A stretch of DNA of 39,475 nucleotides from contig JANYJY010000006.1 in NCBI GenBank assembly GCA_025358295.1, positions 1 through 39,475 on the forward strand, written 5' to 3'. Position numbers and translations under genes: made by a program. Positions within the stretch are counted from its first letter, which is position 1, and each line of letters starts with the position of its first letter. The notes under the pieces were generated by a model that made no database searches, had not been told where the DNA came from, and was given only the letters and a program-made list of their open reading frames with translations. This document shows, piece by piece, positions 1-39,475 of the stretch. The DNA comes from Gammaproteobacteria bacterium. Lineage in GTDB: Bacteria; Pseudomonadota; Gammaproteobacteria; Steroidobacterales; Steroidobacteraceae.

Positions 1-1
1 A

Positions 2-808
2 CAGATCGACAAGCTCAAGGCCAAGCCGCACGTCGTGGTGGGCTCGCCCGGACGCATCGTGGAACTGATCGAGCGGGGCAAGCTGAAAACGGCGCACATT
101 CACGCCGTCGTCATCGACGAGGCAGACCGACTGCTGAACGATGAAAGTCTGAACTGGATTCGGAAAATCGTCAGCGCGGCGCCGCCGGCTCGACAGCTGA
201 TTTTCGCATCAGCAACGATCGAGCAGCAGACTCGTCAGGTCTTGGAAACACTGGCTCCGGATGTCCTGATGCTTCGCGCGGGTGCGGCGGCGGTCAACCA
301 GAACATCGAACATCTATATCTGGTTTGTGAAGATCGCGACAAGCCGGACATGTTGCGCAAGCTGCTGCATGCGTATGATGTGCCGCGCTCGATCGTGTTC
401 GTTCACCGCAACGATGTGGCGGAAGATGTCGCCTCGAAGCTAACCCATCACAAACTGGCAGTTTCAGACTTGAATTCCGAACTATCCAAGAGGGACCGCA
501 AGCGGGCGATGGACGGGATCCGCAGCGGCGCCATCCGTATCATGATTGCATCTGACCTAGCTGCTCGTGGGCTCAACATCCCCGATGTGACGCACATCTT
601 CAATCTCGACGTACCCACGATGAGCAAGGCCTATCTGCACAGGGTCGGTCGCACTGCGCGCGCCGGCGCGAAGGGCACGGCAGTGTCACTGGTTACGGAA
701 ACCGAAGTCCGCCTCATCCGTCGATACGAGCAGGAGCTGGGCGTCTCCCTGCAATGCATAGGAATTCGTAACGGCGAAATCACGTCGTCTAGATCCGTGT
801 GGGATTGA
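2..808 (+). CDS. DEAD-box ATP-dependent RNA helicase, 3' part (5' end outside window)
   Basis: The frame is open from the window edge, so the N-terminal part with the Q motif and Walker A lies outside. Visible helicase motifs in order are GSPGR (motif Ib, about residue 14), VIDEADRLL (motif II, ATP hydrolysis), FASAT (motif III), IVFVHRND (motif IV), the SDLAARGLNIP block (motif V) and HRVGRTARAG (motif VI). The protein stops soon after the second RecA domain, with no long C-terminal extension. The family unwinds short RNA duplexes in ribosome assembly or mRNA turnover; which member this is cannot be told from this part. It is convergent with the arsenic operon and probably unrelated to it. 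Confidence 0.93.
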   Translation, partial: QIDKLKAKPHVVVGSPGRIVELIERGKLKTAHIHAVVIDEADRLLNDESLNWIRKIVSAAPPARQLIFASATIEQQTRQVLETLAPDVLMLRAGAAAVNQNIEHLYLVCEDRDKPDMLRKLLHAYDVPRSIVFVHRNDVAEDVASKLTHHKLAVSDLNSELSKRDRKRAMDGIRSGAIRIMIASDLAARGLNIPDVTHIFNLDVPTMSKAYLHRVGRTARAGAKGTAVSLVTETEVRLIRRYEQELGVSLQCIGIRNGEITSSRSVWD

Positions 809-977
809 CGATTTCTCAACCGACAACTGGCCGCGCGAGGAATTGTGCGGCAAGAGATGCTGCTCAAGTTATTGATTAAAATCCCCGTCGATGAACGCGT
901 GCGCGAGCGCATCCGATCTAACATAGTTCGAGACTTCGACATAGCGCGGCCCACCCCGTGATGCAGCCCGTCAATCC

Positions 978-1667
978 CTAGCCGCTTACCGCCGGTGAGA
1001 GTTTCGTCATGGGAAACATAAATCGCGCTAACGCCCAGGCGACTAGCGCGCCGGCGAGCTGGGCCACGATGAAGGCCGGCACGTCGATAGGGCGAATCCC
1101 CGCGAACGTATTGGTGAGCGATCGAGCGAAGGTGATCGCGGGGTTCGCAAATGAACTGGAGGCGGTAAACCAGTAAGCCGCTCCGATCCAACATGCCACC
1201 ATCCAGGGAGCATCCTCGGTGCGTCGGTGGCCGAGCACGACCAATAGCAACCCGAAGGTCGCAACGGCCTCCGCCAACCATTGCGCGGGGCCGGTGCGAA
1301 TATGCGCCGAGGCCTGCCATAAGGGGGCTTCGAACATCAGGTGCGCAAGTAAAGCGCCCGCGCAGCATCCGAGTATCTGAAACAACAGATAAGCTCCCGC
1401 GTCGGTCCAGGTTAATTTTGCCCGCAACGCTTGGATGAATGAGACGGCGGGGTTGAAATGCGCGCCGCTCACGGGATCCAAGAGTGCGATCAACGCTGCG
1501 AGAACCGCAACGGTGGCGCCGGTGTTAGCCAGCAATGCCACGGCGGTATTTCCGCCCGCCAGGCGCTCCGCCATGATTCCGGAACCGACGACCGTGGCGG
1601 TCAGTAACAGCGATCCCACGCCCTCTGACGCGAGCCGCCGCGTGAGAGAGATCGCCGTGAGAGTCAT
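978..1667 (-). CDS. aqpS: AqpS-like aquaglyceroporin (MIP family) of the arsenic operon
   Basis: A 229-residue membrane protein of the major intrinsic protein family. The first pore motif is NPA at residues 72-74 (HFNPAVS), the second NPA at 175-177 (FANPAITFAR) with the conserved Arg at 182, and hydrophobic segments fit six membrane spans. The ATG at 1667 was chosen because it overlaps the arsC stop in an ATGA; a longer open frame extends upstream but runs inside arsC. It is the last gene of arsR-arsI-arsN2-arsC-aqpS. In Sinorhizobium meliloti, AqpS lets arsenite made by ArsC leave the cell down its gradient; no ArsB or Acr3 pump is seen here, so this channel is the likely exit route. Possible traffic of methylated arsenicals is inference. 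Confidence 0.88.
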   Translation of the reverse strand: MTLTAISLTRRLASEGVGSLLLTATVVGSGIMAERLAGGNTAVALLANTGATVAVLAALIALLDPVSGAHFNPAVSFIQALRAKLTWTDAGAYLLFQILGCCAGALLAHLMFEAPLWQASAHIRTGPAQWLAEAVATFGLLLVVLGHRRTEDAPWMVACWIGAAYWFTASSSFANPAITFARSLTNTFAGIRPIDVPAFIVAQLAGALVAWALARFMFPMTKLSPAVSG

Positions 1668-2161
1668 TCGCTCACCTGGCCAATGTCGCGCACTTCTTTT
1701 CGAAGCGCCATGCGATTGAGCGAATCGACAGGCAAGTTGGTGAGTAGGTCGATGCGACGGCTCAAAAGGCGAAAGGCGTCGCGGAAAGCATTGGCTCGCT
1801 CGAGCAACCCTTCGACATGGGCAGGATCGGCGACACCCCAGTGCGCAGTCATGGGCTGACCAGGCCACACCGGACAAGCCTCGCCGGCGGCGTTGTCGCA
1901 AACGGTAATCACGAAGTCCAGGGGCGGCGCATCCGATTGTGCGAATTCGTCCCACGCCTTGCTGCGTAGTCCCTCGGTCGGAATCTGCAAGCGCTCAAGA
2001 AGTTCAAGAGCGCCCGGATTGATCCTGCCTGTCGGGTGGCTGCCGGCACTGAAGGCACGAAAGAGGCCGCGGCCCTTATGATTTAAAGACGCTTCGGCGA
2101 GGATGCTGCGCGCGGAATTGCCCGTGCATAGAAAGAGCACGTTAAAGGTTCGATCAGCCAT
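1664..2161 (-). CDS. arsC: Arsenate reductase, low-molecular-weight phosphatase (thioredoxin-coupled) type
   Basis: 165 residues of the low-molecular-weight tyrosine phosphatase fold. The P-loop CTGNSAR gives the nucleophile Cys12 and Arg18 (C-x5-R), and Cys88 and Cys96 in VCDNAAGEACPVWPG fit the additional redox cysteines that relay the disulfide to thioredoxin in pI258-type ArsC. The enzyme reduces arsenate to arsenite in the cytoplasm. Its start overlaps the end of arsN2 by 8 bases and its stop overlaps the aqpS start, so expression is probably translationally coupled. A plain protein tyrosine phosphatase is the alternative, but the extra cysteines and the operon argue against it. Confidence 0.93.
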   Translation of the reverse strand: MADRTFNVLFLCTGNSARSILAEASLNHKGRGLFRAFSAGSHPTGRINPGALELLERLQIPTEGLRSKAWDEFAQSDAPPLDFVITVCDNAAGEACPVWPGQPMTAHWGVADPAHVEGLLERANAFRDAFRLLSRRIDLLTNLPVDSLNRMALRKEVRDIGQVSE

Positions 2162-2606
2162 CGCCGAGCACCTTGCTCATGCAGACGGCCGAGACCGGAC
2201 AAAGGATGCGAAACTCCGCACTTTGCTTTACATCGTCGCTCACTTGGCTCCGATCGGCAATCGAGTAGCCAAGGCGTCGAAAGAAGGCTTCAGCGGTCTC
2301 GGTCAATAGGACGAGCTGCTGAATCCCCACCGCCTGGGCGTCGTGTTCGAGGCGCGCGACGAGTTTGCGCGCCAACCCACGCTGGCGATGCTCGGATGCC
2401 ACCGCGAGGGAGCGCAGCAGCGCCTCGCGACCGAATCGCTCAAGACCAATCACGCCCAAGATCGAACCCTTCGCCTCGATCACCCAGGATTGAAAGTCAT
2501 GAGCGCTGGCCAAATCGGCGGTCGGCAGTCCCGCGCTGGCAAGTAGCTGTGCGACCGCGGCCAGATCGGCCGAATGGCCGCGGCGAATGCCTATCGCCGG
2601 CATCAT
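2154..2606 (-). CDS. arsN2: ArsN2-like GNAT-family N-acetyltransferase
   Basis: 150 residues of the GNAT fold. The acetyl-CoA binding region lies around residues 68-82 (RSLAVASEHRQRGLARKL), followed by the LVLLTETAEAFFRRLGY segment typical of short GNAT enzymes of arsenic operons. ArsN1 acetylates the organoarsenical antibiotic arsinothricin; the role of the ArsN2 branch is less clear, so the exact substrate is uncertain. Sandwiched between arsI (ATGA overlap) and arsC (8-base overlap), it clearly belongs to the operon. The assignment to ArsN2 rather than ArsN1 rests on overall resemblance. Confidence 0.8.
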   Translation of the reverse strand: MMPAIGIRRGHSADLAAVAQLLASAGLPTADLASAHDFQSWVIEAKGSILGVIGLERFGREALLRSLAVASEHRQRGLARKLVARLEHDAQAVGIQQLVLLTETAEAFFRRLGYSIADRSQVSDDVKQSAEFRILCPVSAVCMSKVLGDG

Positions 2607-3061
2607 TTTGCGCAGCAGCTCGATACGGTGGCCTTGGGGCTTGTGTCAGATATCGTCGATTCGCCGTGATTAAAAACCTGGGTGTCTTCGCCGTAGACAG
2701 GAATGGAACCCAAAGTGTGAAAGGTCTCCCAGGCAAGGCCGGTCGGATCAGTGACCCAATACTTGTTCGATTGGGCGTAGCAACAGGGCTGCTCGTCCTC
2801 TTGGATGAGGCGCGCATCTGCCGCTTGCAGCTGTGAACGCATGCCGCGCAATTCCTCATCCGTATCGACCTGGAAGCCCAAGTGATTCACGCCAACGGGC
2901 TGGCGGCGCGTGGAGATCGCGAAATTGACGCGCGGGTCCTCGAGCATCCATTTGGCGTAGTCGGCGTGGGTGATGGCGGGCTCCGTGGCGAATAACGTGG
3001 AATAGAAGCGGATCGACCGGGCGAGATTCTCGACGCTCACGTGCAAGTGGAATCGTTTCAT
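2603..3061 (-). CDS. arsI: ArsI/CadI-type VOC metalloenzyme (C-As lyase)
   Basis: 152 residues of the vicinal oxygen chelate (glyoxalase/dioxygenase) superfamily. Two beta-alpha-beta-beta-beta modules can be followed, with likely Fe(II) ligands His5 or His7, His60 (VNHLGF) and Glu112 (AWETF). The vicinal pair Cys93-Cys94 (QPCCYA) is the thiolate pair that binds trivalent organoarsenicals in ArsI. ArsI cleaves the carbon-arsenic bond of methylarsenite and trivalent aromatic arsenicals, giving arsenite. Homologues have also been named CadI for cadmium induction. It overlaps arsR upstream and arsN2 downstream by four bases each. Confidence 0.9.
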   Translation of the reverse strand: MKRFHLHVSVENLARSIRFYSTLFATEPAITHADYAKWMLEDPRVNFAISTRRQPVGVNHLGFQVDTDEELRGMRSQLQAADARLIQEDEQPCCYAQSNKYWVTDPTGLAWETFHTLGSIPVYGEDTQVFNHGESTISDTSPKATVSSCCAK

Positions 3062-3414
3062 GCTTGTTTCCTCTTAGATTGTGCGGCCGCGGCCGCAGGA
3101 GGGCTGCACGCCGGGCCGCAGTCTTTGTCCGCCAGCACACAGCAGTTCTCGGTAAGAAATGCCAGCAGCTGGTTCATGCGGGGAAAATTCGGGCTGTAGT
3201 ACAAGAATCGGCCGTCGCGGCGCGCCTCGACGAGGTTGGCGCGCTGCAGCTCCTTTAAGTGGAACGACAACGTGGGGCCTGGCACGTCGAGTTTGTCACT
3301 CAGTTGCGTGGGCGTGTAACCCTCGGGGCCACGTTTGACCAGCAATCGAAAGACAGCCAGGCGCGACTCTTGGGCCAGAGCGGCTAAGGATTCGACAACT
3401 TCCAATGATTTCAT
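3058..3414 (-). CDS. arsR: ArsR-family metalloregulatory repressor
   Basis: 118 residues with a winged helix-turn-helix. The recognition segment is TPTQLSDKLDVPGPTLSFHL (about residues 34-53). The C-terminal tail has Cys91, Cys92, Cys99 and Cys103 (NCCVLADKDCGPAC), resembling the C-terminal As(III) site (Cys95, Cys96, Cys102) of Acidithiobacillus ferrooxidans ArsR rather than the CxCxxC site of the E. coli R773 type. ATG at 3414 was preferred to an in-frame TTG at 3450 because GGA lies close upstream and the TTG would add an atypical N-terminus. First gene of the ars operon, probably autoregulated through the AT-rich palindromes at its start. Confidence 0.92.
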   Translation of the reverse strand: MKSLEVVESLAALAQESRLAVFRLLVKRGPEGYTPTQLSDKLDVPGPTLSFHLKELQRANLVEARRDGRFLYYSPNFPRMNQLLAFLTENCCVLADKDCGPACSPPAAAAAQSKRKQA

Positions 3415-3447
3415 ATTTCCAAATATATCGAATTCATTTTCGAAAAT
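3413..3447 (-). promoter_or_regulatory. Candidate ArsR operator region
   Basis: An AT-rich island in otherwise GC-rich DNA holds two palindromes: ATATTT-CC-AAATAT at 3413-3426, which covers the arsR start codon, and the perfect 12-mer ATTTTCGAAAAT at 3436-3447. Only 57 bases separate the upstream gene from arsR. ArsR proteins bind AT-rich dyads of this kind; that these are the operator is inference. Confidence 0.45.
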
Positions 3448-3471
3448 CAATCCATAGCAGACGCCGCGGAA

Positions 3472-3690
3472 TCAGTGTCCCTGGCAGCACCCTGCATGCT
3501 GCTGAATAGGTGGGCATGCTACGGAGCCATAGGAACAGAACACGCAGCAGTCGCCCGCTTTGGGCTTCAGCAGCGTTTTGCAATGTGTACATTCGTAATA
3601 GTACATGCACGCATCGGTCGGCATGGTCTCCCAGGTTGATTGTCCGCAGTTCGGGCAAGTCAGCAGCGATTCAAGAATGACCGTGTTCAC
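3472..3690 (-). CDS. GDCCVxC-domain small cysteine-rich protein
   Basis: 72 residues with twelve cysteines' worth of metal-binding character: a CPNC pair at 12-15, Cys28, CTHC at 34-37, the signature GDCCVFC at 46-52, Cys59 and a terminal CC at 68-69. The signature matches the family annotated as GDCCVxC domain-containing (seleno)protein, in which some members are thought to carry selenocysteine; this one uses only Cys codons. Members are often found beside mer genes. Function is not established; a zinc-ribbon-like metal-binding or redox role is inference. The GTG start overlaps the merP stop (GTGA), so it is the third gene of the merT-merP unit. Confidence 0.82.
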   Translation of the reverse strand: MNTVILESLLTCPNCGQSTWETMPTDACMYYYECTHCKTLLKPKAGDCCVFCSYGSVACPPIQQHAGCCQGH

Positions 3691-3968
3691 GGGTTGACTA
3701 GCACCTTAGACGGAAATCCGGCGTTCGTGGTGGCCGCGGTGAGCTGAGCCGTCGTGGCTTTATCCGGATCGAAGGTGACTGTCGCGGTCTTCTTCTCGAA
3801 ATCCACGGTCGTCGAGGTCACCCCGGGTACGTGCTCCAGCGCTTTGCGCACGACAATTGGACAGGTACCGCAGGTCATATTCTCCACAGCCAGGGTGGCG
3901 GTGTGCGGGGGTGAGGCGAACAAGGTGCTCGCGTACAGCATCAATCCAAGGGCAATGATTTTACGCAT
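3687..3968 (-). CDS. merP: Periplasmic mercuric-ion-binding protein MerP
   Basis: 93 residues: a signal peptide (about 1-19, ending LFAS), then one heavy-metal-associated domain with MTCGTC at 31-36, Cys33 and Cys36 binding Hg(II). The ferredoxin-like fold is complete (VDFEKKTATVTFDPDKA to GFPSKVLV). MerP hands periplasmic Hg(II) to MerT. ATG at 3968 was chosen over a longer frame because AGGA lies upstream at good spacing and a clean signal peptide follows. A copper chaperone is the alternative, but merT next door decides it. Confidence 0.9.
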   Translation of the reverse strand: MRKIIALGLMLYASTLFASPPHTATLAVENMTCGTCPIVVRKALEHVPGVTSTTVDFEKKTATVTFDPDKATTAQLTAATTNAGFPSKVLVNP

Positions 3969-3979
3969 GAACGTGTCCT

Positions 3980-4324
3980 TTAGGAAAAAAGAAACTGGGC
4001 GTACCACGGGAATGCGATGAGCGCCGCCAGCGCAACGGCCACCACCCAAAATATTTGTCTCTGCCGGCGTTGCAATCGAGGATTCGCGCATGCCTCCGCG
4101 GGCGCGCAGCGAGCGGGCACGATGTATAGCTGGCGAAAGGCTAAGCTCATGAACACGAACATCGCTACGATGAAGATCGGCCGATAGGGCTCAAGCGCGG
4201 TGAGTTGACTGATCCAGGCACCACTGATGCCCAGCGTGAGCAGTACCAAGGGCGCGACGCAGCAAAGCGATCCCACCACCGCCGCGAACGCGCTTGCCCA
4301 CAATTGTTTGGTTGCGGTCTGCAT
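3980..4324 (-). CDS. merT: Mercuric transport protein MerT
   Basis: 114 residues with three membrane helices. Cys21-Cys22 (SLCCVAP) sits in the first helix, as in Tn501/Tn21 MerT, and a cytoplasmic pair Cys73 and Cys79 (RCAPAEAC) lies between helices two and three. MerT imports Hg(II) from MerP into the cytoplasm for delivery to mercuric reductase MerA. No merA is present in this window, so import would give no benefit unless a reductase or other sink is encoded elsewhere. First gene of the unit, read from the mer-type promoter directly upstream. Confidence 0.92.
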   Translation of the reverse strand: MQTATKQLWASAFAAVVGSLCCVAPLVLLTLGISGAWISQLTALEPYRPIFIVAMFVFMSLAFRQLYIVPARCAPAEACANPRLQRRQRQIFWVVAVALAALIAFPWYAQFLFS

Positions 4325-4330
4325 AGCCGT

Positions 4331-4362
4331 AGCCTACACCTCGTACCTGGGTACGGAGTCAA
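4331..4362 (-). promoter_or_regulatory. mer-type promoter/operator for merT
   Basis: On the minus strand TTGACT (4362-4357) is followed by CCGTACCCAGGTACG and then TAGGCT (4336-4331). The perfect dyad CGTACC-TG-GGTACG lies at 4342-4355 between the two promoter elements, as in Tn501 and Tn21 mer operators. The spacer counts 20 bases, one longer than the usual 19 of MerR-activated promoters. The palindrome and -35 are clear; the -10 is less certain. Confidence 0.75.
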
Positions 4363-4364
4363 GT

Positions 4365-4510
4365 ATGTCTGCGGAGAAGGTCACAATTGGCTGGATTGCC
4401 CGAGCCGGGGGCGTCCATATCGAGGCGGTTCGTACTATCAAAGACGTGGTTTGGTGAGTCTTCCGCTTAAACGGGGAAGCGGCTTCCGCGGCATTCGGAA
4501 CTTAGTTAGG
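4365..4510 (+). pseudogene. merR: merR remnant, frameshifted and truncated
   Basis: Divergent from merT, in the normal merR position. The first 23 codons read MSAEKVTIGWIARAGGV and HIEAVR, matching the start of the MerR helix-turn-helix. Then the frame is lost: reading continues to a stop after VVW, but shifting one frame from 4411 gives YYQRRGLVSLPLKRGSGF, the continuation of MerR. A single base seems to be missing in the Arg codon before YY. After about 48 codons similarity fades, and the dimerisation helix and Hg-binding cysteines (usual length about 144) are absent. The gene cannot make a working regulator. Confidence 0.82.
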
Positions 4511-4579
4511 GCTGGTTTGGTCCGAACACATGATCACATTCACATTTTTAAACTATAGATACCGTAGACTTAGATCGCT

Positions 4580-4924
4580 ATGCGTCGTCGACTACTCGCC
4601 ATTACATTGATTCTAGCGGCTGTTCTCCAGGGGCCAGCGCTAACGTACGCGGCCACACTGGGATCAAGCAGTATTGGTGATACGATTACCCACACCTGCG
4701 ACGGCCAAACCCTTCCCGACCGGAATGACTGCGGCACTTGCTGCTTTCACGGTTCGATGCCCTCCTGCGCAGCGCAGTGCACCGTCCCCGTGGGCGCAGC
4801 GGTGCTGCTGATGTTCCCAATGTCTCAGCGCATCGCTGCGGGTAAATTAGTCGTTCCAGATGCCGGGATCGCGCCGTTCGCAGAGCACGACCCTCCTCAG
4901 CCTCTCCGACCCCCCATCGTCTGA
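4580..4924 (+). CDS. Small secreted cysteine-rich protein, function unknown
   Basis: 114 residues. Residues 1-24 look like a signal peptide (MRRRLLAIT then a hydrophobic core, ending TYAA). The mature part has a cysteine cluster: HTC, then DCGTCCFHGSMPSCAAQC, followed by a hydrophobic stretch (VGAAVLLMF) and a Pro-rich end. I do not recognise the family. Its place just ahead of cusCBA on the same strand (95-base gap) and the thiol-rich core suggest periplasmic Cu/Ag binding, which is inference. No good Shine-Dalgarno precedes the ATG. Confidence 0.6.
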   Translation: MRRRLLAITLILAAVLQGPALTYAATLGSSSIGDTITHTCDGQTLPDRNDCGTCCFHGSMPSCAAQCTVPVGAAVLLMFPMSQRIAAGKLVVPDAGIAPFAEHDPPQPLRPPIV

Positions 4925-4948
4925 AGCTTCTCTGATCGAGTAAGCATT

Positions 4949-4964
4949 CGGGCCTCACGGCCCG
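4949..4964 (+). other. Short GC-rich hairpin between the Cys-rich gene and cusC
   Basis: CGGGCC-TCAC-GGCCCG forms a six-pair stem with a four-base loop, 25 bases after the stop of the Cys-rich protein gene. No T-run follows, so it is at best a weak terminator or an attenuating RNA structure in front of cusC. Confidence 0.3.
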
Positions 4965-5019
4965 CGCGACCTTTGCCGTTTATAGCGGAAGGTCATCGAA
5001 CGATTGTCGGAGAGCCTCC

Positions 5020-6345
5020 ATGATTCGATGGTCCAAAACCTGGGCGTTCGCCATGTTGGCGGCTGCCCCTACGCCTTATGCGCCGGCTGCGGATTTCCCG
5101 CCCGCCTTTGCGTATGTGCCCACGTTGCAACCGCTCTCCAATGAAGCGACACCGTCCTTGACAATGGACGAGGCAGGTCGGCTTGCCTTAATCGATCAGC
5201 CGCTACTTAGCGCTCGGGAGGCGATGATTGAAGCCGAACAACATCGCGCCGTCGCTGCGGCGCAGCTGCCGGATCCCAAACTATCGGGGGGGTTGAAAGA
5301 GCTGCCCGTCGACACACCAGAAGCTTTTAGTCTTCGCCGCGATAACTTTACCGAGTTCACGGTCGGCATCAGTCAGGAGTTCACGCGCGCCGAGAAACGT
5401 CGCCTGCGGGGCACACGCCAGTCGCAGGGAGCCGATGTGGACCGCTCTGCACTCGACAACGATCAGCGCATGGTACGTCGCGACACCTTGTTGACGTGGC
5501 TCGACGTGTACGAAGCCGAGCAGGCATACCAGCTGACGCAAAGACTGATAGACGAAGGCGCGTTGCAAGTGCGCGCGATGGAGAAGGACTATACGGCTGG
5601 CAAAGCATCACAGGCAGATTGGCTAGCTGCAAAGGTCGATTCGGAACTTATCAGCGACAAGGCCCACGACTGGCTGCATCATTCGCTGCGCGCGCGCGAC
5701 GGGCTTGCGCGCTGGATCGGGGAGGCCGCGCGACGACCGCTCGCCGAATCGCCGACGCTGCCGGCGTTGCCGACAACCTTGCAGTCCTTGGTTGCACGTT
5801 CCGACCACCATCCCGTGATCGGCGGACTCGACAAACAAATCGATGCCTCAACGACCGACATCGCACTGGCGCGACAAGCCTACAAGCCGGATCTTTCGGT
5901 GGAGTTGTACTTCGCCTACCGACCGGACTTTGCCGACTTCGTCGGCGTACAGTTCAGCGTTCCCTTGCCGTATTTCACTCAAAACCGCCAAGATCGTGAC
6001 CTAGCCGCGGCGCATCAGCAATCGCGCGCTGCCGAAGAGCGAAAGCGCGACGCGCTTCGTGAGCTGCACACACAGGTGAACCAGAACTACGTTGACTGGC
6101 AGCACTTCACGCAACGCGTCGCCGAGTTCGATGCGGTGATTGTTCCTGACGCACGACATCGGGTCGAGGCCGCGCGGGCCACCTATGCGGCGGGACGAGG
6201 TGGCTTCGATGCTGTGCTACTCGCGCGCCGCAGCCTCCTCGACGTGCAATTGCAACGACTATCCCTCGCCGTTGAGTCGGCGCGCGCGCAGGTTCGCCTC
6301 GACTATTTGACCGCCTCGCAAACTCCCGCAGGAGATACGCCATGA
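5020..6345 (+). CDS. cusC: CusC/CzcC-type outer-membrane efflux protein (TolC family)
   Basis: 441 residues with an N-terminal signal sequence (about 1-24) and the two TolC-type repeats of long amphipathic helices, e.g. LSAREAMIEAEQHRAVAAAQLPDP and its second-half counterpart TDIALARQAYKPDLSVEL. Such proteins trimerise to a beta-barrel in the outer membrane plus a periplasmic helical tunnel and form the outlet of tripartite RND pumps. GAG-rich Shine-Dalgarno bases precede the ATG. The stop overlaps the adaptor gene by four bases (ATGA). The Cu/Ag assignment is borrowed from the pump gene downstream; the protein itself could equally be called CzcC-like. Confidence 0.88.
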   Translation: MIRWSKTWAFAMLAAAPTPYAPAADFPPAFAYVPTLQPLSNEATPSLTMDEAGRLALIDQPLLSAREAMIEAEQHRAVAAAQLPDPKLSGGLKELPVDTPEAFSLRRDNFTEFTVGISQEFTRAEKRRLRGTRQSQGADVDRSALDNDQRMVRRDTLLTWLDVYEAEQAYQLTQRLIDEGALQVRAMEKDYTAGKASQADWLAAKVDSELISDKAHDWLHHSLRARDGLARWIGEAARRPLAESPTLPALPTTLQSLVARSDHHPVIGGLDKQIDASTTDIALARQAYKPDLSVELYFAYRPDFADFVGVQFSVPLPYFTQNRQDRDLAAAHQQSRAAEERKRDALRELHTQVNQNYVDWQHFTQRVAEFDAVIVPDARHRVEAARATYAAGRGGFDAVLLARRSLLDVQLQRLSLAVESARAQVRLDYLTASQTPAGDTP

Positions 6346-7634
6346 AGCGCCCTTACACTTTCGCGCTGCTTACGGGCGTGGGGCTGGCAATCGCAGTATC
6401 GGGATGGCTGCTCCTGCGCCACCGCGGTGACTTGCCGGAAGGCCAAACGGCGTGTGGCAACACGCCGCCCTCCTATTGGTATGATCCAATGCACGCCACC
6501 GAGCATTTTGACCAGCCGGGCAAATCGCCCTTCATGGACATGCAGTTAGTGCCTAAGTGTGCGGCGCCGCGGGCGATGGCCTCAGGGGGCTCCGAACACC
6601 CCGCCACTATTGAGATCGATTCGCGCGTGGTGCAGAACCTCGGTATTCGTTTAAGTTCAGTCGAGCAGGGCAGTTTCGATCGCGGCGTCGATACCGTCGC
6701 ATTGGTGGGCGTCGATGAGCACCGGATCGAGGCGATCCAGGTGCGAGAGCCAGGCTGGGTCGAGGAGCTTCAAGTCCGGGCGGTGGGAGATGCGGTACGC
6801 CGTGGGCAAGCGCTCGCCGGCATTTACTCCCCGACGCTGCTGGCAACGCAGCAAGAATTTCTCATTGCGCGCGATTCCAATGATCCTCATTTAATCGAAG
6901 CCGCCCGCACGCGTCTTGCGCTGTTTGGATTATCAACCGAGCAGATTGCGCATATCGAGCGAACCGGCAAACCCGAGCGACGAGTCGCCTACTACGCGCC
7001 CTTCGATGGCTTTGTGATGGAACTCGGTGTTCGCCAGGGAGCAGCGGTCGAGCCAGGCACCACGCTGTTTCAGCTCGCGCGTCTCGACAGCGTCTGGATC
7101 ACCGCCGAGGTTCCGGAGACGCAGTCCGCGTGGATCAAGCCGGGCGATCCGGCAGAGGTCCAGGTCCCTGCACTACCCGGCTTACGTTTCAACGGCCACG
7201 TGGACTATCTATATCCGGAACTCACACAAAGCACCCGAAGTCTCAAAGTGCGAGTGGTCGTCAACAATCCGGGAATTAAACTTCGCCCGGGCATGTTCGC
7301 CTCGGCGCATTTTCGCAGCGCAACGGTTGAGAACGTGTTGACCGTGCCGAGCGAGGCGGTAATCAAAACCGGGACCCGTAGCATTGTCATCGTCGCCGAG
7401 GATGGAACGCATTTCCGCCCCGTCGTTGTGCGCGTCGGTGCCGAACACGGCGATCGATCGGAGATTCTGGGCGGTTTGGCTGTGGGGCAAAACATCGTCG
7501 TCTCAGGCCAGTTCCTAATCGACTCCGAGGCGAGCCTGCGCGGCGCGTTCGAGAGCCTGGCTGGCGCGACCGACAATACCGAGATGAAAATAAAGCCTGA
7601 GCTGATGCCCTCGCCGGCGGACGGGAGGCCCTGA
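6342..7634 (+). CDS. cusB: CusB-type periplasmic adaptor with N-terminal heavy-metal-binding domain
   Basis: 430 residues. After one N-terminal membrane anchor (about 9-26) comes a heavy-metal-binding domain ([12 protein letters not shown] to [12 protein letters not shown], about 46-75) with Met, His and Cys ligands. Then follow the barrel-sandwich/lipoyl half ([19 protein letters not shown]), an alpha-hairpin ([15 protein letters not shown]), the second lipoyl half ([17 protein letters not shown]) and the beta-barrel and membrane-proximal domains. Membrane fusion proteins of this kind pass periplasmic Cu(I)/Ag(I) to the RND pump and bridge it to the outer-membrane channel. One base separates it from cusA. 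Confidence 0.9.
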
Positions 7635-7635
7635 C

Positions 7636-10600
7636 ATGCTCGCCTCGCTCATCCGCTGGTCGATTCAGAACCGGTTTCTGGTGTTGATGGGGACCGGCTT
7701 ACTCGCAGTTTGGGGCATCCACGCGACCCTCTCGACTCCGCTCGACGCACTGCCGGACCTCTCCGACACACAGGTCATCATCCGCACCGAATACCCGGGA
7801 CAAGCTCCGCAAGTCGTCGAGGATCAGGTCACCTATCCGCTGACCACTACCATGCTGTCGGTCCCCGGTGCGCGCACGGTGCGCGGTTATTCGTTTTTTG
7901 GCGATTCCTACGTCTACATTATATTCGACGATAAGACCGATCTCTACTGGGCGCGTTCGCGGGTGCTTGAATACTTGAGTCAAGTCACCGGGCGATTGCC
8001 GCCATCCGCCAAACCGACCTTGGGGCCCGACGGGACCGGCGTCGGCTGGATTTACGAATACGCTCTGGTCGATCGCAGCGGTCAATACGACATCTCGCAG
8101 CTTCGGGCGCTCCAAGACTGGTTCCTGAAGTACGAGCTTAAGGCTGTACCGAATGTCGCCGAAGTGGCGAGCGTCGGTGGACTCGTGAAGCAGTATCAGG
8201 TCGTCCTCGATCCAGACCGCATGCGTGCGCTTCATATCACGATCGAACGGGTCAAACAGGCGTTGCGCAACTCCAATAACGAGGCCGGCGGTTCCGTATT
8301 GGAACTCGGCGAGGCGGAATACGCGGTGCGTGCCACCGGGTATCTCAAAACCCTCAAAGACTTTCGGAGCGTCCCAGTCGGCTTAGCCAGTGGCGGCACA
8401 CCCATCCTGCTCGGTGACGTAGCGAGAATTCAGATTGGCCCCGAAATCCGTCGTGGCATCTCGGAACTCGACGGCAAAGGTGAGGCCGTCGGCGGAGTCA
8501 TCGTGATGCGCGCCGGCAAGAATGCGCTCGCAACGATTGATGCGGTCAAATCCAAGATCTCGAGCCTGCAAACGGGCCTACCAAAAGGCGTCGAGATCGT
8601 CCCTACCTATGACCGTTCGGAGCTGATTCACCAATCGGTAGCGACACTGCGCAGTCGGCTGATCGAGGAATTCATCATCGTCACGCTCGTCTGTGCGGCC
8701 TTCTTGTTTCATTTGCGTTCCGCGCTTGTCGCCGTGGTGAGCCTACCCCTCGGTATCCTCGCCGCGTTCACGGTCATGAATTGGCAGGGTGTCAACGCCA
8801 ATATCATGTCGCTGGGCGGCATCGCGATTGCCATCGGCGCCATGGTCGATGCAGCGGTGGTGATGATCGAGAACGCGCACAAGCATTTAGAGGCGTGGAA
8901 TCACGAGAACCCCGATCAGCGGCCGAATGCCGCAGAACAGGCGCGGCTGATCGCCCAGGCCGCGGCCGAGGTCGGACCCGCGTTGTTCTTCAGTCTCCTG
9001 ATCATCACCTTGAGCTTTGTGCCGGTGTTTACGCTCGAAGCCCAGGAAGGTAAGTTGTTCGGGCCACTGGCATTTACCAAAACCTACTCGATGGCCGCCG
9101 CCGCAGGTCTGTCGGTGACCCTGATTCCCGTCCTGATGTTCTACTTCATTCGGGGCCGTATTCCGGATGAGCGCAGCAATCCCTTAAGCCGATGGCTGAT
9201 CTTCATCTACCGCCCCCTCCTGCATTTCGTGCTTCGGCATCCAAAGGCGATCCTGGCGGCATCGCTCCTGTTGATGGTTGCGACCCTCGTGCCGCTGACG
9301 AAGCTTGGAAGCGAGTTTATGCCGCCGTTCGCCGAAGGCGATCTGCTATATATGCCCTCCGCGCTCCCTGGTTTGTCCGCCGACAAGGCATCCCAACTGC
9401 TCCAGCAGACCGATAAGGTGTTGATGCAGTTTCCGGAAGTGGAACGCGTATTCGGCAAGGTCGGCCGCGCCGAGACGGCGACGGACCCCGCCGGAATCGA
9501 GATGTTCGAGACTACCGTCCGGTTCAAACCGCGCTCCGAATGGCCAAGCGGTAAAAGCCAGGATCAACTAATCGATGAAATGAACGCCGCCTTGCAGATC
9601 CCAGGCCTTTCTAATCTATGGGTGCAGCCGATCCGCAACCGCATCGATATGCTTTCGACCGGCATCAAGAGTCCGGTCGGGATCAAAATCGCAGGTCCCG
9701 ATTTGAATGTAATTGACGCGATCGGCAAAAAGATCGAGGCGGCCGTCAAAGAAATCCCCGGCACCCGTTCCGCCTACGCCGAGCGCGTCCGGGGTGGTCG
9801 GTACATCGAAGTGCGCATAGACCGTCTGCGCGCCGCCCGTTTCGGCTTAAGCCTTGCCGACGTGCAGCAGGTGGTGGCGCTGGCGATCGGAGGTGAGAAC
9901 ATTGGCGAGACGGTCGATGGCTTACAGCGCTTTCCAATCAATATTCGATATCCGCGCGAGATCAGAGACTCGGTCGAGAAATTGACTGTCCTGCCCATCA
10001 TCACCGAGGCGGGGGTGACGACCACCTTGGGCGCGGTAGCGGATCTCGTGGTGACCGACGGGCCGCCGCAAATACGCAGCGAGAACGCGCGCTTGAATGG
10101 CTGGGTATACGTGGATATCAGCGGCCGCGATCTGGGCTCTTACGTGGCGCAGGCGCAAAGACTGGTGGCGCAGCGTGTGGAATTGCCGGCGGGCTATTCA
10201 ATTGCCTGGTCGGGTCAATTTGAGTATCTTGAGCGGGCCACCCAGAAATTGAAGCTGGTCGTGCCTTTCACGCTCGCGATTATCTTTGTCCTCCTGTACC
10301 TGACCTTCCGTCGCTTCAGTGAGGCGGCGCTGATCATGGCCACCTTGCCGTTCGCGTTGGTCGGAGGCCTGTGGCTCCTATTGCTCCTCGGTTACAACTT
10401 GTCGATCGCCTCGGCCGTCGGTTTCATCGCGCTCGCGGGGGTATCGGCCGAATTTGGGGTGATCATGCTGATCTACCTCGACCACGCCATCCAGAAACGC
10501 CGAGATGCGGATCGATTCGAGGAAGAGAGCGATCTGATCGCGGCCATCGAGGAAGGCGCAGTGCTCCGAGTGCGACCCAAGGCGATGACGGTGGCCGTGA

Positions 10601-10803
10601 TCATCGCCGGACTCCTGCCCATCATGTTCGGCGGCGGCACGGGCTCAGAAGTCATGCGTCGAATCGCGGCACCTATGGTTGGCGGGATGATCACCGCGCC
10701 GATTCTGTCGATGCTAGTGCTCCCGGCGGCGTACCTGCTGTTGTATCGGCGGAAACTGCATCGCGGCTCAAGCAAAGCCGGCCCTGGGCTGACGGCCGAT
10801 TGA
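7636..10803 (+). CDS. cusA: CusA-type Cu(I)/Ag(I) heavy-metal efflux RND pump
   Basis: 1055 residues, normal for HME-RND pumps, with twelve membrane helices and two large periplasmic loops. Residues known from E. coli CusA occur at the same numbers: the methionine triad Met573 (LLYMPS), Met623 (IEMFETT) and Met672 (IDMLSTG), and the charged residues Asp405 ([10 protein letters not shown]) and Glu939 (VSAEFGV) of the proton relay. This supports Cu(I)/Ag(I) rather than Zn/Co/Cd as substrate. It drives export of metal from periplasm (and probably cytoplasm) using the proton gradient. Last gene of the cusCBA unit; no cusF or cusRS pair is seen nearby. Confidence 0.95.
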
Positions 10804-10818
10804 GTGGCGATGTATTGA

Positions 10819-10852
10819 CGTACGCCGTTTTGTCGTACGCTTCGCGGGTACG
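10819..10852 (+). repeat. Iterated CGTACG motif upstream of the methyltransferase
   Basis: CGTACG occurs at 10819-10824 and again at 10834-10839 (15-base period), with a third related GGTACG at 10847-10852. The motif is palindromic and recalls the arms of the mer-type dyad at 4342-4355. It lies in the 70-base gap between cusA and the methyltransferase gene, just before the Shine-Dalgarno AAGGAG (10861-10866). A metalloregulator operator is possible but unproven. Confidence 0.35.
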
Positions 10853-10873
10853 TCGCACATAAGGAGTTGTTAA

Positions 10874-11515
10874 TTGGCAAAGGGTCGAGATAGTGGGATG
10901 CCGCCGGCGCAGGTGTGGGAAAGCTTCTTCAATGCGGCAGGTGTCTTCGATGCTCTCGGATGCCAGGCACTGCGGGGCGATGTGGTCGAGTTTGGCTGCG
11001 GCCATGGTACTTTCACGGTCGCGCTGGCGCCACGTGTTTCCGGCACCGTTTACGCATTGGACATCGATCCAGAAATGGTGAGAGCTACCGCCGATCGCGC
11101 GTCGGAAGCTAAATTCAATAATATCGTGGTGGAGCCGCGAGATTTTGTAGCCTCGGGCAGTGGTCGAGCGGATGGGTCGGCTGACTACGTGCTGTTGTTT
11201 AATATCTTGCACATTGAAGATCCGGTTGGCTTGCTGCGCGAAGCCCACCGAATTCTACGGGACGGGGGTATAGCAGCAGTGATCCATTGGAGGCACGACG
11301 TCGAGACGCCGCGCGGGCCCCCGCTTGCAATTCGTCCCCGGCCGGAGCAGTGCAGCGCGTGGGCTGAGCAAGCGGGTCTGCGATTCCGAAGTATTCATGA
11401 CTTTACCAAATCGCCCTGGCACTGGGGGATGCTGTTAGAGCGAGTCGGCCCGGAGCCGGCTGTATCATCGGCTCCCCTCTCATCGGTTGGCACTTCGCCC
11501 ATGAAATCAGAATGA
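10874..11515 (+). CDS. Class I SAM-dependent methyltransferase
   Basis: 213 residues with a Rossmann-type methyltransferase core: motif I VVEFGCGHGTF (about residues 30-40), the acidic SAM-ribose residue in ALDIDPEM (about 59-66), and motif IV region YVLLFNILHIEDPVGLLRE followed by RILRDGG. The substrate is unknown; the three-cysteine arrangement of ArsM is not evident. The TTG start was kept because AAGGAG lies seven bases upstream. Its last four bases overlap the transporter gene (ATGA), and the two follow cusA on the same strand, so a shared role in metal or metalloid stress is likely (inference). Confidence 0.85.
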   Translation: MAKGRDSGMPPAQVWESFFNAAGVFDALGCQALRGDVVEFGCGHGTFTVALAPRVSGTVYALDIDPEMVRATADRASEAKFNNIVVEPRDFVASGSGRADGSADYVLLFNILHIEDPVGLLREAHRILRDGGIAAVIHWRHDVETPRGPPLAIRPRPEQCSAWAEQAGLRFRSIHDFTKSPWHWGMLLERVGPEPAVSSAPLSSVGTSPMKSE

Positions 11516-12558
11516 CCCCTCGACTCGCCATTATGTCGGCCTTGGCGGCCGCAGTGCTGTTTGGCGCATCGACGCCGATCGCTAAACTTTTATCGAATGA
11601 GGTTTCCCCGGTGCTGCTCGCGGGTCTTCTGTATTTGGGAAGTGGAATCGGGTTGTGGATCATTCGGATCGTGAGGGATCGCGGTTTTGGCGCATCGACG
11701 CTTCCGGCGCGTGAATGGCCCTGGCTGGTCGGCGCAATTCTTGCGGGTGGTGTGTTGGGTCCCATTCTGTTGATGTACGGCCTCTCCCGCACCTCGGCGG
11801 GAAATGCCTCTTTGTTGCTCAATCTCGAATCCGTATTCACCGCGCTGCTGGCGTGGATAGTATTTCGCGAAGCGGCTGACCGCCGCATCGTTCTCGGCAT
11901 GGCGTTTATCATTGCAGGAGGTGCTGTGCTTACTGGGTCGCCTGGCGGAATGGTGCACGCCGATGGGGTCGGCGAGATCGCCATTGCAGCTGCCTGTCTC
12001 TGCTGGGCGATTGATAACAATCTGACGCGCAAAGTGGCGGCGTCCGACGCCATCTTCATTGCGGGGACCAAGGGACTGGTTGCGGGTATCACCAATCTTT
12101 CGCTCGCTTTCGTCCTGGGAGCGACGGTACCTGCATTGCATCTAACACTGACCGCGATGACGGTGGGCCTATTGGGCTACGGCATGAGCCTGGTGCTGTT
12201 TGTAGTGGCCTTGCGAGGTCTTGGATCTGCGCGCACAGGGGCCTACTTTTCGACTGCACCCTTCATCGGTGCGGCCATCGCAATTCTGGCCTTCAAAGAT
12301 CCCGTCTCCGTTACTTTCGGGATATGTGCCGTACTCATGGGGATTGGAGTCTGGATACATTTGACCGAACGGCACGATCACGAACATGCGCATGAAGCGA
12401 CCACCCACGCGCACCCTCACACGCATGATTTACATCACCAGCACGAGCACGATTTTCCTTGGGACGGCGTCGAGCCGCATGTGCATGAACATCATCATGA
12501 GGATTTGATCCACCGACATCCGCACTTTCCGGATTTAAGCCACACGCACCGCCACTGA
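11512..12558 (+). CDS. EamA/DMT-family transporter with long His-rich C-terminal tail
   Basis: 348 residues. Residues 1 to about 285 form two EamA repeats of five membrane helices each, typical of the drug/metabolite transporter superfamily. Residues 288-348 are a hydrophilic tail in which 23 of 61 residues are His, arranged as HxH and HHxH runs (HDHEHAHEAT, EPHVHEHHHED, LSHTHRH). Such tails bind Ni, Co, Zn or Cu in metal transporters and chaperones. The neighbourhood suggests metal or metal-conjugate export, but DMT proteins also move amino acids and other metabolites. Start overlaps the methyltransferase stop. Confidence 0.88.
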   Translation: MTPRLAIMSALAAAVLFGASTPIAKLLSNEVSPVLLAGLLYLGSGIGLWIIRIVRDRGFGASTLPAREWPWLVGAILAGGVLGPILLMYGLSRTSAGNASLLLNLESVFTALLAWIVFREAADRRIVLGMAFIIAGGAVLTGSPGGMVHADGVGEIAIAAACLCWAIDNNLTRKVAASDAIFIAGTKGLVAGITNLSLAFVLGATVPALHLTLTAMTVGLLGYGMSLVLFVVALRGLGSARTGAYFSTAPFIGAAIAILAFKDPVSVTFGICAVLMGIGVWIHLTERHDHEHAHEATTHAHPHTHDLHHQHEHDFPWDGVEPHVHEHHHEDLIHRHPHFPDLSHTHRH

Positions 12559-12820
12559 GACGGCATGTGGTCAGCACCCTGCGCAAATGGCGAAGAGCTT
12601 GGCAAACGCGCGGTCAGAATCGAACGCAGACGCAATTCAGATGAAGGAATCAGCCAATCCACGCGCTCTCGTCGGATTGTGTCCATAATGTGTTCGCAAA
12701 AGAAGCAGTGTGTGAACATAGCCCTCGACGGGGGAGTTGAAGTGAATTGATTTGACCGCAACGGCGTAATGCGCTGTACTCTTCCAGTTGCCTCCTTCAG
12801 CGGGGCGCGGCGTGAAGCAA
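12559..12820. other. Intergenic stretch without a supported gene
   Basis: About 260 bases between the transporter and the Lrp-domain gene. Only short shadow frames occur; no hairpin with a T-run, tRNA or insertion-sequence end was recognised. Confidence 0.5.
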
Positions 12821-13093
12821 ATGCCAGCAGCAGTGATATTGATGAACGTCGAGGGTAAGGAGACTGCTCGAATTGCGGAGGCGATTGCGGCTCTTCCGGG
12901 TGTATCCGAAGTCTATTCAGTCGCGGGCCATTATGATCTCGTTGCAATCATCCGCGTAGCAGCCAACGAAACGTTGGCGGACCTAGTAACCGGCCAAATT
13001 CGGGCAATTCCGGGGATCTTATCATCGCAAACGTTGATTGCATTTCGTGCCTATTCGCAGCGCGACGTGAATGCGCTTTTCGACATGAATTGA
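12821..13093 (+). CDS. Stand-alone Lrp/AsnC ligand-binding (RAM) domain protein
   Basis: 90 residues from the ATG at 12821. The frame covers only the ligand-binding/oligomerisation domain of Lrp/AsnC regulators: the first beta strand AAVILMNVEGKE, then LPGVSEVYSVAGHYDLVAIIRV and the terminal LIAFRAYSQRDVNALF. There is no DNA-binding helix-turn-helix. Single-domain SraM-type proteins of this sort form rings and may bind amino acids or full-length Lrp partners. A GTG at 12812 or TTG at 12788 are alternative starts. No functional link to its neighbours is evident. Confidence 0.82.
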   Translation: MPAAVILMNVEGKETARIAEAIAALPGVSEVYSVAGHYDLVAIIRVAANETLADLVTGQIRAIPGILSSQTLIAFRAYSQRDVNALFDMN

Positions 13094-13151
13094 AGACCGG
13101 CGGCCGCTTTGCCGTGGATTTCCAGTTAAAACCCGAAACCTAAATCAGGAT

Positions 13152-13550
13152 TTACAGGATATTTGCGACCAAATGACCTGCCATTCCGCCGAGTCCCGGA
13201 CCGGGATGGGTCGATGCCCCGATGTGATAGAGGTCCTTGACGTGGGTTTTGTGCCGAATAGTGGAAGGAAGAGGCCGCCACAGCCACGATTGGTCGAAGG
13301 TACACGCTCCAGAGTACGGATCGCCGCCGACAAGGTTGATATTGAGAGCCTCCAGATCGGCCGGCGATAGCACACGACGCGCCAACAACGCGCATTCGGT
13401 GTTCTCGATGTGGGGTCGTAACTTCGCGATGACCCGATCGGTGAATTGCTCCTCAATGTCATCGGTCCACCGACCACTTTCGCGCGGCGTAATTAGCCCC
13501 GCGGCATCGCCGTGGACCTTGCGGGGTAGCTCCTGCAATGCGCCTTCACC
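13152..13550 (-). pseudogene. C-terminal remnant of a phytoene-desaturase-like FAD oxidoreductase
   Basis: About 132 codons are open between an upstream in-frame TGA and the TAA at 13152. The translated end resembles the C-terminus of phytoene-dehydrogenase-like NAD(P)/FAD-dependent oxidoreductases: INLVGGDPYSGACTFDQSWL, then LYHIGASTHPGPGLGGMAGH, the second FAD-binding signature. Full-length proteins have about 500 or more residues with an N-terminal GxGxxG, which is missing here. No convincing start exists, so this is a leftover, probably from a deletion ahead of the ligase gene. Confidence 0.78.
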
Positions 13551-13668
13551 TCACTCCTGATCTCATTGATTTTGTATCCGGTGCTGAGAATTTTTGTGTT
13601 TCGAGCTGCCCGGACTCGAAACTGCACGAGTTGACTTCGGTCGGCACGAAGTCACTTGGATTCCAGCC

Positions 13669-15330
13669 TCACACGTCCGACGACCGCTTGCGCGCGTGAT
13701 TGGCGATTTCCTGCTCACGCAACACGAAGCGCTGAACTTTGCCGGTAAGAGTCTTCGGCAAGTCGGCTACGAACTCAATGGCGCGTGGATATTTATAAGG
13801 CGCAACGTTTTGCTTGACGAAATCCTGCAGCTGTTTCACGAGCGCCTCGCCTGCCTCGACGCCGGGCTGCAGCACGACGTACGCCTTGACGATCTGCCCA
13901 CGTTCCTCGTGCGGCGCGCCAACTACGGCAACTTCCCTGACGGCCGAATGCAACAGCAGCACGGCTTCGACCTCAGGCCCGGCGATGTTGTAGCCGGAAG
14001 ATACGATCATGTCATCGGCGCGCGCCTCGAACCAAAAATAGCCGTCTTCGTCCATGCGATAGCGGTCGCCTGTGACATTCCAGCCGTTGACCACGTATTC
14101 CTTCTGCCTGTCGTCCGCCATATAGCGGCAGCCGGTCGGCCCGCGCACAGCCAGCAGCCCGGGCTGCCCCGCCGGCGCGACTTGCCCCTGCTCATCCAAT
14201 ATGACCGCCTCATAACCCGGTAGCGCCTTGCCCGTTGCGCCCGGTCGAATGTCATCGCCCTTGGCCGAGATAAAAATATGGATCATTTCCGTCGAACCGA
14301 TACCGTCGATCAAGCGAATGCCGCTGGCGCGATGCCATGCGTCAGAGGTTGCCTTCGGAAGCTGTTCTCCCGCTGATACGCAGCGCCGCAGGCTCGAGAT
14401 GTCGTGCTCCGCCGCCATCGCGGCGAGGCTCTTGTATAGAGTCGGGGCGGTAAAAAGGCCGGTCGCGCGATAGCGCTGCACGGCCTCGAGCAAGGCGCGC
14501 GCGGAGGGCTGTTCGATCATCACGGCCGCTGCGCGAAAGCGCAGCGGGAAAACGAGCAAGACGCCTAGTCCGAAGGTAAACCCCAGGGGCGGACTGCCGG
14601 CGTAGATGTCGGTATCGCTGGTCTCGAGAATATGACGTGCCACCGTGTCGCACATGGCGAGCACATCGCGATGAAAATGCATCGTCGCCTTCGGTTTGCC
14701 CGTCGTACCGGAAGTGAACGCCAGCAAGCACACGTCGGTCGCCGCCGTGGCCACATTGGCAAAAGTGTCGGGCTGCCTCGCCATGGCGGACTCAAGCACG
14801 CCGTTTCCCCAAGTGAGCGTCTTGCCGAGGCGCGAGGTCTGCGCGGTGGTTTCGACGATCTCCGCCATTAAACGCGCATCGCAAAGCGCGTGATCGATTG
14901 ATGCGATGGTTGCGATTTGCCCCAGCTCTTTGGCCCGTAACATCGGCATGGTTGTCACCGCAATCGCACCTGCCTTAATGACAGCGAGCCAGGCGGCACA
15001 CAACATCACGGAATTCAGTCCTCGTAACAAAACGCGATTGCCCGGAACCACGCCTTGCTCGTGGATCAACGTGTTGGCAATTCGATTGCTCAGCTGCAGC
15101 AATTGTAGATAACTGCAGTTGCCGCCCTCCGCGAATAGAGCAATTTTCTGGCTGTGCCCTTCCTCGATGGCGGTATCGATCAGTACCGTCGCGCAATTGA
15201 CCTTCTCCGGATACCGCAGCTCCGGCAAATCGAATCGCAGGACCGGCCACTGGTCAGGCGGCGGCAGATTTCGCGCCGCGAACACGTCCAGGTGCGCAGT
15301 GTAAATTTCAGGGTGGCCTACGACTGTCAT
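13669..15330 (-). CDS. Aryl-CoA ligase (benzoate/2-aminobenzoate-CoA ligase family)
   Basis: 553 residues of the ANL adenylating superfamily. The phosphate-binding loop TSGTTGKPK is at 206-214, the GIGSTEM core motif at 343-349, the hinge block YRMDEDGYFWFEARADDMIVSSGYN is intact, and Lys531 in PKTLTGKVQR is the adenylation lysine. Overall layout and the N-terminal region (LPELRYPEKVNCATVLID) resemble benzoate- and 2-aminobenzoate-CoA ligases. It would activate an aromatic or related carboxylate with ATP and CoA in the cytoplasm. It is divergent from the NTF2-like gene and stands apart from the main minus-strand operon; the true substrate is unknown. Confidence 0.88.
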   Translation of the reverse strand: MTVVGHPEIYTAHLDVFAARNLPPPDQWPVLRFDLPELRYPEKVNCATVLIDTAIEEGHSQKIALFAEGGNCSYLQLLQLSNRIANTLIHEQGVVPGNRVLLRGLNSVMLCAAWLAVIKAGAIAVTTMPMLRAKELGQIATIASIDHALCDARLMAEIVETTAQTSRLGKTLTWGNGVLESAMARQPDTFANVATAATDVCLLAFTSGTTGKPKATMHFHRDVLAMCDTVARHILETSDTDIYAGSPPLGFTFGLGVLLVFPLRFRAAAVMIEQPSARALLEAVQRYRATGLFTAPTLYKSLAAMAAEHDISSLRRCVSAGEQLPKATSDAWHRASGIRLIDGIGSTEMIHIFISAKGDDIRPGATGKALPGYEAVILDEQGQVAPAGQPGLLAVRGPTGCRYMADDRQKEYVVNGWNVTGDRYRMDEDGYFWFEARADDMIVSSGYNIAGPEVEAVLLLHSAVREVAVVGAPHEERGQIVKAYVVLQPGVEAGEALVKQLQDFVKQNVAPYKYPRAIEFVADLPKTLTGKVQRFVLREQEIANHARKRSSDV

Positions 15331-15507
15331 ACGCCTAAATTACGGTAACCGGCAGCCTCTCACCAATGAATGTGCTCCCGCCGGGCATAGCTTTCGATCA
15401 TGGGGCGCGCCCCCGAAGGCAATCTCGGATGTCGCTATAACCGGCTCATCATAAGACACTATGGAGGAACCGGAGTCGATTCCGTATTTTTGCAACGAGG
15501 AGGCCGT

Positions 15508-16038
15508 GTGGAACCCGAGGAATTTGCATTGCTGCGCAGCGAAGTGCAGCGCCTGACGGGGCTGGAACAGATGCGGGCTCGAATTTATCAGTGTGCCCGG
15601 GCATTGGACCGGCTCGATCGCGGCTTGCTCGAGGAGCAGTTTTGGGACGACGCGCTCGTGGACTATGGGTCGTTTTATCAGGGAGCCATTGCCGGCTTTT
15701 TGGATGTGGCCATGGGCTTCCAAGGCTCGATGCGCGACACCCAGCACTTGGTCGGCAACATTTCCATTCAGATCGCCGCGGCAAGCGCCAGCGTCGAATC
15801 TTATGTGCATGCTCACCATGTGATGGAGAAGGACGGCCGTCTGGTTCACCTGATCGTCGGTGCCCGCTATCTCGACCGCTTCGCGCGCCGCGACGGGGAC
15901 TGGCGACTCATCTATCGGACCGAGGTCATAGATTGGGGACGATCATTGCAGGTGGAGGATCGATGGTTCGAGTCAAATGACCAGCTGCCGAAGGGCAATC
16001 GTGGGCGATCGGACTTGTCGTACGGATATCTTCCCTAG
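15508..16038 (+). CDS. SnoaL/NTF2-like protein
   Basis: 176 residues from a GTG at 15508, chosen because GAGGAGG (15497-15503) precedes it; a longer frame from 15400 has no such site. The sequence shows the NTF2-like cone: an N-terminal helix with RIYQCARALDRLDRGLLEEQFWDDALVDYG, then beta strands including NISIQIAAASASVESYVHAH and WRLIYRTEVIDW. Aromatic-pathway members are small subunits of ring-hydroxylating dioxygenases or SnoaL-like cyclases/dehydratases; no large subunit is seen here. Divergent from the ligase and convergent with the FAH-family gene, sharing four bases (CTAG) at the stops. Confidence 0.78.
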   Translation: MEPEEFALLRSEVQRLTGLEQMRARIYQCARALDRLDRGLLEEQFWDDALVDYGSFYQGAIAGFLDVAMGFQGSMRDTQHLVGNISIQIAAASASVESYVHAHHVMEKDGRLVHLIVGARYLDRFARRDGDWRLIYRTEVIDWGRSLQVEDRWFESNDQLPKGNRGRSDLSYGYLP

Positions 16039-16895
16039 GAGGCTAGGATCGTGCTTTGAATTTCCCCGAGTGCATCGATCGACACACGCACCCGATCGCC
16101 GGGTTTCAGATAACGCGGCGGCTTCATGCCGTGACCCGATCCAGACGGTGAACCGGTGGAAATGATATCGCCCGGCTGCAGCGTGATGCCGCGCGAACAC
16201 CAAGACAGTAGCGTCGTGGGGCCATGGACCAAGTCCCCGACGCTGCCATCCTGCCGTAACTCGTCGTTCACCCAGGTCCGGATGCGCAACCCGCGCGGAT
16301 CCGGAATCTCATCGCTCGTGGTGAGCCAAGGGCCTTGCGGCGCGAATCCGTCGCAGCCTTTTCCCAAAACGACAGTGTCGGGGTTAACTAGGGCCCTGAT
16401 TGACAGATCGTTCACGACCCAATAGCCGGCGATGTAGTCGCCAGCGGCGCTTTCCGGCACATCGCGGCATGCGCGCGCGACCACCAAGGCGAGTTCGCCC
16501 TCGTAATCCAGGGTATCGGAAAACCCAGGATGGCGTACCGGGGCAAATGGGCCCTGAACGGTGCCGGGAAGCTTGACGAACAAGCGTGGCTGGATCGGCA
16601 ATGGCACTCCCATTTCGCGCGCGTGGTCCGCATAATTGAGCCCGGCCGCGAAAAAATGCCGCGGCTGTGGAATGGGAGCGTGAAGTTCGACCATGCCGAG
16701 CTCGACGCGCGGCGCGACCAACGCAGCCATATCGAGCTGCCGCCGCCACTTTGGCAACTGCGGCAGCAATCCGCCCAAGGATCGGGGCAATTCCGGAAGC
16801 TCGTGGACGACATCGGCGATGGCTTCGTGGCCTTTGTCGTGCACGACCACCCCAACGCGCGAGCCGCTGCCATCCGAAAAATTGGCGAGCCGCAC
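16035..16895 (-). CDS. Fumarylacetoacetate hydrolase family protein
   Basis: 286 residues. The C-terminal FAH domain has the divalent-metal ligands Glu132 and Glu134 (DYEGELALV) and Asp163 (YWVVNDLSIRA), plus the GDIISTGSPSG loop. Family members hydrolyse C-C bonds of diketo acids (fumarylpyruvate, acylpyruvates), decarboxylate or isomerise ring-cleavage products. The start is GTG at 16895 with a poor ribosome site. It precedes, on the same strand, nothing but the ligase, and follows the membrane-protein gene by nine bases. Which of the FAH reactions it carries out cannot be told. Confidence 0.87.
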   Translation of the reverse strand: MRLANFSDGSGSRVGVVVHDKGHEAIADVVHELPELPRSLGGLLPQLPKWRRQLDMAALVAPRVELGMVELHAPIPQPRHFFAAGLNYADHAREMGVPLPIQPRLFVKLPGTVQGPFAPVRHPGFSDTLDYEGELALVVARACRDVPESAAGDYIAGYWVVNDLSIRALVNPDTVVLGKGCDGFAPQGPWLTTSDEIPDPRGLRIRTWVNDELRQDGSVGDLVHGPTTLLSWCSRGITLQPGDIISTGSPSGSGHGMKPPRYLKPGDRVRVSIDALGEIQSTILAS

Positions 16896-16904
16896 GCTGT
16901 GTCT

Positions 16905-17414
16905 TCAGTCAGCCAATGCTCGCCAAAGAATGATGGGAGTGACCACCAGAGACAGGAACACGAAGTAGACGACGTAGAACCCGAGCATGCTCAAAAAAGA
17001 CCACTCGATCGGGAGGGCGCTCAGGCGAGTCGCCAACCACACCCCGCCCGCGCCGAGCGTCACGAATACCAATGTCGCCACGGCGGCGAGGACAATTGCC
17101 CGCCCGATCAGATTTGCCGGAAGTGCGCCGCCAATGCCTCTCCTCACCCCCCGCGCCAGCGGCGGGCATGACCCCGACCGGACGCGTCGCCGAGTGATCA
17201 GCGTCAAGGCAAGGGTCACCAATAATGTGAAATTGAACGTGCCGGGCAGGATGCCAAGTATCCCTCCTACGGGCGGCGACAAAGCGACGATCGACGAATG
17301 CCCACGAAAGATGACGCAGCTCAGTGCGGCCGCTATCACGGCCGTGACCGCCGTATTGATGGAGGTTTCCTTGCTAACCATCGCAGCCTGCGCCGCGCTC
17401 GTGTCTATCGTCAT
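16905..17414 (-). CDS. Hypothetical integral membrane protein (four spans)
   Basis: 169 residues with four probable membrane segments at roughly 18-37, 50-73, 102-127 and 139-164, separated by a basic loop (TRRRVRSGS). I do not recognise a family. ATG at 17414 has a GGAG five bases upstream. The gene ends nine bases before the FAH-family gene, so the two are probably cotranscribed, and it is divergent from the LysR gene. A transport or sensing role is only a guess. Confidence 0.65.
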   Translation of the reverse strand: MTIDTSAAQAAMVSKETSINTAVTAVIAAALSCVIFRGHSSIVALSPPVGGILGILPGTFNFTLLVTLALTLITRRRVRSGSCPPLARGVRRGIGGALPANLIGRAIVLAAVATLVFVTLGAGGVWLATRLSALPIEWSFLSMLGFYVVYFVFLSLVVTPIILWRALAD

Positions 17415-17515
17415 GAGAGCTCCTGCGGGTGTCCCGACATAATCCCCCGAGCCAGGATGACGAGCAACTGCACCGGGGGGCCTACCCGATAACTATTATT
17501 CATGCATATTGCCAG

Positions 17516-17534
17516 TAACCCGCATTCTGGGTTA
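17516..17534. promoter_or_regulatory. Inverted repeat, candidate LysR-type operator
   Basis: TAACCC-N7-GGGTTA is a perfect inverted repeat in the divergent spacer between the membrane-protein gene and lysR, 31 bases before the regulator's start. The position and T-to-A ends suit a LysR autoregulatory/activation site. Binding is not shown. Confidence 0.45.
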
Positions 17535-17565
17535 TATGTAGGCTCCGGGGATGGTAGGAGACGAG

Positions 17566-18477
17566 ATGGAATTGCTGGACTCTCGGCGCTTGAAGCACTT
17601 TCTTGCCGTATATGACATGCGCAGCATGGGTCATGCGGCGCCGAAGTTATTTTTGACTCAGCCGGCCTTGTCGAAGAGTATTCGTCAGCTCGAGGATGAT
17701 TTGAACGTCAAGCTGTTCGACCGCACTCCCCTCGGGGTGGTGCCCACGGTGTACGGCGATGCGCTGGCGCAGCATGCGCGCGTCATCCGCTCGGAGATGC
17801 GCCATGCCGAAACGGAGATCTCAAATCTTCGCGGCGCGGTTAAAGGCCACGTGGCGGTCGGGGTTGGCCCGAGCGTCGCCGCGAGCTTGATGCCGCTCGC
17901 CACCTCGCTTCTGCGGAAATCCAAGCCGGGCATTACCTTCACCATCAATGAAGGCTTGGTCGACACCATCCTGCCGGCGTTGCGTCACGGTGAAATCGAT
18001 CTTGCCGTGGGCACGTGGCCCCGGCCGGCCGACAGCGATATCAGCGCGGAGACCCTGATCGGCGATCGGGTCTGCGTTGTCGCGGGTCCGCGCCATCCTC
18101 TGACGCGGAAGGATCCGGTGGAGATGTCCGATTTACTGAATTACCCTTGGGTATTGCCGCCGGAAAATCAACGCTTCAGGCAATTACTCGCCGAGACCTT
18201 CCTAAGCAAGGGATTGTCGCCGCCCGTGCCGACGATCACCAGCAATTCGGCCAATTTCATCCGCACTGTGCTGCTGGACAATCAATCCTTGAGTTTTCTG
18301 CCGCTGCAAAGCTTGCCCGCCCGCCAACGGGCCAGCACTTTGGCGCCGCTCGAGGTGCCCGGATTGTCGCGCGAAGTAGAGGTCACCATCGCGATGCGCC
18401 AGCGCGCAGTCGTATCGCCGGCCGCTCATGCACTGATCGCCGCCCTGCGCGAGGTGGCGCACGACACGGCTGCCTGA
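17566..18477 (+). CDS. LysR-family transcriptional regulator
   Basis: 303 residues from ATG 17566, preferred to the ATG at 17551 because GGAG lies five bases before it. An N-terminal winged helix-turn-helix (LKHFLAVYDMRSMGHAAPKL, then LTQPALSKSIRQLEDDLNVKLFDR) is followed by a complete periplasmic-binding-like effector domain (GHVAVGVGPSVAAS to the VTIAMRQRAV end). LysR proteins activate neighbouring catabolic genes on binding a pathway metabolite. Divergent from the membrane-protein/FAH pair and convergent with the long minus-strand operon. Confidence 0.92.
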   Translation: MELLDSRRLKHFLAVYDMRSMGHAAPKLFLTQPALSKSIRQLEDDLNVKLFDRTPLGVVPTVYGDALAQHARVIRSEMRHAETEISNLRGAVKGHVAVGVGPSVAASLMPLATSLLRKSKPGITFTINEGLVDTILPALRHGEIDLAVGTWPRPADSDISAETLIGDRVCVVAGPRHPLTRKDPVEMSDLLNYPWVLPPENQRFRQLLAETFLSKGLSPPVPTITSNSANFIRTVLLDNQSLSFLPLQSLPARQRASTLAPLEVPGLSREVEVTIAMRQRAVVSPAAHALIAALREVAHDTAA

Positions 18478-18502
18478 AAGCGATAAAAACACTCTGGCTC
18501 GC

Positions 18503-19711
18503 TCAATTCGAAGGCAGGAACGCAGTCATGCCCAACCGCAACATGTCGCGGGTGAAATCGCACGAATAGCCGATCCAGGCATCGTTTAGCCAGCGGGAGG
18601 TCGGAAACTCATCGGTGACGCCGTAGGCGCCTAGTATCTGCAGTGCTCGTTCGGCGTTCCGTATCGCGGCATCGACGGACAGGGTCTTCGACATCGGCGC
18701 CTTCACCGTGGCTGCCGCCATCGGATCGGCGTCGCAGGCGATCGCGGCGTCCCACACCGCGAGGCGCGCTGCATGATAGTCGCAGTACATGTCGGCGAGC
18801 TTCAATGCGACCGCTTGGTGCTGGATGATCGGTACTCCCATGCTCATGCGCTTTTTGGCGTAATCGAGCGCATATTCGTAAGCGGCGCGCGCCAGTCCGA
18901 CAAAGGTCGCCGCAAGGCCTATTCCCATCTGCGGCAGCGCGCCCATGATCTTGGCGCCGTGACCTTCCTCGCCGATGCGCCGGGCCGCCGCGACGCGCAC
19001 CTCGTCGATGATGAGTTCCGCATGATGGCCCATGTGCCATCCCGCCATGCGGGTACGCGTCCCCGGCTGCAAGCCCGGTGCCGTAGCCGGCACGAAGAAT
19101 ACAGAGATGCTCTCCCACAGGGGCCGATCCAAGCTGGTCCGCGCGAGAATGAAGTATTGATCCGCGATGCCGCAGTTGGTGACGAAAGCGGATTTCTGCC
19201 CATTGAGCACATAACTCTCGCCATCGCGGCGCGCGAATGTCTTGATACCCATTTTTGGATTGGGGTCCTGGGTAAAAAGTTCCGAGCCCGCCACATTCGG
19301 CTCGGACAAGGCGCCGGAGAGCACCGTGGGCCGGCTGCAAATGAGGGGCAGGAACTCTTTCTGCTGCGCGAGATTGCCGCCGGCCATGATGATCAACGGA
19401 ACGGTCATGTTCAACGCGAATAAATCCGCTGCGACTGCAACATCGGCTGCTCCCAGCTCCTCAAGCAGAATGACCGCATCGATCATTCTAGCCCCGACCC
19501 CGCCGAAGGCCTCGGGCACCAATAGGCGGGTAAATCCCAGATCCCAACCCTTGTGAAATAAATCCGCGCAAAACGGCCACGGCTCTTGCGCCGTACCCTT
19601 TTCGCGTGCCTTCATCAATCGCGCCGCAGCCGGGGCGATTTCTGCGCACGCGAACTCGCGCGCGGTTCGCTGCAGCAGCTGCTGCTCCTCCGTCAGTGCG
19701 AAATCAATCAT
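18503..19711 (-). CDS. Acyl-CoA dehydrogenase family protein (Asp at the catalytic Glu position)
   Basis: 402 residues with the full acyl-CoA dehydrogenase layout: N-terminal helices (MIDFALTEEQQLLQRTAREF), beta domain (GALSEPNVAGSE, YVLNGQKSAFVTNCGIADQY) and C-terminal helices with AYGVTDEFP. Aligning this end without gaps on SCAD/MCAD puts Asp385 (YSCDFTRD) where those enzymes have the catalytic Glu of IYEGTSEIQ. The family introduces a 2,3 double bond into acyl-CoA using FAD and passes electrons to ETF; the Glu-to-Asp change could alter substrate or make it weak. Last gene of the minus-strand run, six bases after the Tat-subunit gene. Confidence 0.88.
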   Translation of the reverse strand: MIDFALTEEQQLLQRTAREFACAEIAPAAARLMKAREKGTAQEPWPFCADLFHKGWDLGFTRLLVPEAFGGVGARMIDAVILLEELGAADVAVAADLFALNMTVPLIIMAGGNLAQQKEFLPLICSRPTVLSGALSEPNVAGSELFTQDPNPKMGIKTFARRDGESYVLNGQKSAFVTNCGIADQYFILARTSLDRPLWESISVFFVPATAPGLQPGTRTRMAGWHMGHHAELIIDEVRVAAARRIGEEGHGAKIMGALPQMGIGLAATFVGLARAAYEYALDYAKKRMSMGVPIIQHQAVALKLADMYCDYHAARLAVWDAAIACDADPMAAATVKAPMSKTLSVDAAIRNAERALQILGAYGVTDEFPTSRWLNDAWIGYSCDFTRDMLRLGMTAFLPSN

Positions 19712-19717
19712 TGGACC

Positions 19718-20275
19718 TCACCAGTTGCTCGGCGGCACGATGTGCGCCATGTAAGGAATACCGAGCTTGGCGAAGCCCTCGGCGGTGCCGTAAACCACAT
19801 CGATAGCATCCGAGCGCAGTACGAAATAAAAGAGAGGCGCCGGCGGCCCCTCCCACCCATCGGGGTTGCCGCGTTGAATGGCGCGCACGACATCGTCTCG
19901 CTGCGTCCCTGTGAGCACGTGCAAGGGGTGGCGGTGCATCTTGACTGCGGCCGCCTCGACCGATGCGAGGCAGGGTTTATAGAAGGCTGCATAGGGCGGA
20001 GGCACGTCGAGGTAGCGAATCATCAACAGACTGTCGACGGAATTGGCGGCGAGTTGCTGATCAATGTAATGAGTCAACCCGGCCGCCGCCGCGCCCGGCA
20101 CCAAAGCTTCGCCCAGCGCTTCGACGATGCGGGCGTCGGCCGCCGATAAGACGCGCAGCGGCACATCTTGCGCCCTCGCCTGTCGCGGGTTCAGCCATGA
20201 AACCGCGCCGCCCACTTGAAACGCGAGCAGCCCCAGACCGGTGCCCGAAACGAATTGTCGCCTGTCGAGCGCCAC
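19718..20275 (-). CDS. Tat-exported gluconate 2-dehydrogenase subunit 3-like protein
   Basis: 185 residues from a GTG start. The N-terminus has a twin-arginine signal, DRRQFVSG with Arg5-Arg6, then a hydrophobic stretch ending near AQD (about 36). The rest matches the gluconate 2-dehydrogenase subunit 3 (gamma) type: LSAADARIVEALGEALVPG, LMIRYLDVPPPYAAFYK, and a helical C-terminus. In FAD-dependent gluconate, sorbitol or glucose dehydrogenases this small subunit carries the large GMC subunit through the Tat system as a hitchhiker. Two GMC genes without signal peptides lie 6-9 kb upstream in the same island. No cytochrome c subunit is seen. Confidence 0.82.
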   Translation of the reverse strand: MALDRRQFVSGTGLGLLAFQVGGAVSWLNPRQARAQDVPLRVLSAADARIVEALGEALVPGAAAAGLTHYIDQQLAANSVDSLLMIRYLDVPPPYAAFYKPCLASVEAAAVKMHRHPLHVLTGTQRDDVVRAIQRGNPDGWEGPPAPLFYFVLRSDAIDVVYGTAEGFAKLGIPYMAHIVPPSNW

Positions 20276-20284
20276 GGCCGCGTC

Positions 20285-21235
20285 TCACCGAACCTTGAGC
20301 ACTATCTTGCCGCGCGCGCCGCCGGCGTCCGAGGCACGATGGGCCTCCCGGGCATCCTTCAATGCAAGCACTTTGGTGACAACCGGGCGCAAGCGATTCT
20401 GCTCGAACATTGGCCGGATGTGGTCGAGCACGTCGCCGCGCTGATCGAACGCCACTTCGTGACGGGTGACTGCGTGCTCGGCGCACAGGCGCGCCGTGTG
20501 CTCAAGCTCCAATTTATCTTCCCGCAGCACGACGACCATGCGTCCGCCCTTGCGTATTACCTTGTAGGAATCGAGATTCGTTTGGCCGCCGACGCAATCG
20601 AATACCAGGTCGACGTTCGACAGCACGCGCGTGAAATCCTTGGCTTTGTAGTCGATCACGATGGACGCGCCGAGCTCGCGAACAAAATCCACCGCATCGG
20701 TGCTGCAGGTGGCCGCAACGTGAGCGCCGAGCGCGCGCGCAAGCTGCAGCGTGGCGCTGCCTACCCCGCCGGCCCCTGCATGAACGAGAATCAGCTCGCC
20801 GGGGTGAATCAATGCCAGATCGACAATTCCGACCCAGGCGGTCTCGTAGACCATGGGCAAAGAGGCCGCGGCTTCGAAGCTCAGGTTCGACGGCATGCGC
20901 CGCACATTCGCCGCGTCCACGGCGATCTGCTCTGCGTAGCTACCCCAGCGCATGGCCTGTTGCATGCCATACACCCGGTCGCCGACTTCGAGCCCCCACA
21001 CCGCAGGCCCCTTAGCCACGACTACTCCCGCGAAGTCATTCCCCAAGACGTGCGGAAAAGTGAAGGGGTAGAAGTGTTTGAGATAACCTTTGCGAAGTTT
21101 CGCGTCGAAGGGGTTGTAACCCGCGGCGTGCACATCAATGAGCACATCGAAGGGCCCAGGCTGCGGATTTGGAACCTCGCGCCACACCAAGGCGTCCAAA
21201 TCCTGTCCATACCGATCGAGCGTGACTGCTTTCAT
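20285..21235 (-). CDS. Medium-chain NAD(P)H-dependent oxidoreductase (quinone oxidoreductase-like)
   Basis: 316 residues of the MDR superfamily: a GroES-like N-terminal domain (AAGYNPFDAKLRKG, FPHVLGNDFAGVV) and a Rossmann domain with the nucleotide motif VHAGAGGVGSATLQLARALG (about 142-161). The structural and catalytic zinc ligands of alcohol dehydrogenases are absent, pointing to a zinc-free quinone oxidoreductase or enoyl reductase. It would reduce an activated double bond or quinone with NAD(P)H. Closely packed, nine bases after the Tat-subunit start and eleven from the next MDR gene. Confidence 0.86.
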   Translation of the reverse strand: MKAVTLDRYGQDLDALVWREVPNPQPGPFDVLIDVHAAGYNPFDAKLRKGYLKHFYPFTFPHVLGNDFAGVVVAKGPAVWGLEVGDRVYGMQQAMRWGSYAEQIAVDAANVRRMPSNLSFEAAASLPMVYETAWVGIVDLALIHPGELILVHAGAGGVGSATLQLARALGAHVAATCSTDAVDFVRELGASIVIDYKAKDFTRVLSNVDLVFDCVGGQTNLDSYKVIRKGGRMVVVLREDKLELEHTARLCAEHAVTRHEVAFDQRGDVLDHIRPMFEQNRLRPVVTKVLALKDAREAHRASDAGGARGKIVLKVR

Positions 21236-21246
21236 AGGCTGATTCG

Positions 21247-22260
21247 CTACTCCGACGTCTGTGTGCGCACCCGCACCAGCTGCTTGCCAATGGGCTCACC
21301 GCTGAACAATGCCGCAAAAGCCGCAGGAGCGCGTTCGAGGCCCTCGACGCAGTGCTCGAAGCTCTTCAAAGTCCCGGCGGACAATGCGGCGGAAAGGTAC
21401 TCCAGCGCCTCGCCGAAGCGATTCGCATAATCTCCGATCAAAAAGCCGCTGAGCGTGGCGCGTCGGCGGATGATTTGATAAACGCTGCCATACTCCGCTT
21501 GAACCGTCGCAACGTTGTGGTACGCCGATATGTATCCGAACGCGATGATGCGCGCATGGTCGGCTATGCTCGCCAGCACTGAGTTGTGCAGACTGCCACC
21601 GACTGAATCCAAAAAAACAGTCGCGCCACCGGGACAAGCACTTGCCAAATCTGCGTCGAGACCGGCCGATCGATAGTTCACTGCGACGGCTGCGCCCAGC
21701 TCCTCACGCACGAAACGCGCCTGATCGGCACCACCGACAATGCCCACGACGCGGGCACCGACTTCGCGTGCCAGCTGAGCCGCAACTGAGCCGACGGAAC
21801 CGGCCGCGCCGCAAATGACGACCGTGTCGCCGGCGCGAACTTTCGCGGCATCGTGGATCAGAAAATAGGCGGTGATGCCGGACGGCCCAAGCACTCCCAG
21901 AGCCGATTGCAGCGGCGCGTTCGGATTCACCTTGCGCAGTTGCGCACCGGGAACCCGAGCATGCTCCTGCCATCCCAACTCGCCGGCGACCCGGTCCCCT
22001 ACGGTCAAACCGCTGAAGCGCGAGGCGCGCACGATGCCGGCTCCGCGGCCCATAACCACCTCACCCAGTGGCAGTGGCGGCGGAAATTTTGCCGCGCCAT
22101 CCATCCGCAGTCGCGGTGCCGGATCCATCGACAAGCAATGCGTCTCCACGAGGACTTCATCTTCGTTCAGCTCGGTCACGTCGGTCTCAACCAGCTCGAA
22201 ATCCTCCGGTTGCGGCACTCCGCGTGGATAGCGGCTGAGGATAATGCGGCGATTCTTCAA
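21247..22260 (-). CDS. NADPH-dependent alkenal/one reductase-type MDR oxidoreductase (CurA/PTGR-like)
   Basis: 337 residues from a TTG at 22260, chosen because AGGA lies about nine bases upstream and the protein then begins KNRRIILSRYPRG, the usual start of this family. Further signs are LSMDPAPRLRMD, the nucleotide loop VICGAAGSVGSVAAQLARE and FGYISAYHN. Relatives (curcumin reductase CurA, prostaglandin/leukotriene reductases) saturate alpha,beta-double bonds of ketones with NADPH. It is unlike the next MDR gene in sequence, so the two are not recent duplicates. Eleven bases separate it from the hydrolase gene. Confidence 0.85.
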   Translation of the reverse strand: MKNRRIILSRYPRGVPQPEDFELVETDVTELNEDEVLVETHCLSMDPAPRLRMDGAAKFPPPLPLGEVVMGRGAGIVRASRFSGLTVGDRVAGELGWQEHARVPGAQLRKVNPNAPLQSALGVLGPSGITAYFLIHDAAKVRAGDTVVICGAAGSVGSVAAQLAREVGARVVGIVGGADQARFVREELGAAVAVNYRSAGLDADLASACPGGATVFLDSVGGSLHNSVLASIADHARIIAFGYISAYHNVATVQAEYGSVYQIIRRRATLSGFLIGDYANRFGEALEYLSAALSAGTLKSFEHCVEGLERAPAAFAALFSGEPIGKQLVRVRTQTSE

Positions 22261-22271
22261 GTAAGGTTTCC

Positions 22272-23156
22272 TCAGCTGCCCTGCGCGACGATTGTCGCAC
22301 AATCAGCCGCCAGCCCGCCCGTCGTCTCGCTGCTAAGGGCGTGCTTACGCAAGAAATCCATGAGCAGCCGGTTAAACTCTGCGGCCCTGTCCAAATTTGA
22401 TATGTGCGAGGCACCAGGAATGACGGCGTAATGGGCACCGGGAATGCGGTTTGCCATCTCGAGCGCATATGCCGGGGTCGCAATCCGGTCGTGCTCGCCG
22501 ACCAAAACCAAGACGGGCACGGCAATTTGCTCGAAGGGCAGGAATTTCGAATAGCGCGTGACCGTGTCCAATGTCTTCAGGTAAGAACCGGCACGCAGCT
22601 GGGCGAGACTCTCCAGCATAAGGTCGCTCGCGTCTCGCGCGGTCCCCGGGCCGATCAGGCTCGCCAGCACCTGCGGCGCTATGTCGCGCGGCGTCTTGCC
22701 CTCCAGCAGCGGGCGTTTGCGAATTGCCAAGAAAGCGTCAATTTCCTCCGCGTTGTTGACCCGCGAATTGCCGGCACTGGTGTCCGCCAATGTCAGCGTC
22801 GCGACCCGATCGGGCCATTTTCCGTAGAAATCGAGCGCAATGCGCCCACCCATCGATATTCCGACGAGATGCGCTCGGCGCACGCCGAAGCTGTCGATGA
22901 GGCGCCCAAGATCTCGTGTGAAATCCGTGAAGTCCAGCGAACCTTCGTAGTCCTCGCTGTCGCCGTAACCTCGGGCATCCCAGGCCGCAGCGGTGAATTC
23001 GGCGCCAACGACATCCAGTTGGCGCACCCAGTTCTTGCGGTTGCCGCCGATGCCGTGCAAAAACACGACCAGCGGACCGCTGCCGGTTACGTCCACTGCA
23101 AGAACGGGCGCAGGGCCGAGCTTTACCAGCCGGTGACGCGCAACATTAGCGTTCAG
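22272..23156 (-). CDS. Alpha/beta-fold hydrolase (possible ring-cleavage-product hydrolase)
   Basis: 294 residues if started at CTG 23156, which overlaps the NicX-like stop as CTGA and has GGGAGA six bases upstream. GTG at 23096 is the alternative, giving 274 residues. Family signs: oxyanion HGIGGNRKNW, nucleophile elbow GISMGGR, acid in GEHDRIATP and His in GASHISN. Such hydrolases include enol-lactonases, C-C hydrolases and the N-formylmaleamate deformylase NicD, which acts right after NicX in nicotinate degradation. Direct coupling to a nicX-like gene makes a NicD-like step attractive, but the sequence alone does not show it. Confidence 0.84.
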   Translation of the reverse strand: MNANVARHRLVKLGPAPVLAVDVTGSGPLVVFLHGIGGNRKNWVRQLDVVGAEFTAAAWDARGYGDSEDYEGSLDFTDFTRDLGRLIDSFGVRRAHLVGISMGGRIALDFYGKWPDRVATLTLADTSAGNSRVNNAEEIDAFLAIRKRPLLEGKTPRDIAPQVLASLIGPGTARDASDLMLESLAQLRAGSYLKTLDTVTRYSKFLPFEQIAVPVLVLVGEHDRIATPAYALEMANRIPGAHYAVIPGASHISNLDRAAEFNRLLMDFLRKHALSSETTGGLAADCATIVAQGS

Positions 23157-24199
23157 GCGAGATCTCCCTGCAACCTGCCCTCGGCAATGACGGTGCTTCC
23201 GTCCAACTCGATGGTGCAGTTGCGGATGGGGAGATCGAAATGACCGAGGGTGTAGCGATTTGCCGAAGGATTGGCGCCGGTCGAGTAGAGAAAGTTGCCG
23301 GCAAATGCACGCAATTCCGTGCCGTTGATTTCGCCCTTGTCGTACATGACGAGCGCGTCCCAGCGCGCGCGCGGATTCATGCCCCAGCCGACGTGCGACA
23401 CGCCGTAGGCATTGCGGTCTCCCCACGCCGCGAAATAGCTTTTCATCAATTCCGCATCGAGCCCTTTGCCATCGATGTCGATGACGAAGTCATCCTCGAT
23501 GGTGAGCCGAACGGGATTCTCGAGATAGCGCTTGAATGTCAGATTCACATCGCCCGTGTCGAGCACCAAGACGCCGTTGACAGAATGTTCCGGCGGGAAA
23601 CAGCTACAAATGCCTCCCGGCCAGCTGGAGAGTTGCCCGGCATTGAAACTGGCGCCGAAATTACCGCCCACCCGCGCGCCCTCCAGCACGATATTAAGAT
23701 CGGTTCCTGCCTTCGAGCGCACCCGCATGCGCTTGGTGGCCAGGATGAGTTCACGGCCTTTCTGAACTTTCGGAAACAGCGCCGGGTCGGTTTTCAGCCG
23801 CTCCAGAACCTCGGGGTGTTCGTTGCTGATGTACATGGCGCGCACCCCCGCCTTCAGAAGCCGAGGTGTCTCGGGGGCGTGCATGATGCCTTCCACGGTG
23901 CAATCGGCCACGAACCTGACAGCCAGCAGCGCTGCCATGACGGGCTCGAGACCCTGAATGGCATGCGAGGAACCGGTGGATCGAACCGCAACTGGGGCAT
24001 CCTGCGCGGGCGTGGGAATGATGATATGAAAGGGACGGGCGCCGATCCTTTGCAACGCCAGTTCAGCAAGCTGCACGTTGATCGCTCGTGACTGCGATTC
24101 GGACAGGATGGCTACCGTTTCACCGCTTTGCACCTTGCAAAGGCGGAAAACATCGGCAAACGTGTCTATCCACTTACCTTCGATTCTGTCGCTCAGCAT
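23153..24199 (-). CDS. NicX-like Fe(II) dioxygenase (2,5-dihydroxypyridine 5,6-dioxygenase fold, M29-like)
   Basis: 348 residues, the size of NicX. The metal ligands of Pseudomonas putida NicX (His265, His318, Asp320) correspond to His269 in GVSHVGWGMNPRARW and His320 and Asp322 in LGHFDLPIRNC. Other shared stretches are RVRSKAGTDL, VLVLDTGDVNLTFKRY and AFAGNFLYSTGAN. NicX opens the ring of 2,5-dihydroxypyridine to N-formylmaleamate with O2. Similarity is clear over the full length but moderate, so the substrate may be another hydroxylated N-heteroaromatic compound. GGGGAG precedes the ATG. Upstream and downstream genes are other pathway enzymes; the NicE and NicF partners are absent. Confidence 0.85.
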   Translation of the reverse strand: MLSDRIEGKWIDTFADVFRLCKVQSGETVAILSESQSRAINVQLAELALQRIGARPFHIIIPTPAQDAPVAVRSTGSSHAIQGLEPVMAALLAVRFVADCTVEGIMHAPETPRLLKAGVRAMYISNEHPEVLERLKTDPALFPKVQKGRELILATKRMRVRSKAGTDLNIVLEGARVGGNFGASFNAGQLSSWPGGICSCFPPEHSVNGVLVLDTGDVNLTFKRYLENPVRLTIEDDFVIDIDGKGLDAELMKSYFAAWGDRNAYGVSHVGWGMNPRARWDALVMYDKGEINGTELRAFAGNFLYSTGANPSANRYTLGHFDLPIRNCTIELDGSTVIAEGRLQGDLA

Positions 24200-24275
24200 G
24201 CCATCTCCCCGCGCACCGATGGGCGCGACCCATTTTCAGGTGACTGAAGCAAGAACAGCAAATTCCTTTTCAACT

Positions 24276-24291
24276 CCGGGCCATAACCCGG
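24276..24291 (-). other. Small hairpin in the 99-base gap before the NicX-like gene
   Basis: CCGGG-CCATAA-CCCGG forms a five-pair stem just after the hydratase stop. No T-run follows on the minus strand, so at most it is a weak pause or RNA-processing site between the two halves of the operon. A separate promoter for the NicX-like gene in this gap is possible. Confidence 0.25.
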
Positions 24292-24298
24292 CGTCGCA

Positions 24299-25087
24299 TC
24301 AATCCCGAATCACCCGCATGCTGACCTTGCCGAGCGTGGAGTATTCAGCCTCGAGGGTATCTCCCGCCGCGATAGCTACATGGGAAGTCATTGCGCCGCT
24401 AGCCACACACTCGCCGGCCTTGAGGCCCCGTCCCTGAACTCGCAAGGCGTTGGCGAGCCATAGCAGGGCATTGAGCGGATCCCCCAGCACGGCGCTACCG
24501 ATGCCTGCGCCGCAGGCGACGCCGTTTCTTGTCAGAGTGACGCGCTCGAGTGACAAGTCGGCACCGCCGCCCAGTCGTAATCCCGGGCCTCCCCTGACGA
24601 AACCTTGAGTGACGCCGTTGTCCGCAATCAGACATAACCCACCCACTTCAAAGGGCCGGGCGTAGGCCGGTCGGTTGATTTCCAGCAGCGGCAATGCCAA
24701 ATCGACCGCCGCCAGCACCTCCGACATCAAGTGCGGCGTACTGCGCGGCGGTAGGTCCGCCCCGAGCAAAAAGCCGATTTCCGGTTCCACCGAGGATGAT
24801 TGGCCTGCGAGATTCCACTCTCGCCCGCCGGCCACGATGTTGCGCTCGAAGGCGCGACCGTAGAATGGTTCGACCAGTCCGAGTATTTTTTGCCCCTCGA
24901 CGGAGGTCGCTCCTATTTTATACCCCGCGATGCCGCCCAAACGGGGTTCGAGGGCAGCAACGACCAGATCGGCCACCGCATAGGCCTGGGAAATGTCGCG
25001 TGGTGCCAAATCCTCGGGGACGTTCTCGATGGGCGCCGCCCCGGCTCGCACGGCCACCAGACGTGACGCAAGTTCGCCGATACTCAT
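24299..25087 (-). CDS. 2-keto-4-pentenoate hydratase/oxalocrotonate decarboxylase family protein
   Basis: 262 residues of the hydratase branch of the FAH superfamily. Visible marks are GYKIGATSVEGQKILGL, the metal site around SSSVEPEIGFLLGADLP, DLALPLLEINRPAY and GSAVLGDPLNALLWLAN. Family enzymes hydrate 2-hydroxypenta-2,4-dienoate or decarboxylate 4-oxalocrotonate after meta-cleavage, using Mg or Mn. ATG 25087 was chosen: GAGGAG lies seven bases upstream and it overlaps the preceding gene's stop (ATGA). It suggests that the island yields a short unsaturated keto acid. Confidence 0.87.
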   Translation of the reverse strand: MSIGELASRLVAVRAGAAPIENVPEDLAPRDISQAYAVADLVVAALEPRLGGIAGYKIGATSVEGQKILGLVEPFYGRAFERNIVAGGREWNLAGQSSSVEPEIGFLLGADLPPRSTPHLMSEVLAAVDLALPLLEINRPAYARPFEVGGLCLIADNGVTQGFVRGGPGLRLGGGADLSLERVTLTRNGVACGAGIGSAVLGDPLNALLWLANALRVQGRGLKAGECVASGAMTSHVAIAAGDTLEAEYSTLGKVSMRVIRD

Positions 25088-25971
25088 GATGCGCTCCTCA
25101 GTGAATCGCGTCTGCCGCGCAACCAATCGCCGAGAGTCGTGGATGGTGTCCCGAACAAACGGTTAGCTTCCTCCGGATCGCCATGCTCTCCGATGGCCGC
25201 GAACGCGGCAAACAGATCTGCGGCGAAGCGCAGGTCCTGGTTTCTCGTGAGTGTGGCAATGATACGCGCGACAGGTAGAGGCAGCGTCGTGACCTTGAGT
25301 TCGGGATGCAGGACCGACACGTAGAGCCACAAGGCATCCCGCATCGTGAACGCCTGCGGCCCGAATAGATATAACGCTTGGTTTTGCGCCTGCTCGCTAT
25401 CCAGGGCGCGCGCCGCCATGGCGGCGTAGTCCGCCGCGGCCAGGTAGTGCAAAAGATGCGGTTGGCGCCCAAGCACCGATGCGCGACCGTCGCGCACGAA
25501 CAGTGGCAGAGATTCCATGAAGTGAGTAGCTCGGAAGAACGTCCACGGCACGCCGCTTTGGGCTATGGATACTTCGACGGATCGCTTGATCCGGACGGGC
25601 AGAAATCGGTTATTCGCGTCCGTCATCTGCCCAGCCCCCGACAAATAAGTAATCCGCCTCAGTCCATGGCGGCGTGCCGCGTCGGCGCAATTCGCCGCTC
25701 CCTGCACTTCCTGAGTATCGTAGCTTGCTGGCGTGTTCGTTCCGCGCAAGTTCAAATGCACGTGGCCGCATCCTTCAAAGGCCTGGTCCAAAGTTTCCGC
25801 TTGTGTGACATCGCCGGTCACGAATTCGAAATCCGGTCCGAGCTTGGCGCGAGCCCGCGCGGCGTCTCGAACCAGGCAGCGAACCTTCCAGCCTTCCGTG
25901 AGCAGGCGCTGCGCCACAGGCGCTCCCAACATGCCCGTCGCGCCCACGACCAGTACTCGATCAGCACGCAT
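25084..25971 (-). CDS. NmrA-like NAD(P)-binding atypical short-chain dehydrogenase
   Basis: 295 residues from ATG 25971 (GGAG eight bases upstream). An N-terminal nucleotide motif VLVVGATGMLGAPVAQRLL (GxxGxxG) is followed by VRCLVRDAARARAKL and a NmrA/SDR-a5-like body (YLSGAG, WTFFRATHFMESL). The YxxxK catalytic pair of classical SDRs is not evident, so it may be a reductase of unusual type or a redox sensor. It is the first gene of the minus-strand operon, divergent from the plus-strand GMC gene across a 118-base spacer. Confidence 0.83.
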   Translation of the reverse strand: MRADRVLVVGATGMLGAPVAQRLLTEGWKVRCLVRDAARARAKLGPDFEFVTGDVTQAETLDQAFEGCGHVHLNLRGTNTPASYDTQEVQGAANCADAARRHGLRRITYLSGAGQMTDANNRFLPVRIKRSVEVSIAQSGVPWTFFRATHFMESLPLFVRDGRASVLGRQPHLLHYLAAADYAAMAARALDSEQAQNQALYLFGPQAFTMRDALWLYVSVLHPELKVTTLPLPVARIIATLTRNQDLRFAADLFAAFAAIGEHGDPEEANRLFGTPSTTLGDWLRGRRDSLRSAS

Positions 25972-26037
25972 AATTTCTACTCCGGTCTTTTTGTCGGCGG
26001 CATTGCCGGAAGGCATGGCTGCGGGCGCGCCGCGACC

Positions 26038-26067
26038 TTGACGGCGCGGCGCAGGTACGCCGATAGT
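26038..26067 (+). promoter_or_regulatory. Candidate sigma-70-type promoter for the GMC gene
   Basis: TTGACG (26038-26043) and GATAGT (26062-26067) are 18 bases apart, 22 bases before the start codon, leaving a very short leader that contains CAGGAG (26077-26082). The -35 is strong, the -10 imperfect. Confidence 0.4.
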
Positions 26068-26089
26068 TTCGTTTTTCAGGAGCCATGTC

Positions 26090-27694
26090 ATGAGACAAAG
26101 TGCGGCCACCGCTGCGGCGGGAACCCCTCTGGGCCAGCATGTAGATGCGGTGATTGTCGGCGCGGGCGCCGCCGGCAGTCTTTGGGCCGAGCGACTCGCG
26201 CGGGCGGGCAAATCGGTCATCGTTCTGGAAGCCGGTCCCGCTTGGGAACTTAAAGACATGAAGAGTTCGCAAATTTGGGCACGACGACTCAAATGGGGCG
26301 GACCTGAAGTGTTGAACGGCGGCAAGGACCGGTTTGGCCACAACATGAGCACCGGCTGGGGATTGGGCGGCGCCGCGTTGCATCACTATGCCGGTTGGCC
26401 CCGGTTGCATGCCGAAGATTTTCGCACCCAATCCTTGTACGGTAGAGCTGTCGACTGGCCGATCGAATACGCTGAATTGCAAGCCTGGTACGACAGCGTT
26501 CAGGCGGAGATGATGCTCTCCGGCGATGCGCAAGCTGAGATCTGGCGCCCCCCAGGCGCGCCCTATCCACAGCCGCCACTGCGCACCTTTCGCCAAGGGG
26601 AGCTGATTACGCAAGGGTTCCATAAACTGGGCATGAGGGTGGCGCCCGCGCCGCTCGCCATTCTCTCCCAACCTGTGCCCGGGCGCATGGCCTGCAAGTA
26701 CGATGGCTGGTGCGATGCTGGTTGTCCGATTGGCGCTCTGGCCAATCCATTGATTACGCATATACCCCGCGCCGTCGCAGCGGGGGCACATTTCGAGACG
26801 CGCGCGTCGGCCACTCGTGTGCTCATCGACGGACGAGGGCGCACTGCAGGTGTCGTTTGGCGGGATGCCGCTGGCGGCGAGCATCGCCAGCGCGCGGACC
26901 TGACCATCCTGGCCGCATCCACCGTGCAGAACGTCAGATTGCTGCTCGCCTCTGCCGAACCGCGCCACCCTCGAGGTATCGCCAACGGCAGCGGACTGCT
27001 CGGCCGAGGTTTTACGTGTCACACCGTGGCGAGTGCGTACGGAATCTTTAATGAGCCGACGGACAATTATCTGGGCGTGACCGCCGGCCAGTTGATCTCG
27101 CAGGATCGCTACTCGAAGACCGCCCGCGGACACGACGGCGCCTTCGGCAGTCATCAGTGGGGCATCGCTCCGGCCTTGAAGCCGAACGATTTGCTGGGAA
27201 TCGCCAATGCGCATTCGGAACTCTGGGGCGCCGACCTTGCCCGATTCCTGGAACGCGACGGCCCGCGACTGGGCACCCTGTCCGCCGTCTGCGAAACGCT
27301 GCCGGGATCTGAGCGCCGCATCGAGCTCGCAGCCGAGCGGGACATGAACGGCATGCCGATGGCCAAGATCGTCAATACGCTCGACCGCGATGCGCTCGAC
27401 CTGTATGCGAACGCGAATCGGCAGGGGCGAGAAATTCTCGATGCCGCGGGCGCCAACTCCACGTGGAACGGCATGATGGCGATGACGCACGCGCTCGGCG
27501 GCACCGTCATGGGCAAGGATGCGGGCAGCTCGGTTTGCGATAGTTACGGGCACGCCCACGAGGTGGCGAATCTCATCGTCGCAGGCGGCAGTCTCTTTCC
27601 CACGGCGGGCGGAGGAGGCCCGACATTCACCATATATGCTCTCGCGGATCGCGCGAGCGATCACGTGCTCAAGCATTGGGCAAGCTACATCTGA
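26090..27694 (+). CDS. GMC-family FAD oxidoreductase, paralogue A
   Basis: 534 residues. The FAD-binding GAGAAG lies at 24-29 with VIVLEAGP after it; the body includes NMSTGWGLGGAALHHYAGWP and the catalytic-His region MTHALGGTVMG. Cys202, Cys208 and Cys212 (CKYDGWCDAGC) form a cluster reminiscent of the Fe-S-binding region of FAD-glucose/gluconate dehydrogenase large subunits. At the second GMC catalytic position (usually Asn or His before PTxTI) the sequence is GGGGPTFTI. No signal peptide is seen, so export, if any, would need the Tat subunit at 19718-20275. Likely oxidises an alcohol or sugar-like group, passing electrons to a respiratory acceptor. Confidence 0.87.
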   Translation: MRQSAATAAAGTPLGQHVDAVIVGAGAAGSLWAERLARAGKSVIVLEAGPAWELKDMKSSQIWARRLKWGGPEVLNGGKDRFGHNMSTGWGLGGAALHHYAGWPRLHAEDFRTQSLYGRAVDWPIEYAELQAWYDSVQAEMMLSGDAQAEIWRPPGAPYPQPPLRTFRQGELITQGFHKLGMRVAPAPLAILSQPVPGRMACKYDGWCDAGCPIGALANPLITHIPRAVAAGAHFETRASATRVLIDGRGRTAGVVWRDAAGGEHRQRADLTILAASTVQNVRLLLASAEPRHPRGIANGSGLLGRGFTCHTVASAYGIFNEPTDNYLGVTAGQLISQDRYSKTARGHDGAFGSHQWGIAPALKPNDLLGIANAHSELWGADLARFLERDGPRLGTLSAVCETLPGSERRIELAAERDMNGMPMAKIVNTLDRDALDLYANANRQGREILDAAGANSTWNGMMAMTHALGGTVMGKDAGSSVCDSYGHAHEVANLIVAGGSLFPTAGGGGPTFTIYALADRASDHVLKHWASYI

Positions 27695-27720
27695 TTCGTG
27701 CCGGTGCCAGACACGGCCCC

Positions 27721-29304
27721 TCATGTGTAGTCACCCCAGTGCCGGGCAATATGATCGGCAGAGCGAAGCGCGATCGCATGCAGGGTAAACGTAGGACTGG
27801 TGCCGCCAGATTGAGGAAAAAGTCCCGCTCCTGCAAGGACCAAGCCCCGCACGTCATGACTTCGTCCAAACGTGTCGCAGACGGAACGTGCCGCATCGGA
27901 ACCCATTACCGTACCGCCGCTGATGTGGCCGCCCGCCAATGGACCGTTCCACTGTGACCGTGCTCCCGCCGCCTCCATTATGGATACACCTTGAACTTTG
28001 ACATACGAGGTAAGTGCGAGCGTATCGGGATCGTGTCGATAAAACGTTCGAGCCAACGGCGTCCCATAGACATCCTTGCGATGCGGGTCCAATTCGACGC
28101 GATTCGATTCGGACGCCGCGCCGCCGACGAACCCCACCATAAAGGCTAGATGCTGTGTCGCGTCGCGTATGAATGCGTGCAGCGCTTCTCCGTACAGTTC
28201 CGGCCGAGTGGCGGCGATGCCGAAGATGTCGTTCGGTTTCGCCGCAGGCGCGATTTGCCATTGATACGCGCCAAACAGCTCCGGACGCCCGGGATGCGTG
28301 AACGCGGAATGATGATAGTACTGGCCTGAATTCACTCCCATCCAGACTTCCGTGCGCTCGGCGAACAGTCCGTAAGCAAAACACATCGCGTCCGACAGCA
28401 AGAATTTCCCGACCAAGCCGCTGCGATTTGCGATCCCGGGATTCACGCCGCCGCCCGGTCGGCGCGATTCGCCAGAGCACAACAGGATGCGAGGATTCTG
28501 AATAAAGGATGCCGCCAGTATGGTTAAGTCCGCGCGCGCCTCGCGCGGCTGGCCATTGAAGTAGTACTGAACGCCCAGGGCCCGCCCGGCCGAGTCGGTC
28601 AACACTCGGCTGACCGATGCGCCCGTGCGTATTTCAATTCGGCGATCTCGAGCCCACTTGAGGTAAGTCACCAAGGGGTTGGCAAGAGCGCCGATGGGGC
28701 ATCCGGCATCGCACCAGCCGTCGTACAGACAGGCAGCGCGGCCTTTGTAACCTGTGGAATTGATGGCGGCGGGCATCGGCGAAACAGGAAGCCCGAGTCG
28801 ATGGAAACCCTGCGCCAGCAAGTCGCCGTGGCGAAAAGTGCGCAGCGGCCCCATAGGATATGGCTGCCCCGCCCCGCGCCAGGGTTCGGCCGACGCGTCC
28901 CCGGAAATCCCAACCTCGGCTTGCACCTGATCGTACCAGGGCCGCAGATCGTCGTAGGTGAGGCCCCAATCCCGGCCCCGACCGTGACGGCTGTGCAGGT
29001 CGAACACATCGACCGGGAAGCGCGGCCAAGTTGCGTAGTGATGGTAGGCAGCGCCGCCGAGCCCGGAGCCCGTGGATACATTGTGAGCGATGGGATTCGG
29101 TCCATCCACCAAGACCGGAGCGCCGCCCCACTTGTGGCGGCGCGCCCATACGCTCGAACTCAACATGTCAGCCTGTGATTTGTTCGGGCCCGCCTCGAGT
29201 ACCAGAATTTGTTTTCCGGCACGCGACAGCCGATCCGCGTAAACACCGCCGGCGGCGCCAGCGCCAACGATGATTACGTCATGCGAGGACCGCTCAATGT
29301 CCAA
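27721..29304 (-). CDS. GMC-family FAD oxidoreductase, paralogue B
   Basis: 527 residues, tail-to-tail with paralogue A (26 bases between stops) and clearly related to it: HDVIIVGAGAAGGVYADRL at the FAD site, NVSTGSGLGGAAYHHYATWP, and the same cysteine pattern CLYDGWCDAGC. The His region is GGHISGGTVMG, and the second catalytic position reads GGTSPTFTL. The start is TTG at 29304, overlapping the TonB-receptor stop by 11 bases; GGAGAGG lies rather far upstream, so the start is uncertain. Lacks a signal peptide. Cotranscription with the receptor suggests it acts on the imported compound. Confidence 0.86.
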   Translation of the reverse strand: MDIERSSHDVIIVGAGAAGGVYADRLSRAGKQILVLEAGPNKSQADMLSSSVWARRHKWGGAPVLVDGPNPIAHNVSTGSGLGGAAYHHYATWPRFPVDVFDLHSRHGRGRDWGLTYDDLRPWYDQVQAEVGISGDASAEPWRGAGQPYPMGPLRTFRHGDLLAQGFHRLGLPVSPMPAAINSTGYKGRAACLYDGWCDAGCPIGALANPLVTYLKWARDRRIEIRTGASVSRVLTDSAGRALGVQYYFNGQPREARADLTILAASFIQNPRILLCSGESRRPGGGVNPGIANRSGLVGKFLLSDAMCFAYGLFAERTEVWMGVNSGQYYHHSAFTHPGRPELFGAYQWQIAPAAKPNDIFGIAATRPELYGEALHAFIRDATQHLAFMVGFVGGAASESNRVELDPHRKDVYGTPLARTFYRHDPDTLALTSYVKVQGVSIMEAAGARSQWNGPLAGGHISGGTVMGSDAARSVCDTFGRSHDVRGLVLAGAGLFPQSGGTSPTFTLHAIALRSADHIARHWGDYT

Positions 29305-31678
29305 ATCGGTAGTGAACCTCTCCGCCCCACTCGCGCGGCGGGCTGACGCTCGCGAACGCCACGCCCAATGCAGCCGTCACGTCCTGCGCATTGGTATGAT
29401 AAAACTTGTTGGCCAGATTCAGGCCGTATGCCGCCACCGACCAGTGACCGCCGCTGAAATCGTAGGTCGCCCGACCGTTGACCAGCCCATAGCCGCCCTG
29501 TCGGTTGATGGGAGTGTTCACGGCCTCGTACCAGAACTCCGATCGGAATGAGTAATCGCCGCGCAATGTCAGCTTTCCGGAAGCGACGGCCCAGCTGTAC
29601 TGCGCGCCCAGGCTGCCGTTCAAGCGCGGAGTCAGCGGCAAGTGCATGCCATATTCGATGCCGGATCCGACAGGTACCGACTGGTATTGATCCTTGGTGT
29701 ACCCCAAGCCGGCCTGCAGCTCGAATGCCGCGACCGGGCGTGCCTGCAACTCAACTTCGGCGCCGCGAATGCGCGACGACGCCGTGACCGTATCGAAAAA
29801 GCCCGATGCCTGGTCCAGCGCCAGCAACTGGATTCCCTTGTAGTTTTCCTGGAACAGCGCAACGTTTACTCGCACGCGATTGTCGGCGAATTGAGTCTTT
29901 GCGCCGAGTTCATAGGAATCAATCTTTTCCGGGTCAAATGCGCTTATCGCGCCGAACTGCCCCGTGTGAACGTTCGGGCTCGGCCGGCCGTTGAAGCCGC
30001 CGCTCTTAAACCCCTTCGAATAAGACAGGTAGGTCAGCACCTCATCGGAGGGCTTCCATTCGATGTCGGCCTTGGGGGTGACCTGACTCCAATCCTTGTT
30101 GTACGCGGTAGGAACCGTGTTATTGGGATTCAACGGCGACAAGGTATACAGGATCGCAGGCGGCAGGCCCGCGAGGTTCGCAACTCCGGCCGAATTGTCA
30201 ATGAAGAAATCATAGTCCTGTTGCTTAGTCTCTTTGGTCCAGCGCAGCCCCAGCGTGCTCGCCCACTGATCGGCGAATTTGATGGTTGTTTGTCCAAACA
30301 GCGCTTTCGCCTTGGTGTCCAGGGTGAACGCCTGGTGGTTCACGATTTTCTTGTCGACCCCGGGTGTGGCGTAGCTCTGGCCGCCCGCAAAATTACACAC
30401 TGGGTAGACAAAGTAAAACGGATCGCCGGGAGGCGCCGCCGCCGGGAACGGCAGGCAGCCGTTGTTGCCGCCGAGCGAGACTATGTTGATGTTGGCGTTG
30501 TACTCTTGATAGTAATAGGCGCCGAGCAGCCATTTCGCTGGTCCCGAGTTGCCGGACAACTGCAACTCCTCGCTGAACTGATGCTGCTTGTCGGCAAAGC
30601 CGCCTTCATAGAACGAATATGGAGTGGCATCGTAGTCTGTGGCCTGAAACTGGCTCAGGCGTCGGTACGCACTGATCGACTTGAGTTTCGCGCCGCCGAC
30701 ATCCCAATCCAAGGTCAGCGAGATACCCTTGATGTCGTAATCCTTGCGTGGGTCGATCGAGGAATTATTCACATAGGGGTCACCTAGGTTTAGATATTGA
30801 CCCATGCCGGCGGGCAGCGGCACGCCAAACGGCGAAAACACCGCAGGGTTGTAGCCAACCAGGATGGTGTGTTGCGAGGTTCCGGTGATGCGGGTGATAT
30901 CCCCCGCGAGCGTGAGCGAGAAGGCGTCGCCTGGCACCCACTTGTACTTTGCGTTCGCTCCCCATTGATTGGTCGTGTCGAAAATGGTGCCGTCGCTCGC
31001 GCGCCGCGCCCAGCCATTCTGATCACGGAAATTCGCGGACACGAGCAGGCCCTGGGTATTGCTGATCGGCAGATCGAGAGAGCCGCGAACCTGCCGCAGA
31101 TTGCGGCTACCGCCCGTAATGCTCAAGTCGCCGCCAAACTCACGGCCTGGATCGCGGGTCGTGATACTGACGGCTCCGCCAATGGTGTTGCGGCCGAACA
31201 GCGTGCCTTGCGGGCCTCGTAATACTTCGATGCGCTGCACATCCGATGAGTCGATGGACGCTCCCATGACACGGCCCAGATAAACGCCGTCGACATAAGT
31301 GGCCACCCCCGGATCGGTGGCCGGGTTGAGGTCTGTCTGGCCGACGCCGCGGATGAAATAGTAGGCATCGTTGCCGCCAGTCGGCCCAGGATTCGAGAGG
31401 AAATTCGGCGTGAACTGCGCCGCATCCCCGACATTGCGGATATTGAGCTTTTCTATGTCCGCGGCTTGGAATGCGGAGACGGCGATGGGCGTATCTTGGA
31501 GCCGCTCCGCGTAGCGGCGCGATGTGACCACCACTTCAGCGAGGGCATCGGAGTTAACCGTCGTCGGCGCTGAAATTTGTGCCTGCGGATCGGTTGACGC
31601 AGCCATGGCTCCCGCGCTCAAAGCGACACTGATTCCCGCAGCGATCGGCGTCAGAGCCCCTGAAATAATTCGTCCCAT
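29294..31678 (-). CDS. TonB-dependent outer-membrane receptor
   Basis: 794 residues from ATG 31678, preferred to ATG 31684 because GGGGGA then stands six bases upstream. A signal peptide (about 1-26, ending AGAMA) is followed by a TonB-box-like EVVVTSRR, the plug domain (TPIAVSAFQAADIEKLNI, VLRGPQGTLFGRNTIGGAV) and a 22-strand-type barrel ending VHYRFGH. Receptors of this type in catabolic islands import aromatic or steroid-like substrates rather than only siderophores. It overlaps the GMC-B gene downstream, indicating one transcript. The 173-base gap to the next gene upstream probably holds its promoter. Confidence 0.93.
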   Translation of the reverse strand: MGRIISGALTPIAAGISVALSAGAMAASTDPQAQISAPTTVNSDALAEVVVTSRRYAERLQDTPIAVSAFQAADIEKLNIRNVGDAAQFTPNFLSNPGPTGGNDAYYFIRGVGQTDLNPATDPGVATYVDGVYLGRVMGASIDSSDVQRIEVLRGPQGTLFGRNTIGGAVSITTRDPGREFGGDLSITGGSRNLRQVRGSLDLPISNTQGLLVSANFRDQNGWARRASDGTIFDTTNQWGANAKYKWVPGDAFSLTLAGDITRITGTSQHTILVGYNPAVFSPFGVPLPAGMGQYLNLGDPYVNNSSIDPRKDYDIKGISLTLDWDVGGAKLKSISAYRRLSQFQATDYDATPYSFYEGGFADKQHQFSEELQLSGNSGPAKWLLGAYYYQEYNANINIVSLGGNNGCLPFPAAAPPGDPFYFVYPVCNFAGGQSYATPGVDKKIVNHQAFTLDTKAKALFGQTTIKFADQWASTLGLRWTKETKQQDYDFFIDNSAGVANLAGLPPAILYTLSPLNPNNTVPTAYNKDWSQVTPKADIEWKPSDEVLTYLSYSKGFKSGGFNGRPSPNVHTGQFGAISAFDPEKIDSYELGAKTQFADNRVRVNVALFQENYKGIQLLALDQASGFFDTVTASSRIRGAEVELQARPVAAFELQAGLGYTKDQYQSVPVGSGIEYGMHLPLTPRLNGSLGAQYSWAVASGKLTLRGDYSFRSEFWYEAVNTPINRQGGYGLVNGRATYDFSGGHWSVAAYGLNLANKFYHTNAQDVTAALGVAFASVSPPREWGGEVHYRFGH

Positions 31679-31857
31679 TCGCATTCCCCCTTCCAGTCAT
31701 GATCGGCCGCCGCTCACTCGTGGCGCGCCCACATCCCGATCGTTGCATAGTCAGGTCATGAATATCTAATTCCTTGGGCGTCGGTATCCATAACCGGCAG
31801 CTATCCCCTATGGCATAACAAAGCGCGAGTTCAGGCCGCCGCTCGCAGGGCTGCCGC

Positions 31858-34800
31858 CTAATCGCGCCATCTCGCCATGAATTCGCGCAAAAGCGGCTCG
31901 ACTGCATCCAGGTGCCGCCTCTTGACATGCCCATAACCGCGAATCTGTTCGGGAAGGCTGGCGATCTGCACGGCGAGCGCGAGATTTTGCGCGTTCAGGC
32001 TTCGCAACAACTCATCGATTATAGCTTCGTATTCAACGGGGAGACGTCGCTCAAGGCGCCGGTCGGAGCCGTAGCCGAAGGGATCAAGCACGGTCCCGCG
32101 CAAGAACTTGAACTTTGCGAGACCCCAGAACAGCGGCCTTATCCACCCGCCGAATTGCATCTTGCGCGGCTCGCCGGTCGCCGGGTCCTTGCGTGCGAGG
32201 AGCGGCGGCGCCATTTCGTACGTGATGCGATAGCCGGGGGCGAATGTGGCGTCGAGTTCGGCGCAAAAATCGCCGTCGGTGTACAGCCGCGCCACCTCGT
32301 ACTCATCCTTGTATGTTAATAATTTGAAATAGTATTTGGCAACCGCCTCGGTGAGTTCGGTCGAGCCCGGGGACACGGCCGCTTCGGCGTCCTTTACCCT
32401 TGCGAGCAGCGCGCGGTAGCGGCACATATACGCAGTGTCTTGATATGCTACCAAGATACGTTCGCGCGCCGCGTGAAGTATCTCACCTTGCGCTGCGAGG
32501 TCTCGCTGCGGCGAGGCTGACGCGGCCATCAATTCGGCGAAGCCCGCCGCGTCGTGCGCCGCGTGGCGGCCAAGCATCAGGGCCTGCGCATTGAAACGTG
32601 CGGCGACGCCGTTCAGTTCGATGGCTCGCTCGATGGCGGGGGCGCTCACCGGCAACAAGCCCATCTGCAATGCGTAGCCGACCATGAACATGTTCGCTGC
32701 AATGGTGTCGCCGAGCAGCCGCAGGGCCGCTTGGGTGGCGTCCACTATCAGTGCGTTATGCTCGCCGGCCACTTGTTCGATGCCGGCGAGCATCTCGCGT
32801 TCGTGAAAATCCATGTTCGGATTCTGCTGAAAGGCCGCCGTGGGCACGAGATGCGTGTTGACGAGCACTCGAGTCCGGTCCTTGACGATGCTACGCAACA
32901 CTTCGCTCGACGACGTTACCACCAAATCGCAACCGAGCACGATATCAGCGGCCAGAATTCCGATCCGCGACGCAGCAGCGACAGCGCCCGGCGGCGCGAT
33001 GCGTAGATGTGACAGCACCGCGCCGCCCTTCTGCGCCAAACCCGTCATGTCGTACACGCTGGCGCACAGTCCCTCGATGTGCGCGGCCATCGCGAGCACC
33101 GCACCAACCGTCACCACCCCCGTGCCGCCGATCCCTGTCACCAGGATTGCCGAACCGCGCTCGGGCAAGTTCTTCGTGGGCTCGGGCAGAGGTCCCATTG
33201 CGTCAAGGGCGATAGGTGACACGGCCGTTTTGCGAAGGGCGCCCTCGACGGTGACGAAAGAGGGGCAAAAGCCCTTGACGCAGGAGTAGTCCTTGTTGCA
33301 GTTGGATTGATTAATCTGCCGCTTGCGGCCGAACATCGTTTCCCGAGGTTCAATGGAGACGCAGTTCGACTGCATCGAGCAGTCCCCGCAACCTTCGCAT
33401 ACGCGCTCGTTGATGAATGCGCGCCGCTCGATGTCCAAATATTTCCCGCGCTTGCGAAGGCGGCGCTTTTCCGCGGCGCAGGTTTGATCGTAGATCAGCG
33501 CGGAGACCCCGCGATACTCACGCAGTTCGCGCTGTAGCGCGTCCAGCTCCCCGCGGTCGTGCACCGTGACTCCCTCGACGAAGGCCGAATCGGCGGCATA
33601 TTTTCCAATATCGTCGCTGACCACGGCGATCCGCTCGACGCGTTCCGCGCGCAGCTGACGTGCGATGTCCGCGACGCTGAAGTGCCCCTCGACTGCCTGG
33701 CCGCCCGTCATGGCGACCGCATCGTTCACGAGTATCTTGTACGTGACGCTGACGTTGGCGAGAACGGCGGCGCGCACCGCAAGCAAGCCGGAATGGGCAT
33801 AGGTGCCGTCGCCTAAATTTTGGAAGACGTGGACGGTGTGGGTGAACGGCGCGATTCCGGTCCAGTTCACGCCCTCGCCTCCCATCTGAGTCGGCGGCAA
33901 TGTATTGCGATTCATTCCCATTGCCATGGTATGGCAACCGATGCCCGCCAGCGCCACACTGCCTTGCGGAACCTTCGTGGACATGTTGTGCGGACAGCCG
34001 GAACAAAAATAAGGAACGCGCACCAACTTGCCGCCCTCGCGCGAACTTGCTTCGCCGAGGGAGTGTTCGACGAACGCGAGCCGCGCCGCCAAGACGCCGT
34101 CTACCGCGCCCATCGCGCGCAGCCGCTTGCCAATCGCCAATGCGATCTCGAGGGGATCCAATTGGGTATCGCTGGGCAGCAGCGGCGCCCCGTTTTCATC
34201 GAACTTCCCAACGATACGCGGCCGCGAGCCGTCAGGCAGATTGTACAGAGCGTGCGCCGACTGCAGTTCCATGAACGCCGCTTTCTCCTCGACGAACAGT
34301 AGCTCGCGATGCCCACGTGCGAAGGCCGCAAGGCCGCTCGGCTCGAGCGGCCAGATCATCGCCGGCTTGTAGACCCGAACGCCGAGCGAGGCCGCCGCCT
34401 CACTGTCGAGCCCCAGGGCGGCGAGCGCGCTGACCACATCGAGCCAGCTCTTGCCGGCGGCGACAACACCCAGCTCCCGCCTCGAGCTGTTATGAGTCAC
34501 GCGGTCCAAGCCATTGGCGAGGACGTATGCCTGCGAGAGGGGTAGTTTGAATCTCGCCAGGCGAACCTCATCGCGCATTGGATCGAAAACGAAGCGCGCG
34601 TGAACCCCTTCCGCAGGCATGGGCTGACCCACGGTCTGCACGATGCGAATGCGGTGTGGGTCGACGTCGACGGTCGCCGTCGTCTCTACCGTTTCATTGA
34701 CGCATTTCAAGCCCACCCACACACCGGCCGCACGCGACAGGCCAAAACCATGCAAACCAAAATCCAAGTATTCCTGAACAGTGGCGGGGTAGAGCACCGG

Positions 34801-35301
34801 CACCCCGTTTGCTGCGAGCGCCTGCTCGCTTTGGTGCGATATGGTGGAACTCTTTCCCGGATGATCATCGCCAAACACCACCAGCACGCCGCCGTGCTTG
34901 GACGTGCCCATGCGGTTGCCGTGCTTGATCGGATCGCCGGAGCGGTCCACTCCTGGGCCCTTGCCATACCAGATGGCGAAGACGCCATCGAACTTCGCAC
35001 CGGCGATCAGATTCGCCTGTTGCGTACCCCACACCGCGGTGGCTGCCAGGTCTTCGTTCAAGCCCGGCTCGAAATGCACATTGGCGGCAAGCAATCGAGC
35101 GTGCGCCGAGCGCAACTGAATGTCATACGTGCCAAGCGGCGAGCCGCGATAGCCGCTGATGAAGCCTGCTGTGTTCAACCCCGCCGCAATGTCGAGTGCA
35201 TGCTGCATCATGGGCAGACGCACCAACGCCTGCGTGCCGGTCAGCAGCACGCGGCCCGTCTCTTGCGCGTATTTGTCCTCGAGTGTGACCGCGGCGGTCA
35301 T
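31858..35301 (-). CDS. Fused indolepyruvate:ferredoxin oxidoreductase (alpha-beta fusion)
   Basis: 1147 residues from ATG 35301 (MTAAVTLEDKY). The N-terminal half holds the pyrimidine-binding and ThDP-binding domains of 2-oxoacid:ferredoxin oxidoreductases (GYRGSPLGTYD, then CSGCPHN near 432 and GGEGVNWTG). Near 633 is an iron-sulfur stretch CEGCGDCSMQSNC, followed by the gamma domain (VTGIGGTGVVTVGAVLAMAA). It decarboxylates arylpyruvates or other 2-oxoacids to acyl-CoA with ferredoxin reduction. This one-chain form is usual in aerobic Proteobacteria. It probably feeds or drains the island's 2-oxo-acid intermediates, or serves general amino-acid catabolism. Confidence 0.93.
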   Translation of the reverse strand: MTAAVTLEDKYAQETGRVLLTGTQALVRLPMMQHALDIAAGLNTAGFISGYRGSPLGTYDIQLRSAHARLLAANVHFEPGLNEDLAATAVWGTQQANLIAGAKFDGVFAIWYGKGPGVDRSGDPIKHGNRMGTSKHGGVLVVFGDDHPGKSSTISHQSEQALAANGVPVLYPATVQEYLDFGLHGFGLSRAAGVWVGLKCVNETVETTATVDVDPHRIRIVQTVGQPMPAEGVHARFVFDPMRDEVRLARFKLPLSQAYVLANGLDRVTHNSSRRELGVVAAGKSWLDVVSALAALGLDSEAAASLGVRVYKPAMIWPLEPSGLAAFARGHRELLFVEEKAAFMELQSAHALYNLPDGSRPRIVGKFDENGAPLLPSDTQLDPLEIALAIGKRLRAMGAVDGVLAARLAFVEHSLGEASSREGGKLVRVPYFCSGCPHNMSTKVPQGSVALAGIGCHTMAMGMNRNTLPPTQMGGEGVNWTGIAPFTHTVHVFQNLGDGTYAHSGLLAVRAAVLANVSVTYKILVNDAVAMTGGQAVEGHFSVADIARQLRAERVERIAVVSDDIGKYAADSAFVEGVTVHDRGELDALQRELREYRGVSALIYDQTCAAEKRRLRKRGKYLDIERRAFINERVCEGCGDCSMQSNCVSIEPRETMFGRKRQINQSNCNKDYSCVKGFCPSFVTVEGALRKTAVSPIALDAMGPLPEPTKNLPERGSAILVTGIGGTGVVTVGAVLAMAAHIEGLCASVYDMTGLAQKGGAVLSHLRIAPPGAVAAASRIGILAADIVLGCDLVVTSSSEVLRSIVKDRTRVLVNTHLVPTAAFQQNPNMDFHEREMLAGIEQVAGEHNALIVDATQAALRLLGDTIAANMFMVGYALQMGLLPVSAPAIERAIELNGVAARFNAQALMLGRHAAHDAAGFAELMAASASPQRDLAAQGEILHAARERILVAYQDTAYMCRYRALLARVKDAEAAVSPGSTELTEAVAKYYFKLLTYKDEYEVARLYTDGDFCAELDATFAPGYRITYEMAPPLLARKDPATGEPRKMQFGGWIRPLFWGLAKFKFLRGTVLDPFGYGSDRRLERRLPVEYEAIIDELLRSLNAQNLALAVQIASLPEQIRGYGHVKRRHLDAVEPLLREFMARWRD

Positions 35302-35314
35302 ACCAGTTTGCGCA

Positions 35315-35755
35315 TCAATGCGATTCGACCGCGCCGCTCGTACATGCCGCGCTCGCCCGGTGCGGACCGCCCGCCTGATCCAGCGTGCCCGCGTAAGCGG
35401 CACAAGCGGCAGCCGGAATCAGATGCAACACGTGGCTGTCCTGCGTAGGGACCAGGTAGCTGGGCGCGTTCGTGCGGCTGGCCGCAAGCTTGGGATCCGC
35501 AGCCACTGTCTCGAAGCCGCACGAACTGTCGGTAGAAAAATTGCCGCCGAGCAAACTGCCGGAATTCACCGCCGTTACGTCCGCCGTGGCGATGATGCCG
35601 CCGCCTGCTGCCGCGGTGCTGTTATCGGTTACCCAGGTGCTAGCCAAACGCAGCATGCCGGATCCTGCCATATAAATGCCTCCTCCCGGATGGATTACCG
35701 AGCGACCTCCGGCGACGGTGACACACTCTATGCTGACCTGCGACCAATTACTTGC
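35315..35755 (-). pseudogene. C-terminal fragment of a parallel-beta-helix/choice-of-anchor surface protein
   Basis: An open frame of 146 codons without a proper start follows a TAG at 35758-35756. The reading VIHPGGGIYMAGSGMLRL, then GGGIIATADV, is a beta-helix repeat (GGGIY followed by a strand and TDNSTA). The end, PTQDSHVLHLIPAAAC to CTSGAVES, matches the usual PTQTHALLPGSPA and CDIGAVE tail of such secreted proteins. Complete members are several hundred residues with a signal peptide, which is absent. It stops 13 bases before the oxidoreductase start, so it may be a decayed or rearranged gene. Confidence 0.6.
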
Positions 35756-35802
35756 CTACATTGCCAGTAGCGCCGGTAACCAATAAGGGGCCGGCGCTCG
35801 TC

Positions 35803-36030
35803 TCAGTCGTCGCCATGCCCTAGCGGGCTCCCGCCGCCGAAGCTTTCGCCATTGGTCCGAATCGATTGCGCGTATGCATAAAGATCCGCCGAGTCGCAAG
35901 AGTTGGCTTCGAGCATGGCAGCAAATGCTCTCATTAATCCTTGCTCCGCCACGCATGACTTCGCCAGCCTCGCACATAACGCAGCGTTATCGCGAAACGG
36001 GCTCTGATGCCCCCCACTCATTACTACCAT
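35803..36030 (-). CDS. Unrecognised 75-codon ORF
   Basis: ATG-started frame directly after an in-frame TGA. The sequence has a protein-like composition with regular spacing of Ala, Leu and Cys (NAALCARLAKSCVAEQGLM, LEANSCDSADLYAYAQSI) and ends FGGGSPLGHGDD. No family was recognised and no ribosome site is evident. It may be a second fragment of the broken gene next to it, in another frame. Confidence 0.3.
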   Translation of the reverse strand: MVVMSGGHQSPFRDNAALCARLAKSCVAEQGLMRAFAAMLEANSCDSADLYAYAQSIRTNGESFGGGSPLGHGDD

Positions 36031-36209
36031 TCATGTGAGGGCGTCAAACGCTCACTCGACCTTCCGCCCCCGGACCGTGTTCAGACCTGCGACGCAGCGG
36101 GGCGCTGGCGCTATTCTCCGACAATTGCCGAGCCGTTGCCCGCGACACGCAGTGCCTGGGTGCCCGGTGAGAGTGGTTGATCCGCCATGGATATGGGCCT
36201 TATTAAAGG

Positions 36210-36590
36210 CCACGCTGATAAAATTTAGCGGCTGGCGCCGCACGCCCATCCCGGCAATGATGTGGTCCGCGAATTCTCGCACGTGGTTTACGGAGCCTTT
36301 GAACGTGAACGTCTCATAACACTATTCGTGATCCAAGTGCGGATGCATCGTCGAGATAGTAAGATCGTGATACGAATGTTGAATACTGGCCAATAGCTGA
36401 GATAGTTCTCGTTCGTGATGATTGTAGACGTACGACAACGCAGCGACGTATGCGCCTTTCTGGTTAAGTTTTTTCTCACTGAACTGCAAATGCAAACGCA
36501 AAATATTCCGCGCCCCCTTGCTGCGAGCGGAAAGGCTACCCGGATCCGGCGTCGACAAATAAAATCTATTGAAATGTAAGCGTGACGTTC
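36210..36590 (-). pseudogene. nikR: nikR-like nickel regulator, degraded, with internal TAG
   Basis: Recognised from three pieces on the minus strand. RSKGARNILR matches the ribbon-helix-helix segment RSEAIRDLIR; AYVAALSYVYNHHEREL with QHSYHDLTISTMHPHLDHE matches the ACT-like nickel domain; after a TAG (36324-36322) the same frame continues CYETFTFKGSVNHVREFADH and GMGVRRQPLNFISV. Relative to E. coli NikR the ligands His76, His87, His89 and Cys95 are all kept, and the stop occupies the codon just before Cys95. The N-terminal strand (VTLTFQ) is in another frame and followed by a stop. Intact NikR represses nickel uptake genes; none are seen here. Confidence 0.8.
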
Positions 36591-36709
36591 GGACGCAACT
36601 GAGCGCTAAGAGCGAGGTCCAGCCTGACGAGGGTTTGATATTCGCAACCACCGCGTCGACTCGAATAATGAATTCAAAGATGGCTCCGTCCCGATGCGCG
36701 GCTTCTTGA

Positions 36710-38188
36710 TTACACCCGTGTCGCGCGGACACGATCCGGTTTTGCAAGAAACTTAATAGCTCCGTCATTTACCGATCCCCATCCATGGGCGGCGAGGTCC
36801 TTGAGATAATTCTGTTTGACCCGCCATGGCGCTCTCTGCCCTTGCTTTGGAAGCATGGCATCGGCACGACGCACGTAGCCGGAACTGAAATCGAGCCAGG
36901 GCTCCGGCTCAATCGACTCGCCCAGAATAGGTGTGCAGACGACCCACCCTTTGCGGCCCATATAGTTGAGCAATCGGCACACATAACGCGCGGATAGATC
37001 GCATCGCAGAGTCCACGAGGCATTCGTGTAGCCAAAAGCAAACGCTAAATTTGGAATGCCGCTGAGCATCGCGCCCCTATACACCACTTTCTCGTCGAGT
37101 CTGACGGGTTCATCATCGACTCGAATATCGATACCGCCCATCAGCTTCATGACGAGGCCTGTCGCCGATACAATAATGTCGGCCGGGATAGTCGCGCCTG
37201 AGCTCAACCGGAGGCCGTGTTCAACGAACGTTTCGATCGTGTCGGTAACGATCACCACTTGTCCGGAACGGATGGCGGCGAACAGGTCGCCGTCGGGTAC
37301 CAGACATATCCGTTGATCCCAGGGGTTATAGCGCGGCGTGAAGTGGCGGTCGACATCATATCCCGCAGCGAGTTGTTGCCTGACACCACCGATTATCAAC
37401 CGCTTGATCGTCTCTGGTCTGCTGCGCGCTAGATGAAACATCACGATGCCGTGCGCCACGTTCTTCCATTTTATGAGCTTTGCCGCGAGTCCTCTAGGCA
37501 GATGCCGATAAAGCCAAATGGCTTTGGTGTCTTTGGCCGCCCGCGAAACCATGTACGTGGGAGATCGCTGCAGCATCGTGACCTGCGCGGCATCCTTGGC
37601 AAGTGCCGGAACCAGCGTTACCGCGGTCGCCCCACTGCCGATCACCACAATTCTCTTGCCTGCATAGTCGAGCTTCTCGGGCCATGCCTGCGGATGAAGA
37701 ATTTGACCCTTGAACCGTTCCATGCCCGGAAAATCTGGGCTGAAACCGCCACTGTAGTCATAGTAGCCACTGCACATATAGAGAAATTGGCAGACCAGTC
37801 GAACGATTTCCCCACCCACGCGCGCGTCAACGGTCCAGCGCGCATCAGCGGAGGACCAAGAAGCCCGCGTCACCCGATGCCCCACTCTAATCTTACGGTC
37901 GATTCCGCAATGAGTAGCAGTTTCACGGATATAATCGCGGATCGCAGGCCCGTCGGCGATTGCCTCCTCGGCGTACCATGGTCGGAAAGGAAATCCGAGG
38001 GTGTGCATGTCTGAATCGGACCGCACGCCAGGATACCGAAACAGGTCCCAGGTACCACCGATGGCGTCGCGCTCCTCGAGGATGGCATAGGTCTTGCCAG
38101 GACAAGCGGTCTGCAAATTATACGCGGCGTCGATACCCGACAGGCCTGCGCCGATTATCAATATGTCGAGATGCTCGTGCGTATCCAT
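36710..38188 (-). CDS. Flavin-containing/Baeyer-Villiger-type monooxygenase
   Basis: 492 residues. The FAD motif GAGLSG is at 13-18, RDAIGGTWDLFRYPGVRSDSD follows, and the Baeyer-Villiger signature FKGQILHPQAWP (F-x-G-x3-H-x3-W-P) lies at 159-170, just ahead of the NADPH-binding VVIGSGATA (about 182-189). Type I enzymes of this EtaA-like branch insert oxygen next to a ketone or oxidise S/N atoms, using NADPH and O2 in the cytoplasm. It is preceded on the same strand, 222 bases upstream, by an AraC-type regulator that probably controls it. A ketone-bearing substrate is likely; which one is unknown. Confidence 0.9.
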   Translation of the reverse strand: MDTHEHLDILIIGAGLSGIDAAYNLQTACPGKTYAILEERDAIGGTWDLFRYPGVRSDSDMHTLGFPFRPWYAEEAIADGPAIRDYIRETATHCGIDRKIRVGHRVTRASWSSADARWTVDARVGGEIVRLVCQFLYMCSGYYDYSGGFSPDFPGMERFKGQILHPQAWPEKLDYAGKRIVVIGSGATAVTLVPALAKDAAQVTMLQRSPTYMVSRAAKDTKAIWLYRHLPRGLAAKLIKWKNVAHGIVMFHLARSRPETIKRLIIGGVRQQLAAGYDVDRHFTPRYNPWDQRICLVPDGDLFAAIRSGQVVIVTDTIETFVEHGLRLSSGATIPADIIVSATGLVMKLMGGIDIRVDDEPVRLDEKVVYRGAMLSGIPNLAFAFGYTNASWTLRCDLSARYVCRLLNYMGRKGWVVCTPILGESIEPEPWLDFSSGYVRRADAMLPKQGQRAPWRVKQNYLKDLAAHGWGSVNDGAIKFLAKPDRVRATRV

Positions 38189-38410
38189 GTTGGGTGCTTA
38201 TCGTCAGATGTGCAGGTCGGTGATCTCGGCCGACACGGCCGATGGGCGGCCCAATCGTCTATCCTGGGTATTGCGCCGAACCGATCTTATGGAATTCGCG
38301 ACGAAGCGCGGTGCTGTGGACGACAACCTATTGACCGGCGGCGACAATCGCTCTGTCATTCATTCGCCGCTCGTAATCACCTTAGTTGGCCTTGAAAGAC
38401 CGATTCCAGG

Positions 38411-39475
38411 TTAGAACGACTCGTCTTGTGATCGTCCTTCGAGGGACACCCCCGCCATCCGCCGGTGGGAACGGAGGGTCCGCGAGCTTGTTCCCTCCCG
38501 CCATTCAGTCGGGGACATACCGGTCCAGCGGCGAAATGCACGCGTGAAGCTGCTGCTGCAGGAAAATCCGAGAAAATGAGTAATTTCATTGACGCTGTGT
38601 TTCGGTGCGCTCAGGTAGGCAAGTGCAAGCGAATGTCGCGTCTCATCCAATATTTCCTTGAACGTGGTGCCGCTATCGACGAGCTTCCGCTGCAACGTGC
38701 GGGTAGTCATGCTCAGGACTTCAGCCACTTCCTTTTGAGACGGTTCCCTATTCGGCAACCGCAGCGTCACAACTTCGCGTACGCGCGCCTCTATATTGTA
38801 GCGTTCGATCCGCGCAAGATACTGAGCCGAGATGGCGTCGCTCTGTCGGGCAAGTTCGGGATTGCCGGTGTCAAGACGACGCTCGATGCTCTCGCTGTCG
38901 AATATCAGGCGGTTTTGCTCGGCGCCGAATCGTAAGGGAGCGCGCCAAAGCCGCTCAAAGTCATCGCTGATCGCCGGTTGTGGCCGCCGCAACTCCACCG
39001 ACACGGGGGAGAACTCCCGCCCGATCAACCAGCGGCACAGCTGAATGTACATGCCCACCAAGGCATCGACAGACTCGACCGGAACGCCTGTCACGGGCAG
39101 CAGAATAAAGTGGTATTCGTCTCCGCATCGAAAAAACTCATACCCCACCGCGTCACTGACCACATGCGAAAAACGCTGCACTCGTTCAAAAGCCTCTTTC
39201 AGGCTGGAACTTGCACTAAGACCATAGCCCAGCGCATGAAACATGGTGTGCTTGTAGTGTTTGGTGACTTTGAGGCCGAATGCCGGATCCCCGGTGGATT
39301 CCACTGCAAGGCGCCACAAGCGTCCGATCTTGACCAAGGGACAGCGGGCATCGGGGCCTTCCAACTCTTTCAAGTCGAATCCAGCCTCGGTAAGTAGAGC
39401 CGCGCCATCACAGCCCGCAGCGTCGAGCGCCCGGCCGATGGCCTTGACGCAAGAACCTAAGATTGAATTTTGCCG
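38411..39475 (-). CDS. AraC-family regulator, OruR/arabinose-binding-fold type (N-terminus beyond window)
   Basis: The frame is open to the window end (355 codons). The visible start reads ILGSCVKAIGRALDAAGCD, the usual beginning of AraC regulators with the effector domain of the OruR/ArgR-like type, so only a few to some tens of residues are missing. The domain continues with TGDPAFGLKVTKHY and FHALGYGLSASSSLKEAFER. Two helix-turn-helices close the protein (PSQKEVAEVLSMTTRTLQRKL, and VNEITHFLGFSCSSSFTRAF with RWTGMSPTEWRE). Likely activates the downstream monooxygenase gene. Confidence 0.92.
   Translation of the reverse strand, partial: RQNSILGSCVKAIGRALDAAGCDGAALLTEAGFDLKELEGPDARCPLVKIGRLWRLAVESTGDPAFGLKVTKHYKHTMFHALGYGLSASSSLKEAFERVQRFSHVVSDAVGYEFFRCGDEYHFILLPVTGVPVESVDALVGMYIQLCRWLIGREFSPVSVELRRPQPAISDDFERLWRAPLRFGAEQNRLIFDSESIERRLDTGNPELARQSDAISAQYLARIERYNIEARVREVVTLRLPNREPSQKEVAEVLSMTTRTLQRKLVDSGTTFKEILDETRHSLALAYLSAPKHSVNEITHFLGFSCSSSFTRAFRRWTGMSPTEWREGTSSRTLRSHRRMAGVSLEGRSQDESF

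Follow-up and report, generated by a model that had tools for sequence, protein, structure and literature searches.

NicX of Pseudomonas putida KT2440, a 2,5-dihydroxypyridine 5,6-dioxygenase, coordinates its iron through H265, S302, H318 and D320 and holds its substrate with E177 and H189. In the part of the published account that we consulted (PMC7910607), from which the NicX residue numbering is taken, the E177A mutant retains 2.7% of activity, H189A retains 6.9% and the double mutant none. A second ring-opening system is that of Arthrobacter sp. IN13, for which the consulted part of PMC7356986 proposes a dioxygenase (KpiC), an alpha/beta hydrolase (KpiB) and a fumarylacetoacetate-hydrolase (FAH) protein (KpiD) for breakdown of 3,4-dihydroxypyridine, the KpiD step being putative. 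Here we describe a NicX-like gene in a 39,475-nucleotide contig from a Steroidobacteraceae bacterium (the window). Our preferred reading of the locus is a ring-opening pathway not yet characterised, in which a different ring is most likely opened, because the iron site is intact, the pocket and neighbours are changed and this combination recurs in other bacteria.

NicX-like fold and iron site

The 348-residue frame named in an earlier sequence-only reading is confirmed at 23153-24199 on the minus strand. Its product is about 32% identical to NicX, its only significant PDB relative by sequence (7cn3, phmmer E 2.8e-54, more than chance), and its predicted model (pLDDT 92) has the NicX fold, with 7cn3_C retrieved by Foldseek at E 2.9e-39 and TM 0.91/0.90. 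None of the Pfam and NCBIfam models recognises the protein; a genome scan returned at least 565 relatives, and four plasmid records of the family are labelled 'peptidase M29'. This label, together with a distant likeness of fold to M29 peptidases (TM 0.51-0.61 by query length, versus 0.91 to NicX), raises the question of whether the protein is an M29-type metallo-aminopeptidase. We consider this very improbable and rejected it on the strength of the TM of 0.91 to NicX, the retained NicX iron ligands and the lack of a PF02073 match; the neighbouring genes, which encode oxidoreductases, hydrolases and CoA enzymes, also speak against a peptidase. PF02073 gave no match to the protein even at E 10, a weak test in that both nic-cluster NicX rows are also unmatched. 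Of two remote rows that were scanned, one (L006) gives a match, below the cut-off, and S306 and R297 are both missing from all four remote rows (L004-L007). Sequence and model together support a NicX-type iron protein rather than an M29 peptidase.

In the alignment the protein retains each of the four iron ligands of NicX. The three metal ligands first claimed, H269, H320 and D322, align with NicX H265, H318 and D320, and a fourth that had been overlooked, S306, aligns with S302. The equivalents of NicX R293 and H105 are likewise kept as R297 and H107, and these two residues and the four ligands are invariant in 110/110 family rows.

Substrate pocket and the type II clade

An iron site identical to that of NicX, in a protein with no other significant PDB relative by sequence, could belong to an ordinary 2,5-dihydroxypyridine 5,6-dioxygenase (NicX/Hpo/HpdF type) within an unusual degradation pathway. 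We regard this as improbable, since N180 and S192 stand where NicX has E177 and H189, the residues with which it grips the N-H/C=O lactam. Asn at the E177 position with Ser or Thr at the H189 position is present in all seven sequences of a group that we term type II and, as a pair, in none of the 103 other family rows, 101 of which, unlike the window clade, have His at the H189 position. The seven sequences form one clade with support of 99/93 when pocket columns are excluded, recovered in 100% of 200 bootstrap trees. Ten of the 348 columns tell the clade apart from the 103 others; five (77, 180, 181, 192 and 311) lie at or beside NicX C76, E177, H189 and E308, and for the other five (142, 149, 150, 199 and 284) we know of no link to the pocket. 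The residue pair and a hydratase-NicX-like-hydrolase gene set, which together define type II, are found in 7/7, the clade having been defined from the same data in which both features were scored. For one member, G280, the residue pair was noticed first and the gene context examined afterwards. G280 stands at 72% identity, at which its type II status could have been guessed even without the residues.

A phylogeny against NicX, which the sequence-only reading had proposed as a check, also weighs against an ordinary NicX. The protein does not group with the two nic-cluster NicX rows (L019 and L020), which lie across long branches from the 93-row family, on a tree that holds only these two NicX rows, is rooted on them and has its long branches meeting there.

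The conserved gene cluster

The genes around the NicX-like gene are as follows, with counts over the seven type II clusters, the window among them.

13669..15330, minus: AMP-dependent acyl-CoA ligase-like protein, presumed from sequence and tblastn matches to AMP ligases; relatives at 54-64% identity in 4/6 other clusters
15400..16038, plus: SnoaL-4 domain protein by family match; 4/7
16035..16895, minus: FAH family enzyme (E 2.4e-64); 6/7
17551..18477, plus: LysR-type protein, candidate regulator, presumed from sequence; relatives at 48-65% identity in 4/6 other clusters, 25% in L048
18503..19711, minus: acyl-CoA dehydrogenase by family match; 6/7
19718..20275, minus: gluconate-2-dehydrogenase subunit-3-like protein, probable GMC partner, with an N-terminal RRQF that we take to be Tat-like; 5/7
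20285..21235, minus: quinone/enone reductase (PIG3-like MDR) by family match; 6/7
21247..22260, minus: CurA/leukotriene-reductase-type enone reductase, TTG start at 22260 inferred, longest frame from 22302; 6/7
22272..23156, minus: alpha/beta hydrolase (PcaD-like), CTG start within the TGA of the NicX-like gene; 7/7
23153..24199, minus: predicted NicX-like Fe(II) dioxygenase of the type II clade (348 aa), from 7cn3 homology, ligands, pocket and model
24299..25087, minus: 2-keto-4-pentenoate-hydratase/decarboxylase family enzyme, ATG at 25087, longest frame from 25126; 7/7
25084..25971, minus: NmrA-like NAD(P)-binding reductase by family match; 4/7
26090..27694, plus: GMC oxidoreductase, nearest solved FAD glucose dehydrogenase (6a2u) and fructose dehydrogenase; GMC in 5/7
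27721..29304, minus: second GMC oxidoreductase, named by similarity to the first
29294..31684, minus: TonB-dependent-receptor-like protein, presumed from sequence; matches at 27-44%, one over 184 aa only, in 4/6 other clusters
31858..35403, minus: 2-oxoacid:ferredoxin oxidoreductase-type protein (POR + DUF6537); only 2/7 (window, G043)

The hydratase, NicX-like and hydrolase genes occur together in 7/7 clusters, and six further genomes have the gene set around their NicX-like genes, more than by chance. A cultured carrier of the cluster is Variovorax sp. J22P271. GMC and the CoA ligase are each absent from two of the seven clusters, NmrA and SnoaL each from three, perhaps through short stretches. 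The families first claimed for the hydratase and for the CurA-type and quinone-reductase-type proteins are confirmed; the hydratases of the other clusters are only 34-40% identical to that of the window and possibly do not represent one orthologous step. A DHDPS-family protein is present in 3/7 clusters and absent from the window, and an FMO-like protein of the window (36710-38188) is unmatched in all six other clusters. The genes shared by type II clusters include no ring hydroxylase that would account for the origin of the substrate, a point against the proposed pathway.

The CTGA overlap reported for the NicX-like and hydrolase genes is real, the CTG at 23156-23154 overlapping the TGA with a GGGAG 7 nt upstream. 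The hydrolase starts at an ATGA in L022, L026 and L064 and farther downstream in L013 and L030; an ATGA overlap also joins the window's NmrA and hydratase genes. The further claim that this pair mirrors NicX-NicD is not supported, because the similarity of the hydrolase to NicD is weak (27% over 109 aa, E 1.5e-6) and does not extend to its full length and catalytic layout, and because nicX is divergent from nicC-nicD in both nic clusters examined. What the hydrolase shares with NicD, an N-formylmaleamate deformylase, is that both are alpha/beta hydrolases whose locus also carries a NicX-type gene. The Asp of its VGEHD motif is missing at the aligned place in two NicD rows. Its best solved and model matches are of the PcaD kind (3-oxoadipate enol-lactonase, PDB 2xua) and score above BphD/HsaD models, with 122.9 bits lying far below the PcaD equivalog cut-off of 255.85. 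The hydrolase is not a NicD orthologue.

The reported absence of NicE and NicF is borne out. Neither was found by tblastn in the window (E 1e-5), and no NicE-like gene was found in the rest of the genome, by a search in which a control record was positive; the NicF search covered the window and fetched loci. No NicE, NicF, NicA or NicC homologue was found in type II clusters at E 1e-5, the residual matches being a partial NicB in G043 and weak NicD matches (24-26%) in G043, L030 and L048. Those residual matches aside, the nic neighbourhood (NicA to NicF) is lacking. Nitrogen-handling genes of the NicE, NicF, nitrilase, isochorismatase, RidA and glutamine-synthetase types are not conserved in type II clusters, a RidA-like frame being seen only in L030, about 9.6 kb away. 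With E177 and H189 replaced, no NicE, NicF or NicA homologue in the clusters and a hydrolase that is no NicD orthologue, 2,5-dihydroxypyridine is an unlikely substrate. The cluster is non-nicotinate and probably catabolic, its substrate probably differing from that of NicX, and the changed pocket supports the different route first suggested more strongly than the evidence then at hand.

Candidate rings and comparison with known systems

We propose, with moderate confidence, that the NicX-like protein opens a ring as a mononuclear Fe(II) dioxygenase, that its pocket has been reshaped to take a ring that is not 2,5-dihydroxypyridine, and that it forms the core of the conserved type II cluster. 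From the gene content we infer an order of steps in which the substrate would be taken up through the outer membrane, an alcohol on it oxidised by GMC and its small subunit, and the ring split by the NicX-like enzyme with O2. The translationally coupled alpha/beta hydrolase would then hydrolyse the ring-opened product; the hydratase and FAH-family enzymes, or the DHDPS-family protein in three clusters, may add water and cleave a C-C bond; the enone reductases would remove double bonds; and the CoA ligase and acyl-CoA dehydrogenase would process a side-chain acid. We expect the substrate to be a ring that is hydroxylated, bears a side chain and has no 2-oxo lactam, either a heterocycle of the 3,4-dihydroxypyridine type or a carbocycle.

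A heterocyclic substrate, such as a substituted 3-hydroxy-4-pyridone, would follow a Kpi-like logic in which hydrolase and FAH suffice and nitrogen leaves without a dedicated amidase. A pyridine ring is the substrate of NicX (PMC7910607) and HpdF (PMC7356986) in the parts of those sources consulted, and the KpiC-KpiB-KpiD trio, with partner families as here, is a parallel that we count in favour of the type II ring-opening proposal. A relative of the hydrolase (47%) on C. necator plasmid pENH92 also adjoins an LLM flavoenzyme, RidA and a flavin reductase. We take that neighbour set to resemble Rut-like pyrimidine-ring opening. KpiC comes from a different family, however, and no nitrogen-handling gene among those searched is conserved, so a nitrogen ring is possible but doubtful.

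Meta-cleavage pathways combine a dioxygenase, an alpha/beta hydrolase, a 2-hydroxydienoate hydratase and an aldolase. A NicX-like enzyme standing in for the extradiol dioxygenase of such a pathway, and acting on a carbocycle, would fit the partner set (hydrolase and hydratase in 7/7, FAH in 6/7, DHDPS-family protein in 3/7) and the loss of lactam-holding residues. The window holds both the alpha/beta hydrolase and dienoate-hydratase families, C-C cleavage by the hydrolase being only putative, and no classical-family extradiol dioxygenase was found among the 14 window proteins scanned, all of them beyond the first 13 kb. In sister lineages, a kynureninase-like gene shares the locus of the NicX-like gene (eight loci, two genera), a hint that the family at large may include aminobenzoate chemistry. 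Against a carbocycle, we know of no NicX-family enzyme that cleaves a carbocycle, the hydrolase scores better with PcaD than with BphD/HsaD models, and the window lacks a DHDPS-family gene and, among the 14 proteins scanned, a classical hydroxy-oxovalerate aldolase. We find a carbocycle no less doubtful than a nitrogen ring. More broadly, and still tentatively, we speculate that the type II clade may have exchanged its lactam clamp for Asn and Ser/Thr to open a carbocycle, or some other ring that is not a lactam, replacing the extradiol dioxygenase of a complete pathway of the meta-cleavage kind, and that the NicX fold may serve for ring opening in general, across hundreds of members yet to be characterised.

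Because specificity residues are replaced on an invariant iron site and gene context shifts with the pocket, the range of rings cleaved by the NicX fold becomes directly testable. The results also flag a large family whose scanned rows escape Pfam and NCBIfam. Limited literature searches found no published activity for any type II or broad-family member, and within them a non-lactam ring, if true, would make this the first enzyme of the NicX type to act on anything but 2,5-dihydroxypyridine.

Among relatives, the 'type I' cassettes of Pandoraea, Polaromonas, Bradyrhizobium, Roseibium and Acidimicrobiia share the protein family and iron site, often with an adjoining alpha/beta hydrolase; their partner genes encode an AMP ligase and an acyl-CoA-dehydrogenase-like flavoprotein, joined in some cassettes by a flavin reductase. 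The GMC large subunit and gluconate-2-dehydrogenase-3-like small subunit, on which the comparison was made, are paired as in the FAD glucose and fructose dehydrogenase complexes (PDB 6a2u, 7w2j). In the 4-hydroxypyridine pathway of Arthrobacter the proposed dioxygenase/hydrolase/FAH logic is the same, whereas KpiC is of the amidohydrolase family and the remaining Kpi genes listed in the consulted part of PMC7356986 differ. NicX itself (PDB 7cn3, 7cup, 7cnt) shares the fold, the four iron ligands and the R293 and H105 equivalents, but is separated from the window protein by low identity, long branches, the E177/H189 replacements and its nic gene surroundings.

Fold of the NicX-like protein and start of its hydrolase partner

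Two adjoining genes form the core of the locus:

23153-24199, minus strand: NicX-like protein of 348 residues, a candidate Fe(II) ring-opening dioxygenase
22272-23156, minus strand: alpha/beta hydrolase, directly downstream

The NicX-like protein matched no Pfam family at E 1e-3 or E 10 and no NCBIfam model at E 1e-3 or E 1. Its sole significant sequence match in the PDB was NicX (7cn3), the 2,5-dihydroxypyridine 5,6-dioxygenase of Pseudomonas putida KT2440, at E 2.8e-54 over residues 13-341 (next row E 0.17), and a profile built from 42 family members found NicX alone at E 0.01, with E 1.9e-83. An AlphaFold2 model computed from window and genome-contig sequences (mean pLDDT 92.2, pTM 0.89) recovered NicX in Foldseek (7cn3_C, E 2.9e-39, TM 0.91) together with four M29 peptidase chains (E 1.6e-12 to 2.1e-11, query-length TM 0.51-0.61, 12-13% identity). 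Fold, family and ligands all speak against an M29 peptidase, the identity that the sequence-only reading had named as counter-evidence, and we reject it. Plasmid relatives reach 53% identity, and four carry the annotation 'peptidase M29'. Pfam is blind to the scanned family members and to both NicX rows of two nic clusters (window 23153-24199; L019 8001-9011; L020 5001-6011; L064; L021), and NCBIfam to all three rows scanned.

We found no published work on NicX-like proteins of this group in a limited literature search. The Bacteroides 'NicX', which its paper relates to NicA1 (PMC11288164), we take to share no more than the name.

The proposal that the hydrolase starts inside the NicX-like stop codon (CTGA) was borne out, with a CTG at 23156 that shares bases with the TGA. 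This overlap, the GGGAG 7 nt upstream of the CTG, and the ATGA that relatives L022, L026 and L064 have at the same junction (L013 and L030 do not) make CTG a likely, non-standard start codon. PcaD-type models were the best family matches of the hydrolase, and 2xua its best solved chain.

Iron site and substrate pocket across the family

At least 565 NicX-like relatives were found in a genome-contig scan. The best 80, 58-73% identical to the window protein, spread over Alpha-, Beta- and Gammaproteobacteria, Acidimicrobiia, SAR324 and others; since these 80 of at least 565 loci were used, the family sample is biased towards the window. At E 1e-60 the gene occurred in 8/369 genomes of the class and 19/398 of the phylum (the window's own genome counted in both). 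A sample of 196 genomes from the order gave five matches at E 1e-10, with high identity solely in the own genome, which holds a single copy at E 0.001, and in genome G043.

In excerpts of the NicX paper (PMC7910607), the iron ligands are H265, S302, H318 and D320, E177 and H189 grip 2,5-dihydroxypyridine on its N-H/C=O side, H105 is another binder, and C76 and E308 are placed at the channel. Residual activity was 2.7% for E177A, 6.9% for H189A and zero for the double mutant (PMC7910607). Alignment with NicX gives H269, S306, H320 and D322 as the iron ligands of the window protein, confirming the earlier observation of a NicX-like gene in that H269, H320 and D322 align with H265, H318 and D320. 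R297 and H107 correspond to NicX R293 and H105, and all six sites are invariant in 110/110 family rows (nine remote or nic-cluster rows excluded). The kept iron ligands, as aligned, argue for O2 activation.

E177 and H189 are replaced by N180 and S192. Asn at the first position with Ser or Thr at the second was found in all seven rows of type II, a clade of NicX-like genes with window-like neighbours, versus none of the 103 others, in counts that exclude L003-L007, L011, L012, L019 and L020; within a 94-sequence alignment the pair occurs in exactly the window, L021, L026, L030, L048 and L051. Three of the 103 have Asn alone with His kept (L084, L117, L118), and two have Tyr for His (L056, L090). 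Among the excluded rows, the E177 position is Gln in L011 and L012 and Glu in L019, L020 and the fragment L003, with His kept in all five; the remote rows L004-L007 have Gly and Phe at the two positions. Type II is split from other rows by ten of 348 columns (77, 142, 149, 150, 180, 181, 192, 199, 284 and 311), of which 180 and 192 align with E177 and H189, 181 adjoins E177, and 77 and 311 adjoin C76 and E308; we know of no pocket link for 142, 149, 150, 199 and 284. Loss of this putative lactam clamp argues against 2,5-dihydroxypyridine as the substrate.

In a 93-row tree built without pocket columns (26 rows removed: L003-L007, 17 near-copies, L011, L012, L019 and L020), type II forms one clade (bootstrap 99, SH-aLRT 93, 100% of 200 bootstrap trees). 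It also stays together in a NicX-rooted tree (22 of 119 rows removed: 17 near-copies and the five rows L003-L007, which are remote or fragmentary). The phylogeny against NicX proposed in the sequence-only reading is thereby answered in part: the two nic-cluster NicX rows stand apart from the window protein, in a tree that carries long-branch warnings and is rooted on NicX itself. The window protein should not be classed as NicX, because a specificity feature looked for was not found, but it very likely acts as NicX does.

Type I and type II gene neighbourhoods

An alpha/beta hydrolase was matched in 60/80 loci, the acyl-CoA-dehydrogenase-like flavoprotein of an Aminobacter locus in 56/80 (a few weakly, at 21-24%) and an AMP ligase query in 53/80 (mostly at 24-31% identity); this prevailing layout we named type I. 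Window-like genes take its place in five of the 80 loci (L021, on the same contig as G043 (L013, L014), L026, L030, L048 and L051), and CurA-type matches are confined to these five. With the window and genome G280 they make seven type II clusters.

Genes in the seven type II clusters (tblastn at E 1e-8 in stretches some 20-39 kb long; absences may reflect short stretches)
NicX-like, hydrolase, hydratase: 7/7
CurA, quinone reductase, acyl-CoA dehydrogenase, FAH: 6/7
LysR: 6/7 (one at 25%)
CoA ligase: 5/7
GMC: 5/7
Small GMC partner: 5/7
NmrA: 4/7
SnoaL: 4/7
DHDPS-family protein: 3/7 (window without)
2-oxoacid oxidoreductase: 2/7

Type II was first recognised by context in the five loci, and residues and tree were tested afterwards; the order was reversed in G280 alone, a genome from another family of the class. 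Its protein (L101), found in a genome sweep, is 72% identical to the window's and has the same Asn and Ser/Thr pair; the surroundings were analysed after the residues, and 72% identity by itself already suggested type II. They hold FAH, LysR, acyl-CoA dehydrogenase, GMC, its small subunit, hydrolase, hydratase, NmrA and CoA ligase, with no CurA or quinone-reductase match at tblastn E 1e-8. Pocket residues and gene context go together. Compared with the window hydrolase, identity is 46-57% for its counterparts in the remaining six type II clusters and mostly 25-40% for hydrolases of other loci. L065 (10001-13104), which the NicX-rooted tree places near type II, is possibly an intermediate: His is retained where NicX has H189, Gln stands at the L104 position, and a hydrolase 49% identical to the window's follows after one extra frame.

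No annotated version of the cluster on plasmids was found among the best 12 GMC, 12 hydrolase and 10 NmrA matches listed, and two plasmid hydrolase neighbourhoods examined held no NicX-like gene by annotation. On Cupriavidus necator pENH92 (L130 6708-12390), the neighbours of a 47% relative of the window hydrolase are an LLM flavoenzyme, RidA, a flavin reductase, ABC transporter genes and a ring-hydroxylating oxygenase, a locus that we take to resemble a Rut-like heterocycle pathway. Elsewhere in the window, 978-3061 and 5020-10803 presumably hold arsenic-type genes (arsenate-reductase-, channel- and ArsI-like) and a heavy-metal RND efflux operon, named from sequence.

The type I cassette of NicX-like dioxygenase, alpha/beta hydrolase, acyl-CoA-dehydrogenase-like flavoprotein and AMP ligase (most of L022-L100 except L026, L030, L048 and L051) is widespread in Proteobacteria and some Acidimicrobiia; we found no published description of it. 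Its NicX-like gene is accompanied by kynureninase-like and putative-cyclase-family genes in eight loci, seven of them from Pandoraea and one from a Bradyrhizobium MAG.

Kynureninase-like and putative-cyclase-family frames
L064: 8011-8655, 6715-7995 (family scan of L064)
L087: 6784-7386, 4552-5781 (match)
Further matches: L067, L077, L078, L079, L082, L085

Together with flavin reductase, flavoprotein and AMP ligase, these genes hint that the type I substrate may be of the anthranilate kind (excerpts of PMC9613470 and PMC3534580 serve as background only). Aminobacter pAA02 (L008 8263-20376) is another context, with nitrogen-handling genes: its NicX-like gene has cupin, FAH, carbon-nitrogen hydrolase, flavin reductase, acyl-CoA-dehydrogenase-like, glutamine-synthetase-family and APC permease neighbours. 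For Variovorax sp. J22P271, a cultured carrier of the NicX-like gene, there was one paper, a ginseng-rhizosphere species description whose excerpt names no substrate (PMC12396923).

Comparison with known ring-opening pathways

The sequence-only reading had the gene pair mirror NicX-NicD. This did not hold: the hydrolase matches NicD only at 27% over 109 aa, so that we reject orthology, and both nic clusters examined have nicX transcribed divergently from nicC-D-E-F. The absence of NicE and NicF that it reported does hold, since no NicE, NicF, NicA or NicC homologue was found at E 1e-5 in any type II cluster, window included; at that threshold NicD gave weak matches in G043, L030 and L048, and NicB one partial match in G043. 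Across the own genome there is no NicE-like gene (control record positive), and NicC gave partial matches alone, at 26-45%. What survives of the interpretation is a NicX-type protein in a non-nicotinate setting, without NicD orthology of the hydrolase.

In the pathway that we propose, the GMC protein, whose nearest solved relatives are FAD glucose and fructose dehydrogenases, and its small subunit would oxidise an alcohol or a sugar moiety ahead of ring cleavage. The NicX-like enzyme would then activate O2 at its retained iron site and open the ring; the coupled hydrolase, hydratase, FAH and enone reductases would process the ring-opened unsaturated product, and the CoA ligase and acyl-CoA dehydrogenase would handle a released side-chain acid. 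Two substrate classes remain, a carbocycle or a non-lactam hydroxypyridine. For the carbocycle, the type II partner set resembles a meta-cleavage pathway. For the non-lactam hydroxypyridine, KpiC-KpiB-KpiD of the 4-hydroxypyridine pathway in Arthrobacter sp. IN13, as excerpted from PMC7356986, may serve by analogy as a precedent in logic.
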